From: Leptolyngbya sp. NIES-3755
GTDB taxonomy: Bacteria; Cyanobacteriota; Cyanobacteriia; Leptolyngbyales; Leptolyngbyaceae
Length of the DNA: 64,000 bases
Reading direction: 5' to 3'
Assembly (NCBI GenBank): GCA_001548435.1
Contig: AP017308.1
Span: 3,791,030 to 3,855,029, forward strand
Below are positions 1 through 64,000 of the stretch, in pieces; position 1 is the first letter of the stretch; every line of letters starts with the position of its first letter. The notes beneath the pieces are model-generated. The model did not search any database. It was not told the DNA's origin and saw nothing but the letters and a program-made list of their open reading frames with translations. Made by a program: the position numbers and the translations under genes.

Positions 1-540
1 TTCAGCAATCAGACCGTACTCCGTTAAAATCTCGTCCGCGATCGAGCTTGAATCTTGATCCGCCTGCTGTAAAAATTCTTCCAAAGAGGCTCGATCTGCA
101 TCAACTACTTTCGATTCGGTTTGGGGTGCAGAAGTCGGAAATTCAAATGTTGCCTCGTTTTCGAGTTCCCAATCCGGATTCCAATCTTCGACAATGTCGG
201 ACTCGATCGACAACACTCGTAGTTGAATCGAATGCGCTTCTCCTTCCGGTGCGGCACAGCGAAATTCCCAAATTCCAGGCTGGAGACGGGTATAAGGAAT
301 GACGGGCATTAAGCCTTTGGGATTCGTTTGGTGTGTTCGGGTTTGAGTGCGGCGTTTGGGAGGAACTTCATCGATCGCATCATGTCTAATTCGGACTTCG
401 ATGGGAGCACTCCGGCGATTGGTTTTCGCGGCGATGCGATACCGACCTTCCAAAATCTCAACATTGGAACCCTCCAACGGCAACCATGTTCGATCACCGT
501 CTAGCTGTATCAAAAATTCCCAGGTTTGCAGTTCAGGCAT
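1..540 (-). CDS. Hypothetical protein, 3' part cut by window edge
   Basis: An open frame runs from an ATG at 538-540 leftward to the window edge with no stop, giving 180 codons. It begins MPELQTWEFLIQLDGDRTWL and continues through a segment rich in beta-prone residues (EGRYRIAAKT, PIEVRIRHD, GIWEFRCAAPEG) to an acidic, polar stretch near the edge. The first 110 residues look like a small beta-sandwich that decorates or reports on a larger product; the acidic part may be a linker to a domain outside the window. I do not recognise a family. Codon use and continuous openness support a real gene. Confidence 0.7.
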   Translation of the reverse strand, partial: MPELQTWEFLIQLDGDRTWLPLEGSNVEILEGRYRIAAKTNRRSAPIEVRIRHDAIDEVPPKRRTQTRTHQTNPKGLMPVIPYTRLQPGIWEFRCAAPEGEAHSIQLRVLSIESDIVEDWNPDWELENEATFEFPTSAPQTESKVVDADRASLEEFLQQADQDSSSIADEILTEYGLIAE

Positions 541-647
541 AGGTCGGAGAAGCTTTCACCAGGTTTTGCAGTTAATAGGGTACTGCATGTCAACCTACTT
601 TTGGCGATTTTATCCGCTACTTCTTTAGGTGATGCAACAATTTCGAT

Positions 648-677
648 AAAAAAGCTCGATCGTTCCGTCGATCGAGC
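648..677 (-). terminator. Rho-independent terminator of psaL
   Basis: Perfect 9-bp stem (GCTCGATCG at 654-662 pairs with 669-677) with a 6-nt loop. On the minus strand it is followed by six U residues. It lies 30 nt past the psaL stop, in the right orientation. Confidence 0.85.
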
Positions 678-706
678 CTTGGCAAGATATTTCAGTTCGG
701 TAGAAA

Positions 707-1174
707 TTAGTTGAATGCACCCGTGAAGATCTTGTCTACGATCGAGAAATTCGCGATCAGTAGATAAGCGACGAATGCGCCACCCGTTGCACCGACGAAA
801 AATCCGCCTGCGAATTGGCTCCAGCCGCCAGAAGATTGCAACGAATTCGAGGAAGAATCGTCATCCTGGAAGCTTGCCAAACCGTAAATTGAAAGGCAAG
901 CCGTCGCAATCAAGATCAATGCAATCGCGGAGATTAATCCACCGACTGCGGCTTGGTCTGAATCACGCAAAGGTCCGAGTAATGTCCAGGGACCAACTAA
1001 AAAGTAACCATGTGCCATCCCGATTTCCAATCCGCGCAGCAAGGGAGAAAGTCCTTTACGGTATGCGGGCAGGTTGCCAATGAAGGCACGGGTGAAGGCA
1101 GAATCACTGATAGGGGTCGAGAGATGTCCGATAAACGGATCGCCGTTGTACGGTTTAATAAGCTCGTCAGCCAT
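707..1174 (-). CDS. psaL: Photosystem I reaction centre subunit XI, PsaL
   Basis: PsaL is a thylakoid membrane subunit of photosystem I that forms the trimer interface. The 155-aa product has the family length and features: an N-terminal stromal segment ([20 protein letters not shown]), the conserved stretch [18 protein letters not shown] near residues 42-60 with a chlorophyll-coordinating region, and hydrophobic helices around 78-101 and 124-147. The start is an ATG; I saw no clear psaI next to it, although many cyanobacteria pair the two. It is followed by its own terminator and transcribed away from the exported protein at 1431. Confidence 0.97.
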
Positions 1175-1430
1175 ATCTTAATATTTCCTAATGATTCTGA
1201 AGAGAACAAAAAGAATTCGAGACTTATTTTAAGTATGTCTTGGGGCTGATTCTGACAATTGCTTCAGAAAAGTTCATCATTTGGATAGGTGCAGCATCGA
1301 GAAAAATCCTCTGAGAACAGAAACAAAACTAAGTCTTGAGATAAAGGAACCTCTATCGAGGGAGCGATTTGTCTGATTCAGTGATTCGGGTACAAAGTAG
1401 AAGGTTAATTTTTAACGGAGACTGTATCCT

Positions 1431-1805
1431 ATGAAACCGAACTATTTTGTAAAACGCTTAATCGCTGGATTGTTCGCGGTGCTGATGATGGTGTCGGCTT
1501 GGGTGACGATGCCTGCTGCAAATGCGGCTCCAAGTGCTGAACGTGCGGCTCAAGAAACTCAAGACAACTCTAAAGGTTTTGTGCGCGATGTACGTGACAA
1601 AGTGAAAGATGCGGCAAAGAGCAATTCGATGAAAGTTGATGAAGCTCAAAATGACAATGCCGTTGCTCGGAAAGCGAAAGAAGATGCGGCAACGATCTTG
1701 GAAAGAGCCGATAAGGATGCAGAACGCACTCAAGATGCGATCGACAATAATATGGGTGCTGTGAAAAAAGCGGTTGAAGGCATCAAAGATGCGTTTAGCA
1801 AATAG
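1431..1805 (+). CDS. Exported, highly charged helical protein (LEA-like)
   Basis: The 124-aa product starts with a signal peptide (KRLIAGLFAVLMMVSAWV, likely cleaved after ANA-A near residue 32). The rest is Ala/Lys/Asp/Glu-rich with no aromatic core, for example VRDKVKDAAKSNSMK and ARKAKEDAATILERADKDAE, and should form a long amphipathic or disordered helix. This resembles late-embryogenesis-abundant or CsbD-like stress proteins in composition, but I cannot assign a family. It is a single-gene unit with its own terminator. An antisense frame covers the same DNA and is a shadow. Confidence 0.8.
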   Translation: MKPNYFVKRLIAGLFAVLMMVSAWVTMPAANAAPSAERAAQETQDNSKGFVRDVRDKVKDAAKSNSMKVDEAQNDNAVARKAKEDAATILERADKDAERTQDAIDNNMGAVKKAVEGIKDAFSK

Positions 1806-1824
1806 TTGAACTTGAATCGATCGA

Positions 1825-1858
1825 GTCCATCGGGGAGCATTTCTTCGATGGGCTTTTT
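1825..1858 (+). terminator. Rho-independent terminator
   Basis: Stem GTCCATCG (1825-1832) pairs with CGATGGGC (1846-1853, one G-T pair and otherwise Watson-Crick) followed by five T residues. It ends the gene at 1431-1805. Confidence 0.8.
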
Positions 1859-1942
1859 CATGGGGCGTAATCTTTCTTTTGAGGCACGTCGATCGATAAG
1901 ACAGTTCGCTATCAATTCTAGAGAGCATTCTTGGTGCAGGGT

Positions 1943-3934
1943 ATGAAAGCGATTTCGCGTGTTCTTCTGATTTTGCTGTTAGTTGGTTTCTTGGGGTATG
2001 CTCTAAAAATTGCATTGCCAACTCGTCCACCAAAATTAGAGAATGTTCTTGTCTTTCAACCGACTGCTCAAGAAGTAGGCTCGTATGATGTTCTGGGTAA
2101 GTCTGTTAGTCAGTCTGAAGCGGCACAACTATTGCAGACTGAAGCAGGAAAGGCTTATCTTGCACCGGAGAATGGCGCGATCGAGGTTACAAACGATCTA
2201 ATCAAACTCGGTCGAGATAGCTTTTATCGCGAAACCTTTGGGAATGAGCGCTTTTTTACTGATGTTTTGGGCGCAATCGAGGGTCCGATTAACTTAGTCA
2301 GTGTGAGTCGGGCAATTCTGGCATTGAAAGGAAAGCCGACGACAAATTTACAGATTCCAATTTCTGAAGATATTACGATCGGGGGTCACGAATTCAAAGC
2401 AGGCACGAAAGTTGATACTGGATTAGATGTCGCGGCTGGATCGCTTCTACCACTTGGAATGCAGACTGTGAAATCTGGAGCAAAAATTCGAGTAGGTTTA
2501 ACTTGTGCTCTGTGTCATGCTGCCGTAGATATGCAATCTGGCAAAGTAATCGAAGGTGCACCGAACACTGATTTAGATAGCGGATTGTTGCAAGCATTTG
2601 GAACTAACTCAGCAGCAATGTTCCGTCAAACTGGAGTGAATCCATTAACCATTCCATCCAGCGACAATAGTACAAGTTACATTAATGCAAAGGGACAAAC
2701 AGCAAAGCTTCCTGATCCAAAAGCGTTAGAAGATGCGGTCGATGCTCAACTCCTAGCTTGGTCGCCTGGTAACTTTGACTCAAGTGGTGACAATATTAAT
2801 AATCCATCTCAGAATCCTTCCTCTTATACATTTGAAGCTTATCCGTATGGATGGAGTGGCTTTTCGTCGATCGGTTGGTTTCAGGGTCTGACAACCTTAA
2901 ATAACAATGTTCATGCGACGAATTCAGATCCAACCACAGGTGCAAATGCAAGTGAGAAACTATTAGGGATTGATAAAGAGACTTACCTCGGTGTGATTTT
3001 GCAAAAAGCTGCCGATCGCAGATTTCGCTTACCGAATGGCAAAAAGCCTTCTACATTCCTCCAAACCGTTGATCCAACTCCCAGAGAGCCTGCGATTAAT
3101 GAAGTGATCAAGGCTCCAGGATTTCCACAAGGCTCGCTCTTTATCGCAGATGGCTTTATGGCGAGTTCTCCAGGGTACAAAGTGGGAGAACAATTAAATG
3201 CAATGTCCGCGTTTCAGAATACCTTAGCTCCACCTCCGGTTGCTGAAGTCGATCGAGAAACACTCAAACGGGGTGCAAAAATTTTCCAGCAAGCAAACTG
3301 TACAAGCTGTCATGTTGGGCGTTACTTTACCAATCATGCTGTCGTTGCTGAGTCGGAAATTCAAGCTCAACCGTCTCGTGCGATCGCTTTATCAAAATTT
3401 CCCCGGATCTTTGGTGAACCTCAAACTTATGCACCCAATACTCCTGTGCCTTTACCTGTTGATCCGCCAATTTTAACGGTTCCGGTAGATACTGCACCCG
3501 AAGAAACTCGCAATGCGGCTTATGCGATCGATCCCCCAGAAGGTGGCTACAAAGTTACTAGCCTAGTCGGTTTAGCGGTGACTGCACCTTATTTGCATGA
3601 TGGTGGCGTTGCTGCGAGTAAAAATGCAATCGCGCTTCAAGGTGATCGTTATGCTGTTGTGAAACCAGATGAAATGGGACTTTCGGGTACTTGGATGCAG
3701 CGGATTGCACCTGATCCAGAAGCAAGTCTGCGAGTATTAGTCGATCGAGAATTACGCTCTGTTGCGGTTGAGAAAAATCGTGCAAATCCGGATCTTCAAG
3801 CGATTAACAGCGATGGAAGTGGACATTATTACTGGGTCGATCGAGAAGCTGGATTTAGCTCACAGGATCAAACAGATTTAGTGCAGTTTATGTTGTCGAT
3901 CGACGATGATCCAGCAGTGACGCTTGAAAACTAA
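1943..3934 (+). CDS. Membrane-anchored dihaem c-type cytochrome
   Basis: The 663-aa protein has an N-terminal hydrophobic anchor or signal (VLLILLLVGFLGYAL) and two c-haem sites, CALCH at about residue 188 and CTSCH at about 453. Near the C terminus is APYLHDGGVAASKNAI, matching the PYLHDG motif of dihaem cytochrome c peroxidase relatives. It should act on the periplasmic or lumenal side. The size and two widely spaced haems recall RoxA-type oxygenases, but the haem spacing here is about 265 residues, so I do not claim that function. An upstream TTG in frame is possible; the ATG at 1943 puts the hydrophobic segment right at the N terminus. Confidence 0.8.
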   Translation: MKAISRVLLILLLVGFLGYALKIALPTRPPKLENVLVFQPTAQEVGSYDVLGKSVSQSEAAQLLQTEAGKAYLAPENGAIEVTNDLIKLGRDSFYRETFGNERFFTDVLGAIEGPINLVSVSRAILALKGKPTTNLQIPISEDITIGGHEFKAGTKVDTGLDVAAGSLLPLGMQTVKSGAKIRVGLTCALCHAAVDMQSGKVIEGAPNTDLDSGLLQAFGTNSAAMFRQTGVNPLTIPSSDNSTSYINAKGQTAKLPDPKALEDAVDAQLLAWSPGNFDSSGDNINNPSQNPSSYTFEAYPYGWSGFSSIGWFQGLTTLNNNVHATNSDPTTGANASEKLLGIDKETYLGVILQKAADRRFRLPNGKKPSTFLQTVDPTPREPAINEVIKAPGFPQGSLFIADGFMASSPGYKVGEQLNAMSAFQNTLAPPPVAEVDRETLKRGAKIFQQANCTSCHVGRYFTNHAVVAESEIQAQPSRAIALSKFPRIFGEPQTYAPNTPVPLPVDPPILTVPVDTAPEETRNAAYAIDPPEGGYKVTSLVGLAVTAPYLHDGGVAASKNAIALQGDRYAVVKPDEMGLSGTWMQRIAPDPEASLRVLVDRELRSVAVEKNRANPDLQAINSDGSGHYYWVDREAGFSSQDQTDLVQFMLSIDDDPAVTLEN

Positions 3935-3995
3935 CGGTAGATCGGATGCACTGTGTTACTCTGAAGGAATTGAAATAAAGGGAGCGCTGAAGATC

Positions 3996-4673
3996 ATGGT
4001 CGCACAACCTAAAAATGCTGCCTCCTCAGAAGTGATTTACCCGGAGTCTGACGGTCAGCCGATGTCCGATAACACAAAGCAATTTCGCTGGATCGTCACG
4101 ATCAAAGAGAATTTAGAGATCTTATACGCTTCAGAGCCAAACGTCTTTGTAGCGGGCGACTTGATGTGGTATCCGGTTGAGGGAAGTAATCGGCTGTGTC
4201 AAGCTCCAGATACGATGGTCGTATTTGGCAGACCAAAGGGCGATCGAGGTTCTTATCAACAATGGAAAGAAGATAATATTCCGCCTCAAGTCGTTTTTGA
4301 AATTTTATCTCCGAGCAACACTCTATCAGAAATGTCTCGTAAGCAAGCTTTTTACAATCGATATGGCATTGAAGAATACTATATCTATGACCCAGACCAG
4401 AATGAGCTTGTTGGATTGCAACGAATCGATCAATATTTGGCTGATATTCCTGAAATTCAAGAATGGGTCAGTCCGCGATTAGGAATCCGGTTTGTGCTGG
4501 ATGATACGACTCTGAATTTGTATGCACCGAATGGCGATCGCTTTCTGACTCCGGTAGAACTCGCTGCCCAACGCGACCAAGAACGGCAACGGGCAGAACA
4601 AGAGCGGCAACGGGCAGACGAATTAGAGGCATTACTTCAGCAATATCGAGAACGCTTTGGGGAATTGGAGTAG
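3996..4673 (+). CDS. Uma2-family (DUF820) PD-(D/E)XK nuclease-like protein
   Basis: The 225-aa product has the Uma2 layout: an early segment ending FVAGDLMWYPVEG, then CQAPDTMVVFGRP, and the core strand PPQVVFEILSPSN with a later YYIYDPDQNEL. The D...E-x-L pattern fits the PD-(D/E)XK fold. The C terminus is a charged coiled coil with a duplicated ERQRAEQERQRADE encoded by an imperfect 18-bp DNA repeat near 4580-4620. The ATG at 3996 has GGAG about 14 nt upstream. Uma2 genes are very abundant in filamentous cyanobacteria and their role is unknown; nuclease activity is inferred from the fold. Confidence 0.85.
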   Translation: MVAQPKNAASSEVIYPESDGQPMSDNTKQFRWIVTIKENLEILYASEPNVFVAGDLMWYPVEGSNRLCQAPDTMVVFGRPKGDRGSYQQWKEDNIPPQVVFEILSPSNTLSEMSRKQAFYNRYGIEEYYIYDPDQNELVGLQRIDQYLADIPEIQEWVSPRLGIRFVLDDTTLNLYAPNGDRFLTPVELAAQRDQERQRAEQERQRADELEALLQQYRERFGELE

Positions 4674-4772
4674 CGATCGCTTGATTTGTTGAGTTTATTA
4701 ACGTGGCAGTCGAAAAATCCTCAATTCCGTTGAAGATCAAAATTGTAGAGTTACGAACTTTGCAACAGTCTT

Positions 4773-5204
4773 ATGACCCCGACGCTTTTTGGTCGATGGC
4801 AAACTCGGATTTTTCTGCTATTTACGGTTGGGCTTCTGGTCACAATTCCGTTTTCGATCGGCATTTTGGGAGAGCCATCGAGCAACTATATCGGCATTTT
4901 GGTATGGATTGCACTGTTTGGAATTGGATGGGATGTGTTGTACGATCGCATTCAAAAATTCCGCTGGGATCGCGACTGGCCCGCTAGTTTCCAGCTTCTT
5001 GCAGGTCTCTGGGAAGCGGTCTTTATCTTGTTTATTCTCAACGGGCTTGGAATTGAACTACCAGGGATTGAAGACCTTCCTATTCGCTTAGGCACGTTCA
5101 TTTTTCACTACAGTACTGTTTGGCTAACGGTGTTTACTGCCTCTCAAACTCTGATGCGAGTAGTTTTTCCCCGTTGGCGATTTCGTGGAGGCAAATGGCT
5201 TTAG
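4773..5204 (+). CDS. Conserved membrane protein, antiporter partner
   Basis: The 143-aa product has about four hydrophobic segments (FLLFTVGLLVTIPFSIGIL, YIGILVWIALFGIGWDVL, LLAGLWEAVFILFILNGL, FHYSTVWLTVFTASQ) with a basic loop KFRWDRDWPASFQ. No family is recognised. Its TAG stop at 5202-5204 directly abuts the ATG of the antiporter gene at 5205, so the two are co-transcribed and probably translationally coupled. It may be a small accessory subunit of the transporter. Confidence 0.75.
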   Translation: MTPTLFGRWQTRIFLLFTVGLLVTIPFSIGILGEPSSNYIGILVWIALFGIGWDVLYDRIQKFRWDRDWPASFQLLAGLWEAVFILFILNGLGIELPGIEDLPIRLGTFIFHYSTVWLTVFTASQTLMRVVFPRWRFRGGKWL

Positions 5205-6407
5205 ATGCACTATCTTTTAACAATTCCCGGTTTACCGCTGGCTGATCCGGTTTATGTCTTTGCTTTGATTCTAGGGCTGATTTTGCTTGCAATGAATCTA
5301 TCCTCTCGGTTAAGACTACCGATGATTGTTCTACTCATTGCGTTTGGTGCGATCGCTGGAACAAACGGATTTAATATCATCGCTCGTGATGCTCAATTGA
5401 TTCTCCTAGAGCGGATTGGATTGCTCTACATTATGCTGCTGGCAGGATTGGGGTTGAATCTTGATGTACTCAAGCGATCGAGCAAAAAGGTTCTGTCCTT
5501 CGGATTGCTCACGTTTGGGGTTCCATTTACGATCGGGTTTATTACCGGACAACTGTTGACGAACAATTTACTGGTATCCGTATTGCTAGGAATTCTCTAC
5601 TCGCCACATACGTTGATGGCTTATCCAATTGTGGTTTCGCTCGGAATTGTGCAACAAGAAGCGATCGCGGTTGCGGTTGGTGGCTCAGTGATTACGACAA
5701 TTCTGACCTTGGTGAGCTATGCGATCGTCAAAGCAATTCATTCGGGTGGCGTTGGAATTGAGCTTTGGATCAAGTTACTAATTGTTTTCCCGATCGTTGT
5801 AATCGGTTGCTTCAAAGTTTTACCCGCTTTAGCAAAACGATTTGTGAAAGATGAACAACAGCCGATTCAAGCTTTTCTATTTGTATTAGCAGCGATGTTT
5901 TTTACAGCAACATTGACCCATGCGATCGGGATTGATGCGATCGTAGGAGCATTTCTCTCAGGTCTTGCTTTGAGTCGTTCTGTCCCGAAAGAAAGTGAAC
6001 TGATGCGGCGACTAGAATTTGTTGGTAATAGCTTATTTATTCCCGCCTTTGCACTATCAGTCGGTGTACTATCTGATCCGAAAGTCTTTGTGCGACATCC
6101 AGAAAATCTGGGAATAGCAGCTTTAGTAATTTTAGGTGCAGTTGGAGCGAAGTATTTAGCAGCTTGGTTTACAGGACAATGGTTTCGCTATCCTGGAGCT
6201 TCGGTCATGACGATGTTTGGATTAACCATGTCCCGATCAGCTTTGGTGCTGGTGATTGCTTTGTTCGGGAAGAATGCGGGATTGCTGACTGACGGAATTT
6301 TTAATGCGATCGTGGCTTATATTGCGGTGACTTGTTTAATCGGTCCAGTCGTGACGACAGTTTCCGGTAGAGTGATGAATCAAAGTCGCCTGATTGAGAG
6401 TCGCTGA
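5205..6407 (+). CDS. Cation/proton antiporter, CPA2-type
   Basis: The 400-aa inner-membrane protein has 11-12 hydrophobic helices. Family marks include the N-terminal LRLPMIVLLIAFGAIAGT, the helix IMLLAGLGLNLDVLKR, and the GIDAIVGAFLSGLALS segment with an ion-binding aspartate, as in Na+/H+ exchangers and KefB/NapA relatives. There is no C-terminal RCK/TrkA-N domain, so it is a minimal exchanger. It should exchange Na+ or K+ for protons in pH or salt balance; the ion cannot be told from sequence. The start directly follows the preceding stop. Confidence 0.85.
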   Translation: MHYLLTIPGLPLADPVYVFALILGLILLAMNLSSRLRLPMIVLLIAFGAIAGTNGFNIIARDAQLILLERIGLLYIMLLAGLGLNLDVLKRSSKKVLSFGLLTFGVPFTIGFITGQLLTNNLLVSVLLGILYSPHTLMAYPIVVSLGIVQQEAIAVAVGGSVITTILTLVSYAIVKAIHSGGVGIELWIKLLIVFPIVVIGCFKVLPALAKRFVKDEQQPIQAFLFVLAAMFFTATLTHAIGIDAIVGAFLSGLALSRSVPKESELMRRLEFVGNSLFIPAFALSVGVLSDPKVFVRHPENLGIAALVILGAVGAKYLAAWFTGQWFRYPGASVMTMFGLTMSRSALVLVIALFGKNAGLLTDGIFNAIVAYIAVTCLIGPVVTTVSGRVMNQSRLIESR

Positions 6408-6482
6408 ACATCAATTGAGTCACGTGAATTCTGAAAGTGATGGATGCTGCGGGGGCACAAATCCGCCAGAAACGAAGCAAAT

Positions 6483-8447
6483 TTAAGGCGATTGATTTTG
6501 CACCCAACGCATCCATTGTTCAAACGATCGCATTCCATTCAATCCTTTCAGCCCCGGAACATTCGCTGACTGCAAATCATCCACTGCCACGATCGCTGCA
6601 TATTGAAGTCCTAAAAAGCTATCCACTGCTGCATAAGGTCCTCCAAGTGTCATCGCTCCCGCTGCATACATTCGCGCCGTACCATTTCTCATGCCATTGA
6701 TTTCAAACGCATTGCTGACAGAAAGCCGCTGAGTCGGATTAAGTTCAAGCTTGTAGCGCAGCACCAGATCTTTGAGCAATGGACTAAATTGAATTTCATT
6801 CGTTAGACCCGTGGCATCAATCAGAAAATCCACTTTGATCATTTGCTCATTTGTAATTCGTCCTTCTGCTTTCTCTAAGGTGTCGATTCGGAGATGATCG
6901 CCTTGTCGCTGCAAATCTTTGATCTCACCAAACAAAATCCGATACCAACCCGATCGAATTCCTTGATCAATCATTTCTTGCCAATCTCGTCGATCGGCAG
7001 TGGTCGTTCCACCCCAGTCACTCAGGAGCCGCTTGCGTTCTTCAGGAGTGGCATTTTCTAATTTCTCTCTCAGTTCCCCGCCCCAACAAGCTTTGGGCCA
7101 ATTAAACGGTTGGAGTTCTTGATGATTTTTCACCACCCGCTGAGAAGTTTCATAGCGATGTCCCTGCGGCACAGGCGATCGGAGTAGGTGAATCAGTTGA
7201 ATCTTACATCCCTCTTGTCGCATCTCATAAATTCGCTGAATGATCCGAGATGCCACAATGCCGCGACCTTGCAGAATCACAATGCCACCTCCACGGCTTT
7301 TAAGCTGTTGATAGAGATGCTGATGGTCTTCATACGCATTCACTACTAAGCGATCGTGAAATGCTTCTTTGGTTTTCTCTCGATAAGCTGTTACTAATGG
7401 CAAATAACGCAGAGCAGGATAGCCAATTGCGACTTGAACCTGTCGTGCCACTAAATAGCGATAGTCCGAACCTTGAACACTACTGCGAGAATAAGCAATC
7501 ACATAGCGATCGTCATTGGTTTTGCGAATTGCTCGAATATCTCCGTAACGGAACATCTGCTGCCATCCGATTCGGCGAATTTCTCGATCGATAGAATCAA
7601 AGACTCTTCCCGATCGCGGTGTGTAAGTTTCGATTCCTGTCGGTTCTGCAAAGACTTGCCACAACAGTTTTAGTGCATGACCCATCTCGCCCTTACTAAA
7701 ATCTGTCCAAGCTTCTCTCAGGGCGTAGCTCGGAAACCCCCAAATGTTATCTGGGCACGAATCAGAGTTCGATCGAAGTCTTTCATGAGCAGGAATTTGA
7801 GAGAATTCACAGAGTTGCTTATAGTTCCAGTACGGTTTCTGATTTGCATCGGGGCGAATGTTACCGGATTGATCAAACTGAACTTTGCCCAACACTCGAA
7901 TTTGATCGGCACGAATTCCAGAGAGTCTTAGTAAATCAACCCAGACAAAACTTCCTAACCCTCCACCCAGTGCCGCAAAATCAATCTGCTCGATCTCTTT
8001 ACCTTCGCGAGCTAAATCAGACAGAGAAACGCGATCGCTTTCAATCAACCAAGCAGGCGGAAAGTTCGATTGGGGTCGAATTGCAGGTGAACGAGCAGTT
8101 GTCGTGACCCGTGAAGGAAACTGAGTTCGCAATACAGTGATTTGAAAAGGTCCCACTTGCAACACATCACCATCGGCTAAAGTTGCCGTCTCACAACTTC
8201 GACCATTGACTAAAATGCCATTACTGCTTCGTCGATCGCTCACGATCAATTCTCGATCTTTCCACTCGATCAAGGCATGAAACCGGGACACTTGAAGACT
8301 ATTGAGGATCACATGCTGTCGTTCTGGAATGCCTTCAGCCGCGATCGCTTCAGGACTGCGACCGATTGCGATCGGGGTAATCGCGACAATTTCTTGTTCG
8401 GCTTCAGTCACCGGGTCATTCCAAAACAGCGTAACAGTAACAGGCAT
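6483..8447 (-). CDS. FHA domain fused to FAD/NAD(P)-binding oxidoreductase-like protein
   Basis: The 654-aa product has an N-terminal FHA phosphothreonine-binding domain (residues about 20-105; IGRSPEA, SRFHALIEW and SSNGILVNG are the conserved blocks). After a short Arg/Pro linker comes a long flavoprotein-like part starting near 155 (DFAALGGGLGSFVWVDLLR) and ending with AAGAMTLGGPYAAVDSFLGL, typical of FAD-NAD(P)-binding folds of the PF13454 kind. The first glycine motif is degenerate compared with GxGxxG. A phospho-signal would thus be read by a redox-like module. It is the second gene after the small FHA protein (3-nt gap) at the left edge of the phospho-signalling island. The substrate is unknown. 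Confidence 0.8.
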   Translation of the reverse strand: MPVTVTLFWNDPVTEAEQEIVAITPIAIGRSPEAIAAEGIPERQHVILNSLQVSRFHALIEWKDRELIVSDRRSSNGILVNGRSCETATLADGDVLQVGPFQITVLRTQFPSRVTTTARSPAIRPQSNFPPAWLIESDRVSLSDLAREGKEIEQIDFAALGGGLGSFVWVDLLRLSGIRADQIRVLGKVQFDQSGNIRPDANQKPYWNYKQLCEFSQIPAHERLRSNSDSCPDNIWGFPSYALREAWTDFSKGEMGHALKLLWQVFAEPTGIETYTPRSGRVFDSIDREIRRIGWQQMFRYGDIRAIRKTNDDRYVIAYSRSSVQGSDYRYLVARQVQVAIGYPALRYLPLVTAYREKTKEAFHDRLVVNAYEDHQHLYQQLKSRGGGIVILQGRGIVASRIIQRIYEMRQEGCKIQLIHLLRSPVPQGHRYETSQRVVKNHQELQPFNWPKACWGGELREKLENATPEERKRLLSDWGGTTTADRRDWQEMIDQGIRSGWYRILFGEIKDLQRQGDHLRIDTLEKAEGRITNEQMIKVDFLIDATGLTNEIQFSPLLKDLVLRYKLELNPTQRLSVSNAFEINGMRNGTARMYAAGAMTLGGPYAAVDSFLGLQYAAIVAVDDLQSANVPGLKGLNGMRSFEQWMRWVQNQSP

Positions 8448-8450
8448 AAG

Positions 8451-8975
8451 TTAATGGTTTTGGGGAATGTAAACAGAAGCTCCATGCAGCGGAAAGCCAT
8501 CATTCGGACAGCGACCGTTCAACTGTCCATACTCTTCGTAAGTGTAGCCCGTGTGACAATGCGGACACATCAGCGGCTTCATATCCGGTTTTGGAGATTC
8601 GATCGGGGGCGTGGGGGGAACGGTGACCGCTTTTGGAACCAGGACTGCAATGACAAATTCTCGTTTTCCAAGCTGTAAAACTCCATTTTTATCGATCGCA
8701 ACTGGAGTATCGTAAACCATCTGACCATAAAGCTTGGGAGGATTGCTTCCGCCTTTCAAATTGTGGAGAAAAAAGCGATCGCGCTCCGGATCAAAATAGA
8801 TTTCCACGTGTAATTTAGAAACCGATAAATCTTCTGGAGTGACGGATGGCAACACCAAATCACAAGTTAAGGGATCTCGCCCAATCCGAAACCGATTCGC
8901 ACTGGTTCCAGGCTGATTCGATCGAATCACTTGACTTTGAGTTCCGCTATTCCAGGTGAGAACCAACTCTTTCAT
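8451..8975 (-). CDS. FHA domain protein with C-terminal zinc ribbon
   Basis: The 174-aa product carries a FHA domain (FRIGRDPLTCDLVLP, then SVSKLHVEIYFDPE) at residues about 10-115 and a Pro-rich linker. A C-terminal zinc ribbon follows, with CPHC and CPNDG knuckles near 137 and 155. FHA domains bind phosphothreonine peptides on kinase targets. The gene opens the left-going operon with the FHA-oxidoreductase gene. The ATG at 8973-8975 is chosen because it directly precedes the domain; an in-frame start 69 nt further upstream exists and neither has a strong ribosome site. Confidence 0.8.
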   Translation of the reverse strand: MKELVLTWNSGTQSQVIRSNQPGTSANRFRIGRDPLTCDLVLPSVTPEDLSVSKLHVEIYFDPERDRFFLHNLKGGSNPPKLYGQMVYDTPVAIDKNGVLQLGKREFVIAVLVPKAVTVPPTPPIESPKPDMKPLMCPHCHTGYTYEEYGQLNGRCPNDGFPLHGASVYIPQNH

Positions 8976-9362
8976 TGCGATCAATGGATACGTTTCTCTA
9001 ATCGTGAATCTGAATCCCATTTCTAGATTGCAGATTCCGGACAAGATTATTTTATCGGTGTTCGTTATTCTACTGGTAGGTTTGTAAAGAGCGATCGACT
9101 GAACAACATTATTTAATTAATGGGCTTTTGTAGCTTGAATCAGCAAGTGCAAAAAACTTAACATTCGTCGGTTTTGAATCTAAAAGAATCCGTAGAATAG
9201 CTGGTAGAGTTTGAATATCTACTCACGCTTTGTTTTAACTCTGCAAGCATCCGAATTCAGTCTCGTTCTTTGCATCACCGATGCGCGTTCTGTCATTGAT
9301 TGACGATTCAGCGCTGCTGTTGTTTGAACTTACAACCCATGTTGAATTCCAAAAGTCAGCGT
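8976..9362. promoter_or_regulatory. Divergent promoter region of the FHA/PP2C island
   Basis: About 387 nt separate the left-going FHA operon from the right-going PP2C-kinase operon. The stretch is AT-rich (for example ATTATTTAATTAATGG near 9108) and has no credible gene. Both arms must take their promoters from here. I could not identify a specific operator. Confidence 0.5.
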
Positions 9363-10745
9363 ATGAAGAGTCCTAACTATTACGCTCGTACCGAAACTAA
9401 TCAACGAGAAAACAATGAAGATTTTTTTAACGGGTTCTTGATCGAGGATCAAGGGGGACAAGTCCCAGTTTTGGTAGTTGCGGACGGCATGGGAGGACAC
9501 GAACACGGCGAAGATGTCAGTCGTCAAGCGGTGCTGAAAGTCGAAGATTTTCTAAAGAAAACGATTCAGCAAATTGCAGATCACTCTGATCCCGTCGAGT
9601 ACTTAAAACACTGTTTACTCGATGCGATCGAGAGTGCAAATGAGTTGGTTCAACGCATGGTCAGCGTTAATGGCTGGGATCGGGCGGGATCAACGATCGT
9701 GATTGCTCTGGTTTGGCAGAATAAAGTCATTGCAGCAAACTTAGGCGATAGTCCATTATTTCACTGGAGTCAGAAAACGGGCGAACTCGTTCGGGTGACT
9801 CAAGATCATTCGGTTCCAGGCATTCTCGCAGAAGCCAAATTGATCACCGAAGAAATGGCAAGGTATCACGAACGACGCGGACAGTTAGAGTTTTTCTTAG
9901 GAAACAAAACTTTGCCGCAACCTGATCCCGTTTATGAGCGAACTTTAGAACCGAGTGATCTTTTACTTTTATGTTCGGATGGAATTAGTGGATCACTGAG
10001 TCGGGAGCAAGTTCGAGCAATACTAGCGGATTCTACGATCGATTTACCTGATAAAGCGGAGCAACTGATCCAAGCCGCAAGAGACGAAGGAGAAACAGAC
10101 AATCAAACGGTAATGTTATGGCGGCACAAAGTTCCTTCACAAACCACTTCAACTCGTAAGATTGCTCATTCAACCGCAGTCCAAGCTCGATCGCGAAGCA
10201 TGGTGCAAACGTCGCAGCCGACTTTAATTCAATCTTCGATTGCGCCTCAGGTACACTCTCGCGATCGACGAAAGCGATCGATTTCACGCAAAGGACTATT
10301 CATCCTCGGAGCAATTTCTCTCACGATTACGATCACGCTCGTTTGGTTGCTATTTCAAGTCATTGGAGTCTTGCAAGCCCATCTGGGTGGATCAAACCTT
10401 CAACCTGCTGCTAACCCTGTTCAACAACCCATTCAGCCCAAACCTGCCCCAAAAGTTCAATCGTTTCAGGGTTCTGTGATCACGACGATCGATGAGAATA
10501 ATCAAATCATCGAGTGGGCAGCCCCCAAGCTAAAACCGGGAGAAAAAGAATGTCGATCGAACATTCCAGATGTGACTGATATTCAAATCATCGTGAGTCA
10601 ATCCGATGAGCAACTGACCACACAAAGCGAAAGAACCAGGTGCATTCGAGTTTGGAAGCCCAAACTTTCTCAAGGAGTCTCACCTCGACCCACAACCCCC
10701 TCTGTAGAGGTTCCGATCGTCTCTATTCAAGGTGAACGCGCATGA
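9363..10745 (+). CDS. PP2C-family Ser/Thr phosphatase with membrane helix
   Basis: The 460-aa protein has a PP2C (PPM) catalytic domain at residues about 5-250: TNQRENNEDFF, VVADGMGGHEHGED, AGSTIVIALVW and LLCSDGISGSLS carry the metal-binding aspartates, with DNQTVMLWR closing the domain. A Ser/Arg-rich linker leads to one transmembrane helix (LFILGAISLTITITLVWLLF, about 307-327) and a 130-residue extracytoplasmic tail. It should remove phosphate from Ser/Thr of targets of the neighbouring kinases. The ATG at 9363 is chosen because it directly precedes the domain; upstream in-frame starts exist. Its stop overlaps the kinase start in ATGA. Confidence 0.9.
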   Translation: MKSPNYYARTETNQRENNEDFFNGFLIEDQGGQVPVLVVADGMGGHEHGEDVSRQAVLKVEDFLKKTIQQIADHSDPVEYLKHCLLDAIESANELVQRMVSVNGWDRAGSTIVIALVWQNKVIAANLGDSPLFHWSQKTGELVRVTQDHSVPGILAEAKLITEEMARYHERRGQLEFFLGNKTLPQPDPVYERTLEPSDLLLLCSDGISGSLSREQVRAILADSTIDLPDKAEQLIQAARDEGETDNQTVMLWRHKVPSQTTSTRKIAHSTAVQARSRSMVQTSQPTLIQSSIAPQVHSRDRRKRSISRKGLFILGAISLTITITLVWLLFQVIGVLQAHLGGSNLQPAANPVQQPIQPKPAPKVQSFQGSVITTIDENNQIIEWAAPKLKPGEKECRSNIPDVTDIQIIVSQSDEQLTTQSERTRCIRVWKPKLSQGVSPRPTTPSVEVPIVSIQGERA

Positions 10746-12301
10746 GATGTCTCAATTGCGGTTTCGACAAGTTGCCGCTCAATTCAGCCCATTGCACCAA
10801 CTGTGGTGTTCATCTTCCATCCCTATTACGGGATTGTTTGGAATCAGGAACATTACTACACCATAATACTTACCGAATCGATTATCCTCTCGGTCGAGGC
10901 GGATTTGGCATTACCTATCGTGCCTTTGATATTCATCTCGAACGATCAGTCGCGATCAAAGAGTTTTACCCACAAGAACATGCTTTTCGTGAAGGATTAA
11001 CCGGACGCTTAGTGATTCCAAATACCAAGCAGGATGTGTATCATCGTGGACTCCAGCGATTTTTGCGAGAAGGAACGCTACTAGCAAAGCTAAAACACTC
11101 TGGTGTGGTTGATGTTTACAACGCCTTTCAAGAGCGGGATACAGCTTATCTCGTGATGGAATTGATCAAAGGGCGAACGTTGCGCGATGAACTGGAAGAA
11201 CAACCCGGACGGCGATTGAATGTCGATCGTATTCGCGAAATTATGTCTCAGTTGGTGAATGCGCTTACTGTCGTGCATCAGCAAGAGATGTATCACCTCG
11301 ATATTGCTCCAGATAATGTGCTGGTGTCTTCTGACGGTCGCGTTGTCTTAATCGACTTTGGAGCTTCCCGGCAAGGCTTAGGAGGGGGAACCACGCAAGC
11401 TTTTAAAGAAGCGTATGCGCCTCCTGAAGTAATCGACGGAAAACATACTGATGCTCGGAGTGATTTATTCGAGTTAGGCATGATGTTGCACGAACTCTTG
11501 AGCGGAGAATTACCTCCTTCATCGATTTCACGACTTTTGAGCTATGCCCATCATGGGGCTGAGCTTTGGGACCCGATGCAAGTTTCAGAACCTTGGCGTA
11601 GTTTGATTGGGAGTGCGATCCGACTGAATCCTGATGAGCGTCCCAGAGAGGTTCAAGCTTGGTGGAAGTCGCTCGATTTCGCCAACCAAGAAACAGTGCT
11701 TACTCCCCAAAGAACACCCACTCCGCAGCGTTTTCCAACTCCGGTTCCGTTGCCTGATCCAATACCTTCTCCGATTCCGCCCACGGTGGTCATTCCCAAG
11801 ACAAGTCGTCCACCTACGCCGATTCCAACCCCAGTTCCAACCCCAGTTCCAACCGTTCAAGACTTTACCTCACCTGCGATCGCATCTCCACCCTCCAGAC
11901 CGAAATATGCCGGATTTTGGTTGAGATTGGTTGCAGATTTAATCGATCGAACAATCCTCATTCTTGCGAGTGCGATCGTGCTGGCAGCCAATCGCGATCA
12001 ACCCAATATCAATGACTATTTTCAATCGATCACGGTGCTCTACATCTTTCTCGGATTGTTATATACCTCTGTGCTGGAAAGTTCCAGAATGCAGGCAACT
12101 TTCGGCAAGTATCTGATGGGAATTCAGGTTACAGATAGAAATTGGAGACGGTTAACGTTACAGCGAGCGTTTGTGCGAGATCTGTGCAAAATCTTCTCCT
12201 ACATCACTTTCGGGCTTGGATTCCTGATGGCATGTTTTACAGAAACCCGTCAGGCACTACACGACAGCATCACCAACTGTTTCGTCATAAGGAAAACCTA
12301 A
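10742..12301 (+). CDS. Zinc-ribbon Ser/Thr protein kinase with C-terminal RDD membrane domain
   Basis: The 519-aa product opens with a zinc ribbon (CLNC at 3-6, CTNC at 18-21). The kinase domain follows at about 40-300: glycine loop LGRGGFGITYRA, catalytic lysine in VAIKEFYP, catalytic loop YHLDIAPDNVL, and DFGASR. The HRD arginine is replaced by leucine (HLD), a variant also present in the kinase at 17273. A Pro/Thr/Val-rich linker (PTPVPTPVPT) leads to an RDD membrane domain (AGFWLRLVADLIDRTILI to RQALHDSITNCFV) that anchors it. It overlaps the PP2C gene by 4 nt, so kinase and phosphatase should be made together. Confidence 0.9.
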   Translation: MRCLNCGFDKLPLNSAHCTNCGVHLPSLLRDCLESGTLLHHNTYRIDYPLGRGGFGITYRAFDIHLERSVAIKEFYPQEHAFREGLTGRLVIPNTKQDVYHRGLQRFLREGTLLAKLKHSGVVDVYNAFQERDTAYLVMELIKGRTLRDELEEQPGRRLNVDRIREIMSQLVNALTVVHQQEMYHLDIAPDNVLVSSDGRVVLIDFGASRQGLGGGTTQAFKEAYAPPEVIDGKHTDARSDLFELGMMLHELLSGELPPSSISRLLSYAHHGAELWDPMQVSEPWRSLIGSAIRLNPDERPREVQAWWKSLDFANQETVLTPQRTPTPQRFPTPVPLPDPIPSPIPPTVVIPKTSRPPTPIPTPVPTPVPTVQDFTSPAIASPPSRPKYAGFWLRLVADLIDRTILILASAIVLAANRDQPNINDYFQSITVLYIFLGLLYTSVLESSRMQATFGKYLMGIQVTDRNWRRLTLQRAFVRDLCKIFSYITFGLGFLMACFTETRQALHDSITNCFVIRKT

Positions 12302-12302
12302 A

Positions 12303-13442
12303 ATGATCAATCAGCTTCAGTATGTTGGAATTCCAAAACGGTGTCTTGCGCTATTCATTGATGGCTTGATTCAAACCGTTGTGGGCTTTGTGGTCTTTTT
12401 TGGCATTTCCAAAGTAGAACTCGAAACCACAACAAAACTATTTTCTTATGCGCTCCTCGCGGCGGTGGTTCAATGGGGCTACTACGGCTTGATGGAAAGC
12501 TCCAAAGCGCGAGGAACATTCGGCAAAATGGCGCTAGGGATTAGTGTCTGTAATTCAATGGGTGGACAGATTTCACTCAAACAAGCCACGCTTAGATTTT
12601 TGGGCAAATCGCTTTGGTTCGTGCTCTTTTTTGTGGGAGCCGCGATCGCACTGGTTCCTCTCGTTGCAGGCAAGCAAAACTCACCCCTGCTGTTTATTAC
12701 AATGGCGCTCTGGTTAGTCTCCTTCTTGCTGGGAGCCGTGGGTTATCTGATGCCCGCCTTTATTCCAGAGCGACAAGCATTGCACGATCGGATTGCTCAT
12801 ACGTTTGTGATTGAAGATGATAGTGCCGATCGACAAGTTTCGCAGAAAATTATCTTTCAAATGATTGCGATCGCGGTTGTTGCAAGATTGCTCTTCAATG
12901 TCATTCCAGGAATTCCAATTTCGATTACAAATAGCAATAACGACTCTTCTCAAGCGAATCAGCAAACCCCTGTTCGCAATACTCCAAACCGAGGGACGAC
13001 TGGCTCTAAGCGTCCTGCCAATTCAAATACCACTCCAGAAGCGTTAACGATTACTCGTTGTGGAGTTACAGAGCAACTGTCGCCCCCCAGTCCGAATTCT
13101 TACATTGATGGGGATTGGAAGGTGAATTTTGCAGTGGGCATCGAAGCTCATGAATCGACGCTGAGAATGAAGGGAGCCACTGGAGTGATGCGAACTCAAT
13201 TCTTTGACAAAGATGCGAATAAAACCAGAACGGTCGTACAACAAATGAACCTCAAAGTTTCTTCAAGCGGAATTTGGTTGCTCGGATCAAATCCGGTGAA
13301 TGAGGAAACGAACCAACCTGATGCAAATTACAGCCCGGATAACATTTTCATGCAGCGTGCTCCATCCGGTCAATTTAATGCTGTGAACTGCGATAACAAT
13401 AACAATCTTTCGCGTGTGTCGATCGCCCCTGTTAATAACTAA
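12303..13442 (+). CDS. RDD-family membrane protein with extracytoplasmic tail
   Basis: The 379-aa product has an RDD domain in its first 165 residues (KRCLALFIDGLIQTVVGFVV with the conserved Arg/Asp positions, ending ERQALHDRIAHTFV). A further hydrophobic helix (IIFQMIAIAVVARLLFNVI) leads to a Ser/Thr/Asn-rich tail containing a small domain with two cysteines. RDD proteins are poorly characterised; some act in ion transport. It starts 1 nt after the kinase stop and shares the RDD module with that kinase, so the two may associate in the membrane. Confidence 0.8.
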   Translation: MINQLQYVGIPKRCLALFIDGLIQTVVGFVVFFGISKVELETTTKLFSYALLAAVVQWGYYGLMESSKARGTFGKMALGISVCNSMGGQISLKQATLRFLGKSLWFVLFFVGAAIALVPLVAGKQNSPLLFITMALWLVSFLLGAVGYLMPAFIPERQALHDRIAHTFVIEDDSADRQVSQKIIFQMIAIAVVARLLFNVIPGIPISITNSNNDSSQANQQTPVRNTPNRGTTGSKRPANSNTTPEALTITRCGVTEQLSPPSPNSYIDGDWKVNFAVGIEAHESTLRMKGATGVMRTQFFDKDANKTRTVVQQMNLKVSSSGIWLLGSNPVNEETNQPDANYSPDNIFMQRAPSGQFNAVNCDNNNNLSRVSIAPVNN

Positions 13443-13482
13443 GCTTATGCACGATCGTGTTTTGCAAAACTATCGAGGTGGC

Positions 13483-14682
13483 ATGATTGCGCTCCAGATT
13501 CCATCGATCGATCAAGTCGAATTGCTCGATTTGCTCGGAGTCGGTGGCTTTGGAACCGTTTGGAAAGTTCGCAATCCAGCAACCGGAAAGCTCTATGTGC
13601 TCAAGATCATTCAGGCGATTAAACCGAATACGGTGCTGGTTGAACGAGTTCGACTAGAGGCTGAAGTTTCAATTCCATCGAAGCATATTGTTCCGGTCGT
13701 TGGTTTGAAGGAATGGGATTCGAGTACGTTTCTGATTTTGTTTGAACTGTTTGAAGCGCGATCGCTGGATAAAGTTCTGGCAGAAGAAACCCTGAAACCT
13801 GAGCAAAAACGCCAAATTTTCGATCAGATCTTGATCGGAGTTGCAGATGCTCATCGAAGTAACATCATTCACCGGGATCTCAAGCCAGAAAACATTCTCG
13901 TTGGCAAAGATCACCATGTGAAGCTGATCGATTTTGGACTCTCGAAGTTCAAAGGCAAAGGATTAACGCTGACCGGTGAAGTCATGGGGACACCACCGTA
14001 TATGTCTCCCGAACTCTTGATCTATGGATCTAAGATTGCGGATGCGCGAGTCGATATCTATGCGCTTGGACATATTTTGTATGAATTAGCAATGGGCTAC
14101 ACCTTTTGGGCAAAACAAGGCTGGCTCGCCAATCGATTTGATAACTTTGTCAAATTCTTGGGGCAAAACCCACAACCGACCGAGTGCATCGATTTGAGCG
14201 ATTTCCACTGCGACTTTTATCACAATGCGATCGCCGTTCTGGCTCGGATGGTGAAAACCAACGCAGACGATCGATTCGCATCGGTTGAAGAAGTGATCAT
14301 GGCACTGACTCATGAACCGAGTCGAAAAACAATGCCGCCGATTCCGGAAGTTGAAGAAAGCAGGGGTATCTCCTTTAACTATCCTTTGCTCACGGTAGAA
14401 TCTGGAACAAATCGCGATGCTCGAACGCTAGTGGCACTAGAACCGGGAGAGTCGATCGTACTGGGTCGAGCCGATATTGCAGGGAATGATCTGAGTATCA
14501 GCAGCAAGCATCTCATGTTTACTCGCCAGCATGGACGCTATTTTGTCAATGACTTTCATAGTAAAAACGGAACTCTGCTTCGCGGCATGTTACTCAATCC
14601 GAATGCTCCCCCAATGGAAGTGCAGAACAACGATCGCATCAAGGTTGGGGATATTTTTCTTCGCTTCAATTCACCTGTTTGA
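13483..14682 (+). CDS. Ser/Thr protein kinase with C-terminal FHA domain
   Basis: The 399-aa soluble protein has a kinase domain (about 10-270) with canonical motifs: LLGVGGFGTVWKV, YVLKIIQ lysine, IIHRDLKPENILV and DFGLSKF, then GTPPYMSPE in the activation segment. A FHA domain follows at about 300-395 (IVLGRADIAGNDLSISSKHLMF, FHSKNGTLLRG). A kinase that also reads phosphothreonine can bind its own or a partner's phosphorylated site. The ATG at 13483 has GAGG at proper spacing; an in-frame ATG at 13447 is an alternative. Confidence 0.9.
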   Translation: MIALQIPSIDQVELLDLLGVGGFGTVWKVRNPATGKLYVLKIIQAIKPNTVLVERVRLEAEVSIPSKHIVPVVGLKEWDSSTFLILFELFEARSLDKVLAEETLKPEQKRQIFDQILIGVADAHRSNIIHRDLKPENILVGKDHHVKLIDFGLSKFKGKGLTLTGEVMGTPPYMSPELLIYGSKIADARVDIYALGHILYELAMGYTFWAKQGWLANRFDNFVKFLGQNPQPTECIDLSDFHCDFYHNAIAVLARMVKTNADDRFASVEEVIMALTHEPSRKTMPPIPEVEESRGISFNYPLLTVESGTNRDARTLVALEPGESIVLGRADIAGNDLSISSKHLMFTRQHGRYFVNDFHSKNGTLLRGMLLNPNAPPMEVQNNDRIKVGDIFLRFNSPV

Positions 14683-14709
14683 TTGTCCCACTACTGTTTA
14701 AGGTTTGTT

Positions 14710-15723
14710 ATGAAAACTTGTGTTCACTGCGGCGCGACCAATCCAGATGCAGCAAATTTCTGCCTCGACTGTGGCAAAGCCATCCATTCTAGTTCGATGC
14801 AGCAAAACCAAATTCCTCAAACGGTAATGCCCCAATCGAGAATGGCTCCCGATCAATCGAATTCGACGATCATCGATGTGCCGCAATCGAATTCGACGAT
14901 CATTGATGTCCCGAATCAAGATCAACAAGTGCCGCACCAAGGGCAAGTTCCTAAACAAGCTCCCGCCCCTACGTTGATTCCACAGTCGCGGAAACCGCAA
15001 GTTCCCGATACGATCGCGGCTCCCTCCAACGCGACGATTCCCGATGCAAAATCTCCGAACTATGTTGATCCTCAACAGTTTCAAGCCCTTTACCAAAAAG
15101 TCATTCAGAACCAGCGCAAAGCGGACATTCTATTTGTGCTTGATTGTACGGGAAGTATGCAAGGTGAAATCGATGCGGTTCGCGATGCCATTACTTCATT
15201 TGCCGACACGATTCAATCCCAATCTGTTCGTGCCAGAGTCGGACTGATTGAATTTCGCGATCGCTTAATCGGGGAAGAACAACGAGTCTTACTGTTCGAG
15301 GGTGAACCGTTTACGAGCAATCCCACTCTATTCCGCGAACAAGTTGGAAAACTCCGAGCTTCAGGCGGCGGTGACGAACCGGAGAGCAGCTTAGATGCCG
15401 TCTTACTCGCACTCGATCAACCCTTCGATCCGACGGCAAACAAAGTCATCGTTCTCGTCACCGATGCCCCTCCTCATCTGCCTGATGTGACTGTTCAGAG
15501 CATTGATCAAGTGGTGCAAAAAATGCGAGAAATCACAGTCGATCAATTCTATGTTGTGATGAAAACGAGTGATCAACGCAGCCAAGTTTATCTTCGACTC
15601 TTAGAAGGTAGACGAGGACTTGCCTTTGAAATTGGCAGCGGAGATGATTTTAGAACTCGTGCAGAAGACTTTAAGCGCACCTTGATGGCACTGGGCAAAA
15701 CTATTTCAACCGCAACCCGATAA
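14710..15723 (+). CDS. Zinc-ribbon VWA-domain protein with TxxD-repeat linker
   Basis: The 337-aa product starts with a zinc ribbon (CVHC at 4-7, CLDC at 18-21). A low-complexity Pro/Gln linker (30-125) follows, then a von Willebrand A domain from about 140 with the metal-site motif DCTGSMQGE and TDAPPHLPD. The linker contains SNSTIIDVP twice and NATIPD once, so threonines 53, 63 and 109 each have Asp at +3, a spacing favoured by several FHA domains. It lies between the kinase-FHA and FHA-PrsW genes. A good ribosome site (AAGG) supports the ATG at 14710. VWA, PP2C and kinase together recall the TerY-P triad; TerY identity is not shown. Confidence 0.88.
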   Translation: MKTCVHCGATNPDAANFCLDCGKAIHSSSMQQNQIPQTVMPQSRMAPDQSNSTIIDVPQSNSTIIDVPNQDQQVPHQGQVPKQAPAPTLIPQSRKPQVPDTIAAPSNATIPDAKSPNYVDPQQFQALYQKVIQNQRKADILFVLDCTGSMQGEIDAVRDAITSFADTIQSQSVRARVGLIEFRDRLIGEEQRVLLFEGEPFTSNPTLFREQVGKLRASGGGDEPESSLDAVLLALDQPFDPTANKVIVLVTDAPPHLPDVTVQSIDQVVQKMREITVDQFYVVMKTSDQRSQVYLRLLEGRRGLAFEIGSGDDFRTRAEDFKRTLMALGKTISTATR

Positions 15724-15725
15724 AC

Positions 15726-17051
15726 ATGAGCCAACTTACACTCTCTTGGCAAGAAGCAGGCAATCCGCGATCGCGCTCGTTCGATCTGACTCAACCGATT
15801 CACAAAAGCATGTATGCGCTTCGATTGGGGCGCGATGCGGAACAATGTGATGTCGTCTTTGATGATCCGAGTGTATCCAGACTTCATGCTGAGATTCGAT
15901 GGCATCCTGCGACTCAAGAGTTCTCGGTTCAAAATCTGCGCGATATTAACCCGATCGCAGTCGATGGTCGGCTCTTGAGCCAGGGAACTCAAATAATTCG
16001 ATCGGGAACGATGATTGTCCTTGGAGATACGACCATTCAAGTGGCTCAACTTCAGCAAGCTCCTGGAGTGAATCCTTTTCAACCGCCTGTTCTGGAGACT
16101 CCAGTTCCCGTCGAAGCTTCGCCCAGAGTTGAACCGATCCGATTGCCTGCGAGTTCGATCACGTTCAGTCACTATCTTCCGCTTGCAGGTACAAGCCGCG
16201 AATTGAGACAACAGGGCTATCTCTTACCGGGAGTAATTACGGTACTCTGGGTTGTTTTGATGTTCTCAAGCTTGGGTCGCCCTGGAGTCTTTAACTTCCT
16301 GTTAGCAGGTTATTTAGGCATTGCCGGATTTTATTTAATTTATAAGCTCTGTGGAAAACGGAAGCCGGGATGGGTGATTGCGATCGCGATTATCATGACT
16401 CCGATTTTGCTCTTAACCCCGGTTTGGGGTGCGATCGCGTTTTTCTTCCGCGTTATTCTCCCTGGTCGAATTCCTGAGAGCGATGATGTTGGCTTTATTC
16501 CATTATTTATTTCATTCTTTTTTGGGGCGGGTCTTGCCGAAGAACTCTTAAAAGCAATTCCAATCTTTGTTTTAACTTGGTATGGTCGCACAGTTTCACC
16601 TGGACTACGCCAACGATTAGGCGTGACAGAACCTTTGGACGGAATCATACTAGGAGCCGCTTCAGGGTTAGGGTTCACTTTGCTTGAAACACTCGGACAA
16701 TACATTCCGAATTTAGTTCAATCGGTCGCAATGCAAACTGATCCAGGTTCAGCCCAATTGATCGGACTACAGCTTCTGATTCCCCGAATTGTTGGCTCTG
16801 TGTTTGGTCACATGGCTTATAGTGGTTACTTTGGTTACTACATCGGACTGAGCGAATTAAAACCCAGAGGACGATGGAAGTTTCTAGCAACAGGTTATTT
16901 AATCGCATCCGGTGTTCATGCTTTTTGGAATTCAAGCTCAGCCTTGGGAACTTGGGCATTAGGACTGGCTGGAATCATTGCTTATTGTTTGCTAATTGGG
17001 GCAATTCTCAAGGCTCGGCAGCTTTCACCGAATGTGAATAAGCCGCTGTAA
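15726..17051 (+). CDS. FHA domain fused to PrsW-type intramembrane protease
   Basis: The 441-aa protein has an N-terminal FHA domain (residues about 25-110; LRLGRDAEQCDVV, SVSRLHAEIRW). A polytopic membrane part from about 155 has the three PrsW signatures: EELLK at 272-276, GFTLLE downstream, and HAFWN from residue 398. PrsW proteases cut anti-sigma factors inside the membrane in Firmicutes (established for B. subtilis RsiW). Here the FHA domain would let a threonine-phosphorylated partner recruit or gate the protease. It starts 2 nt after the VWA gene and ends the operon before a strong terminator. Substrates are unknown. Confidence 0.88.
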   Translation: MSQLTLSWQEAGNPRSRSFDLTQPIHKSMYALRLGRDAEQCDVVFDDPSVSRLHAEIRWHPATQEFSVQNLRDINPIAVDGRLLSQGTQIIRSGTMIVLGDTTIQVAQLQQAPGVNPFQPPVLETPVPVEASPRVEPIRLPASSITFSHYLPLAGTSRELRQQGYLLPGVITVLWVVLMFSSLGRPGVFNFLLAGYLGIAGFYLIYKLCGKRKPGWVIAIAIIMTPILLLTPVWGAIAFFFRVILPGRIPESDDVGFIPLFISFFFGAGLAEELLKAIPIFVLTWYGRTVSPGLRQRLGVTEPLDGIILGAASGLGFTLLETLGQYIPNLVQSVAMQTDPGSAQLIGLQLLIPRIVGSVFGHMAYSGYFGYYIGLSELKPRGRWKFLATGYLIASGVHAFWNSSSALGTWALGLAGIIAYCLLIGAILKARQLSPNVNKPL

Positions 17052-17075
17052 ATTCAATTAATCTTTCTAATCTTA

Positions 17076-17119
17076 GCTCCGTCTGTGCAGGCAATTCAGG
17101 CAGGACGGAGCAATTTTTT
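17076..17119 (+). terminator. Rho-independent terminator of the phospho-signalling operon
   Basis: GCTCCGTC (17076-17083) pairs perfectly with GACGGAGC (17104-17111), followed by AA and six T residues. It closes the operon that begins with the PP2C gene. Confidence 0.88.
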
Positions 17120-17272
17120 GTCTCTACTACAAATTAGACGCATCAGTTGGCAGTTTTCGGCAAGATAGCTTGATGATTCCACTCAATCTCTGACCTCGAT
17201 CGAACCTTACTATCAAGTCAATACAACATTTCTCGACTAGCAATGCCAACATAAAGAAGGAAAGTGAAACTA

Positions 17273-18826
17273 ATGTATACCGCACTTCCCCCAGGGACTC
17301 TCCTAAATTATGGTAAATATGAAATTATCCGAGTGCTAGGACAAGGCGGATTTGGAATTACTTATGAAGCAAAGCATCTTGGACTAGGAGGCAGCGTTGC
17401 GATTAAAGAGTTTTATGCTCAAGAATATGCCCAACGCGAACATACAACTGGGCAAATTGTTGCCATTACTTCCGCAGATTCTTATCAACGAGCATTACAG
17501 CGATTTATTCGAGAAGGACGCATCTTAGAAGGCATTGATCATCCCAATATTGTACGAGTTCGCGATCTGTTTGAAGAACGCAGTACGGCTTACTTAGTCA
17601 TGGATTTTATTAAGGGTCAGACCTTGAGAGAAGAGCTAGAGCAACTTCCAAATCATCGCTTACGATCGGCGCAAATTGGCGTAATTATCGAAGCTCTAGT
17701 TTCAGCATTAGAAACCGTTCATCAAAACAATATCTATCACTTAGACATTAAGCCAGAGAACATTCTGATTACGGATCATCGGCAGGTGAAGCTGATTGAT
17801 TTTGGTGCAGCCCGTCAAGGGTTTAGTAGTAGAACCACTCGCGCTTATTCTCCAGCTTATGCGGCTCCAGAAGTCATCGCTGGCAATGATATCTCTGGTG
17901 CAAGTGACTTATTTGAACTCGGAATGGTGCTGTATGAAATGCTCGTGGGTGAGCCTGCTCCAACTGCAACTCAGCGACTCGTAAGCATTGCCGTCGAGAA
18001 CCAAGATTTGATCAAGTTTGATCCGCTCGAACAACCTTGGAAAGCCTTACTCGAAGACGCTTTACACTTGAGAATCGAACAGCGATCGCATTCTGTCCAG
18101 TCCTGGTGGAATCGCGCCCAGAACTATTGGCACGAACAACAAAAAATAGACCAGCAAAAGCCAACGATCAAAGCTCCACCTGCACCGACGATCGTAGAAT
18201 CTCGCGTCGATCGTAAACCAACTGAACCGATCAGTCCGACTGCAAAATGGACAGCCGCAATTGTCAGTGTTGGCATTGTTAGCGCGATCGGTTATTTAAA
18301 CTTTGCCCCCCAATCCGAACATGAAACAGCAACCACGCCCGCCCCCAAAGCTTCAGAAGTCGCTCAAGTTGAACCCACGACGATTCCCTGTAATGTCGAT
18401 GCAAAACCGCGATCGCTGACTCAACCCCCCGTTCTAATCATCAAAGATGCCAAAAATGGTCGGAACTTCGAGTTCTACGGCAAAGTAGACAGTCAGAAAC
18501 GGTTACAAGGTGAGGGAACGGTCATCTACTCTAGTGGTTCTCGGTACGATGGCAACTTCCTAAATGGAGAGCGTCAGGGTTGTGGTCAACATAACTTTGC
18601 AGCAGATCATCCAACCCTCAAGAGCTATGTGGGACAGTTCCAGGGCGATCGATTTAATGGCTTAGGAATATTGTCCTTCAAGAATGGCAATCAGTACATC
18701 GGAGAGTTCAGGAAAGGACACTGCGAAGGTCGGGGGGTGTTCATTCTATCGGATGGAACTAGAAAGCCCGGCATATGGACAAACGATGAGTCAGAAGGCA
18801 ATCCTTCCTGCTCTACTGGCGTATAG
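17273..18826 (+). CDS. Membrane Ser/Thr protein kinase with MORN-repeat tail
   Basis: The 517-aa product has a kinase domain (about 8-275): VLGQGGFGITYEA, VAIKEFYAQ, YHLDIKPENILI (HLD in place of HRD) and DFGAAR. A linker leads to a transmembrane helix (WTAAIVSVGIVSAIGYL, near 330). The last 120 residues hold about four MORN-type repeats (LQGEGTVIYSSGSRYDG, FNGLGILSFKNGNQYIGEF, CEGRGVFILSDGTRKPG), which should lie outside the cytoplasm and may sense lipid or wall components. A GTG 9 nt upstream is an alternative start. It has its own promoter region after the terminator at 17119. Confidence 0.88.
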   Translation: MYTALPPGTLLNYGKYEIIRVLGQGGFGITYEAKHLGLGGSVAIKEFYAQEYAQREHTTGQIVAITSADSYQRALQRFIREGRILEGIDHPNIVRVRDLFEERSTAYLVMDFIKGQTLREELEQLPNHRLRSAQIGVIIEALVSALETVHQNNIYHLDIKPENILITDHRQVKLIDFGAARQGFSSRTTRAYSPAYAAPEVIAGNDISGASDLFELGMVLYEMLVGEPAPTATQRLVSIAVENQDLIKFDPLEQPWKALLEDALHLRIEQRSHSVQSWWNRAQNYWHEQQKIDQQKPTIKAPPAPTIVESRVDRKPTEPISPTAKWTAAIVSVGIVSAIGYLNFAPQSEHETATTPAPKASEVAQVEPTTIPCNVDAKPRSLTQPPVLIIKDAKNGRNFEFYGKVDSQKRLQGEGTVIYSSGSRYDGNFLNGERQGCGQHNFAADHPTLKSYVGQFQGDRFNGLGILSFKNGNQYIGEFRKGHCEGRGVFILSDGTRKPGIWTNDESEGNPSCSTGV

Positions 18827-19078
18827 AACTGTGAAACGACAATCAGTTAGGACAATGTTTTTCTGAAGTAATGCAAGCTTTTAGAAAAAGTTAGAGCTAG
18901 TTTCTAATCGTGCAAACACCATTGTCCACAGTCGAAAGTTCTTTCCTAGATCTAGATAGCGATCGTCACCTTTGCGAACCTTGATCAATCTATTTCATCG
19001 GGTTCGTGTTTCAAAGCAAGTCGCAGTCTTACCACTGCTGATCAAACATCAACGTGTTTTACACCAGGAGATTTAACC

Positions 19079-19498
19079 ATGACTTCACGTGCAACTCAAT
19101 TCGCTAAATTCGCAGCTTCGATCGCGGTTCTCTCATTAGGCGGACTGTTCGTTTTATCTTCCCCGTCTTTTGCATCAGAAGCTTCTCTAATTGCGGTTGA
19201 TAACGAGTCTACTCCCAAGCCTTCCACCTCGCCGAGTACCGAGTCTACTCCCAAGCCTTCCACCACCCCGCCGAGCACCGACTCCACTCCCAAACCTCAA
19301 ACACAACCTCCGGCACAGCAACCTCCTGTACAGCAACCTCCTGTACAGCAACCTCCTGTACAGCAACCTCCGGCACAGCAACCTCCCGCACAGGAATCTC
19401 AACCCCCTGCACAGCAACAACCTCCCGCACAGCAACAATCTCAACCTCCCGTACAGCCACAGTCCAGACCCGTTCAACCCTTGCCAATGATGTGGTAG
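19079..19498 (+). CDS. Secreted Pro/Gln-rich repeat protein
   Basis: The 139-aa product has a signal peptide (FAASIAVLSLGGLFVLSS, cleavage likely after SFA near 31). The mature part is entirely repetitive: ESTPKPST-type units, then PAQQPPVQQ-type pentapeptides, ending PLPMMW. It resembles cell-wall or extracellular linker proteins, with no catalytic domain. A clear ribosome site (AGGAG) stands before the ATG. The repeat array makes long frames in the other five readings; those are shadows. Confidence 0.75.
   Translation: MTSRATQFAKFAASIAVLSLGGLFVLSSPSFASEASLIAVDNESTPKPSTSPSTESTPKPSTTPPSTDSTPKPQTQPPAQQPPVQQPPVQQPPVQQPPAQQPPAQESQPPAQQQPPAQQQSQPPVQPQSRPVQPLPMMW
19306..19395 (+). repeat. 15-bp coding tandem repeat
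   Basis: Six tandem copies of a 15-bp unit of the form ACCTCCTGTACAGCA, three identical (19321-19365) and three with 2-3 changes. It encodes the PPVQQ/PPAQQ pentapeptides. Copy number could vary by slippage. Confidence 0.85.
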
Positions 19499-19521
19499 TC
19501 CGAATCAACCTCTAACGAAAG

Positions 19522-19545
19522 GGCGGATCGAGAGGTCTGCCTTTT
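19522..19545 (+). terminator. Probable terminator of the Pro/Gln protein gene
   Basis: GGCGGA pairs with TCTGCC (one G-T pair) around an 8-nt loop, followed by four T residues and C. Moderate stem, right place. Confidence 0.55.
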
Positions 19546-19636
19546 CTAAGCAACTCTCTCTTTAGATGGATGACTTTTCTATAAAAATTCTCTGAAACCT
19601 GATATGCTGTCCTGAAACGTTCAGGAAGAAATAACA

Positions 19637-19888
19637 GTGCAGACCTCTCAATCGATCGTGGTTGATCTCGAAATGACCGATATCGAGTATCTGGAATTGT
19701 TGGCACAAGGACGAAATCCGATTCAGGAACAATCCTACGCGCAACAATTGATTTGTTTTGGATTTGATTTTACCGAAGCGAAACAAATTGCCCCCTTGTT
19801 GGATAAACAAGAGAGTTCGATCGCTGAAAAAATTGCGGTCAATCGTGCCCTAAAACAAGTGTGGAACCGCCTCACTAAAATGGTGTAG
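19637..19888 (+). CDS. Small conserved-type hypothetical protein
   Basis: The 83-aa soluble product (GTG start with AGGAAGAA about 8 nt upstream) is acidic and helical, with LEMTDIEYLELLAQGR and LICFGFDFTEAKQIAPLLD as its most distinctive parts. I recognise no domain. The inverted repeat that precedes the next gene starts 30 nt after its stop. It may form a unit with the radical SAM gene. Confidence 0.65.
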   Translation: MQTSQSIVVDLEMTDIEYLELLAQGRNPIQEQSYAQQLICFGFDFTEAKQIAPLLDKQESSIAEKIAVNRALKQVWNRLTKMV

Positions 19889-19918
19889 AAGCCGCACCTA
19901 AACAAGCATTCAGCCTTT

Positions 19919-19957
19919 TCAATCCTTGTCATAATAGAAGAGTACGACAAGGATTGA
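19919..19957 (+). promoter_or_regulatory. 12-bp inverted repeat over promoter and ribosome site of the radical SAM gene
   Basis: TCAATCCTTGTC (19919-19930) and GACAAGGATTGA (19946-19957) are perfect complements around a 15-nt spacer. The spacer holds CATAAT, a possible -10 box, and the right arm holds AAGG, the likely ribosome site of the ATG at 19963. It could be a repressor operator or an RNA hairpin hiding the ribosome site. No T-tract follows, so it is not a terminator. Confidence 0.7.
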
Positions 19958-19962
19958 GACGC

Positions 19963-21018
19963 ATGGTAGTGACTGCTCCAGTTCGTGAAGTCCGCGCTCC
20001 TAAGTTGTGGATGCCCGATCGCGTTTTGTTTACGCCCGCTGCATTGGATGAGCCGTGGGGACAGCAGATTAAGGAGCGCGTTCAGGGTTTGAATTTACCG
20101 ATCGAAGAGTTGCCGCGCAATCGACTCACCGGATTACGGGGTGAGGATGAGCGTGAGACGTATAGCATTTCTAAGCGTACTTTAGCGGTAGTGACTGCTC
20201 CTCAGAGCCAGTTTAAGCTCAGTCCGATTCCTCCTTCTGCGGATTGGCAGTTTCACATTGCAGAGGGGTGTCCGGGACATTGCCAGTATTGTTATCTTGC
20301 AGGCAGTTTGTCGGGTCCGCCTGTGATTCGGGTGTATGCGAATCTGCCGCAGATTTTGGACAATTTAGGGCGGTATGAGCGTCCCGGTGCTGAGACGAGC
20401 TACGAGGTGAGTTGTTATACTGACCCACTCGGCATTGAGCATTTGACGGGTAGTTTGGCAGAGTCTATTCGCTACTTTGGCACACGCGAGGATGGTTACT
20501 TGCGCTGGGTGTCGAAGTTTAGCAATGTCGAAGGCTTGTTAGATTTGCCGCACAATGGACATACTCGCTGTCGGGTGAGCGTGAATGCGAATCCTGTGAG
20601 TCAGCGGTTAGAGGGTGGCACGTCTTCGGTTGAGGAGCGGCTTCAAGCGCTGCGACGACTCGGTTTAGAGGGTGGCTATCCGTTGGGGATTGTGATTGCA
20701 CCGATTATGCCGATCGACAATTGGCAAGAGCATTATACGCAGTTGCTCGATCGCATGTCTGAGTTGATTGATTTTGATTGTGATCTGACATTCGAGTTGA
20801 TCTCGCACCGATTCACGCCCGGATCGAAGGAAGTGTTGATGAATTGGTATCCGAATACCAAGCTCGATATGGATGAGGCTGCTCGTGTGGTGAAGCGCAA
20901 TAAGTTTGGGGGCATGAAGTACGTTTACGATGCCAAGACCATGCGCGAGTTGCGTCAGTTCTTTGAGCGCGAGTTAGCGCACCGATTCCCGCAGGGTAAG
21001 GTTCTGTATTGGACCTAA
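19963..21018 (+). CDS. Radical SAM protein, spore photoproduct lyase family
   Basis: The 351-aa product has the radical SAM cluster motif CPGHCQYC (CxxxCxxC) near residue 106 and matches the cyanobacterial branch of the spore photoproduct lyase family (YSISKRTLAVV, EVSCYTDPLGIEHLTG, FELISHRFTPGSKEV). Spore photoproduct lyase repairs thymine dimers in Bacillus spores by radical chemistry; cyanobacteria do not sporulate, so the role here, probably repair or another radical reaction, is open. The ATG at 19963 is used; a TTG 9 nt upstream is less likely. Confidence 0.88.
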   Translation: MVVTAPVREVRAPKLWMPDRVLFTPAALDEPWGQQIKERVQGLNLPIEELPRNRLTGLRGEDERETYSISKRTLAVVTAPQSQFKLSPIPPSADWQFHIAEGCPGHCQYCYLAGSLSGPPVIRVYANLPQILDNLGRYERPGAETSYEVSCYTDPLGIEHLTGSLAESIRYFGTREDGYLRWVSKFSNVEGLLDLPHNGHTRCRVSVNANPVSQRLEGGTSSVEERLQALRRLGLEGGYPLGIVIAPIMPIDNWQEHYTQLLDRMSELIDFDCDLTFELISHRFTPGSKEVLMNWYPNTKLDMDEAARVVKRNKFGGMKYVYDAKTMRELRQFFERELAHRFPQGKVLYWT

Positions 21019-23750
21019 GGTTTGCCGCGATCGCAGAGTTGCCGCTCTCGATCGCTCACCGTCGGATTGGTCTCAAGATAATCTTTTAGCCAATCACAAG
21101 CGGTTGTGAGTAATCGATCGAGTTTGACATTATCAACCACTCGCAGCATTCCTTCTTGATCGATTGTCACAATCTGCTGTCCATCTTGACTGAACTCCGC
21201 CTTATTGCCTTGCCATTCTCCCAGTTGCTCTCCAGCCATTGTCCAGAGGCGAGTCACACCATTCGCGCCGCTGGTTAGGATTTGCTGACTATCAGAACTA
21301 AGGCTCAATCCGTAAATGTTATTCGGATGCGCTTTGAACTCGTGCAGTTTGTCGCCTTTGGATGTCCAGATATTCACCATTCCATCCATTCCCGTTGTAA
21401 TGATTCGATTTTGGTCAGGCGTGAATCGAACACTGAGAATATTGGCATCAGACTGACTCACAGGAATCGATCGAATTAAATTTCCCGCCCTGTCCCAAAG
21501 CTTGATTGTGGCTCCGAGCGTCGTTGCAATCTGTTTGCCATTTGCTTGAAAGCTCACATCATAGACGCGGACATTTTTCTCTAACTCTTTCTGGAGTTGT
21601 CCCGATCGGCTCCAAAGTTTTGCACCCTGATCCGCAGCCGTCGCAATCTGTTCTCCGTTCGGGCTAAATTTCAGATTCAAAATCCGCCGAGAGTCTGCCT
21701 TAAACTCACCCATTTCCTTTCCTTGACGGTTCCACAATCTCACCGTTCCTGTTTGATCTCCGGTTGCGATCGTTTGTCCGTCCGGGCTAATCGCCACACT
21801 CCACACTGGAACTTTAGAACTGAGTTGCACTTGACGCTGTGGATCGAAATTCCAGATCGATATCGTTCCCTCTGTTCCCTGCTTGCCCTGTTTGCCCACC
21901 GCCACGATCGCGCCATCGCGAGTCAGCGTCATGCCCAATAGTTCATTCTCAGACGCTCTCACGGCATTAGTTTGTCGCATCAGATCCCAGACACGAATCG
22001 TTCGACCGATGCCCGCAGTCGCAAGATATCGCCCATTTGGACTGACCGCAAGGGCGTAGAGCGTCGATTCATGAGCCGAGCGAAATTCAGGTGCAGAGTT
22101 CGCAACATTCCAAACCTCGATCGTGCCGTCTGTTCCTCCGGTGACTAAGTGCCGACCTTCTGGAGTAAAGATGGACTGATCGCCAACAAACTGTCGAATG
22201 ACTTGTCCATTCAAGGTTCTGAGCCAAATTGTTCCCTCTGCTGCGATCGCCATTTGGTTCTGAGTCATCTTTAAATCGAAAATGGTTCCAGTCGTTGAAT
22301 AACTGCGTAATTTTGGATGATTGCTTGGCAAAATTTCGCCTTTTTGATTCCACCAAGTCACACCGCCATCTGTTCCACCCGTTGCCAGATATTTTCCATC
22401 TGCGCTGAAGTTGATTGCTCGAAACATCGGAGACCGAGATCGAGGAAGATTCGGCTTAAGAATTGCTTTTGATTGCCCTGTCGCTGTCCAAAGCTGCGCG
22501 GCTCCATCTTTGCGAACGGTTGCAAACGATCGACGATCTAAACTAAATCGGGCTTGCACAAGTTTTACCTTTTGAGGTATCCAGGCGATCGCTTTTCCAG
22601 TTAAATCCCAACGTCCAAGGCTGCTGTCACTCCAAACGGTAAGCACTTCTTTTCCTTCAGCATTGAAGCTGAGTGCTGCTAGTCCTCTATCAGAGGGAAG
22701 TGCAAACTGAGCAATCTTTTTCCCCTGAACGGTTGAGATTTGCACAAATCCTCGTCCTCCGGTTGCCATGAGGGTGCTGTCTGGACTGAACGCGATCGCA
22801 AAAACGCTACCCGATTCAGTCCGAAGTTGATTCCGCTCTTGAATTCGACTCAACATCGTTTGCAGAGTCAGAATCGGACGCGGAGTGGGATAGTCTTCTA
22901 ACCGTCGAGCATTTGGGGCGAGACTTTGCAGATTGCGTCCTTGTTTTACTGCTTCAAGGAGTGCAGGCAATTGGGCTGTTTCAAATTGTCGCAGGGCTAA
23001 GACACTCCCAGAATCGATCTCATTGACTCTGCGGTTTTGCCAGAGTAGGAAACTGATAAATGCTGCGATCGCAATCGTTCCCCCTAGAATGACTGAGCCA
23101 AACTGAACCATTTTTTCCGCTCGTTTTCCAGCATCGAGAATTCGCTGGTTTGCGATCTCGACTTCTCGGCTTTTCTGAATGTAAGTTCGTTGCTGTTGAG
23201 TCGGCGGTAAATGGTGATCTGATGATTTTAGCCATTGTTCTGCAAGGTTGAGATCATCGCCGCGCAGCAGAAAGCTATCGTTTCGTGCATTGTTTTCCCA
23301 CTCCACCGATCGGACAATCAATCGGGTATGCAGCCGAACTTCTTCTAAGTCCGTGTCCATGATCTCTAGCAAAGTCTGAAACGCTTGTTCAACCTTGCTT
23401 GGATCAGTGAAATAGAGCCAATTATGTTCTTTTAGAACCTGATGTGCATTACTGGTTAGCTTGAATTCAAAGCCTTCACGATAAACGATCGGAACAATCC
23501 GCTTGTGATGTAAAACAGCGTGATCGATTTCTTGTTCGCAAACTTTCGACGCGATCGAGTCGGGTGACAACACAAACACAAACGTATCTGCACCTTCGAT
23601 ACCGCGCTGAATTTCCTGCCACCACTTTGCAGTGGGTAGAATATCTTGCCAATCAACCCAAGCTTCTCGCCCCTTGGCTTCGATCATGTAATGCAGTTTT
23701 TGCACAGCATCTTGATCTTTACGAGAATACGAGATGAAAACGTCACTCAT
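21015..23750 (-). CDS. TIR domain, membrane helix and WD40 propeller protein
   Basis: The 911-aa product begins with a TIR domain (SDVFISYSRKDQDAV, GREAWVDWQDILPT, FVFVLSPDSIASKVCEQEI), residues 1-140. A helical linker and one transmembrane segment (FGSVILGGTIAIAAFISFLL, about 217-237) follow. From about 310 come at least 13 WD40-type repeats (FSPDGQTIATG-like blocks), enough for two propellers. TIR domains scaffold or cleave NAD+; no activity can be claimed here. The last 4 nt overlap the convergent radical SAM gene. The start at 23750 places the TIR domain at the N terminus. Confidence 0.9.
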   Translation of the reverse strand: MSDVFISYSRKDQDAVQKLHYMIEAKGREAWVDWQDILPTAKWWQEIQRGIEGADTFVFVLSPDSIASKVCEQEIDHAVLHHKRIVPIVYREGFEFKLTSNAHQVLKEHNWLYFTDPSKVEQAFQTLLEIMDTDLEEVRLHTRLIVRSVEWENNARNDSFLLRGDDLNLAEQWLKSSDHHLPPTQQQRTYIQKSREVEIANQRILDAGKRAEKMVQFGSVILGGTIAIAAFISFLLWQNRRVNEIDSGSVLALRQFETAQLPALLEAVKQGRNLQSLAPNARRLEDYPTPRPILTLQTMLSRIQERNQLRTESGSVFAIAFSPDSTLMATGGRGFVQISTVQGKKIAQFALPSDRGLAALSFNAEGKEVLTVWSDSSLGRWDLTGKAIAWIPQKVKLVQARFSLDRRSFATVRKDGAAQLWTATGQSKAILKPNLPRSRSPMFRAINFSADGKYLATGGTDGGVTWWNQKGEILPSNHPKLRSYSTTGTIFDLKMTQNQMAIAAEGTIWLRTLNGQVIRQFVGDQSIFTPEGRHLVTGGTDGTIEVWNVANSAPEFRSAHESTLYALAVSPNGRYLATAGIGRTIRVWDLMRQTNAVRASENELLGMTLTRDGAIVAVGKQGKQGTEGTISIWNFDPQRQVQLSSKVPVWSVAISPDGQTIATGDQTGTVRLWNRQGKEMGEFKADSRRILNLKFSPNGEQIATAADQGAKLWSRSGQLQKELEKNVRVYDVSFQANGKQIATTLGATIKLWDRAGNLIRSIPVSQSDANILSVRFTPDQNRIITTGMDGMVNIWTSKGDKLHEFKAHPNNIYGLSLSSDSQQILTSGANGVTRLWTMAGEQLGEWQGNKAEFSQDGQQIVTIDQEGMLRVVDNVKLDRLLTTACDWLKDYLETNPTVSDRERQLCDRGKP

Positions 23751-23997
23751 ATTGGTAAACGCAGTAGACCCTTGCATTAAAAACTACTGCCATTTGCGGC
23801 TCAAGTTCGGCTTTTTACAGAAAGTTTTAGGGTAAGAAACAGACTCATTGATTTGGCACATTACGAAAGACCGATTGAGTTTCTGCACATTTACCGATAC
23901 GGTGTTAGTAATGAAATTTTGGTGTTCCCGCTCAGATTTGGCTTCAGGGTGATTCTCAGGGTTTGTTTACTTTTGCCCCCACAACCTGAACAGTCTT

Positions 23998-24342
23998 ATG
24001 CTCAATATTTCTCCCAATGATTCTGATGCGATCGAAGAAATCTCTTTCCCAGAAGTTGAGTCTCCTCGATCGCTGAATCGCCTCAGTCTCGATCCACCTC
24101 CCCTGAATCCTTGGCGATATGTAAAGTCCGTTGATCGTCGCCCCTATCGAGGACAGTCATTTGATCATGCGGCTCCGTTGTCTCCGTTGCGCGATCGCGA
24201 TTTGGAAATTATGGCGGGATGGTTCGATCGCGTCGATATGAGCGAAGTTGAACAAGATATTGACTATCATTTATCGCTGCTCTATCCAGAACCCCCGTGG
24301 GAAGAAAAGCTAGACCTGAATTTTCTTAAAGATCATCTTTGA
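23998..24342 (+). CDS. Hypothetical acidic protein
   Basis: The 114-aa soluble product is acidic and Pro-rich with a distinctive middle (PLNPWRYVKSVDRRPYRGQS) and a C-terminal helix region (EVEQDIDYHLSLLYPEPPWEE). No domain is recognised. The absence of hydrophobic helices and the normal local codon use suggest a real cytoplasmic protein. A 247-nt region without a gene separates it from the TIR gene. Confidence 0.65.
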   Translation: MLNISPNDSDAIEEISFPEVESPRSLNRLSLDPPPLNPWRYVKSVDRRPYRGQSFDHAAPLSPLRDRDLEIMAGWFDRVDMSEVEQDIDYHLSLLYPEPPWEEKLDLNFLKDHL

Positions 24343-24413
24343 TTACACATCTTCGTGAAGTTTGATTGACAATTGGAACTGATTAGAAATCTCGGTGCGA
24401 CCATAAGGAGAGT

Positions 24414-24812
24414 TTGTCGCAATACGGATTTAGAATGCTGGATTTCAATGCTCTGTTTGACTATTCTCGATCGAACTGTGTGGGGATTTGCACGTTTTTG
24501 GTTCCCGCTAATTTGATTACGACTTCTTTGACATTGACGTTGACCGGATTAGATCGATCGCGCTCTCAAGTTGTCATCGCGGCTGGAATTGCTTCTTTGT
24601 TCTCCGGGATTATGGTGCTGCATGTCCTCACCTGGTTTTTGATTGGCGTGGTGATGATGCCAACTTATATTTTGCTCAGTTTAGGCAGCATGTGTCTTGT
24701 GACCAATCTCGTCGCCGTCTTTCGTCAACCACAAATCCGGGAACTGTTACGCGCTTTGGTGAGAATTTGCACTAGAGTAGAACAGCCCACGACGATTAAG
24801 TTCAATGACTGA
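24414..24812 (+). CDS. Small membrane protein, hypothetical
   Basis: The 132-aa product has three hydrophobic helices (CTFLVPANLITTSLTLTLTGL, VIAAGIASLFSGIMVLHVLTW, MMPTYILLSLGSMCLVTNLV). The TTG at 24414 has a strong AAGGAG only 3 nt before it; the ATG at 24435 is an alternative with poorer spacing. The stop overlaps the next gene by 8 nt, so the two are coupled. Confidence 0.65.
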   Translation: MSQYGFRMLDFNALFDYSRSNCVGICTFLVPANLITTSLTLTLTGLDRSRSQVVIAAGIASLFSGIMVLHVLTWFLIGVVMMPTYILLSLGSMCLVTNLVAVFRQPQIRELLRALVRICTRVEQPTTIKFND

Positions 24813-25545
24813 ATTGCCCAAGGACGATCGACAGATTGATCCCGCTACCCTTGATGAAGAATGGATTCCTGATGCCGATCCAGAACCGGATTTAGCAGAA
24901 CAGCCTCCGGTGCGTCGTCGTGTCGATCCAGATAGTCCGATCATCATGGTGGAAACGGCATTTTTGGCGAGTGCTGCCAGTCTAGTGTGGCTGGTCAATA
25001 CTTATTTTCCGATGGGTCCGTTTCTGCAAATCTTTTTCCCGATTCCGATCGCGTTAATTTATCTGCGATGGGGCAGTCGAGCGGCTTGGATGGGATGCGC
25101 GATCGCGGGATTGTTACTTTCGGTGCTAATGGCTCCCGTTCGGAGCATTCAATATGTGATGCCGTATGGATTCATGGGCGTGTTGCTCGGTGCGCTTTGG
25201 TATCGTCGCGTCAAGTGGTATTTTTCAATTCCGCTTGGGACTTTGCTGGGTGTGTTGGGCGCATTCTTCCGAGTGTGGCTAGTTTCGATTCTGTTGGGCG
25301 ATGATTTGTGGCAGTATGGAACGATTCAAGTCACGAATTTTTTGGATTGGATTTTCTCCCTGTTGGGATTGTTGATTCAGCCCTCGTTAGAAATCATTCA
25401 ACTGTTTGTGTTTCTATCGATTATTGCGGTGAATACCGTCTATCTGTTTGTGGTGCATTTAGTTGCTTGGTTCTTGTTCGATCGCTTAAATAATCCGATT
25501 CCCCGTCCGCCTCATTGGGTTGAAGTGATTTTTGATAATGAGTAG
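24805..25545 (+). CDS. DUF2232-type membrane protein
   Basis: The 246-aa product has an acidic cytoplasmic N terminus (about 45 residues, PDADPEPDLAEQPPV) and then six or so hydrophobic helices, as in the cyanobacterial YybS/DUF2232 group. Substrate and role are unknown. It overlaps the genes on both sides, forming a three-gene unit that ends with the CobT-like protein; a link to cobalamin or its precursor is possible from context only. Confidence 0.75.
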   Translation: MTELPKDDRQIDPATLDEEWIPDADPEPDLAEQPPVRRRVDPDSPIIMVETAFLASAASLVWLVNTYFPMGPFLQIFFPIPIALIYLRWGSRAAWMGCAIAGLLLSVLMAPVRSIQYVMPYGFMGVLLGALWYRRVKWYFSIPLGTLLGVLGAFFRVWLVSILLGDDLWQYGTIQVTNFLDWIFSLLGLLIQPSLEIIQLFVFLSIIAVNTVYLFVVHLVAWFLFDRLNNPIPRPPHWVEVIFDNE

Positions 25546-26614
25546 CGCGATCGCAATTTACACACAAGAAACGAAAGCACGATCGTGGCTCGATCGATAC
25601 AAAGGCAAGCAGCCGCATTTTGCTTGTGTTTTAGGATTTACAGAAACCGGATTAATCCCAGGAATTTCAGCAGCCGGGGCAACTCCAAACGATCGACAAT
25701 TTACCGCGATCGCAGATGCAGAATTTTTAGTCAACGGAGTGCAACCGAATCCGAAATTTCCATTGCCGCCGCTGTATGTTGGAACTTCTCCGGTTTATAT
25801 TTCTCGTGCGATCGTAGAAGCGCTAGAGATTCCAGTTACCGTATTTAATGCTGGATTACCGCGATCGCCATCTATTTCTGCGATCGATTTACAAGGCACT
25901 CCGGCTCGATGTGTCAGCACTGGGAAAGCGATCGATCTTCAGATTGTTCAACATCTCTTTAATCAAGGCTTGAAATGGGGTGAAAAACTCGCTCAAACCG
26001 CTGATTATCTAATTCTGGGTGAATGTGTAGTCGGTGGAACAACAACCGCTCTAGCCGTTTTAACCGGGCTTGGAATTGATGCGATCGGCAAAGTGAACAG
26101 CAGTCATTCGATTTGCAATCACGCCCAAAAATGGGAACTCGTACAGCAAGGACTATCTCAGCCAATCACTGATCCGTTTTCAGTCGTGGCAGCAGTGGGT
26201 GATCCGATGCAAATTACGGTTGCAGGAATGGCGATCGCAGCGAGTCGATCGTGTGGCGTTTTACTCGCAGGCGGAACCCAAATGTTAGCTGTGTATGCGT
26301 TAATCCAAGCGATTCAAGCTTCGGATCAAATAGTCGTCGGAACGACTCGCTGGGTGGCAGAAGATCCGACGGGAGACACAGTTGGACTCGCAAAAACTTT
26401 GAAAGATGCGACCCTGATTGCAACCCGATTAAACTTTGCTGATTCGCAATGGACTCAGCTACAAGCTTATGAGCGCGGGTTTGTTAAAGAAGGAGTCGGT
26501 GCGGGAGGATGCGCGATCGCGGCTTCGATGTTTCGAGACTGGGGACAGACTGAATTATTAGACGCGATCGAACAGTTAATAACCAAATCTGAGTTAATGA
26601 ACTCGTTGCGCTAA
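25538..26614 (+). CDS. CobT-like nicotinate-nucleotide phosphoribosyltransferase family protein (TIGR00303)
   Basis: The 358-aa product matches the TIGR00303 family, related to CobT, which transfers ribose phosphate from nicotinate mononucleotide to the lower-ligand base of cobalamin. Recognisable blocks are TPNDRQFTAIADAEFL, DYLILGECVVGGTTTALAVL, and SCGVLLAGGTQMLAVYAL. Cyanobacteria make pseudocobalamin with adenine as lower ligand, so the acceptor may be adenine; this is inference. The ATG at 25538 overlaps the previous stop by 8 nt. The 3' end overlaps the convergent gene by 21 nt. Confidence 0.85.
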   Translation: MSSAIAIYTQETKARSWLDRYKGKQPHFACVLGFTETGLIPGISAAGATPNDRQFTAIADAEFLVNGVQPNPKFPLPPLYVGTSPVYISRAIVEALEIPVTVFNAGLPRSPSISAIDLQGTPARCVSTGKAIDLQIVQHLFNQGLKWGEKLAQTADYLILGECVVGGTTTALAVLTGLGIDAIGKVNSSHSICNHAQKWELVQQGLSQPITDPFSVVAAVGDPMQITVAGMAIAASRSCGVLLAGGTQMLAVYALIQAIQASDQIVVGTTRWVAEDPTGDTVGLAKTLKDATLIATRLNFADSQWTQLQAYERGFVKEGVGAGGCAIAASMFRDWGQTELLDAIEQLITKSELMNSLR

Positions 26615-26959
26615 AAGTTGTTCTTCGAGCGCGGCAATGCGATTGTATGCAGCGGTTAATTGAGCCGTGAGGCGTTGAATTTGGATCTCTGGGGAAAGGG
26701 ATTTTTCGCCGCTATGACTCGACGACTCGATCGTATGTGTATCCGATAAAACGTCTTTGTGTTCCATCGTTGAATCGGTGCGCGAATAGTTGAATCGTCC
26801 ATTGGTGGTTCCAAAGTTCGATCGACTAATTCCCGTGTGCGAACCAGACTGGATTTCGGTTAAGGTTTGCGCCAGATTTGCTCCGAATTGTTCAATGATC
26901 TGGTGCAGCGTATCTACCTTGCTATTGAGAGCGTTGATCTGGGTTTGGACAGTATCCAT
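26594..26959 (-). CDS. Small coiled-coil protein
   Basis: The 121-aa product has two heptad segments: TQINALNSKVDTLHQIIEQF at the N terminus and IQRLTAQLTAAYNRIAALEE at the C terminus. A Ser/Thr/His-rich disordered middle joins them. No family is recognised. It is likely an oligomerising or scaffold protein. The gene is convergent with, and overlaps, the CobT-like gene. Confidence 0.65.
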   Translation of the reverse strand: MDTVQTQINALNSKVDTLHQIIEQFGANLAQTLTEIQSGSHTGISRSNFGTTNGRFNYSRTDSTMEHKDVLSDTHTIESSSHSGEKSLSPEIQIQRLTAQLTAAYNRIAALEEQLLAQRVH

Positions 26960-27334
26960 TGGTTAACCTTTTACCCCTACTTTTCTTGGACTCATAGTAG
27001 GTCAATAATTTTGATGCTATCGAGTTATTCCTGAATCATTTAACGTTTTGTGGTGGTTCAAAATTTAGCGAAAGAAACCAATGAGTAGTCACTTAGGATT
27101 AAGTTGCAAAAGATGAACAAAATCTAAACAAAAGGATTTTCTAACGTACTTAAAATCTAAAGCAATACTAAAGCGCTGTGGTTCTTTCTTTGGGGATGAA
27201 TGATTGTTCGATCGCGTTTCAAGTTGTCTAATTAGCAACAGAAATTATTTGATTTCTTTTGTTAAAAACTAATAGATGAACAGGATACGCGAATCTAAGA
27301 TAAAATCACCTTGATCGCTTTGCTTTAACTCGTC
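26960..27334. other. Intergenic region without a gene
   Basis: About 375 nt, AT-rich, between two divergent genes. It must hold both promoters. TAAGATAAAAT near 27296-27306 is a possible -10 region for the lyase gene. No hairpin, RNA gene or coding frame was seen. Confidence 0.5.
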
Positions 27335-27937
27335 ATGCTGGATTTTCAAGAATTCTTCAATGCCTGTTCTGGACTGTGGAAGACCGAGCGCATCTATCAC
27401 TACATGCAGAATGGCGAAATTGAGCGCTCTTATACAGAGTTTCAGGTCAATCCACTGACCGATGACGAGAAAGATAAGATCCTGATGCCGAGTGAGACTT
27501 TGCAAATCGATCGCACCAAAAATCTGATCTTCCCCGGCTTCTCGATCGCATTCGACACCGTTTCAGAAACAGGCGATCGCGTTTCGATGAGTCTCAAAGC
27601 CTTATTCGTTCCAGATGCCGCTGTGACTGATTCAAGCGCTCCAAAACCACCGATGCCCGTCGCGGCTGAAGTGACAGACGATGCCATTCAAGGCTTTTAT
27701 TTGCGAGATGAAGGCTATTCTGAAGGCGGCGCGATCGCAGGACGATTCACTTATCAACCGTCTCGTCAAACTTTGGAAATGACGACGCACTATAAGCGAT
27801 CGGTTGCAGTCGATCAAATGCGATTCATTTCACCCGATACGCGATTAAGAACGATCGTCACTTATCAACGTCCCGAAGCAGATCAAGTGCCAACGGTAAC
27901 CACTTTGATCGGTTTTGGGGTAGAACGGAAAAGCTAA
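27335..27937 (+). CDS. Phycobiliprotein lyase, CpcS/CpeS family
   Basis: The 200-aa product belongs to the CpcS/CpeS bilin lyases, which attach phycocyanobilin to a cysteine of phycobiliproteins for the phycobilisome antenna. The family opening FFNACSGLWKTERIYHY is intact, as are GFYLRDEGYSEGG and TRLRTIVTYQRPE, all part of the lipocalin-like barrel. At 200 aa it is slightly longer than typical CpcS, because of an Ala/Pro insert near 90-110. Whether it is the CpcS, CpcU or CpcV type cannot be told by eye. The next gene starts 17 nt downstream. Confidence 0.9.
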   Translation: MLDFQEFFNACSGLWKTERIYHYMQNGEIERSYTEFQVNPLTDDEKDKILMPSETLQIDRTKNLIFPGFSIAFDTVSETGDRVSMSLKALFVPDAAVTDSSAPKPPMPVAAEVTDDAIQGFYLRDEGYSEGGAIAGRFTYQPSRQTLEMTTHYKRSVAVDQMRFISPDTRLRTIVTYQRPEADQVPTVTTLIGFGVERKS

Positions 27938-27954
27938 CAGAATTGCCCAATCAA

Positions 27955-29163
27955 ATGGATCGACGTCGTTTTCTCTTCGGAATTGCAGCACTCAGTACCA
28001 CGCTCAGCGGCTGTAATAATCCCAATCAGTCCGCGCTCCGAATTCGATCGCTGAAAAATTCGATCCCGGTTCAGCTTCCAAACGAATTCCGCAAACAGCT
28101 AACCGAATTCAAAGACACTCGAATCGATATCAAGCCTGAGGAGCAACTGAGAACGCTGTTCGCCAATCTGCAAACCTGGAAACAGCGAATGGGTAAAGCC
28201 GTGCCCGATCGCAATCCGATTCTGCCGTTTTTGGCTGAGCAACCTGAAGCGATTCCCGATCTTGTCACAATGGGCGATTATTGGCTTCCCGTTGCCATTC
28301 GACAGCAGTTAATTAAACCCTTGGATGCGAACGCTTGGAAACTTTGGAATCAATTGCCCGATCGCTGGAAACAAGTGGTCACTCGCGATGGTCAAGGAAA
28401 TCTGTTGAGAGCCAAAGATCGCAACAACGTCCCCATTGTTCCCACTCAAGTTTGGGGTGCACCGTATCGTTGGGGCGCGACCGTGATTGTGTATCGAACG
28501 GATATTTTTCGCGATCGTAATCTCACTCCCCCAAAAGATTGGGCGGATCTGTGGCGGGAAGATCTACGCGGCAGAATTGCGCTACTCGATCAGCCTAGAG
28601 AAATTATTGGGCTAACGCTGAAAAAGCTGGGTCAATCTTACAATACGCCTGATTTAACCAAGGTTCCGAATTTGGAATCTGAACTATCTGCACTGAATCG
28701 TCAAACAAAATTCTATAGTTCCGATTCTGCACTGCAATCCCTCTTGATTGATGATGTTTGGATTGCGGTCGCTTGGTCTACCGATGTGTTGCAAGCGATG
28801 AAGCGAAATCCATCGATCACGGGCGTATTCCCCAGTTCTGGAACGGCTCTATTTACAGATCTTTGGGTGCGTCCAGCAGGGGTAATTCTGAATCCAGATA
28901 AAGCAGTCCAGTCTTTAGCGGAACAGTGGATTAATTTCTGTTGGCAACCCTCGATCGCGCCTCAATTGTCACTCTTCAGTCAAGCCGCATCGCCGATCTT
29001 ACAAACCTTAGATCCAGCTACATTTCCAGAGCAGCTTAGACAGAATCCGCTTTTAGTTCCGCCATCAGAAGTCCTCGATCGCTCTGAATTTCTCGAACCG
29101 ATTCGCGATCAAACGATCGAACAATATCGATCGCTCTGGGCTAAAGTCCGAGGCTCGGTCTAG
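27955..29163 (+). CDS. Periplasmic binding lipoprotein, polyamine-type
   Basis: The 402-aa product starts MDRRRFLFGIAALSTTLSGC: a twin-arginine-like motif followed by a lipobox (LSGC). The rest resembles extracellular solute-binding proteins of the spermidine/putrescine class (AEQPEAIPDLVTMGDYWL, GAPYRWGATVIVYRTDIF, WADLWREDLRGRIALLD). It should bind a small solute outside the inner membrane, but no permease or ATPase genes are next to it, so it is an orphan. The ATG at 27955 is preferred over a TTG 12 nt earlier. Confidence 0.82.
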   Translation: MDRRRFLFGIAALSTTLSGCNNPNQSALRIRSLKNSIPVQLPNEFRKQLTEFKDTRIDIKPEEQLRTLFANLQTWKQRMGKAVPDRNPILPFLAEQPEAIPDLVTMGDYWLPVAIRQQLIKPLDANAWKLWNQLPDRWKQVVTRDGQGNLLRAKDRNNVPIVPTQVWGAPYRWGATVIVYRTDIFRDRNLTPPKDWADLWREDLRGRIALLDQPREIIGLTLKKLGQSYNTPDLTKVPNLESELSALNRQTKFYSSDSALQSLLIDDVWIAVAWSTDVLQAMKRNPSITGVFPSSGTALFTDLWVRPAGVILNPDKAVQSLAEQWINFCWQPSIAPQLSLFSQAASPILQTLDPATFPEQLRQNPLLVPPSEVLDRSEFLEPIRDQTIEQYRSLWAKVRGSV

Positions 29164-29710
29164 TCGGAGACCAGAAATTCGTTTTCGCTAAGACATCAAA
29201 TGCAGTGCAAGCGATCGGCTCTTGTTGACTCTGCTTTTGTCCTACGTTAGCGCTGAATTCGCAGGTATAGGTGGCTAACATTTCGCCTTGTGGATTAAAC
29301 ACCCGCAAATTGTAGCCATAATCACTCGTAGCTTTACCAAATCGTCTGATAAATTCAAATCGTTCAAAATAATCCAATCCGCTCCAAAGCTGAGCATTCA
29401 CCACCAGATCCACTCGACTCGGCTCAGTGGCTCCATTACATGCCAACCATCCACTAATCAAGCGCCGTCCAAATTTATCTTGTGCGGCAATTTGATCCCG
29501 AACAAACCACAGACTGGGCTGCGTTAATCCTGATTGATCGATCGTCCTATTCGTCACGCCTTCGGTTGTCTCGTTACACATTCCTTTTTGAAACATCTCT
29601 GGCTGAAAGGGTGTGGTCGAAGCTTGCAACGCTGAATTTGCCAATACACTCTGACTCATCAAGCCGACAATCAGACTGGCTCTTGCAAAATGGTGTAACA
29701 CTTGTATCAT
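29141..29710 (-). CDS. Exported hypothetical protein
   Basis: The 189-aa product has an N-terminal signal (FARASLIVGLMSQSVLA). The mature domain has four well-spaced cysteines (GMCNETTE, LACNGATE, YTCEFSA, IACTAFD), likely two disulfides, and reads as a small beta-rich fold. No family recognised. Its 3' end overlaps the convergent binding-protein gene by 23 nt. Confidence 0.7.
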   Translation of the reverse strand: MIQVLHHFARASLIVGLMSQSVLANSALQASTTPFQPEMFQKGMCNETTEGVTNRTIDQSGLTQPSLWFVRDQIAAQDKFGRRLISGWLACNGATEPSRVDLVVNAQLWSGLDYFERFEFIRRFGKATSDYGYNLRVFNPQGEMLATYTCEFSANVGQKQSQQEPIACTAFDVLAKTNFWSPTRPSLGL

Positions 29711-29802
29711 ATTGAGTTCGATTAGTTTGCCGAATTGACGCGATCGAGTCCGCGAAAGTGCCTACTCCTGTTTTAATGTAATTTCTCTCAAATTCAAATG
29801 TT

Positions 29803-30219
29803 ATGTTCGATCCGCTTCGTCCTTTAAAGTACTTACCTTGGATTGAGTTGCTGCAAGTGTCCCTGTTTACGATCGGTTTGACGATCGCGATCGATGTTCT
29901 CTTTTTACAATTGGTCAGAATTCCAGCCGTGTATCCGACGATCGCTCAATTGTTCAATTCTCCTTTTGGCTTGCTGATTGTATTAGGAGCCGCTGTCGGT
30001 GTGGGAGCTTTAGCAGTTGCGATTATGGAACGCTGGTTTCGTCAAATTGTGATTACGAACACGACTTTGTGGGCGTTAGTCCCTTGTCTTGGATTGTGGC
30101 TATGGCTGCGATCGTTTCTGACTGTTTTTCCGCAGCTACTCACTCCGGTTCTCAGTTTTGAATCGATCGTGTGTATTATTCTGGGCGTGTTTTGGAAAGG
30201 GAAACCGTACTGGCGGTGA
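29803..30219 (+). CDS. Small membrane protein, hypothetical
   Basis: The 138-aa product has four hydrophobic helices (LLQVSLFTIGLTIAIDVLFL, FGLLIVLGAAVGVGALAVAI, TTLWALVPCLGLWLWL, FESIVCIILGVFW). No family recognised. It precedes another membrane protein on the same strand with a 58-nt gap and may share its transcript. Confidence 0.65.
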   Translation: MFDPLRPLKYLPWIELLQVSLFTIGLTIAIDVLFLQLVRIPAVYPTIAQLFNSPFGLLIVLGAAVGVGALAVAIMERWFRQIVITNTTLWALVPCLGLWLWLRSFLTVFPQLLTPVLSFESIVCIILGVFWKGKPYWR

Positions 30220-30277
30220 TTCAATTTGCTCCCGCGATACGCTACCTTAGTTTGAGATCCCTAAGAACTGAAGAACG

Positions 30278-30817
30278 ATGATTGCTCTGTACTGTGTTTT
30301 GCTTTTTGCGATGCTGGTTGGAATTATTGGTGCAGTCGTTCCTGGCATTCCTGGAACCAGTTTGATTTTGGCATCGATCGTGATTTGGGGTGCAGTTCGT
30401 GGATTTGCAGATTTGACGATTCCACTGGCAGTTGGGGTCGTTGTGTTTGTTCTCAGCTTAGGCATCGATTTTCTGGCAACGTACTGGGGCGCAAAAAAGG
30501 CTGGAGCCAGTAATTGGGGGCAAATTGGCGCATTTGTTGGATTTATTCTTGGGTTTCTTGGATTTCTGCCGACTTTACCGATCGGGGGTCCATTAGGTCC
30601 GATCATTGGGCTGTTTTTTGGTCCGTTGGTGGGTGCGATCGTGGGTGAATTTCTCTACCGCAAAGATGCCATGATCGCGATCAAAGCTGGAATTGGGATT
30701 GTAGTCGGTTCTGTGGTCGGCAACTTGGTTCAAGGTGTTTTAGCGCTGCTCACGGTTGCTGTGTTTATCTTCACTACATTCCCGCAAGTTCAAGCAGCGG
30801 TTCATTTAGCAAATTAA
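30278..30817 (+). CDS. DUF456 membrane protein
   Basis: The 179-aa product matches DUF456: the N-terminal VGIIGAVVPGIPGTSLILAS, the SLGIDFLATYWGAKKAGASN middle and the Gly-rich IGGPLGPIIGLFFGPLVGAI. It has five or six hydrophobic segments. Its function is unknown; the Gly-rich repeats resemble glycine-zipper membrane proteins. The stop overlaps the convergent nadE stop in 4 nt. Confidence 0.85.
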   Translation: MIALYCVLLFAMLVGIIGAVVPGIPGTSLILASIVIWGAVRGFADLTIPLAVGVVVFVLSLGIDFLATYWGAKKAGASNWGQIGAFVGFILGFLGFLPTLPIGGPLGPIIGLFFGPLVGAIVGEFLYRKDAMIAIKAGIGIVVGSVVGNLVQGVLALLTVAVFIFTTFPQVQAAVHLAN

Positions 30818-32478
30818 ATTCGAGCAATCCAACGACTCGCGATCGGCATTCTCCATCCAGTTCCAAAAGCGCGATCGGTGACTTTTAATCCGGGTGGCGC
30901 TTGTTTGCGTTTGAACTCTGCAATTCGGACTAATTTCACCACTCGTTCCACGATCGCGGCTTCATGTCCAGCGGCTACGATTTCGGTTGGTGCTTGATGC
31001 TGATGAATATATCGATCGAGAATGTCGTCCAAAATTTCATAGTCCGGTAGCGAATCTTGGTCTTTCTGTCCCGGTTTCAATTCTGCGCTCGGTGGTTTGA
31101 TCAAAACATTGTTCGGAATGATTTCTCGTTCTCGATTAATCCATTCGCAAAGTTTGTACACTTTTGTTTTTGGAACATCTGCGATCGCGGCTAATCCCCC
31201 GTTCATATCGCCATATAACGTGCAATATCCCACAGCAATCTCAGATTTGTTGCCCGTTGAAACTAAGAGATGCCCAAACTTATTCGATACTGCCATCAAC
31301 AAAGTGCCACGAATTCGAGATTGCAAATTTTCTTCAGCGAGTCCAAATGGTGTTCCTGCGAATAATGGATCGAGTGTTCGATCGAAGCATTCCATCACCG
31401 TCCCGATCGCCAATGTTTGCGTGTGAATTCCTAGATTTTGAGCCAGATCCATCGCATCTTGAATCGAATGATCTGAACTATACGGAGAAGGCATGAGAAT
31501 CCCAAGAACATTCTCTTTTCCAACGGCTTCGGATGCGATCGCAGCAATCAAAGAAGAATCAATCCCACCACTCAATCCCAAAACAATCTTAGAAAAGCCA
31601 CATTTCCGAGCATAATCTCGCACACCCAAAACTAATGCTGACCAAAGTTCGGCTTCTTCGCGATCGGGAGCAGGTTCGATCGTACTTTTCTCAAAATCTT
31701 GCCCATTGTATTCAAGCACCAACCAATCTTCCTCAAAGCCGATCGCTCTTGCAATCAGTTCGCCAGACTTGTCGATCGCAATACTCGCGCCATCAAAAAT
31801 CAGATCATCATTTCCGCCCACCTGATTCGCATAAATCAACGGCTGATTAAATCTCACGGCTCCATGTCGCAACATTGCTTCCCGAAGTTTCTGCTTGCCA
31901 ACCGTGTAAGGTGAAGCGGAAAGATTGATCGTGAAATCCACGCCTGTTTGAGCTAAATCTGCGATCGGGTTCAAGTTGTAAGTTCGCTTGCCCCAAAATT
32001 CCTCATCATTCCAAAGATCCTCACAGATAGTGACACCAATCCGAACACCCTCTAGTTCAAAATAGTTCGCCACATGCCCTGGTTCAAAGTAGCGATCCTC
32101 ATCGAACACATCATACGTAGGCAACAATCGCTTATGAAAGACTTGTAGAATCTTACCTTTCTCGATCAAAGCGACACTATTGAACAATGGCTTCCCACCT
32201 GTTGAGATTGCTTTTGCATTCGGCTCAACCGTTCCAACTAACACCGCTACACCTTCAGGCAAATTCGATGCAAGCTCTGAAAGTGTTCTCGCCATCGTTG
32301 CGACAAAGCTTGGATCAAGTAACAAATCGCGGGGTGGATAGCCACAGAGGGAAAGTTCAGGCGTTAGGAGTAAACGAACTCCTTCAGAAGCAGCACGATC
32401 GGCAGCTTTGAGAATTTTATCCGCGTTGCCTTCGAGATCTCCAATTGTCGGATTGAGTTGTGCGATCGCAATTTTCAT
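30814..32478 (-). CDS. nadE: Glutamine-dependent NAD+ synthetase
   Basis: NadE makes NAD+ from nicotinate adenine dinucleotide with ATP, using ammonia released from glutamine. The 554-aa product has an N-terminal nitrilase-type glutaminase domain (IAQLNPTIGDLEGNAD, LLTPELSLCGYPPRDLL, GVTICEDLWND with the catalytic cysteine) and a C-terminal synthetase with the PP-loop GLSGGIDSSL. The ATG at 32476-32478 overlaps the stop of hepT in ATGA. It is the last gene of the operon pncB-nadD-nrtR-mntA-hepT-nadE. Confidence 0.95.
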   Translation of the reverse strand: MKIAIAQLNPTIGDLEGNADKILKAADRAASEGVRLLLTPELSLCGYPPRDLLLDPSFVATMARTLSELASNLPEGVAVLVGTVEPNAKAISTGGKPLFNSVALIEKGKILQVFHKRLLPTYDVFDEDRYFEPGHVANYFELEGVRIGVTICEDLWNDEEFWGKRTYNLNPIADLAQTGVDFTINLSASPYTVGKQKLREAMLRHGAVRFNQPLIYANQVGGNDDLIFDGASIAIDKSGELIARAIGFEEDWLVLEYNGQDFEKSTIEPAPDREEAELWSALVLGVRDYARKCGFSKIVLGLSGGIDSSLIAAIASEAVGKENVLGILMPSPYSSDHSIQDAMDLAQNLGIHTQTLAIGTVMECFDRTLDPLFAGTPFGLAEENLQSRIRGTLLMAVSNKFGHLLVSTGNKSEIAVGYCTLYGDMNGGLAAIADVPKTKVYKLCEWINREREIIPNNVLIKPPSAELKPGQKDQDSLPDYEILDDILDRYIHQHQAPTEIVAAGHEAAIVERVVKLVRIAEFKRKQAPPGLKVTDRAFGTGWRMPIASRWIARI

Positions 32479-32822
32479 GATGATGTTGAGTCTAAAATTT
32501 GCAAAATTTCTAAGATTTGTGGCTTGAATTTGGGCAATTCCATTTCGACAATTTCCCAAACAATATTGAAATCAACTCTTAGATAGTCGTGAACCAGTAC
32601 ATCTCGAAATCCAGCCATACGCCGCCAAGGAATGTCCGGATATGCTTGTTTAATTTCAGGAGAAAGATTCTTTGCTGCATCACCAATGACTTGAAAATTC
32701 CGAACAACCGCGTCTTGGATCATTCTGGTTGCTTCAAATGCTTCTCGTCCGCTAGAAGTGTATTCTTCAATCCGAGCAATACACTCTGCAATACAAGCGA
32801 TGTTTAATCCATCATCAATCAT
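32475..32822 (-). CDS. hepT: HepT-type RNase toxin (DUF86)
   Basis: The 115-aa helical protein has the HEPN toxin motif RDVLVHDY (Rx4HxY) near residue 73 and the DUF86 layout, with AAKNLSPEIKQAYPDIPWR just before it. HepT is an RNase toxin; its partner MntA silences it by adding AMP to the motif tyrosine (established for HepT/MntA pairs). Its start overlaps the mntA stop (ATGA) and its stop overlaps the nadE start (ATGA), so it is inserted in the coupled NAD operon without breaking it. Confidence 0.92.
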   Translation of the reverse strand: MIDDGLNIACIAECIARIEEYTSSGREAFEATRMIQDAVVRNFQVIGDAAKNLSPEIKQAYPDIPWRRMAGFRDVLVHDYLRVDFNIVWEIVEMELPKFKPQILEILQILDSTSS

Positions 32823-33115
32823 AGAGAAATTGCCTCTCTCAAAACCCGATCGCGAATTCTCTCGTGCAGCATTTTCTCAGTTGCGACATCCACTTCTCGC
32901 CCTAGTAAATCTTCAAGATCCTGAATCAGCCCAACCGGAAACCAAGAGCTTCGATTTTTTCCCATTTCAACCAAGAAATCGACATCACTTTCATTGTCCG
33001 CTTCGCCTCGTGCGACTGAGCCAAAAACTCTAACATTGTAAGCACCATGCTTTTGTGCGATCGCTAAAATCTCGTCTCGCTTATCGGCTAGTAGTTCCTC
33101 GATTCCAAGTCCCAT
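32819..33115 (-). CDS. mntA: MntA-type nucleotidyltransferase antitoxin
   Basis: The 98-aa protein has the minimal nucleotidyltransferase signature GSVARGEADNESDVDFLV (GSx10DxD) near residues 32-49, with DVATEKMLHERIRDRV at the C terminus. It should transfer AMP from ATP to the HepT toxin. It starts 10 nt after the nrtR-like gene, the largest gap inside this operon, and overlaps hepT by 4 nt. Confidence 0.92.
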   Translation of the reverse strand: MGLGIEELLADKRDEILAIAQKHGAYNVRVFGSVARGEADNESDVDFLVEMGKNRSSWFPVGLIQDLEDLLGREVDVATEKMLHERIRDRVLREAISL

Positions 33116-33125
33116 AATTCTGAAC

Positions 33126-33833
33126 TCAAATAAACACTAAAGGCTTATCTTTGAACGGCGCAAATGCTTCTGCATCAAAGCGATATAAACTCGCAGGTCG
33201 TCCCGCTCCTCTTGAAACTTTTACACCCGTATCTGATAAAAATCCGAGCTTTAATAACCGCGATCGAAAATTAGAATAGTCCGAAAAGTTTTCTCCCAAA
33301 ACAGTCGTATAAAGCTGAAACAAATCGCTCAATGTAAACAACTCAGGTAATACATCGAATGCAACCGGGCTGTATTCTAATTTGTTTCTTAAACGACGAT
33401 GACCATACTCCAAAATCTTGTTGTGATCGAATGCGAGTTCAGGTAATTGATCGACAGGATACCAAGCGATTCCACTCACTCCATCTGCAATCAGTTCAGC
33501 TTCTACAAATCGAACTAAAGCAAAATAGCTCACTGATAAATAACGAACTCCATAACTTTCTTCAGATTCACGTGGATCGCGCTGCGGACCTCCAAACGTA
33601 TAAAGCTGCTCTAAATAAAGATTCTTCACTCGAATTTTTTCTGACAGAATTCGATATGCCGCATCTTCAAGCGATTCGCCTTTTCGCACGAGTGTCCCTG
33701 GCAAACACCACTGTCCTAAAAACGGCTCCTCATGCCGCATTACGAGCAAAACCAATAATCGATTTTGCGCCGTATCCACTGAAAAGATCGCGTTATCGAC
33801 ACCCACCCTGAAATCCGCAAGCTTCTCCCCCAT
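33126..33833 (-). CDS. nrtR: Nudix-winged-helix regulator of NAD metabolism, NrtR type
   Basis: The 235-aa product has a Nudix-like domain (VDNAIFSVDTAQNRLLVLLV, GQWCLPGTLVRKGESLEDAA) and a C-terminal winged helix (FTLSDLFQLYTTVLGENFSD, SRGAGRPASLYRF), the NrtR layout. NrtR represses NAD synthesis genes and lets go on binding ADP-ribose (established for Synechocystis and Shewanella). The Nudix box here is degenerate, in line with a sensor rather than an enzyme. The ATG at 33831-33833 overlaps the nadD stop in TAATG; a start 36 nt upstream is less likely. Its place between nadD and nadE fits its role. Confidence 0.88.
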   Translation of the reverse strand: MGEKLADFRVGVDNAIFSVDTAQNRLLVLLVMRHEEPFLGQWCLPGTLVRKGESLEDAAYRILSEKIRVKNLYLEQLYTFGGPQRDPRESEESYGVRYLSVSYFALVRFVEAELIADGVSGIAWYPVDQLPELAFDHNKILEYGHRRLRNKLEYSPVAFDVLPELFTLSDLFQLYTTVLGENFSDYSNFRSRLLKLGFLSDTGVKVSRGAGRPASLYRFDAEAFAPFKDKPLVFI

Positions 33834-34420
33834 TAATGAACTGGTTGTTTTTCTGTGTGTGCGTGGCATTGATAAAGTTGCTCCCGATCGATATAAGCCT
33901 GAATTGAAGGTGTCACCCCGGATAAGTCACAGCCTTCGCGATATGCGGTTGAGGAAACATCAGGAACCGATGCAGGCGCGATCGTAATCTTCGCCCCGAT
34001 GGCTTCTAACCGCTGTAAATCTTCTGGTTCAAATTGATAGCGCGATCGCGGAATCACGAGAACCTCAACTCGCTGTAAGAGTTCCGACACACGATACCAC
34101 TTCGATAACTGTCGGGCGACATCAAATCCCACTACTAGCGTTAATTCTGCATTCGGATAGCGCTCTTGAACTCGATCGACCGTCACGATCGTTCTCGGAT
34201 GGCTCAATTCTGGATGAACCTGAACAGTTGAACAATCCAACTCATTTACGAGAATTTGTAGCATCGCGGTTCGCTGAGATAGCTCAGTTTGATGAGACTT
34301 AAATGGGTTATCTGCTGCCCAGACTGCAACGTGATCGAACTGTCCAGAGAGCCAGCGCAAAATCTCTAAATGTCCCGTCGTAGGAGGATCGGCACTGGTT
34401 CCAAAGAGGGCAATTTTCAT
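33833..34420 (-). CDS. nadD: Nicotinate-nucleotide adenylyltransferase
   Basis: NadD joins nicotinate mononucleotide with ATP to give nicotinate adenine dinucleotide. The 195-aa product has the nucleotidylyl-transferase start IALFGTSADPPTTGHLEIL, where TxGH replaces the usual HxGH first histidine, and the C-terminal SSTAYREG block (usual SSTxIR). The first histidine change is worth noting but the fold marks are clear. It overlaps pncB (TGATG) and the regulator gene (TAATG). Confidence 0.9.
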   Translation of the reverse strand: MKIALFGTSADPPTTGHLEILRWLSGQFDHVAVWAADNPFKSHQTELSQRTAMLQILVNELDCSTVQVHPELSHPRTIVTVDRVQERYPNAELTLVVGFDVARQLSKWYRVSELLQRVEVLVIPRSRYQFEPEDLQRLEAIGAKITIAPASVPDVSSTAYREGCDLSGVTPSIQAYIDREQLYQCHAHTEKQPVH

Positions 34421-35784
34421 CAGGGGTGTCTCCGTTGGCGAGTGCGATCGGTTAACTCAGAAAGTGATTGAGAGAGTTCGACAGGAAGCGATGTGGGATT
34501 TTCAAGCCGTCGAACGGATTTGGGCAAGCTTTCAACATTTACAGTTGTGCGATCGCGAATTTGTGCGATCGTGTCTGGTTCCGAAATCCGCTGTCCCTGC
34601 TTGAAAACTAATTGTAATAAAGGAACTTCCCCGTTTGCATCTTCAGAGACGAGTCCTAAGCGATCCGCAAAGCGGAATTCCGAAGGATCGCTCGTTCCCG
34701 GTTGCCGAAAAATTTGCTTGCGTCCTGGATACGTTACTTTCCCGGTCGCTTCTTTCATCACCGGAATTCCATCAATCTCAACCAGTTTGTACACGCCATT
34801 CACAGGTGCACCCGTCACTAATTGCGTTCCCAATCCGTAACCATCAATACAAGCTCCATTTGCTTTCAATTCTGCAATCCGATATTCATCGAGATCACCA
34901 CTGGCAAAGATTGAAACTCCGGGTAAGAGCGATCGTACTTTTTTCGATAATTCGAGCAAATCTCCCGAATCGATTCGGACTCCCGCAAGCTGAATTTCTC
35001 CCGCTTTTAGTTGTTTGGAAAGCGTTTCTGCTGCTGCGATCGTGTCATAGGTATCAATCAAGAGAGGCGCACCGGGAAAGTAGCGATGAAAGGCGGCGAA
35101 TGCTTGAGATTCGGTTCCTTCAATGGCGTTCAATGCCATTACTAGCGAATGTGCCATTGTCCCAGTCGGTTTCCGTCCCAACTTCAACGCCGCCAATACA
35201 TTCGAGGTCGCATCTAATCCACCTGCTAACGCCGCACGAGCCGCCCATATTGATCCCTGTGGACTAAATGCCCGCCGAGTTCCAAACTCTAGTAAAGTTG
35301 CTTCTTTGCCTGCAATGTCTCGCATTCGAGCCGCACGAGTCGCAATTAAGGTTTGATAATTAATTGTATTGAGCAAATAAGTCTCAGCAATTTGAGCCTG
35401 CCACAACGGAGCTTCAACTCTCAAGATAGGTTCATTTGCAAAGACCGCTGTTCCTTCTGGGACTGCCCACACATCTCCCTCAAATCGTGCTCCTTCTAAT
35501 AGCGTCCAAAACTGATCGGGTGCATGGTCAAAAATGCCCGATGATTGTAAGGCTAAAATCTGTGATTCATTGAATTGAAACTTTTCTAAATAGTCCAACG
35601 CTTGTGCGAGTCCCATTGCGATTAAATAGCCGAATCCTTTGGGCAATCGTCGAACTGAAAGTTCAAAACTGGCACGTCTTTGATCGATCTCTTCACCCAC
35701 GTAGCAGGCTGACATCGTTAACTGATATAAATCAGTCAATAAACTGTAATCTTCTGGACAAATCACGAGTGCGAGATCTTCCAC
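34420..35784 (-). CDS. pncB: Nicotinate phosphoribosyltransferase
   Basis: PncB converts nicotinate and PRPP to nicotinate mononucleotide, the salvage entry to NAD. The 454-aa product shows DLYQLTMSACY, EFGTRRAFSPQGSIWAARA (catalytic His-equivalent region), GTMAHSLVMAL and GVRIDSGDLLELSKKVR, as in the family. The GTG at 35784 is chosen because AAGGAG stands 7 nt before it; an in-frame TTG 21 nt upstream is within that site. The gene leads the operon and is followed by nadD without a gap. Confidence 0.93.
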   Translation of the reverse strand: MEDLALVICPEDYSLLTDLYQLTMSACYVGEEIDQRRASFELSVRRLPKGFGYLIAMGLAQALDYLEKFQFNESQILALQSSGIFDHAPDQFWTLLEGARFEGDVWAVPEGTAVFANEPILRVEAPLWQAQIAETYLLNTINYQTLIATRAARMRDIAGKEATLLEFGTRRAFSPQGSIWAARAALAGGLDATSNVLAALKLGRKPTGTMAHSLVMALNAIEGTESQAFAAFHRYFPGAPLLIDTYDTIAAAETLSKQLKAGEIQLAGVRIDSGDLLELSKKVRSLLPGVSIFASGDLDEYRIAELKANGACIDGYGLGTQLVTGAPVNGVYKLVEIDGIPVMKEATGKVTYPGRKQIFRQPGTSDPSEFRFADRLGLVSEDANGEVPLLQLVFKQGQRISEPDTIAQIRDRTTVNVESLPKSVRRLENPTSLPVELSQSLSELTDRTRQRRHP

Positions 35785-35840
35785 CCAAATTCTCCTTGGA
35801 TTCAAAAGGGTTAATCAGAGTTAGGGGGCAGATTGAGAGG

Positions 35841-35885
35841 TCTTGTTCTAAAATTATAGTCAATTTAACCAAAAGTCAAGACCTG
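35841..35885 (-). promoter_or_regulatory. Probable pncB operon promoter with flanking inverted repeat
   Basis: On the minus strand TTGACT (35881-35876) and TATAAT (35860-35855) form a -35/-10 pair with a 15-nt spacer, shorter than ideal. A second TTGACT overlaps the -10 edge. GGTCTTG (35841-35847) and CAAGACC (35879-35885) form a 7-bp inverted repeat around it. It may be the site of the NrtR-like regulator; that is inference. Confidence 0.55.
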
Positions 35886-36227
35886 GAAAAGAAGAAATTT
35901 GCAAAGAACTTGGGTTATCTGGCAGAGTTTATGGTAAATAGAACGAAAAATATTGATTTAACTGATTGATTTTTTAAGAATATTGCTGTAAAGAAACTGT
36001 TGCGATCGCACAAGTTCCACCTCATCGATCGTAATCTTATTAGAAGCAAGAATACGAAATTTCAAGAAAGAAAAACGAGCGCAACTTTCTTCTAAATAAT
36101 TGATGCGATTCCTGGTAAACCATTGAAGAATTTCTCATAATAAATCACATGTAGATTCGGACATGAATCATTCACCCAGTTTCGATCGTTTTGCTCCATT
36201 TAACGCACACTATTAGAGGTGATTCTT
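35886..36227. other. Intergenic region without a gene
   Basis: About 340 nt, AT-rich, between the pncB promoter and the 53-aa gene. It should hold the promoter of the latter. A single HIP1 octamer (GCGATCGC near 36003) and no convincing frame or hairpin were seen. Confidence 0.45.
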
Positions 36228-36389
36228 ATGGCGATTCCCAAGGTCGTAGAAGAAGTGATGGACTATTTTTCGGGCGCTGTGACTCGGATTTTTGGCTTGA
36301 GTGATGATGCTTATCCTAGTACTGGGCTTCAACCCTTCAGCGGCGATGTTTATGACAAGAAACACGTGAAGAAACACTTTGAGCGCTAA
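36228..36389 (+). CDS. Small 53-aa hypothetical protein
   Basis: ATG at 36228 with GAGGTGA at ideal distance, a complete 54-codon frame and a strong terminator 36 nt after the stop. The product starts MAIPKVVEEVMDYFSGAVTR and has SDDAYPSTGLQPFSGD in the middle and a basic tail (KKHVKKHFER). An amphipathic helix and a short conserved-looking acidic loop are visible; no function is known to me. The isolated monocistronic unit with its own signals argues for a real gene. Confidence 0.8.
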   Translation: MAIPKVVEEVMDYFSGAVTRIFGLSDDAYPSTGLQPFSGDVYDKKHVKKHFER

Positions 36390-36424
36390 GGCAAAATTGC
36401 TCATGGGTTCTAGATAAGTGACTT

Positions 36425-36461
36425 TCCCTCGCCTGCTTAAAAGTAGGGTCGAGGGATTTTT
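36425..36461 (+). terminator. Rho-independent terminator of the 53-aa gene
   Basis: CCCTCG (36426-36431) pairs with CGAGGG (36450-36455); further pairs extend inward, and ATTTTT follows. Confidence 0.85.
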
Positions 36462-36530
36462 CAATGAATCAGTTTCTTCAAAGAGATTGTTTAGTGCATC
36501 GACGACTTTGAAAATACTCTCTAGTTGGCA

Positions 36531-37841
36531 TTATTTTTGATATGCAAGCTCACCGAGAATGTAAGTAGCTTGAACCGCTCGATCGTCACCCATAATCATT
36601 AGGCTGAATAGTCGATCGCTTAATTCTTCCAAGGTTGTTGGCATCTCACCTTGATTTCGTAGTGCCATGATCGGAGTTGAGCGCAGATCGATCACAATAA
36701 AATCTGCTTCTTTCCCTGCATCAAAGTTGCCAATCTTATCGTCTAAACTCAATGCTCTTGCTCCTCCTAATGTAGCTAAGAACATTGCTTGAAACGGTGA
36801 AAGCTTCTGTCGTCGTAGCTGTGTGACTTTGTAAGCTTCACCTGCTGTTTGGAACATTGAAAAGCTCGTTCCACCGCCGACATCTGTGGCAAAACCAACT
36901 TTGATTGGGGCTGAAATTGCACGTTCTAAGTTGAACAAACCGCTACCGAGAAAGGTATTCGACGTGGGACAAAATGCGATCGTAGATTTCGCTTCGGATA
37001 ATCGATCGAATTCTGCTTCGGTTAACTGCACACAGTGAGCAAAGATCGATCGTTCTCCCACCAGTCCAAATTGGTCATAAGCATCAACATACCCTTGACT
37101 CTCTGGGAATAGTTCTTTTACCCAAGCGACTTCATTCACATTCTCAGATAGATGCGTGTGAAGATAAACATCGGAAAACTCTTCGAGAAGCTGACCTGCA
37201 TATTTTAATTGTTCCGGTGTTGAAGTCGGTGCAAATCGAGGAGTCACAGCATAGAGCGATCGACCTTTGTTATGCCATTTCTCGATCAGTGCTTTGCTCT
37301 CTTCATACGATGATTTTGCCGTGTCTCGTAAGAAATCTGGAGCATTGCGATCCATCATGACTTTGCCAGCAATTAAGCGCATCTTTCTGCGATCGCTTTC
37401 TTCAAACAAAGCTTCAACGGATTCGGGAAATACAGCCGCGAGAACTAATGCAGTGGTGGTTCCATTTCGCAGAAGCTGATCAATAAAAATGGGTGCAATT
37501 TGGTCACAGTAAGCTTTATCTCGGAACTTTCGCTCAACTGGAAACGTAAACTTCTCCAACCATTCGAGCAATTGTTCTCCATAAGCTGCCATCATTTCGG
37601 TTTGTGGAAAATGAATGTGTAGATCAATAAAACCAGGCAGGATGAGATTATTTGCGTAATGGATCGTTTCAATTCCTGCATATCGGTCTTTTAACTGATC
37701 ATATTCACCCAGTTCTTTGATTGTTCCGTTTTCAATTACTAGCAAACCATCAGAAAAATACCGCACACTTTCAAGCTCAGACACAGAGAACGGATCAGCG
37801 ACAAAATCTAAAATTGCACTGCGAAAGGCTTTGACAGTCAT
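36531..37841 (-). CDS. guaD: Guanine deaminase
   Basis: GuaD hydrolyses guanine to xanthine and ammonia. The 436-aa amidohydrolase has the metal-site motif LPGFIDLHIHFPQTEMM near residues 68-84, LHTHLSENVNEV, IFAHCVQLTEAEF and the late FATDVGGGTSFSMF, all typical of guanine deaminase. The fold and length fit the family. It is transcribed away from selO and stands alone. It would feed purine nitrogen back to the cell. Confidence 0.93.
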   Translation of the reverse strand: MTVKAFRSAILDFVADPFSVSELESVRYFSDGLLVIENGTIKELGEYDQLKDRYAGIETIHYANNLILPGFIDLHIHFPQTEMMAAYGEQLLEWLEKFTFPVERKFRDKAYCDQIAPIFIDQLLRNGTTTALVLAAVFPESVEALFEESDRRKMRLIAGKVMMDRNAPDFLRDTAKSSYEESKALIEKWHNKGRSLYAVTPRFAPTSTPEQLKYAGQLLEEFSDVYLHTHLSENVNEVAWVKELFPESQGYVDAYDQFGLVGERSIFAHCVQLTEAEFDRLSEAKSTIAFCPTSNTFLGSGLFNLERAISAPIKVGFATDVGGGTSFSMFQTAGEAYKVTQLRRQKLSPFQAMFLATLGGARALSLDDKIGNFDAGKEADFIVIDLRSTPIMALRNQGEMPTTLEELSDRLFSLMIMGDDRAVQATYILGELAYQK

Positions 37842-37935
37842 CGAACTATCGGGGGGCTAAACTTCTGGCTCGATTGTAGACGGTCAGAATGCCAGAATCA
37901 CAGGTACGATTGAAAAGAAGCGATGACCAAACTGC

Positions 37936-39342
37936 ATGAATCCGTTACTTGCCCTCAACTATGAGCCAGCGTTTGAGCGATTAGGAGATGAATTCTTCGA
38001 TCGTGTTTCTGCCGCTCAGTTTCCCCAACATCTGCTCCGATTTCGCAACGAGGATATCTTGGCGCAGTTGGGCTTATCCGATGTGACGGATGAGGATTTT
38101 ATCGAGGCATTTGGTAAGTTTCAGGGACGAGAACCGTTCCTGGCAATGCGGTATCACGGCTACCAGTTTGGTACGTATAATCCTGCGCTTGGAGATGGTC
38201 GCGGCTTTTTGTATGGGCAAGTTCGTGCGAATGATGGTGAATTGTACGATTTTGGCACGAAAGGATCAGGAAGAACGCCTTACTCACGGGGCGGAGATGG
38301 GCGATTAACTTTGAAAGGGGGCGTTCGGGAAGTGTTAGCGGCAGAAATGTTGCATCGATTAAAGGTGAGAACTTCACGCTGTTTGAGCTTGGTGGAAACG
38401 GGAGAAGGACTTTGGCGCGGAGATGAACCGTCCCCGACTCGATCGTCAGTCATGATTCGGTTTAATCGATCGCATATTCGATTCGGGACATTCGAGCGAT
38501 TAGATGCGATTAACCGCAAAGATTTGATTGCAATTCTGCTCGATCATGTGATTGAAATTTACTATCCGCATTTGAGCAATGAACGCGATCGATACGCTCT
38601 ATTTTATTCAGAATTAGTCGAAAAAGTTGCAGAATTAGTCGCGCAATGGATGGCAGCAGGATTTTGTCACGCAGTTTTGAATACTGACAATATGTCTGTG
38701 ACGGGTGAAAGTTTTGATTATGGTCCGTTTGCGTTTATTCCGTCCTATCAACCGGACTTTACAGCGGCTTACTTTGATTACTATGGTCGGTATTCATATA
38801 CGAATCAGCCAGAGATTTGCTACTGGAATTTAGAAATGTTGCAGATTCCATTGAGACGAGTCATTGCTGAAACGGATCTAAAATCTGGTTTGGAAAAGTT
38901 TGAGTCGCATTATCAGAAAGCCTATCAAAAACGAATGCTATATCGATTGGGATTTGAGCAATTAGAAGCGTCGATCGCAAAAGATTTAGTCTACCGAACT
39001 GTTGAATTTTTACAGGCAGCACAGATTGATTATCACGATTTCTTTTGGCAAATTACAAAACAGTTCGATCGGAGTTGGAGCGAGAACGCGAGTCATATTT
39101 TTTCTCAGCACGAAACATCAAATACGGAGTTAGCGCGATCGTTTGAGAATTGGCGACAAAGTTACTGTCAGGCATTGAATACCTTAAGCAATGTTGAGAT
39201 CGACCAAATTCCCGATCGCTTAAATTCCTACAATTCTGAGGTTAGTCTAGTTCGTTCAGAGATTGAAGACGTTTGGAACCCAATCGCAGATGACGACAAT
39301 TGGCAACCGTTCTATGATTTGTTAACTCGAATTCGTAAGTAA
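37936..39342 (+). CDS. selO: Protein adenylyltransferase SelO (YdiU/UPF0061)
   Basis: SelO is a pseudokinase-fold enzyme that transfers AMP to Ser/Thr/Tyr of proteins (established for E. coli and human SelO). The 468-aa product has the family blocks [56 protein letters not shown] and [20 protein letters not shown], which holds the Asn/Asp that bind metal. It is full length but shorter than the bacterial YdiU version with a C-terminal selenocysteine or cysteine; the tail here ends TRIRK with no such residue. A GNAT gene follows after 4 nt. Confidence 0.93.
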
Positions 39343-39346
39343 GGCA

Positions 39347-39913
39347 ATGCTGCAAACTCCTGTTTTATTGACTTCGCGATTGATTGTTCGATTGCTTCAG
39401 CACAATGACACAACGGCGATCGTAAATTACTACACTGAGAATCGTGCGTTTCTAGAACCGTTTGAGCCATTTCGTCCTGCGAATTTCTATACTCGTGATT
39501 TCTGGTCACAGCAGATCGAGAAGAGTATTATCGAATTTGGTTATGATCGATCGCTGAGATTATTCATGTTTAGAAAAGAAGATCCACGGTCAATTATCGG
39601 CGCAGTCAACTTTACAAATATGACTCAAGGTATTCTCTATTCGTGCAGTTTGGGGTATAGTCTTGCAGAAAAAGAACAAGGAAATGGCTATATGAATGAA
39701 GCGCTACAATCTGCAATTCAATATGTGTTTAATGATATGAATTTACACCGAATTACAGCGAATTATATGCCGCGTAATCAAAAAAGCGGCAGTGTTTTAA
39801 GACGATTGGGATTTACGATCGAAGGGTATGCCAGAGATTATTTACTGATTAATGGAAAGTGGGAAGATCACATTCGATCGAGCTTGATCAATCCGAATTG
39901 GAGACCCGTATGA
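39347..39913 (+). CDS. GNAT acetyltransferase, RimJ-type
   Basis: The 188-aa product has the RimJ/RimL GNAT layout: [17 protein letters not shown] at the start, [20 protein letters not shown] for the acetyl-CoA site (Q/RxxGxG/A form) and [20 protein letters not shown], then the [20 protein letters not shown] close. It should acetylate a protein N-terminus or a small amine, likely ribosomal by relation to RimJ. It starts 4 nt after selO and its stop overlaps the mnmE start (ATGA), so selO-GNAT-mnmE form one unit. Confidence 0.9.
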
Positions 39914-41268
39914 GCGAAACAATTGTTGCGATCGCGACTGCAATCGTACCCGAACAAGGAAGCGTCGGAATTGTTCGATTGTCTGGATCTGAATCGATGT
40001 CGATCGCACAAAAACTTTTCCATGCTCCCGGTCGCCAAACTTGGGAAAGTCATCGAATTCTATATGGCTTTATTCGTCATCCCGAAACGCAACAAACGAT
40101 CGATGAAGCTTTATTGCTGGTGATGTTAGCTCCTCGATCGTACACTCGCGAAGATGTGATCGAATTCCACTGTCATGGCGGAATTATCGCAGTTCAGCAA
40201 GTTCTACAACTCTGCATCGAAACAGGTGCAAAATTGGCGCAACCGGGAGAATTCACGCTCAGAGCTTTTTTGAATGGACGATTAGATTTAACGCAAGCTG
40301 AAAGTATTGCAGATCTAGTTGGAGCGCGATCGCCTCAAGCGGCTCAAACCGCACTGGCTGGACTGCAAGGAAAACTCGCTTCTCCGATTCGTCAACTTCG
40401 TACCACTTGCTTAGATATCTTGGCAGAAGTCGAGGCGCGAATTGATTTTGAGGACGATTTACCGCCACTTGATGAAGCTGAAATTCAAGCTCAATTCCGT
40501 CATGTTTTAACTGAAGTCACTCGAATTCTAGTGACAGCCGATCGAGGAGAATTGCTCAGAACTGGATTGAAAGTTGCGATCGTCGGTCGTCCGAATGTCG
40601 GTAAATCGAGCTTATTAAATGCCTGGAGCCGCAGCGATCGAGCAATTGTGACCGATCTTCCTGGGACAACTCGCGATGTTGTCGAATCTCAGCTTGTGGT
40701 CGGTGGCATTCCGATTCAAGTGCTTGATACAGCAGGCATTCGAGAAACTGAAGATCAAGTTGAAAAAATTGGAGTTGAGCGATCGCGCTTAGCGGCTCAA
40801 TCAGCAGATTTGGTGTTATTTACAATTGATGCTCAAGCGGGATTTACAGAGTTCGATCGAGCAATCTATGATCAAGTGAGCGATCGACCTTTAATTCTGG
40901 TGATTAATAAAATCGATCTTTCTGAAGTTAAAGGTGAACTTCCTGAAGCACTTCAGATTGTCAAAACAGCGGCATCTCTGAACCAAGGAATTGATGCGCT
41001 TGAAACTGCAATTTTAAACACAGTTCAAACCGGAAAAATTCAAGCTGCAAACTTAGATTTAGCGATTAATCAACGTCAAGCCGCAGCATTAACTCGATCG
41101 AAGATTGCATTAGAACAAGTGCAGAATACGATCGCGAATCAGCTTCCACTCGATTTTTGGACGATCGATCTGCGGAGTGCAATTCAGGCACTAGGCGAAA
41201 TTCTTGGCGAAGATGTGACCGAATCAGTTCTCGATCGTATTTTCAGCCGATTCTGTATTGGAAAATGA
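39910..41268 (+). CDS. mnmE: tRNA modification GTPase MnmE
   Basis: MnmE, with MnmG, puts a carboxymethylaminomethyl group on wobble uridine 34 of some tRNAs. The 452-aa product has the N-terminal folate-binding domain ([16 protein letters not shown]), the GTPase motifs [25 protein letters not shown] and NKID, and the C-terminal FCIGK, whose cysteine is required for function. All parts are intact. The ATG at 39910 overlaps the GNAT stop; the 3' end may overlap the next gene. Confidence 0.96.
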
Positions 41269-44200
41269 TGCGGTTATAAAAATCGCTCTTGAGACAGAAG
41301 CCGATCCCTATCGATCGACAGTAGCATCGTCCTGCTTAACCAATCGTGGATCGCAAGTGTCTGAACAATCGTTAGCGAGCAGCAAGACCCAGAGGTTCGA
41401 TGCCTTGCCTGAAGGCTATGAGTGCTTGATGGGTGGCGAAGAAATGGGAGAATTGATGCGCTCCTTCGACTGGTCAAACACACCCTTCGGAGCCGTTGAA
41501 CAATGGTCTCAAAGCTTACGATCGACCATCAGTATTTGTCTCAACTCGCGATTTCCCATTGCAATCTATTGGGGAACTGACAATCTTTTACTCTACAACG
41601 ATGCCTGGAGACCAATTTTAGGCGATAAGCATCCGTGGGGATTGGGTCGCCCTGCCCGTGAAGTTTGGTCTGAAATTTGGGAGACAGTTGGACCTGAATT
41701 CGCTAATGTTCTGAACACAGGCAAAGGGATATTTCATAACGATGAATTGCTGTCGATGAACCGTTTTGGCTACACCGAAGAATGTTACTTCGACTATACC
41801 TTTAACCCGATTCAAGGAGAAAAAGGAGTCGTTGATGGTGTGCTCAACATTGTGACCGAGACGACTTATCGAGTTTTAAACGATCGACGTGCTCGATTGT
41901 TACGCGAAGTCGCATCCAAAACGGGAGTTGCAAGAACCGCAGAAGAAGCTTGTGAATTAATGGCTTCAATGCTGCAAGCTGATCCCGCAGATATTCCATT
42001 TTCGATGCTGTATTTGGTTGAGGATCATCAGGCTCGATTGTGTGCGGGAGAAGCGATCGCACAAAGTCCAAACACGATCAATCTCAATGCAAATGATGAT
42101 TGGCTAATTGCTGAAGTCGTGCGAACTGGAGAGCCGCAAATCATTCACAACTTAGCTACCCGTTTTGGTGTCATTTCTGGAGCGCTTTGGGAAGAACCGA
42201 TTCAGAAAGCGATGATTTTACCGATCGCGGCAACGGGACAGACAAAACTGGCGGGAGTGCTCGTTGCTGGAGTCAGTCCAAGACTGGAATTGAACGAGAA
42301 CTATCAAGACTTTCTCACGCAAGTCGCAGGACAGATTTCAACCGCGATCGTGAATGCTCGATCTTACGAAGAAGAACGCAAACGAGCCGAACAATTAGCA
42401 GAACTCGATCGAGCGAAAACGCTCTTTTTCTCGAATGTCAGCCACGAATTTCGGACTCCGTTAGCGTTGATGCTCGGACCTGCGGAAGATGCGTTGCGAG
42501 AAGCAGAAACCGGGGAACAGCGCGATCGCTTAGAGATGATTCACCGCAATGCCCTAAGACTGCAAAAACTGGTGAATACTCTGCTCGACTTTTCGCGGAT
42601 TGAAGCAGGACGAATTGAAGCGGTGTACGAACCGACCGATTTATCTGGGTTTACTGCGGACTTAGCTGGAATGTTTCGATCGCTGATTGAACGATCAGGA
42701 CTGAACTTACGAGTCGAGTGTGCTCCCTTATCTGAGCTTGCTTATGTCGATCGCGAGATGTGGGAGAAGATTGTTCTCAACTTGCTCTCGAATGCGTTTA
42801 AGTTCACGTTTGAAGGTGAGATTACAGTCAGTCTGAGCGCAAATCACGATCGTATTCAGCTACAAGTTCGAGATACCGGAACTGGAATTCCAGAAACCGA
42901 GTTAGCGCAAGTATTTGAGCGATTCCACCGAGTCAAAGGCGCAAAAGGACGCAGCTATGAAGGCTCTGGAATTGGACTATCGCTCGTACAAGAATTAGTC
43001 AAACTGCATGGCGGTACGATCGAGGTTAGCAGCGTCATTCATCAAGGAACCTGCTTTACCGTTTCGATTCCAACAGGTCACGAGCATCTACCCGCTGAAC
43101 GTATTCGGCGCAGTGAAGCCGATCGGACTCAGCGCAATCTCGTCTCTACTGCGACTAGAGCTACTTCGTATGTTGAGGAAGCTTCACGCTGGTTGCCTTC
43201 TGCTCCAACCGTTTCATCGGAAATTCCGGTTGCAGCATCGATTGTTCGATCGACGGCTCGGATTGTTCTAGCAGATGATAACGCGGACATGCGAGACTAT
43301 CTCATTCGCTTGCTCAGCCCACAATACGAAGTCGAAGCCGTTCCAGATGGTGCAGCCGCGCTAAGAGCAATCCGCCAACACATGCCCGATCTGGTGCTGT
43401 CAGACGTGATGATGCCAGAAATGGATGGATTTGAACTCTTACAAGTCTTGCGCCATCCACCTGAAGGCTCCAAACTTCAAACTCAACTGAATGCAAGAGA
43501 ACTCCCTGTCATTTTGCTATCTGCACGAGCAGGAGAAGAAGCAAGAATCGAAGGATTAGCAGCAGGAGCCGATGACTATCTCACGAAGCCATTTTCGGCA
43601 CGAGAACTCTTAGCACGAGTAGAAGCAACCTTAAAGCTATCTAAACTGAGACAGGAAGCGCTTCAGCGAGAGCAAGCTTTACGATCGACCAGTGAAGCCG
43701 CCCAACAAGAAGCTGAAGCTGCCTATCGTCGTCTGGGTCAACTGCTCGAAAGTATGAGTGATGCGTTTATCGCACTTGATCGAGACTGGCGCATCATCTA
43801 TCAAAATGCAACAGCAGAACGCATCAACAATAAACCTCGCTCTGAAGTACTCGGTAAAACGCTTTGGGAAGAATGGCCCGCTTCTGTGGGTTCGATCGCA
43901 GATTATCATTACCGTCTTGCCCTAGCAGAACAAATTCCTGTTCACTTCGAGCAACATTACTTCGAGCTTCCCGATCACGACGTTTGGCTAGAAGTTCATG
44001 CTTATCCGTTCGATGAAGGCTTAGGTGTTTTTTATCGCGATATCACCGATCGCAAAATGGCGGAACAGCAAAAAGAGCAGCTTCTAGAACGCGAATATGC
44101 TGCCCGTGAAGCCGCAGAAACCGCGAACCGGATCAAAGACGAATTTCTAGCAGTGCTGTCTCATGAGCTACGAACACCGCTCAATCCGATTATGGGCTGG

Positions 44201-45238
44201 TCTAAATTGCTCAAAAGCGGCAATCTAAATGCAGAAAAAACGGCTTATGCGATCGACATTATTGAGCGCAATGCCAAACTACAAACCCAACTGATCGAAG
44301 ATTTGCTCGATGTCTCACGGATTCTACGCGGTAAACTCAGTCTAACAATGGCTCCAGTTGATGTGGAATCGATCGTGCGTTCTGCATTAGATACGGTCAA
44401 ACTCGCAGCCGAAGCGAAATCAATCCAACTCCACACTAACTTTAGTGCAACTCCACAAGTATTAGGGGATGCTGCCCGCCTGCAACAGATTGTCTGGAAT
44501 CTACTCTCAAATGCAATCAAATTCACTCCAGAAGCAGGTAGCGTTACGATTCGACTGACACAAATTGGAACTCAAGTGCAGATTACAGTCAGCGACACGG
44601 GGCAAGGCATTTCAGCCGATTTTCTCCCACATGTGTTTGAATACTTCCGTCAAGCCGATAGTGCCTCAACGCGCAAGTTTGGTGGGTTAGGATTGGGACT
44701 TGCGATCGTGCGTCAATTGGTCGAACTTCATGGAGGAACCGTTCAAGCGGAAAGTCTCGGTGAAAATCAAGGCGCAACGTTTACCGTACAGCTACCTTGT
44801 TTGAAAACGGGTACTAATGTGAACTGCGATCGCTCTGATTCAAAATCTACTCACACGCCTTCTCTCGCAGGAATCCCGATCTTAGTCGTGGATGATGAGC
44901 AAGATAGTCGCGATCTAGTTGCTTTTGTTTTAGAACAATCAGGCGCGATCGTCACGGCTGTGAGTTCTGCGATCGAGGCTCTTGAAGCGATCAAGCATCA
45001 GCAATTTGCTCTCCTAGTTAGTGATATTGGGATGCCAGAGATGAATGGCTATATGTTAATGGAACAGATCCAGAAAAAATCTGCCATTCCAAATGCCATT
45101 GCGCTCACGGCGTATGCTGGAGAACTGAATCAAAAACAAGCGATCGAGGCTGGATTTCAGCGACATCTAGCAAAACCTATTGAACCTGAAGCATTAATTC
45201 AAACCGTGCAAGGATTAATCGATCGACTTCCGGTGTGA
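41258..45238 (+). CDS. Large hybrid sensor histidine kinase
   Basis: The roughly 1326-aa protein has two kinase cores in one chain. Order: PAS-like sensor (about 85-195), GAF (about 215-360), HisKA ([12 protein letters not shown] near 395), HATPase ([16 protein letters not shown]), receiver (668-790, DVMMPEMDG), PAS (about 820-935), HisKA ([14 protein letters not shown] near 967), HATPase ([16 protein letters not shown]) and receiver (1206-1322, [10 protein letters not shown]). It has no transmembrane helix, so it senses inside the cell. The start is uncertain: TTG at 41258 overlaps mnmE, and GTG at 41357 is the alternative. No DNA-binding output is attached; signals pass to other proteins. 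Confidence 0.9.
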
Positions 45239-45245
45239 ATGGATT

Positions 45246-45269
45246 AAAAAAGGACATCGATCGATGTCC
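45246..45269 (-). terminator. Terminator of the CAP-protein gene
   Basis: GGACATCGATCGATGTCC (45252-45269) is a perfect 18-bp palindrome; on the minus strand it is followed by six U residues. It lies 10 nt past the CAP gene stop. Confidence 0.85.
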
Positions 45270-45278
45270 CTCTAAAAT

Positions 45279-46007
45279 TTATTGTCTTCCCTGAACGTTT
45301 CCTTCCTGATAGTCTTTGCTGTAAGTCATCACACACATTTGACCATAAACAGCGTGATTTCCACAGGCGGAACCCATCAGTCGATAATCAGGATTCAATA
45401 GTGCTTTCCGGTGTCCTCGATTTCTCACCCCATCATCAATCACCAATTGTCTCACGTGCCATTTTGCAGTCGCGATCGGACTAAAGCTGATATTCTCTCC
45501 TGCACTTCCTTTCCAAGTTCCGTATCGATTCATCCGCTGAAACGGATCGCTGCCATCGGTTCCATAATGTCCAGCTTTACCCTTTGGTCCCAAATCCAGT
45601 ACATGATCTCGTGCTCCCAAAGACAAGCCTTGTGAAATCGATAACGCTGGTCGTGGAGCCGTTGCTTTGAGATCTCGAATGGCTTCATCTACCGCAGCAA
45701 CTCCTTCCTGAGTTTCTAATGCTGGATAGCCTGGAAGCTTCAGAAGATTGCCTCTAAAGTACTGTCGAAGTTCAGCAAGTTCAGCCGCATACGCTTGGGG
45801 ATTAGCTCGGAGGCGATTCGTTTCTTTTACGATCGCTCTTTCAATCTCAGCACTCTCTTCTACTTTAGGGGCTAATGCGATCGAATTGAGAACGGATGCT
45901 TCAAAAGTGGGGGCGACTTGAGCAACCGCATGATGATTTAACACCACGGTAGCAGTACTCAACAGAGCAGCAATGAATCGCTGCCCAGATTTTCTCACTC
46001 GGATCAT
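45279..46007 (-). CDS. Secreted CAP (SCP/PR1) domain protein
   Basis: The 242-aa product has a signal peptide (FIAALLSTATVVLNHHAVA). The CAP domain from about 55 has NRLRANPQAYAAELAEL, SLGARDHVLDLGPKG, the histidine HYGTDGSDPFQR and ENISF near the canonical acid, and GHRKALLNPDYRLMGSAC. CAP proteins are extracellular with unknown enzymatic activity in bacteria. GAGGAG before the ATG gives a firm start. The stem-loop at 46025-46047 lies in its upstream region. Confidence 0.88.
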   Translation of the reverse strand: MIRVRKSGQRFIAALLSTATVVLNHHAVAQVAPTFEASVLNSIALAPKVEESAEIERAIVKETNRLRANPQAYAAELAELRQYFRGNLLKLPGYPALETQEGVAAVDEAIRDLKATAPRPALSISQGLSLGARDHVLDLGPKGKAGHYGTDGSDPFQRMNRYGTWKGSAGENISFSPIATAKWHVRQLVIDDGVRNRGHRKALLNPDYRLMGSACGNHAVYGQMCVMTYSKDYQEGNVQGRQ

Positions 46008-46024
46008 TCAGTTCTCCTCAAGAT

Positions 46025-46047
46025 GATGATCCTTTACGGGGATCATC
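46025..46047 (-). other. 8-bp stem-loop between LysR and CAP genes
   Basis: GATGATCC (46025-46032) and GGATCATC (46040-46047) are perfect complements around 7 nt. No T-tract follows on either strand. It may limit readthrough from the LysR gene or act at the RNA start of the CAP gene. Confidence 0.5.
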
Positions 46048-46085
46048 CTGGACGCTGTTTAGAGTGCCCAAATCGAGGAAAACCG

Positions 46086-46988
46086 TTATTCAACTCTCAT
46101 GCTTCTTTTCACTAATTCCAGAAATGCAAATGCCGCAGGAGGTAACAGCGCATCCGAAACCACAGCAATATTAATGTTTCGGAACAATGGCACAGGTAGA
46201 CTGTAAACCTTGACTCCAGCGGGAATCGGTTCTGCCGCCAATCGAGGACTGACTGCTGCTCCTAACCCTTTCGCTACCATGCTGACGATCGTGGCATCCG
46301 ATCGCACTTGATAAGTCGCATGAAGCGTAATTCCATAGTTCGCACAATGCGCGTACACCATTGCATCACAGCCATCATTCTCTGGAGCCATAATCAACGG
46401 ATGCAAGGTTAATTCCTTCCAATCTAAAGTCGGCTCACTGCGCTGAAATCCCGGTGGAAATAGCACAACAAATTCATCGCGCATGATTTCCCAAGCTTTG
46501 AGATCTGCTCCTACAGGCGCGTAGGTAATTCCAATTTCTGCTCGTCCTTTGTACAAGTCTTCTTCTACATCGGGTCGATCGTCATGTTCAGTCAAAGTAA
46601 TGGCGATCGCAGGATATCGACGACAAAACTCGGCGAGTACATCGGGCAAAATATGAGTTGCTGCACTCCGAAACGATGAAATTCTCAAATGCCCACCATC
46701 CAAACCTTTCGCAAGATTAGCTTGCTTTGCCATATCATCGATTAGATGGAGAATCTTATAAGCTCGATCGACAATTTGTTCTCCAACGGGCGTGGGATGT
46801 GCACCATATCTTCCTCGTGCTAGTAATACGACTCCTAACTCTGCTTCTAAAACTGCGATCGCGTAACTGACTGCCGATTGCGATAACTGAAGTCGAAGTG
46901 CCGCTTCACTAAAACTCCCGCACTCTACGATCGCAGCGAAAATTCGTAGATGTGAAAGTTTGAGTTGACTTAAGCGTTCCAAACTCAT
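46086..46988 (-). CDS. LysR-family transcription regulator
   Basis: The 300-aa product has the N-terminal helix-turn-helix (LSHLRIFAAIVECGSFSEAALRLQLSQSAVSYAI) split over residues 12-45 and the periplasmic-binding-like effector domain from 90 on (HILPDVLAEFCRRYPAIAIT). It is divergent from the EamA exporter with 150 nt between the starts, the usual layout for LysR control of its neighbour; the effector is unknown. Confidence 0.93.
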   Translation of the reverse strand: MSLERLSQLKLSHLRIFAAIVECGSFSEAALRLQLSQSAVSYAIAVLEAELGVVLLARGRYGAHPTPVGEQIVDRAYKILHLIDDMAKQANLAKGLDGGHLRISSFRSAATHILPDVLAEFCRRYPAIAITLTEHDDRPDVEEDLYKGRAEIGITYAPVGADLKAWEIMRDEFVVLFPPGFQRSEPTLDWKELTLHPLIMAPENDGCDAMVYAHCANYGITLHATYQVRSDATIVSMVAKGLGAAVSPRLAAEPIPAGVKVYSLPVPLFRNINIAVVSDALLPPAAFAFLELVKRSMRVE

Positions 46989-47138
46989 ATCAATTACCGA
47001 GTTTCACATCTCTGCATTGTCGCAAAAAAAGAAAATAAATCCATCGAATGCACTGATATATGAGATTCACCCTATTGTTTGCGGTTCAATGTCTTGTTTC
47101 GTCACGATGAAAGCTACCAATTGCGATCGAGTAACGAT

Positions 47139-48020
47139 ATGACAGCGATTTCTAAACCGCATCACAGTCAGGGTGTGTTCTTGCTAATTTTGACGACGGC
47201 AATTTGGGGAACTTCTTTTCCATTGCTCAAAGGTGCGTTGAATGATTTGCCTGCTCCGATTATTCTGGCAAGTCGTTTTAGTATTGCAGCCCTTGTATTT
47301 GCTCCCTATCTCCGCCATCTCAACCGAAACTTAATTCGCGATGGAGCCATTCTCGGTGGACTTTACTTCACAGAATGCTTGCTCGCATTAATTGGCTTAG
47401 AAACAATTTCCGCGAATCGCTCTGCTTTTCTGATTAGCTTGAATGTGATTCTCGTTCCTTTGTTTGGAACGGTGCTAGGTCGAAACTTACCGAAGCGAAT
47501 TCTGATTGCAGTGGGAATTGCGATCGCAGGAATCAGCATCATGTCCTGGGAAGGTGGCGGTTTCGGAATGGGTGAGATTTTGACGTTGGCTTGTGCGATC
47601 GGAGTTGCGCTCTATATTTTGGCAATGGAAGCGATTACGCCAAAACACCCGACTCTGCCGCTCGTTGCCGTTCAACTTGCGATCGCGGCTTTATTGTCGA
47701 TCGTTTGGGCAATTTTGAATGGACAGTTTCCCTTTGCTGGAGTCGCCTCGCATCTCAATGTTCTGATGTATGTGGGTGTGGTTATTACCGCAGTTCCGAT
47801 CTGGACGCAAACTCAAGCACAACGATGGATCACTGCTTCTGAAGCCGCATTACTCTACACATTGGAGCCTGTTTTTGCCAGTCTCTTCTCGTTTTTCTGG
47901 CTAAATGAAGCATTAGGAATTCGAGGCTATATGGGCGCAGCACTCATTCTTTCTGCAACACTAATCAGCCTTTTTCCAATCAAAACCTTCTTGGAAAAAG
48001 GTTCTAATTTACGACAATAA
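47139..48020 (+). CDS. EamA/DMT-family exporter
   Basis: The 293-aa product has two EamA repeats of five helices each: FLLILTTAIWGTSFPLLKGA at the start and VLMYVGVVITAVPIWTQTQA in the second half, ending GAALILSATLISLF. Drug/metabolite transporters of this size export amino acids or toxic metabolites. The LysR regulator transcribed the other way probably controls it. The ATG at 47139 is preferred to one 60 nt earlier because the first helix then starts at residue 10. Confidence 0.9.
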   Translation: MTAISKPHHSQGVFLLILTTAIWGTSFPLLKGALNDLPAPIILASRFSIAALVFAPYLRHLNRNLIRDGAILGGLYFTECLLALIGLETISANRSAFLISLNVILVPLFGTVLGRNLPKRILIAVGIAIAGISIMSWEGGGFGMGEILTLACAIGVALYILAMEAITPKHPTLPLVAVQLAIAALLSIVWAILNGQFPFAGVASHLNVLMYVGVVITAVPIWTQTQAQRWITASEAALLYTLEPVFASLFSFFWLNEALGIRGYMGAALILSATLISLFPIKTFLEKGSNLRQ

Positions 48021-48468
48021 ATCCTCACTCATTTGATTATCTTTACTCTAAAAAAGTAGAAATCGCTTTGTCATATTCGATACAGAAATTCTCCAATTCT
48101 TGAAATCGATTACCGAGAATTCACAAACTGCATCAATCTCATTCAGGAATCAAATAAAGATCGAATAAATCTATTCCAAATGCACTTCCATCTTTAGATA
48201 GAAAGATTAGAATATTGAGTGTCAAGTTTACTTCACAAAACTAGCGAGCAGAGCTTAAAGAAATTACGAGAAATTTTCAAAAAATCGTGGTAACTCCGTA
48301 GGCTTTGTTACAATAGATGAAGTAGCTTTGATACATAACTATAGAGGCTGGATTTGTCTATCCAGAATCTGATGACCTCGCCCGTAACGACTTCATTTCT
48401 TGTTGTAGTAACCTTCACGGACGAACTCCCTACACAGTTCACATCACCAGTTCGAGGAACGTTTCAGC
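48021..48468. other. Intergenic region without a clear gene
   Basis: About 450 nt, strongly AT-rich in the first 300 nt. TTGTTACAATAG near 48306-48317 looks like part of a promoter for the downstream gene. A 78-codon frame at 48354 overlaps that gene in another frame and is not supported. Confidence 0.45.
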
Positions 48469-48849
48469 ATGAGCTTTCGGAAACTCGACGGTTTCGCCCA
48501 AGAACGCGATCGTCACGACAGAATTGCAATCTCCGGTTGGGTGTCTCATCCACTCACCTCCGCTACCCCTCAGCAAAACTGCAAACCTAAATTCGCCCCT
48601 CTCGCTCCATTGCGTCGTAAGCTTGATAATCTTCAAGTTCACAATTCCAAATTGGCTCATTTTCTTGCCGAACATATTCCCGCGCAATGCCCATTTGAGC
48701 GCGATGTAAAATTATTTGGTCGGACACTTTTTCACATTCCGCCGATGTGCAAATTGAACCCCCTCTACGAAGAAGTCGTCGCACTTCGCTTTCGCGCTTT
48801 GTGTTATTTGGCGGATGAATGTGGCGAAGATATCAGCCAATATTGTTAG
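48469..48849 (+). CDS. Mo-dependent nitrogenase C-terminal domain-like protein
   Basis: The 126-aa product ends in the block known in cyanobacterial proteins annotated as Mo-dependent nitrogenase C-terminal domain: HIPAQCPFERDVKLFGRTLF, HIPPMCKLNPLYEEVVALRF and RALCYLADECGEDISQYC, with four conserved cysteines. These proteins are widespread in cyanobacteria, also in those that do not fix nitrogen, so the name should not be taken as nitrogenase function. The N-terminal 45 residues are unusual and may be mostly untranslated; the true start is uncertain. Confidence 0.8.
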   Translation: MSFRKLDGFAQERDRHDRIAISGWVSHPLTSATPQQNCKPKFAPLAPLRRKLDNLQVHNSKLAHFLAEHIPAQCPFERDVKLFGRTLFHIPPMCKLNPLYEEVVALRFRALCYLADECGEDISQYC

Positions 48850-48877
48850 TGTTACTTAGTTTTTATTCTTGTACAGC

Positions 48878-48901
48878 AGCGGTTTCTACGACCGCTTTTT
48901 T
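48878..48901 (+). terminator. Rho-independent terminator
   Basis: AGCGGT (48878-48883) pairs with ACCGCT (48891-48896) around TTCTACG, followed by a T-tract. Confidence 0.85.
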
Positions 48902-49346
48902 ATTGTGATCGATTGCGATCGTAACCCTTCGCGATTCATATTTCTAAATCAGCCAATTCATGGTTTGAAATATTAGTGAGATGACCACTTACACACTGAT
49001 AAACTTTCATCTCAACCCCTGGATTCTTGGGGACAAAGTGGTATGTTTGAAATTGAAGCAGGTAACCGCTTCCCTGGCAGATCAAACAGCCAAATCCAGT
49101 TCAATTCAAGAGGTCAAGCCGCTGTTTTACTCTACATCTGTCTCGTTCAACGGCAACAACACCCAAAACTCGAAATCTGACATTTCCTCTTCTGGTTGAC
49201 TTGGGAGTTCGCGAAAAATTGGTGCTAAAAAATTAATTTTTGTCCAATTTGTGCAACTCTATCTAGAATGGATTTACTTGAGGAAGTCACTCAGAGATTA
49301 GGCACTGGGTGTTGTTGTACTTTTAAACGAAAAGGCAGATTTCAGC
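48902..49346. other. Intergenic region without a supported gene
   Basis: About 445 nt. It holds a 72-codon ATG frame (48981-49199) with no ribosome site, a low-complexity product and no neighbour support; I leave it uncalled. The last 100 nt should carry the promoter of the gene at 49347. Confidence 0.45.
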
Positions 49347-50111
49347 ATGGCGATCATTGCGCTGAAGGCGTGGTACTTGGAACAGTATGAACCCATTCGG
49401 GAACTTGAAAAACGTCCCCATGATTTGCGGTTGAGCAAGAATAGCCTGCTGAAGTCGGGATTAAGGGCTGATTTTCTAGAAGATAGCGACGGGGTGAAGA
49501 AATCGACCTGGTTTCAACGCTATCTCCAAGGCGAAATGGTTGAATTCTATATCGAAGGCAGTGGCGGCTACGCGATTTCTAATATTGATCTTTCGAGCCA
49601 CGAAATCTATTTCTCGAAACAAGAAGTCATGGCAAATTTAGAGCCTGAAATCTTCTTTTCCTATCAAACAGAGTTTACAGATTCGGGCGATTTGTTGCGC
49701 GATGAACTCGAATCAGTGATTGATAACTTAAATCGTCGATCGCGTCTCCCAATCACGTTACGCGAATCCCATCGACTCAGTGAAGGTGCGATTCGGTTGA
49801 ATAGTTCGTTAATGCGATCGATTCGTCAATGCCTTCTATTTATTGGAGATGGAACGTCGATCGCACAAATTTCCGATACGCCACCGTTATTAATCCCTAG
49901 CCCCAAAGTCTGCGTAGAAACCGGATATGCGCTGCAAAGTAAGCGATCGGATCAAGTTCTCTTGGTGCAAATGGATCGATCAGATATGCCGGGGCATTTT
50001 CCGTTCGACATGCCGAGCCAGAATCGACTCGTGTTCAAAGATAAAACGCAGTTGCGGAAATTATTGCCGAAAGCGATCGAGTCTCAGTTACAGCGCTTTA
50101 ACTTGCTATAG
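49347..50111 (+). CDS. Hypothetical protein with TIR-like C-terminal half
   Basis: The 254-aa product has an N-terminal part (LEQYEPIRELEKRPHDLRLS to about residue 150) of no known family. Its C-terminal half has the pattern of TIR-like or nucleoside-deoxyribosyltransferase-like Rossmann domains: SLMRSIRQCLLFIGDGTSIA, then SPKVCVETGYALQSKR with a possible catalytic glutamate, then VLLVQMD and HFPFDMPSQNRLVF. In many such proteins the block NxxxELGYA is the counterpart. This is a guess from motif shape; the confident part is that it is a real gene convergent with the CHAT operon. Confidence 0.7.
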   Translation: MAIIALKAWYLEQYEPIRELEKRPHDLRLSKNSLLKSGLRADFLEDSDGVKKSTWFQRYLQGEMVEFYIEGSGGYAISNIDLSSHEIYFSKQEVMANLEPEIFFSYQTEFTDSGDLLRDELESVIDNLNRRSRLPITLRESHRLSEGAIRLNSSLMRSIRQCLLFIGDGTSIAQISDTPPLLIPSPKVCVETGYALQSKRSDQVLLVQMDRSDMPGHFPFDMPSQNRLVFKDKTQLRKLLPKAIESQLQRFNLL

Positions 50112-50117
50112 AAAACA

Positions 50118-50149
50118 AAAACTCTGGATCTTTCCAAACCCAGAGTTTT
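50118..50149. terminator. Bidirectional terminator
   Basis: AAACTCTGG/CCAGAGTTT stem of at least 9 bp (50118-50127 with 50140-50149) has A-runs on its left and T-runs on its right, so it works for both convergent genes. Confidence 0.85.
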
Positions 50150-50168
50150 CTGAATCGCTGAAATTTGC

Positions 50169-50777
50169 CTAATCTTGCACTTCGTTCAACGCATAACGAG
50201 CGATCGCTAAGGTCAATTTCGCCTGTTCGGTTTCTGACAATTTCGCCCAATCTGTAGATTTCACCGCTTGTTCTTCGCCACGCATCGAATACGCCAACGG
50301 ACGCGCTAACACCTGTAAATCTTCTTCTGCCCACTGTGGTAATGCTTCTTGCACACAGAGAACGAGTTGATCTGCCAGATTTGCCGAAGAATCTGCCAAT
50401 TTTTGAGCTTGACGTGCGATCGCATTCAAAATTGATTGAGGAACGGTCGCAAACTTTTGTGCCAAAGATGTTTCGAGTGTTGGAGCCGCAAACAGCGAAT
50501 CGAGATGAGCAAAAAAGGCATCCGCCCGATCCGAAATTTCAGCATCGGAAAGCGTATCGATCGGAAACTTCTGCTCTAACGCATTAAAGAACGAATCAGA
50601 TTCAGCATCGGCTGGATTCCAGGGATAAGCGATCGTATCACCCGGAATTTCCTTGACCTCGACCTTTACAGTGTCAGCATTGTCTGGCTGCACCGTCACC
50701 GCTTCCGAGTCAAGCAAGGCATTCAAAAGAGCTTGCTGCATTTCAAGAGAGTTAGAAGAACTTGCTTCGTGTGCCAT
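50169..50777 (-). CDS. Hypothetical protein of the CHAT-FHA operon
   Basis: The 202-aa acidic, helical product has no recognised domain. Distinct parts are IPGDTIAYPWNPADAESDSF, FAHLDSLFAAPTLE and the C-terminal LSETEQAKLTLAIARYAL. It follows the CHAT-FHA gene on the same strand after about 160 nt, which may contain a promoter. It could be a partner or substrate of the protease. A start 27 nt upstream is possible. Confidence 0.7.
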   Translation of the reverse strand: MAHEASSSNSLEMQQALLNALLDSEAVTVQPDNADTVKVEVKEIPGDTIAYPWNPADAESDSFFNALEQKFPIDTLSDAEISDRADAFFAHLDSLFAAPTLETSLAQKFATVPQSILNAIARQAQKLADSSANLADQLVLCVQEALPQWAEEDLQVLARPLAYSMRGEEQAVKSTDWAKLSETEQAKLTLAIARYALNEVQD

Positions 50778-50938
50778 GACAAAAATCCGCATCTGTAATT
50801 GAACTAGGGTGGGTGTGTTTGATGGGTATACCTTCAACCCGATTGTTACCAGTTCCGTAACTGACCTATCAATTTACGCTAAATCGCCTAGAATTTCCAA
50901 ATCTTTACGATCGAGATCCGTATTTCTCAGGGCAGATC

Positions 50939-52564
50939 TTAATTGCGCCCGTCCGCTGGCGAGACTAAAAACTCTAAAACCGAGTTCTGTGATCCGCCAA
51001 ATTTGATTTGTGCCCCTGAGTGAAGTGGCACTTCATAATTGTGAACTTTCTGCCAGCCATTCACGGTCGAAACCCAAGTGCCATACCGCGAGAAATCCCG
51101 GAGAAAGTACATCGGCTGCATTGTGTCCGCATTGCGATAAAAAATTTCCGCATGTTTCCGGGATACTCCAGGTTCATTTGCCAAAACTAAATCATTTTCG
51201 GCACTCATTCCCACCCGCATCAAGCCGCCGCGAATTGTCCAAACTTTGGCGTTCTCTAGCGATCGTAAAGATGCCACCGGATTTTGCAGTCCCAATTGGC
51301 TTGGAGTGTGCGGAATCTGGGTCATGCCTTCTTCGATCGGCTTAATCAATTCCCCATTAAATTCTGGGTGCATATACAAAACCGGAAGTGTCCACGCCTG
51401 ATGATTAAACCGGAACAGGGTCAGTAAATGCTGACGGGCGACCGCGACTGCTTGATCGATCGGCATTCGATCGCTTAACGCTTGAGCAAAGGTGGCGATA
51501 AAACTTAGAGCTTCTTCGTCGGTAATCGAATCCCGCATTGCCAACACCGCTGGAACTCCATGATGCAGCAATACTTCCGCCAAACTGCTTCGAGGAATCG
51601 ATTTTCCGCCTTGCTCTTCAGGCTGCGCTCCCCAACAAGCATTAAATACTGCTAATTTCACTCGGCATCGCGTTAAAACCTGTGCGAGTTCTGTCCCGTT
51701 CATCGGCTGATTCGGGCGCAAAAACAGCAAGCCACCATCAGGAGCCGGAACCCCATGACCCGCATAAAACAAGACATTATAATGACCGCTTTCTAATCGA
51801 TCGATTAATTCCCCAGAGGTCGGCTGCAACAGCGTATCGACAAAACAAGGAGCCGCCAACCGATTCGCACCTTGACGCTCTCGTAAAATCCTCGATAATG
51901 CGATCGCTTCTTGTTCCAATTTCAGCCGCTTCAATTCATCGCGCTTGTGATTATCAAATCCGCTCGGTAAATCGGGAGCCGCATCTTGTCCGAGGACTAG
52001 CAACACATTCAGGCTAGTTTCCGATCGCAGTCCCGGTAAACCATCCACATCGCTCGTGGTACGACTAAATAAAAGCTGTTGGCTCAAAGAAATCGCCTGT
52101 TTCCCAGCATCACTCTGCATAATTTCCCAGGGAAGCGAAATCAAATCGGGATCGCGCACATCCAACCGCAATCGCAACGCCTTATTTTGTCCCTGAGCAA
52201 TTCCCTGACTGCGATTCAAACTGCCCTGAATTACTCCATCAAACAGCCATTGCCAGAGATTAATCCCCAAATTCTGCATCAATCGAGTACTGCGCGGGAG
52301 CGGTTGCCCGATCGGAAGTTCAAGCGCTTCAACCGGAGGAGCCAGAACTTGCGAAACGTGCGGCACATCTGGAACGCCCCGTGAACAAAACATTTCCTGC
52401 CACGATCGCCAATGATGCGTCAGTTCATCCGTCCATAAACAATCCCGCAGCAAATACCCTCCACGATACGGCGCTTCGATCACGTGAATCGCAAAATGTT
52501 GAGCTTGGGAGGCACGTAGTCGCTCGATCGCGAGACTTAAACAGGGGGGTTCAGACGGTGACAT
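50939..52564 (-). CDS. CHAT caspase-like protease fused to FHA domain
   Basis: The 541-aa product has a CHAT domain (about residues 90-400) with the catalytic pair in FYAGHG (His 270) and VFNACWGA (Cys 310), followed by SSLAEVLLHHGVPAVLAM. A FHA domain occupies about 440-535 (MRVGMSAENDLVLANEPGVS, RKHAEIFYR, DFSRYGTWV). CHAT proteases cut proteins after an activating signal and include known antiphage and cell-death effectors. The FHA domain would bring a phosphothreonine signal to the protease. The PP2C gene lies 40 nt upstream on the same strand. Confidence 0.9.
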   Translation of the reverse strand: MSPSEPPCLSLAIERLRASQAQHFAIHVIEAPYRGGYLLRDCLWTDELTHHWRSWQEMFCSRGVPDVPHVSQVLAPPVEALELPIGQPLPRSTRLMQNLGINLWQWLFDGVIQGSLNRSQGIAQGQNKALRLRLDVRDPDLISLPWEIMQSDAGKQAISLSQQLLFSRTTSDVDGLPGLRSETSLNVLLVLGQDAAPDLPSGFDNHKRDELKRLKLEQEAIALSRILRERQGANRLAAPCFVDTLLQPTSGELIDRLESGHYNVLFYAGHGVPAPDGGLLFLRPNQPMNGTELAQVLTRCRVKLAVFNACWGAQPEEQGGKSIPRSSLAEVLLHHGVPAVLAMRDSITDEEALSFIATFAQALSDRMPIDQAVAVARQHLLTLFRFNHQAWTLPVLYMHPEFNGELIKPIEEGMTQIPHTPSQLGLQNPVASLRSLENAKVWTIRGGLMRVGMSAENDLVLANEPGVSRKHAEIFYRNADTMQPMYFLRDFSRYGTWVSTVNGWQKVHNYEVPLHSGAQIKFGGSQNSVLEFLVSPADGRN

Positions 52565-52604
52565 GAATTCGCAGGTGGGTTAACTCCGGAATTTTAATCT
52601 TAAT

Positions 52605-54692
52605 CTATCCTGCGGGTGCGACGCTTGGTTTGGAGGGGGCACAGGCTCCAAGCTGTTCGGGTGGAGGGTCAATTCGAGTAAAAGGCTCGATCGCGTCTTC
52701 TTGTTGCCAAACGATATTTCCTTGCCTGACTCCATTGGGCACTTTAGGATTCGCGTTACAGACTTTGAACTGTATCCAAGGAGCCGCATCAGAAGTCGAT
52801 CGACGTTGGCTCTCGACTTGTAAAACGGTTCCAGGAGCAATCGCAACGGAACGCCCGGAAGCCTCAGCGCTAGGAAATCCTTGAACCCCTGATCGATCAA
52901 TGCGAATCAGGGTTCGAGGACTAAGCGATTCTGGAGATGCAGAAGGAATTGGAGGAACCGTTGGAGGAGTTGCGACTTGGGGCTGAGTTCCGAGTCTGGT
53001 GAGTAATTCAGGCGCAAACAGAGCCACGATCGCGCCTGCAATTCCAAACATCGCTAAGAGCGTGAATCCGGCTCTAAGCCAGGGTGTTTTGCGGGGTTGA
53101 AGTTCTGTTCTTAGTCCAGGTGGAGAAGTCGCAGGAATCACCATTTGAGTGCGAACAGGTTTCGCGATCGTCGATTGAACAGCAGTCAATTTCCCAGTGT
53201 CGCGAGTTTGGCAGTGAATCAACCCGATCGTAACGTTATCGTGACCGTTCTGCGTATTGGCAATTTCCACTAATCGTTTTGCGACCGTTGCCACATTCGT
53301 TTTGTTATTCAGAATGGGTACGATTTCGCTTTGCCAGTATTCTTCAACTCGATCGTTGTCACTCAATCCATCTGAACACAGCAGAAAGACACAATCTTGA
53401 TCGAGAATAAATCGCTGCACTGTTGGGCGAAGATAGCTCGAACTTCCCATACCCAAAGCTTGCACCAGTGAACCAGAGGACGATCGCTGTAATGCTTCTC
53501 GGTAAAGGGTGTAACCTAATCGGGCTTCACGGGAAGCAACATCATCATCGAGCGTGACTTGATAGCATCCTTGACGAGTAATTCGATAAGCGCGACTGTC
53601 CCCAACATGAGTGAGATAAAATTCGTGATCGTGAATCATGCCCATCACGACCGTTGTTCCCATCCGCTGGCGTTCCTGTCGTCGTTCCGCATCGTTCTTT
53701 TGTGCGATCGCATCATTCGCCGCGCAAACCGCTTCTTCTAGTCCCGGTTCTAAATTGTGTAGGTCGATCGATTTCAGTTCCTGAACGATCGTCTGAATCG
53801 CCAAATTCGAGGCAACTTCTCCACCTTCGTGCCCTCCAATTCCATCACAGACAATCACTAGAGACTGATCCCCACTGGTTCCGCTTGACGGATAACACGC
53901 ATCTTCGTTACTTTGACGGCTAGGACCTTGATCGGTGAGAGTTGCGATTCTAATGTTTCGAGATTGTTGTGCCGCTTGAGACGCGATCGCAGAATCCAAT
54001 ATCTGAATCAAGTCATCAACGCTGGTTCCCTGCATTAAATTCTGACAAAGCTGGCTAAAGAAATCCGCGATCGCAGGTTGAACTTGCCAACTCGACCAGA
54101 ACTTTCCTAAATCAACGATCGTTGCAGGCTTAAAGTTCAGTTCTAGAATCCTCACCGTATCGCCATCCGCAAATACGAGATCCGGATCTAACAACGTTGA
54201 AGCGGCTTTTTCGAGAGAGAGCGATCGCCAAAGTTGTGCCAGTTGTCGCAAAAAATGAAGCTGACGAAATCCACTGCTCGAATTCCACACCTGCTCTAAT
54301 CGCGGCATCAATTGTCCGGACAAATCTTCTCCCCGTTCCGATCGCGCTCCACTCGGATAAATCGGCGCAGATTCTAGGAACAAAACGCCATCTACAACTG
54401 CATAAGGTTGAGGAATCGCGGGACGTTCACCCATCAAATGCAAATATGGCTCCAGTGGCGGCGGAACCTCGATCGCAGTTGGAGGAAGTCCGGGTTTCGT
54501 ATCGAGCGCAATCCGATCCGACTTGAGCAAAAAGCGATCGTCAATCAGCGTCCCGGCTGGCTCAGTCGCTCCCACCACCCAGAGATAGCGTTTCGGAAGT
54601 CGCGTCTGGCAGTGATGACAAAACGACTGGCTTTCGGGATTGAGCGCCTGACAGAAATAGTTGGGGCATTGCACGATCGGATCAGTTTGCAT
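52605..54692 (-). CDS. Zinc-ribbon, kinase-like and PP2C phosphatase multidomain protein
   Basis: The 695-aa product starts with a zinc ribbon (CPNYFC, CHHC in residues 8-29). A region of about 200 residues with pseudokinase-like pattern follows (LIDDRFLLKSD, PYAVVDGVLFLESAPIYP, STLLDPDLVFADGDTVRILE) but without HRD or DFG motifs. The PP2C domain is at about 245-480 (DQGPSRQSNEDACYP, VIVCDGIGGHEGGE, GTTVVMGMIH, LLCSDGLSDNDRVEE, HDNVTIGLIH). A transmembrane helix (FTLLAMFGIAGAIVALF) and an extracytoplasmic SH3-like tail finish it. It shares the zinc ribbon and PP2C parts with the first island and sits upstream of the CHAT-FHA gene. Confidence 0.9.
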   Translation of the reverse strand: MQTDPIVQCPNYFCQALNPESQSFCHHCQTRLPKRYLWVVGATEPAGTLIDDRFLLKSDRIALDTKPGLPPTAIEVPPPLEPYLHLMGERPAIPQPYAVVDGVLFLESAPIYPSGARSERGEDLSGQLMPRLEQVWNSSSGFRQLHFLRQLAQLWRSLSLEKAASTLLDPDLVFADGDTVRILELNFKPATIVDLGKFWSSWQVQPAIADFFSQLCQNLMQGTSVDDLIQILDSAIASQAAQQSRNIRIATLTDQGPSRQSNEDACYPSSGTSGDQSLVIVCDGIGGHEGGEVASNLAIQTIVQELKSIDLHNLEPGLEEAVCAANDAIAQKNDAERRQERQRMGTTVVMGMIHDHEFYLTHVGDSRAYRITRQGCYQVTLDDDVASREARLGYTLYREALQRSSSGSLVQALGMGSSSYLRPTVQRFILDQDCVFLLCSDGLSDNDRVEEYWQSEIVPILNNKTNVATVAKRLVEIANTQNGHDNVTIGLIHCQTRDTGKLTAVQSTIAKPVRTQMVIPATSPPGLRTELQPRKTPWLRAGFTLLAMFGIAGAIVALFAPELLTRLGTQPQVATPPTVPPIPSASPESLSPRTLIRIDRSGVQGFPSAEASGRSVAIAPGTVLQVESQRRSTSDAAPWIQFKVCNANPKVPNGVRQGNIVWQQEDAIEPFTRIDPPPEQLGACAPSKPSVAPAG

Positions 54693-54866
54693 TGAGAAAT
54701 TTGAGTTTCTACGGTTGGCTCAGTTCCAAGTCGGTGGCTTAAGCACTTCTCACTCTAGCAATTTTTGTCGATCGAGCGGGGATTCTACGGTTGTAATTCC
54801 GCGTTTCCCCCCGTTGCGATCGCCGATTTTTTAGGCACAATAAACCAGTTTTTACTGAGATTGGCT

Positions 54867-55874
54867 ATGTCTTCCGTGTATCGTCGCTTCGGATTCGCTT
54901 CTGTCTTACTAAGTTTGGTGATTGTTGCGCCGAGAACGATTGCGTCTCCTACTTTTACGCCGACGGCTCCTCCTCCGGTTGCTCCTGCCCTGCCGCAACA
55001 GGTTGAGCCAGATTACCGAGTAGCCGCTCTTCAGCGCGATTTTCAGGGAAATCTTTGGGTTGCGTCGCCTCAAGGCTTGGTCAGAATTAATCCGAATACT
55101 GGGCGGATGATTTCACGGGCACAAATGCCGAATTTTCCGATCTCTGCCCTGGCTCAAGATCGCGTCGGTCGAGTTTGGGTGGGAACGAGTGAAGGACTGT
55201 GGCGAATTGACCCAAAAACGAATACCGTCACAGCTCAGAATTTATTTTTACCCTCGAATCGAGTGTTGTCTTTATTAGTCGATCGACGCGGCTTTCTCTG
55301 GGTGGGAACCGATTCGGGATTAGCACTTGTCAGCCCCGATCAAGGCTTGTTAATGACAACTTTGAAGAATTTACCCGGTGTGAGTGCAAACGCGCTTAGT
55401 TTAGATTCAGAAGGTCAGCTTTGGGTCGGAACGCTCGAAGGGGTCGCGCAAATTGATACTGCCAGCGCTAAAGTGCTTCATACCTCCCCATTAGAAGGAG
55501 CAGTTCAGGCATTATCACTCGATCGACATGGTTCACTCTGGGCAGGCACAACCAATGGACTGATCAAACTCGATCCGCTGAATCGTCGCCGCTTACGATC
55601 GGTCACTTCCCTCAGAGGTCGCGAAATTCTTTCCACAGGTTTCGATGGGGCTGGCAGTATTTGGGTCGGAACCAATACGGGACTGCTGCGGGTCAATCCT
55701 TACAATGGTGCGATCGTGGGTCAAGTCCCGAATCTGCCCTCGAACAACGTTTTATCCCTAGCTCCCGACACCGGAAACAAATTATGGGTGGGAACGAGTG
55801 AGGGACTAGCTTGGGTGAGCCTGACCAGTTACGAAACGCGACCGCATTTAATGTTCAGCCGCAGGGTCGAATAG
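54867..55874 (+). CDS. Secreted seven-unit beta-propeller protein
   Basis: The 335-aa product has a signal peptide ([21 protein letters not shown]) and a Pro-rich linker. At least seven repeats of the two-component-propeller type follow ([57 protein letters not shown], and so on). There is no kinase or output domain attached, so it is a stand-alone propeller outside the membrane. Its 3' end lies 38 nt before panB. The upstream ATG frame extension is not used because the signal peptide begins here. Confidence 0.82.
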
Positions 55875-55912
55875 AAGCCGTAGAATGGATTTACCCTCTA
55901 CATTCTTGTCCG

Positions 55913-56692
55913 ATGCCCGTCACGCCGCAACAACTGATTCAGTGGAAACAACAACAGCGCCTCATTGCCGTACTCACCGCATGGGATTATGCGATCGCGT
56001 CGATTCTCGATCGTGCTGGAATCGATGTCATTCTCGTTGGGGATTCGATGGCGATGGTGGCGCTCGGACACGATACAACGCTGCCTCTCACGCTAGATGA
56101 AGTGATTCATCATGCAAAAGCAGTTCGGCGCGGGGTGAAAGAAGCACTTTTGATCGTAGATTTACCGTTTCTGACGTATCAAGAGAGCGTCCAACAGGCG
56201 ATGCACTCGGCAGGACGAATTCTGAAAGAAACGGGCGCGGGTGCAGTGAAATTAGAAGGTGGCTATCCTGCAATGGCAGAAACCGTTTCGCGATTAGTTC
56301 AGTCGGGAATTCCGGTAATGGGTCATGTCGGATTAACGCCGCAATCGGTGAGACAGACGGGATTTCGCCAACAAGGTCGATCGGCAGAAGCGGGAGCAAA
56401 GATCTTGTCAGAAGCGATCGCGCTCGAACAAGCGGGAGCATTCTCGATCGTTCTCGAACACATTCCCGCAGAATTAGCGCAAACGATTACGCAGAAATTG
56501 ACGATTCCGACGATCGGGATTGGGGCGGGTGTTCATTGTGATGGTCAAGTTCTCGTCACTTCGGATGTTCTTGGATTGGGAACATGGAAGCCGAAGTTTG
56601 CGAAGACTTATCTGGATTTGAATGCGTTGATTATGAAAGCGGTTCAGGAATTTGGGGAAGAAGTGCGATCGGCACAATTTCCTTTAGAGTAG
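55913..56692 (+). CDS. panB: 3-Methyl-2-oxobutanoate hydroxymethyltransferase
   Basis: PanB makes ketopantoate from ketoisovalerate and methylenetetrahydrofolate in pantothenate and coenzyme A synthesis. The 259-aa product is full length with [59 protein letters not shown] and [16 protein letters not shown], all family hallmarks. The ATG at 55913 is chosen because the family starts there; the frame is open further up into the propeller gene. Confidence 0.95.
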
Positions 56693-56702
56693 TTACTCAG
56701 TG

Positions 56703-56737
56703 ATAAAAATAGGGACGCTCTGTAAAAGAAACGTCCC
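56703..56737 (-). terminator. Terminator of sat
   Basis: GGGACG (56712-56717) pairs with CGTCCC (56732-56737); on the minus strand the stem is followed by TATTTTTATC. It lies 24 nt past the sat stop and might also end panB transcripts. Confidence 0.75.
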
Positions 56738-56760
56738 CATCCAAATTGCTCTAAATCTTA

Positions 56761-57924
56761 CTAAACCTTCATCGCCTTCGCCAATTCCGCAGCCACCTCA
56801 GGACGCGAAAACTCAGGCGGCGGTAATTCTCCACGACGCAGCATTTCTCTCACCTTCGTTCCCGATAAGTGAATCCGCTCTTCAGGCGAACTCGGACTGG
56901 TTTTCGTGGTTGCCATTCCTTGAGTGCGCTTGCAATAGAAAGCATGTTCAAATTTCAAGGGCTGAATGCCTAATGCAGCCGGATCGAACTGATCAAAAAT
57001 GTACTGAGCATCGTAGGTTCCGTAGTAATCACCCACGCCTGCATGATCGCGTCCGACGATGAAATGCGTACAGCCGTAGTTCTTCCGAATCAAGGCGTGG
57101 AAAATCGCTTCACGGGGTCCGGCATAGCGCATTGCAGCAGGATTGATTGCGAGAATGACTCGATCGTTGGGGAAATAATGCTCCAACATGATCTCGTAAC
57201 AGCGCATCCGAATGTCTGCCGAGATATCATCCTCTTTCGTTGCGCCTACCAATGGATGCAGGAACAAGCCATCCACTGTTTCTAATGCACATTTAATAAT
57301 GTACTCATGCGCTCGGTGAATCGGATTGCGCGTTTGGAAGCCGACAACTGTTTTCCAGCCTTTCTCTTTGAATGCTGCACGAGAGAATGCTGGATCGATT
57401 TGATAAGTCGGAAATAAAGGATGCGGATCGCGATCGAATAACCACACTTCACCCGCTAAATTCACACTCCCCTGACGGTAAACCACTGCCACACCGGGAT
57501 GCTTTTCTTCATCAGTGCGGTACACTTTCACGGCTTCGCGCTGTTTGTCGTAAGTATATTTCTCACTCAACTGCAACACGCCAATATAGCGACCTGTCGA
57601 ATCATCCAACCGCACTAAGTTACCTTCTTGCAGCGGTGCAGCGACTTCCTCGGTAACTGAAAGTGTAATCGGAATCGACCAAGGCAATCCATTCGCCAAG
57701 TGCATTTCTTCCACAACGCGATCGTAATCTGCTTTGCCCATAAATCCAGTTAAGGGACTAAAACCACCGATCGCGATCAGTTGCAGATCCGAAACTGCTC
57801 GTTCATCGAGTTGAACACGAGGCAGAAAATCCGCTTTAGAAAGAAGTTCTTCGCGCTGAGTACCTGTAACGATCCGATTAACTAACTGTCCGCCGTGGGG
57901 TGCAATGCCGTCAGAATGACTCAT
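56761..57924 (-). CDS. sat: Sulfate adenylyltransferase
   Basis: Sat makes adenosine 5'-phosphosulfate from sulfate and ATP, the first step of sulfate assimilation. The 387-aa product is full length with the family signatures [12 protein letters not shown] near residue 196, [19 protein letters not shown] and [19 protein letters not shown]. There is no APS kinase domain fused. Single gene with its own terminator; no other sulfate genes are near it. Confidence 0.96.
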
Positions 57925-58025
57925 GAGGTTTAGAGAGTGAAAGGTATAATTCCCGCTTTTCTCATCGGGAAATCGGTCTTTATTAAACTTAGCAGGATGT
58001 GGACGGATCTGAGCGACCCATTTGC

Positions 58026-58502
58026 CTAAGCGTTACCAGATAAGAAAGGGAGCGGATCAGCAATGGGATCTTTCACGGTTTCGCCCTGTTGCTGCGCCCA
58101 ATATTGACTGAGAAAATGAATTTGCCGCAGCCCGACGATCAGATTCAGACCGGGAATAAAGAGCCACCAGACGATCAGCGGTTTTTTCAGATTGGCTCGA
58201 TCGTACAATTCATTCACATCTCGATACAGTCGAAACTGCACGATATAGATCCAAACGATTCCCACGATCGAGAACCACCGAAACCAATCTGGAACATCTG
58301 GATCAAAGGTGGCTAAGATTTGCGGCAATGCAACTCCAAGCACAAACGGGCTTAGAGACAATGCGCCTGACCATCCTTTACCGTTGTATGCCCGTAGCTC
58401 ATCTTGAATCACCCACTTGTAGTAACCGTAGTAGAGTGATCCGGTCAAAGCAGAGAAAAGAATCACTTTCCAGAGTGGGCGAGGTGTTCCGAGGGGTGGC
58501 AT
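58026..58502 (-). CDS. Small membrane protein, hypothetical
   Basis: The 158-aa product has three or four hydrophobic segments ([74 protein letters not shown]) and resembles DUF4234-like proteins by its layout, without firm assignment. The ATG at 58502 gives the most compact form. The following small gene lies 34 nt upstream on the same strand. Confidence 0.7.
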
Positions 58503-58536
58503 AGCTTGAATTGCAGAGAACTTTACATCTCTTAAT

Positions 58537-58761
58537 CTATTCTGTTTCTGGATCGAACACAATCTCATGAGTTGCTGTTGGCATCAGGTTGCTCACGATT
58601 CTGAGATATTCCTCAGCTTGAGTCCGAGTGCGAAATCTTGCTAATACGATCCGCTGCATTTTGGGCAAGAGGCGAATAATGCACCACGGATGTAGGCGAA
58701 TCCGGTAATTTTGGGCAGCGGAAGCAGGAACCGCATCACGATCGGGATGGGCTGGTATCAT
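58537..58761 (-). CDS. Small hypothetical protein
   Basis: The 74-aa product is basic in its middle and has RLLPKMQRIVLARFRTRTQA followed by a helix (EEYLRIVSNLMP), which resembles a small SPOR-like or RRM-like half domain without enough signal to claim it. ATG at 58759-58761 has GGAG at 9 nt. The perfect palindrome 58845-58860 lies 84 nt upstream, so it may be under the XRE regulator transcribed the other way. Confidence 0.65.
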   Translation of the reverse strand: MIPAHPDRDAVPASAAQNYRIRLHPWCIIRLLPKMQRIVLARFRTRTQAEEYLRIVSNLMPTATHEIVFDPETE

Positions 58762-58844
58762 GGGTTTCGTCTCCAATGTGAGATCAGCGATCGCTTCTGA
58801 GTTTTCCAGACAGGGAAGCGATCGCGTTGACTAAAGCTATTAAA

Positions 58845-58860
58845 GGATACGTTCGTATCC
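58845..58860. promoter_or_regulatory. Perfect palindrome, likely XRE operator
   Basis: GGATACG-TT-CGTATCC is a perfect 7-2-7 inverted repeat, 10 nt before the XRE-family gene start and downstream of TTGACT (58828-58833). Its place between two divergent genes suggests binding by the encoded regulator. Confidence 0.7.
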
Positions 58861-58870
58861 GTTGTCAAGA

Positions 58871-59080
58871 ATGGGGAAGATTCGTTTGAAGGTTCGAGAA
58901 TTTGCAGATGAGAAGGGATGGACACTTCGAGAAGTCTCTGAGCGAACCGAAATTCCCTACGCGACAGTGAAAAACTATGCAAAAGCTGAAATGGCGACAA
59001 TAGATTACACTGCGTTGATCAAATTAGCACGGGTGTTTGAAGTGTCGATCGAAGATTTAGTCGAAGTGATCGAGGATTAA
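58871..59080 (+). CDS. Small XRE-family DNA-binding protein
   Basis: The 69-aa product is almost one helix-turn-helix domain: KVREFADEKGWTLREVSERT then EIPYATVKNYAKAEMATIDY, and LIKLARVFEVSIEDLVEVIE. It has no room for another domain, so it should bind DNA as a dimer, probably the palindrome just upstream. The ATG at 58871 with GGGG nearby is used; a TTG 9 nt earlier is possible. The convergent HNH gene ends 10 nt after its stop. Confidence 0.85.
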   Translation: MGKIRLKVREFADEKGWTLREVSERTEIPYATVKNYAKAEMATIDYTALIKLARVFEVSIEDLVEVIED

Positions 59081-59089
59081 AAACCTTTT

Positions 59090-59518
59090 CTACTGCGGCG
59101 GATGAATCCCAATTTGTTTCCAGAATTGTCGCGATGTCTGAATGAAACCATTGGCGTGATTGTCGTCATTCAAATCTAAACGCTCACAAGTTGCCCGACC
59201 GATCGACGTTTTGCCCTCAATTCTCAATCCATCTGACGACCAGGCAAAATGTTCCATCCATTGTTGCTGCCGGGGATTGAAGAGTGCAACTTCTTGTTCG
59301 GTTGTGGGATCAATGCCAGTTGTAAAGTTGTAGCGACGCTCATTACAACGGCGACACGCAAACGCCAAATTATCGATATCATCCGAACCTCCCAACGATC
59401 GAGGATGCAGATGATCGATCGTAAAACGATCAGCATTTACGAACTCTGGTGAGCAGCAGTACTCGCAGCGGTATCCAGCGCGTTGTGCAACGAGTTCGCG
59501 GAGGGATTCGGAGACCAT
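59090..59518 (-). CDS. HNH endonuclease domain protein
   Basis: The 142-aa product has an HNH core with zinc-binding pairs: CEYC, the FTIDHLHPRSLGGSDDIDNL block with the catalytic histidine, and CRRCNERR. It is a common short HNH nuclease of cyanobacteria; DNA target unknown. It overlaps the upstream gene by 82 nt, a frequently seen pairing of a hypothetical protein and an HNH protein. Confidence 0.9.
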   Translation of the reverse strand: MVSESLRELVAQRAGYRCEYCCSPEFVNADRFTIDHLHPRSLGGSDDIDNLAFACRRCNERRYNFTTGIDPTTEQEVALFNPRQQQWMEHFAWSSDGLRIEGKTSIGRATCERLDLNDDNHANGFIQTSRQFWKQIGIHPPQ

Positions 59519-59760
59519 TGAGATTCTGCCATTAGAACAGAATTAGCATACGTGAAAATCTGTGCTAGTTCTGAAATTCCGTCTAGTTCAGCTTGCTCAT
59601 CTGAGGTGATCAATCCCAATTTCTTCCGATCGAGCAATTCATCAGACCGAGTTTGCAATTCGCTTGTGAATTTGAAAACCTTCAATCCGTTAATGGTTTC
59701 CAGTTTAACTCCCTGTCTTAGCCAGTAAGACGGCTCAATCATGAGTTTTGGTGTGAGCAT
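59437..59760 (-). CDS. Hypothetical partner of the HNH protein
   Basis: The 107-aa product, MLTPKLMIEPSYWLRQGVKL..., has a charged helical region (ELLDRKKLGLITSDEQAELD) and a small C-terminal tail, with no known domain. The long overlap with the HNH gene in another frame (82 nt) suggests coupled translation. It may be an accessory or antidote factor; nothing proves it. Confidence 0.7.
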   Translation of the reverse strand: MLTPKLMIEPSYWLRQGVKLETINGLKVFKFTSELQTRSDELLDRKKLGLITSDEQAELDGISELAQIFTYANSVLMAESQWSPNPSANSLHNALDTAASTAAHQSS

Positions 59761-59832
59761 AGCTTTGGAAGGCAACAGACAACAAACCTATGCTAACTGT
59801 TTTCATCGTCTGAAGAGAACGATCGCTTACCC

Positions 59833-60441
59833 TTAACCCTGCGCTTTCCCCAAGTACTTTTCCAAATACGGCGAAAACACTTCATAGATGAGCGTAAACG
59901 GTTTGCCATGATGCCAGAACAAATAATGCCGTCCCCAAAATGGAGCCGAATAGCCAAACGCCGCTTCTAACGCTGCCGATCGACCATAATGCAACCCTTT
60001 AATTTCACGATATAGCTCTAAACGCGATCGCGATAAATTCACCCAAATGCCTTCGGATCGATTCTGCAAATATTCATCCACATGGCTCCTTTCCCACCAC
60101 GAAGCAGCGTAGCCTAATCGCTGACCAGAAGCGGTTTTGAGCCAAATTTGTCTCCGCAATCGATCGCCTGGAATTTGTTCGATCGCGCTTGGTGCATTGT
60201 CCGTCGAAAAGCCGATCGGGGACATATCCAACACATCGACTTCAGTTGGCTCTCCAGTCAGAAGTTGTAAATGACGGGTAGGAGAACCGTCGCCCAATAA
60301 CATCATTTGCCAAGCGGGAGAAAGTTGGCTATGGGGTAAACCTTGCTGGATTTGAAGGTCGCTGGCTTCCCAGATCGGATCAAGGCAGTGCCAGGTCGTC
60401 GGCAGAATTGCGCTGTCGCTCGGTCGAAAGGTCGCAGTCAC
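59833..60441 (-). CDS. Chorismate lyase, cyanobacterial (DUF98) type
   Basis: The 202-aa product matches the cyanobacterial chorismate lyase (Synechocystis sll1797 type), which makes 4-hydroxybenzoate for plastoquinone. Typical parts are LTGEPTEVDVLDMSPIGF, DRLRRQIWLKTASGQRLGYA, WWERSHVDEYLQNRS and GIWVNLSRSRLELYREIKGL. The GTG at 60441 directly precedes the conserved start; the frame stays open for 195 nt further up but that part does not look like the family. Confidence 0.85.
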   Translation of the reverse strand: MTATFRPSDSAILPTTWHCLDPIWEASDLQIQQGLPHSQLSPAWQMMLLGDGSPTRHLQLLTGEPTEVDVLDMSPIGFSTDNAPSAIEQIPGDRLRRQIWLKTASGQRLGYAASWWERSHVDEYLQNRSEGIWVNLSRSRLELYREIKGLHYGRSAALEAAFGYSAPFWGRHYLFWHHGKPFTLIYEVFSPYLEKYLGKAQG

Positions 60442-60491
60442 GCTTGTTACATAAGTTAACTTTGTTCTTATGATAACGCGGTCTGAGCGAT

Positions 60492-60708
60492 TTACCAGAG
60501 TGGGTACAATCCGCCTGGATGAAGCAACCACCGAATCGCGCCACCCACAGCATTGAGAATTTGGTGAGAGTTGGCAGAATTGCCTAATTCTTCTAAGGCA
60601 GTTTGGAGCGGAAGTCGAGTTGAGGATTGCATCCATTTATTGATTTTTTCGCGTTCGATCGAGCCAGGTGGAAAAATCTCGATCGCGCCCCTCCAATAGT
60701 CGATCGCT
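60492..60708 (-). pseudogene. 3' end of the WH-TPR gene, cut off by the IS element
   Basis: The C-terminal 70 or so codons of the interrupted gene: RAIDYWRGAIEIFPPGSIER, then a helical stretch and the end GGAIRWLLHPGGLYPLW. It reads on in frame from the upstream part once the element (60709-61979) and one copy of the 11-bp duplication are removed. An open frame also runs into the element to 60875, but that part is IS sequence. Confidence 0.85.
60698..60708. repeat. Target-site duplication, left copy
   Basis: AGTCGATCGCT, identical to 61980-61990. It flanks the left end of the IS element. Confidence 0.9.
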
Positions 60709-60727
60709 TCAGGGGGTGACAACGAAG

Positions 60728-61873
60728 CTACAAAGCAGACTGGATCAAGGAAATGGCGTTCAGACCTCGCTGGAAAAAGGTGCGTTTTTGGGGTTTGAGT
60801 GCCATGAGTTGATGCGCCAAGGTTGACCACAAATTGAGACTGCCAATCCATAAACTTCCATACAAGCCGATCCAAAATTGGCTGTGGCGATTTTGAGTGC
60901 GTTTGGGTTCTTTGACTCGACCGACATAGCGCTGCACTTGTTTTTTGCGAATGCGATGTCCCTGGATTGAAGCGAGTGAATAGGCGAGGGTCATGAGTAC
61001 GAGTAGAGCGGTAAATCGACGTGGATCAGCATGGCAATCTTCGAGGTGGTAGCCACCGGATTTCAAGTCCTTAAATCCTGGCTCGATGCAGAACCTGAAA
61101 TCGTAGTGAAACAGCACTTGATTGACATCAGTGAGATTGGTGAGCAAGTACCACACCTCAGGCGTTGTGGATCGAGCATAAGCGCGTTTCTGATAAATCA
61201 CCAGATTATGTCTGCCGAACCCGCGTTTTTGTGTCACTTGGATTTGCAGATATTGTTCGGCAGCACCGGGAACTTGCGGCAGGTGATCAAGGCGCGAAAA
61301 GCTTGCACCTGTCTCTGGTTGAACAGTCGTACTCTTCGGTAAACGAAACACGAACGAGACTCGGTTCTGCACACACCAAGCAGCGAGTTCGATACTGTGG
61401 AATTCTCGGTCTCCTAATAAGACAAAGCGACGTTTTTTCAACAATTGAAATACAGGGCGCAACACTTTTTGTTGATCCTTGAGAGAACTCTGTCCTTGTT
61501 TATCGAGCCATATCCAATACAACGGGATGGCTCGGTTCTGATAAATAAAACTGACCATCATCAGGTTATGTTTATCCCATTGCGTTCGGTCAAGTGCAAT
61601 CTGTAAGGTTTGTCCACGCGGAATGTGTTGCTTAATCCACTGCTTAGCGATGGGAAACCATAACGCTTCCGGTGTCATCTGGGGCAAACTCAGGAATCGT
61701 TGCAGATTGCGCCGTCTACTCTCAAATAGAATCGGTTGGGGAAATAGCGTTGCAAGTCGTTCAATCGTAATTCTGCGTTCTTGCTGCAACAGTTCGACAA
61801 GGATTTCGAGCGTGATGAATTGAGCAGCCGAGAGTTGCGATTTCAAACAGGATTGATAGAATATAGGCAACAT
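60728..61873 (-). CDS. IS4-family DDE transposase
   Basis: The 381-aa product has the IS4 signature YDFRFCIEPGFKDLK, exactly Y-(2)-R-(3)-E-(6)-K, with DRTQWD (first acidic residue) and LLGDREFHSIELAAW (second) before it. The frame is complete, so the element may be active. The ATG at 61873 is used; a TTG 9 nt upstream is possible. An inverted repeat at 61886-61912 stands before it. Confidence 0.95.
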   Translation of the reverse strand: MLPIFYQSCLKSQLSAAQFITLEILVELLQQERRITIERLATLFPQPILFESRRRNLQRFLSLPQMTPEALWFPIAKQWIKQHIPRGQTLQIALDRTQWDKHNLMMVSFIYQNRAIPLYWIWLDKQGQSSLKDQQKVLRPVFQLLKKRRFVLLGDREFHSIELAAWCVQNRVSFVFRLPKSTTVQPETGASFSRLDHLPQVPGAAEQYLQIQVTQKRGFGRHNLVIYQKRAYARSTTPEVWYLLTNLTDVNQVLFHYDFRFCIEPGFKDLKSGGYHLEDCHADPRRFTALLVLMTLAYSLASIQGHRIRKKQVQRYVGRVKEPKRTQNRHSQFWIGLYGSLWIGSLNLWSTLAHQLMALKPQKRTFFQRGLNAISLIQSAL

Positions 61874-61885
61874 TTTTAACAATGT

Positions 61886-61918
61886 AGGAGTGAATCGATT
61901 GGTTTCACTCCTTTTTTT
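61886..61918 (+). terminator. Hairpin and T-tract in the IS upstream region
   Basis: AGGAGTGAA (61886-61894) pairs with TTCACTCCT (61904-61912), followed by six T residues on the plus strand. On the transposase transcript the hairpin would form just ahead of the start, a device that in other IS elements limits transposase made from outside promoters. Confidence 0.7.
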
Positions 61919-61968
61919 CTGAGCTTATCGCTGCTATCCGGCATCGCTGCTACCTTTCAAGCCCGTTG

Positions 61969-62952
61969 TCACCCCCTGAAGTCGATCGCTCTTTCAGCTT
62001 GTCCTTCCAATCGACAAACAATTCCCAGATTCATCAAGGTTTGAGCTTCTTGAAGCACTAGATTTTGCTCACGACAGAGTTGAAGAGCGCGATCGTATCT
62101 CATCTGAGCACGTTGCCATTGTCCTTGTCGTAGATAAACATTGCCCAGACTGTTGAGAACCTGAGCTTGCTGAATGCGATCGCCTAACATTTGAGCCGCA
62201 TCCCAAGCGAATAAATGCGTTTGTTCCCAGTTGCGCCAATCGGCTTTCACATCGAAAAATCGCACCAAACTTTGAGTGAGTCGCAGCGTAATTTCCCAAG
62301 CTCCGACTTGATGTGCCCAATCGATCGCCCAAATCAAATTCGCTTTTTCTTCGTCAAACCAATCGAGTGCCAGCAAAAATAAACTCTGAGCCACACTTTC
62401 AGAGCGTTTTCCCGTCGATAGAGTTGCAACAAAAGAATTACCTTTTCGGGCTGCGAGTGCAATCTGGAATCGAGTGGCTGGATCGAGACAGAGATTCATT
62501 TGCTCACACAGTTCGAGATACCAGCGAATCATTCGCATCCGGGTTGAATTGCGAAACTCGATATCGTCTTCGATCAGACACGATCGTGCTTCTCCTCGAA
62601 TGGTGTCATGCACTAAGCAATACCAAGTCGGACTCACCGGATCGAGTAATCCGACTTGGATAAGTTGCTGAATCGCAGGTGTAGCTTGTTCGACTTCGCA
62701 ATCTAACAGAACGGCAGCGATCGCAGAACTAAAACAGGGTTGAACGAGCAAGCCGAGCGATCGTAATAATCGCGCTGCTGTTTGATCCAAACGACGATAG
62801 GCAGATTCAAAGTCAATCTGAGATTCAGTGAAGTGGCGCAATCGAGCCGTTTGGGGTAAGTGGTGGCGCAGTTGGCGCAGTAGATGACCGAGATCATACG
62901 GTTCATGCTCGATCGCGTGATGGAACTGGAGTTGATACCCCGACGTGGTCAT
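61969..62952 (-). pseudogene. Winged-helix/TPR gene, 5' part, interrupted by IS element
   Basis: The N-terminal 324 residues read MTTSGYQLQFHHAIEHEPYD, then a winged-helix segment like the one after the NB-ARC module of STAND proteins (FESAYRRLDQTAARLLRSLG, LVHDTIRGEARSCLI) and TPR-like helices (QAQVLNSLGNVYLRQGQWQRA, EAQTLMNLGIVCRLEGQAER). There is no NTPase module. The gene is split at 61980-61990; with the element removed it would be 392 codons. It starts 5 nt after the roadblock gene. A functional truncated product is possible but unproven. Confidence 0.85.
61980..61990. repeat. Target-site duplication, right copy
   Basis: AGTCGATCGCT, identical to 60698-60708, directly after the right terminal repeat of the IS element. 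Confidence 0.9.
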
Positions 62953-62957
62953 GATAG

Positions 62958-63380
62958 TTATCCGATTTTGGGCGATCCGCTAACGAGTCGAAAAGTATCA
63001 GAGACCGGATATCCTAACGTTTTTTTCAGTTCACTGACTGCCCGTTTGATTTCTAGCACTAAGATGCCTTGTTTTGCTTGTTTCGTTGCTAAGACAAGAA
63101 AAACCGCATCTTCGCCGCAGTTGGTCAAAATACAAGGACCCTGCTCACCCTCGACGTAGATTCGTTCGATCGTGCCGCGTGTCAGTTCCAATCCAATTCG
63201 TTCTCCCATTGATAAAATTGCAGCGGACATTGCAGCGACTCTTTCCTCATCCATTGAAGTAGGCAAGCTCGATGCTAACGGTAATCCATCGGGTGTAACG
63301 AGTGCGACCCCTTGAATGTCCGGGGTCGTGGTGACAAAAGTTTGTAAGATTGTATTCAGTTTTTCGATATCGATCGCCAT
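62958..63380 (-). CDS. Roadblock/LC7 domain protein
   Basis: The 140-aa product is a roadblock/LC7 fold: IEKLNTILQTFVTTTPDIQG, VALVTPDGLPLASSLPT, MSAAILSMGERIGLELTRG and a close with QAKQGILVLEIKRAVSELKK. Such proteins regulate small GTPases (MglB-like) or serve as dimer scaffolds in bacteria. No GTPase lies in the window. It forms a unit with the V4R gene upstream (18-nt gap) and the WH-TPR gene downstream (5-nt gap). Confidence 0.9.
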   Translation of the reverse strand: MAIDIEKLNTILQTFVTTTPDIQGVALVTPDGLPLASSLPTSMDEERVAAMSAAILSMGERIGLELTRGTIERIYVEGEQGPCILTNCGEDAVFLVLATKQAKQGILVLEIKRAVSELKKTLGYPVSDTFRLVSGSPKIG

Positions 63381-63398
63381 CGTAAAAGACTCCAAAAA

Positions 63399-63884
63399 TT
63401 AAATCGATCGAGCATGAAACTCGAAAATATCGTGTTGATCGCCGCGCAGGACAGAACCCACTTGCTGACCGCGCAGACGAATGTTAAAAAGACTTTCTAA
63501 AAAGCCCTGAATCGCTCCCAATGTATAGGTGCATTTCCGTGAAGAGCCTTCCGGTTCTCCGTAAGAGCAAATCGTTTCGCGAGTATAGACTTTGAATCCT
63601 TCTGGAAGCGACTCAATTTTATCGACGCAGCATAATCTTGTGCCGTGATGTCCCAGGGCATGAGCTACTTTTTCAGTGGCTTCTTCCAAAGAAAATTCTG
63701 AGCCTCGATCGGTCAGTCCCAGTTCGCCTGCCAAATCACGACCCCGTTGGCGACCCGCAGAAATAAACGCGATCGCGGCTGCTTTTTCGCCTAATGCTTC
63801 CTCAACTCCGGTAATGACTGCCCGAAAGCAGACGGTACTAATCAATTCGCCAAGCTCGTACCGCATCGATCGCTCAGCACGCAT
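63399..63884 (-). CDS. V4R (hydrocarbon-binding type) domain protein
   Basis: The 161-aa product has the V4R layout: RYELGELISTVCFRAVITGV at the N terminus, FISAGRQRGRDLAGELGL, and TICSYGEPEGSSRKCTYTLG followed by AIQGFLESLFNIRL. V4R domains bind small hydrophobic molecules, and some act as ligand sensors in regulation. AGGAG before the ATG at 63884 gives a firm start. It opens the operon V4R, roadblock, WH-TPR; together a ligand-sensing switch is plausible. Confidence 0.85.
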   Translation of the reverse strand: MRAERSMRYELGELISTVCFRAVITGVEEALGEKAAAIAFISAGRQRGRDLAGELGLTDRGSEFSLEEATEKVAHALGHHGTRLCCVDKIESLPEGFKVYTRETICSYGEPEGSSRKCTYTLGAIQGFLESLFNIRLRGQQVGSVLRGDQHDIFEFHARSI

Positions 63885-63894
63885 AATCGCACTC

Positions 63895-63917
63895 CTAAAT
63901 GTAGAGAACACATTTAG
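63895..63917. promoter_or_regulatory. Inverted repeat before the V4R operon
   Basis: CTAAATG (63895-63901) and CATTTAG (63911-63917) form a 7-bp inverted repeat with 9-nt spacer, covering the 5' untranslated region. It may be a regulator site. Confidence 0.5.
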
Positions 63918-63966
63918 AAAGCCGAAACTCTTCTCTCGAAACTCAGACCGTTCTCTCTTGTATGCC

Positions 63967-63980
63967 GTATTTCTAAATAC
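63967..63980. promoter_or_regulatory. Second palindrome upstream of the V4R operon
   Basis: GTATTT-CT-AAATAC is a perfect 6-2-6 inverted repeat about 85 nt before the V4R start. It shares the CTAAAT core with the repeat at 63895-63917. Confidence 0.45.
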
Positions 63981-64000
63981 ACGCTTGTTTGGAGTCGATC

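Follow-up and report, generated by a model that had tools for sequence, protein, structure and literature searches.

FHA, VWA and PP2C proteins are common in bacteria, and their wiring is rarely known. Several described systems combine them: the TerY-P triad consists of a TerY-like VWA protein, a PP2C phosphatase and a zinc-ribbon Ser/Thr kinase (Anantharaman 2012; Gao 2020), and KKP, a phage and prophage module, is composed of the kinase PfkA, the kinase-FHA protein PfkB and the phosphatase PfpC (PMC11341870). In the ArnA-ArnB-PP2A-ArnC/ArnD system of Sulfolobales, the zinc-ribbon FHA protein ArnA is bound to the phosphorylated VWA protein ArnB and the phosphatase reverses this state (PMC10470591). 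Finally, the VMAP or vWA-MoxR ternary conflict systems are organised around a VWA hub with exchangeable effectors, including FGE and GUN4 in cyanobacteria (Kaur 2020).

Here we describe a locus within a window of 64,000 nucleotides (the whole stretch of DNA that was analysed) from Leptolyngbya sp. NIES-3755. The original prediction was a nine-gene phospho-signalling island (A-I), in which VWA, PP2C and kinase together recall TerY-P.

A linked unit of eight genes

The features discussed in the text are the following (window coordinates, strand, domain E-values):

6483-8447, minus: gene A, FHA domain (1.6e-12) fused to an uncharacterised domain of ~530 aa
8451-8975, minus: gene B, FHA domain (5e-6) with a zinc-ribbon-like C-terminus, 174 aa from the ATG at 8975
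8976-9362, no strand: divergent B-C intergenic region, kept in three species and a candidate for shared regulation
9363-10745, plus: gene C, PP2C (PP2C_2, 1e-11), one transmembrane helix and a C-terminal domain predicted beyond the membrane
10742-12301, plus: gene D, N-terminal zinc ribbon (CxxC...CxxC), Ser/Thr kinase (Pkinase, 8e-39) and C-terminal RDD (8e-24)
12303-13442, plus: gene E, RDD membrane protein (3e-21) with an extra predicted transmembrane segment and a ~190-aa C-terminal domain
13447-14682, plus: gene F, Ser/Thr kinase (residues 37-289; Pkinase, 1e-42) and C-terminal FHA (350-412; 7e-11)
14710-15723, plus: gene G, zinc ribbon, Thr-rich linker and VWA with a DxTxS motif (VWA_4, 1e-15)
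14854-14913, plus: tandem repeat (D3) in the gene G linker, encoding SNSTIIDVP twice, with pTxxD-like FHA docking motifs
15726-17051, plus: gene H, FHA (6e-13) and a multi-transmembrane PrsW-type intramembrane metalloprotease (PrsW, 9e-35)
17264-18826, plus: gene I, Ser/Thr kinase (Pkinase, 1e-47), transmembrane segment and MORN repeats, outside the conserved unit

The predicted domain inventory was recovered by Pfam in full, with three protein kinases (D, F, I), one PP2C (C), four FHA domains (A, B, F, H), RDD in D and E, VWA in G and PrsW in H; MORN was found in I. Genes C-H are on one strand, and A and B lie divergently on the other. The small overlaps and gaps that had been predicted were seen within A-B and C-H: C and D overlap by 4 nt, D-E and G-H are 1 and 2 nt apart, and with the likely ATG starts of F (13447) and G (14710) the E-F and F-G spacings are 4 and 27 nt. 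For gene C the likely start is the ATG at 9363, the longest open reading frame being obtained from a TTG at 9300. Four of the eight A-H proteins are membrane-embedded.

DNA homology to two congeneric genomes runs from gene A to gene H and ends at both edges (blocks homologous to window positions 6484-17036, with different flanks), which defines a conserved unit of eight genes at 6483-17051. Their order is the same in three related species, the present genome and two others, and all eight are under purifying selection (dN/dS 0.05-0.20, dS about 0.7-1.6). Since the order has been kept at this synonymous divergence, and F and G were found in an identical set of 3 among the 244 cyanobacterial genomes sampled, the cluster is more than a chance arrangement. 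The island is present in three of the eight genomes of the genus; its absence from the other five indicates that it is accessory rather than essential.

This supports the predicted linkage of writers, eraser and readers for A-H, while membership of gene I was not upheld. Gene I is separated from H by 212 nt, and its kinase domain is a paralogue of that of gene D (about 46% identical). In the congeneric genome G246 it was found at a different locus, and in G249 the only match to gene I was the kinase of gene D. In G249 (locus L060) the homologous DNA resumes at window position 19552 right after H, so the stretch carrying gene I is missing there. Because gene I is unlinked in these relatives, a nine-gene unit was ruled out.

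The core, the A-B pair and the FHA-PrsW protein

The unit is a composite of an A-B pair and a C-H operon, the latter built on a rare core of PP2C, kinase-FHA, zinc-ribbon VWA and zinc-ribbon kinase that recurs at about 20 loci. Among 20 core loci outside the window genome, the FHA-kinase adjoins the VWA gene in all 20, a D-type kinase was present in 17 and a PP2C in 14, contig ends accounting for some of the missing genes. Gene order, proposed originally as a check of the island, is hence conserved on two scales: A-H in two other species and, throughout the phylum, the core of PP2C, kinase-FHA, VWA and kinase. No description of this core was found in the literature searched. The tail of the D-type kinase differs by lineage, being RDD, TPR, FGE, GUN4 or a zinc ribbon; the RDD tail is specific to the version in this genus, and in most other cores the D tail is soluble or anchored in another way. 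Some loci of the Calothrix group carry an FHA protein with two transmembrane segments downstream of the core. Lineages thus differ in the D-type tail, in the FHA-membrane protein and in whether A-B is there, which suggests that the core is a switch that can be reused with different inputs and outputs.

Most of the expected catalytic and FHA motifs were found in the A-H proteins. Gene C contains the ED, DGMGG, GDS, SDG and DNQT motifs and gene F the HRDLKPEN, DFG, GR, SxxH and NG motifs. The catalytic loop of gene D reads HLDIAPDN, with Ala in place of the usual Lys, which makes its kinase activity uncertain. The FHA domains of B and H are without the usual NG motif.

The C-terminal part of gene A harbours GxGxxS, ATGYP, GRGIVAS and DATGL motifs resembling those of FAD/NAD(P)H flavoproteins, and these are kept in an 18-member alignment (consensus GGGLGS, GRGIVA, ATGYP and DATGL). 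However, this part had no match in Pfam or PDB, and hhalign against Pyr_redox_3 sets gave non-significant probabilities of at most 9%; an AF2 model from three rows was unusable (pLDDT 33). The "oxidoreductase-like" label originally given to gene A is therefore putative and based on dinucleotide-binding-like motifs. Homologues of A were identified in 41 of 244 cyanobacterial genomes and none in a viral contig scan. At 18 of the 20 A loci read outside the genus (two of them from one genome), the gene immediately upstream of A is B-like and has the same orientation; A-B is a common cyanobacterial two-gene unit. It stands on its own in most genomes, with a second copy elsewhere in the present one. 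Of eight other genomes found to hold both A-B and the core, only one, a Scytonema MAG (L115), has them side by side, with the pair likewise divergent and adjoining C-F-G-D; this weakens the functional link of A-B. The B-C gap between the divergent groups has a mean column identity of 82% in a MAFFT alignment of the three genomes (471 columns, some coding included). Searches of the gap gave no Rfam match and no sigma-70 consensus site, promoter-like and terminator-like sites were not commoner than in shuffles, and a conserved structure was unconvincing, with covariation in only 3 of 97 predicted pairs.

PrsW has a known role as an anti-sigma protease. Gene H retains the acidic and histidine motifs of this type (EELLK, FTLLE, H362 and HAFWN). 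FHA-PrsW matches occur in 57 of 244 genomes, in most of them as a gene on its own. Orthology of H to this widespread form was ruled out, the latter being a paralogue (47% identical) located elsewhere in the same genome; the island H represents a separate lineage, 87% identical and seen only with the island.

A proposed phosphorylation switch and its alternatives

The AF2 model of gene G shows a VWA fold (pLDDT 77), with integrin beta I-like domains as best Foldseek matches. Its linker holds three motifs resembling pTxx[D/E], a known FHA docking motif (PMC8786283): the tandem repeat and, downstream of it, a TIPD. Across the three genomes two to four such motifs are present, and TxxD is enriched compared to shuffles in each species (P = 0.003, 0.0003 and 0.012), the tandem repeat inflating the count. 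The linker motifs suggest a phospho-VWA hub that would be read by FHA proteins, FHA-PrsW among them. TxxD motifs were absent from 14 distant gene G homologues checked; since these distant cores still hold F and G, such docking is not the ancestral mechanism of the core.

We propose, with a probability of roughly 45%, that A-H constitutes one accessory, membrane-linked Ser/Thr-phosphorylation switch operating as follows. The membrane-anchored PP2C (C) would oppose the kinase-FHA protein (F) and the zinc-ribbon kinase (D) on the zinc-ribbon VWA hub (G), activities that we infer from conserved genes. An incoming signal, perceived possibly through the extracytoplasmic tail of C, through the RDD parts of D and E or through both, would shift the kinase/phosphatase balance, and the linker threonines in the repeated SNST(I/L)xD motifs of G would be phosphorylated. 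F, H and the divergent A-B pair could then dock on the linker by their FHA domains, and docking would gate the FHA-PrsW protease and the A enzyme. Precedent for an FHA protein reading a phosphorylated VWA protein, with reversal by a phosphatase, is found in ArnA-ArnB-PP2A (PMC10470591). A wider generalisation is more tentative: the widespread, apparently undescribed core may be a plug-in phospho-switch, and in this genus the repeated phosphothreonine comb of the VWA protein may recruit outputs tagged with FHA domains, among them an intramembrane protease under FHA gating and a new family of FHA-tagged enzymes. If true, gene H would be a case of phospho-controlled regulated intramembrane proteolysis.

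An anti-phage or stress defence of the TerY-P or KKP type is also conceivable. The kinases would be a toxic output kept latent, with PP2C as the brake and the VWA protein as the sensor, and growth would be arrested once PP2C is blocked by a phage or stress signal. We consider this doubtful. VWA, PP2C and kinase are shared with TerY-P (PMC7699616, PMC11090510) and PP2C, kinase and kinase-FHA with KKP (PMC11341870), and the patchy occurrence, in 3/8 genomes of the genus and in 3/244 of the phylum sample, would suit it. On the other hand, the viral contig scan yielded no relative of gene G, and gene F matches phage proteins over the kinase domain only; a phage KKP kinase was accordingly rejected as a relative of F, identity over that domain being low (24-46%). 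PADLOC found no other defence genes among A-H, its matches being to generic kinase models that are uninformative because gene I and other kinases match them too. Its silence on G and C is equally uninformative, as the bona fide R478 TerY triad was unmatched beyond weak generic kinase models, and PADLOC was dropped as an arbiter.

It is less likely still that the block consists of two or three unrelated modules without joint function, namely the A-B pair, the core of kinase, phosphatase and VWA, and a duplicate FHA-PrsW gene that happen to be neighbours. A-B and FHA-PrsW do occur alone in most genomes that have them, with second copies of both elsewhere in the present one, but joint conservation of all eight genes in three species between differing flanks argues otherwise, as do the Scytonema arrangement of A-B beside the core and the island-restricted lineage of H. 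An envelope or lipid homeostasis regulator seems the least probable; in it, a membrane or lipid ligand would be sensed by the RDD-kinase and RDD protein, and an envelope protein would be processed by PrsW in the way that stress-responsive PrsW handles an anti-sigma factor. The four membrane-embedded proteins and the anti-sigma role of PrsW would fit it, although the A-H block has no sigma or anti-sigma gene and RDD is limited to the version in this genus. Ligand binding by RDD at the cytoplasmic face of the membrane has also been proposed (PMC12419801). Under the preferred reading of a phosphorylation switch, a single conserved block combines writers, eraser, candidate hub and readers, and lineages share the core but swap the outputs. 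This makes the block a compact system in which FHA-dependent control, and possibly phospho-gated intramembrane proteolysis, can be tested.

Comparison with described systems

The island has the enzyme and adaptor classes of TerY-P in one operon with zinc ribbons attached (C, D/F and G), a combination that recurs at about 20 loci, so the architectural side of the predicted analogy is borne out. Kinship of the VWA protein is not: gene G had no phmmer match to three R478 TerY-type VWA proteins and no TerY_C domain (R478 control, 3e-53), and its TerY membership was ruled out on sequence. The R478 kinase matches gene F over 66 aa only (29%). Unlike TerY-P, the block has two kinases and FHA domains and no ter genes, and where the TerY-P kinase bears a C-terminal zinc ribbon or OB fold, here the zinc ribbon is N-terminal on D (and on G) and F ends in an FHA domain; some D homologues of the Calothrix group do bear a C-terminal zinc ribbon. 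A cluster on a Tolypothrix plasmid (L132) contains the same VWA, FHA, PP2C and kinase classes, one VWA being 43% identical to G, but differs in having three VWA proteins, a standalone FHA, a kinase-TPR and another arrangement.

With KKP the island shares a PP2C followed by two kinases on one strand (C, D and F, with E between D and F), and gene F, like PfkB, has a C-terminal FHA. The cold-shock-domain kinase proposed as the defining part of KKP is not found here (D has RDD instead, and Pfam detected no cold-shock domain in any protein); the island has a VWA hub and membrane anchoring and is chromosomal, with no phage feature among A-H. It resembles the VMAP or vWA-MoxR systems in its VWA hub and exchangeable partners, whereas Pfam found no MoxR ATPase among A-H. 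The proposed likeness to the archaeal Arn system is one of mechanism, and the passages of its description that were consulted record no membrane phosphatase, PrsW or oxidoreductase-like partner. The ArnA-ArnB switch of archaea has a bacterial counterpart in the island, which also forms a link to the defence modules TerY-P and KKP.

Gene content and borders of the block

The window covers bases 3791030-3855029 of its contig (6.2 Mb), part of a cyanobacterial assembly totalling 6.76 Mb; in searches within the cyanobacterial phylum, the nearest named relative is "Pseudanabaenaceae cyanobacterium LEGE 13415". ORF calling and Pfam searches bore out all domains named in the original prediction. Genes A-I and three further features of the window are:

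6483-8447, -, gene A: FHA
8451-8975, -, gene B: FHA
9363-10745, +, gene C: PP2C
10742-12301, +, gene D: zinc-ribbon kinase (Pkinase) with RDD
12303-13442, +, gene E: RDD
13447-14682, +, gene F: Pkinase and FHA
14710-15723, +, gene G: zinc ribbon and VWA
15726-17051, +, gene H: FHA and PrsW
17264-18826, +, gene I: Pkinase and MORN
19079-19498: small Pro/Gln-rich protein, at least nine imperfect tandem repeats with 15-nt spacing
21015-23777, -: N-terminal TIR and C-terminal WD40 propeller, 920 aa (Pfam)
50996-51217, -: further FHA domain in a 546-codon open frame (E 3.4e-12)

For B, C, F and G, the ATG codons at 8975, 9363, 13447 and 14710 are more likely starts than those of the mechanical ORFs. 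With these starts, spacing within A-B and C-H is 1-27 nt, with C and D overlapping by 4 nt. Catalytic motifs were found in C, F, H and I, while the catalytic loop of D reads HLDIAPDN, its Lys position being taken by Ala. The GR and SxxH motifs are present in all four FHA proteins (A, B, F, H); the NG motif is not at its usual position in B and H. As the genome totals 17 FHA matches, four in one block represent a strong concentration.

Gene-order conservation, proposed at the outset as a check, was found for A-H, whose order and orientation are the same in two other species of the genus (L059 in genome G246 and L060 in G249). BLASTN blocks cover window 6484-17035 and 6504-17036, respectively, and the flanks are unlike: L059 retains the left neighbour (an antiporter) without the right one, and L060 the right without the left. 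Nine genes had been counted in the unit, but gene I lies outside it: in G246 it is on another contig, in L060 the DNA picks up at window 19552 after H, so that the segment containing gene I is absent, and G249 gave no gene I match except to the kinase of gene D. Gene I may be a later recruit. Its kinase domain is a close paralogue (approximately 46%) of the D kinase, though I is outside the conserved block. The block is absent from five of the eight genomes of the genus. All eight genes show dN/dS of 0.05-0.20 at dS of about 0.7-1.6, and the block is therefore kept by selection. A-H is a real and conserved eight-gene unit within the class of kinase-phosphatase-VWA modules. The B-C intergenic region (window 8976-9362) is also conserved across species, despite a synonymous divergence of dS about 1.

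The core and the A-B pair in other genomes

A G profile searched against named genomes returned 20 close loci, along with distant VWA proteins. An F-type FHA-kinase adjoins G at all 20; 17 have a D-type zinc-ribbon kinase close by and 14 have PP2C, contig ends accounting for some absences. These loci occur in Calothrix, Rhizonema, Scytonema, Oscillatoria, Roseofilum, Lyngbya, Trichodesmium, Prochloron and Dulcicalothrix, with further ones in a Sericytochromatia MAG and on one 3.4-kb contig, which may be mis-binned, of an Abditibacteriales MAG. In a 244-genome sample, with few candidates scored per genome, F and G were found in the identical set of three genomes. The commonest core order is C-F-G-D, compared with C-D-E-F-G-H in this genus, where D carries an RDD tail and the additional RDD protein E and FHA-PrsW protein H are present. 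Elsewhere the D tail is TPR, FGE-sulfatase, GUN4 or zinc ribbon, and several Calothrix-group loci include an extra FHA-2TM protein and a related membrane protein of ~210 aa.

C-terminal FGE-sulfatase domains occur in the core-linked D-type kinases of loci L105, L109, L110 and L111; in other cyanobacterial systems this fold is diversified by retroelements. The core-linked kinase at L104 (5125-6609) is a fusion with GUN4 (Pfam 1e-40), a domain that binds tetrapyrroles, which suggests input from photosynthesis status. On a Tolypothrix PCC 7712 plasmid (L132, NZ_CP063787 44072-62659), VWA proteins, one of them 43% identical to G, are clustered with FHA, PP2C and kinase-TPR.

Of the 244 cyanobacterial genomes sampled, 41 contain a homologue of A. 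At 18 of the 20 non-genus loci read (two loci being from one genome), A is immediately preceded on its own strand by a B-like FHA gene, mostly without a nearby kinase or VWA gene of the A-H type. Among eight non-genus genomes with both, A-B is adjacent to the core in one, a Scytonema MAG (L115) in which the divergent pair adjoins C-F-G-D. A second A-B pair in the window's own genome (L058, G000:C1:2793609-2796087) has an A domain 48% identical, and a pair of kinase genes resembling D and F lies no more than 8 kb away.

The C-terminal 530 aa of A had no family match in Pfam or PDB. Its consensus motifs (GGGLGS, ATGYPAIKFLP, GRGIVAS, DATGLD) suggest a two-dinucleotide-binding flavoprotein; the originally predicted "oxidoreductase" is nevertheless a guess from motifs, because hhalign gave no significant match to Pyr_redox_3 sets and AF2 did not yield a usable model (pLDDT 33).

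The VWA protein and a proposed FHA-hub mechanism

The G linker between zinc ribbon and VWA contains two tandem copies of SNSTIIDVP and one SNATIPDA. FHA domains bind pTxx[D/E] (PMC8786283), and the TxxD motifs of this linker are a candidate FHA docking site. The two relatives have two and four TxxD motifs, compared with none in any of 14 distant homologues. Against composition shuffles, P was 0.003 (window), 0.0003 (L059) and 0.012 (L060), an excess that is only suggestive because tandem duplication raises such counts. The AF2 model of the VWA of G (pLDDT 77) shows the expected VWA fold; its closest structural matches are integrin beta I-like domains, and the metal motif reads DCTGS.

H represents a second FHA-PrsW lineage, 87% identical to H of the two island-bearing relatives and 41-50% identical, over full-length matches, to the common cyanobacterial type, which is also present at a separate locus of the same genome.

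The gene unit, its domains, motif conservation and joint inheritance are the established part of the picture. The FHA-hub mechanism is an interesting and testable, unproven proposal: PP2C (C) would oppose kinase F and/or D, G would be substrate and hub, FHA proteins would be recruited, H and A would act as outputs, and C, D and E would provide inputs through their membrane tails.

Relation to known systems

A literature search did not find this cassette described in openly readable papers, and a prior description is possible. PADLOC is not decisive, because a true TerY triad is likewise without a PADLOC match. In KKP, as here, PP2C occurs with two kinases, one carrying FHA, but KKP's defining cold-shock kinase is missing here and KKP itself is prophage-borne. 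In Sulfolobales the zinc-ribbon FHA protein ArnA binds the phosphorylated VWA protein ArnB, and PP2A reverses this (PMC10470591). The likeness to TerY-P seen in the original prediction stands in part: G is not TerY and is without TerY_C, but TerY-P, sharing VWA, PP2C and kinase, is the closest architecture.
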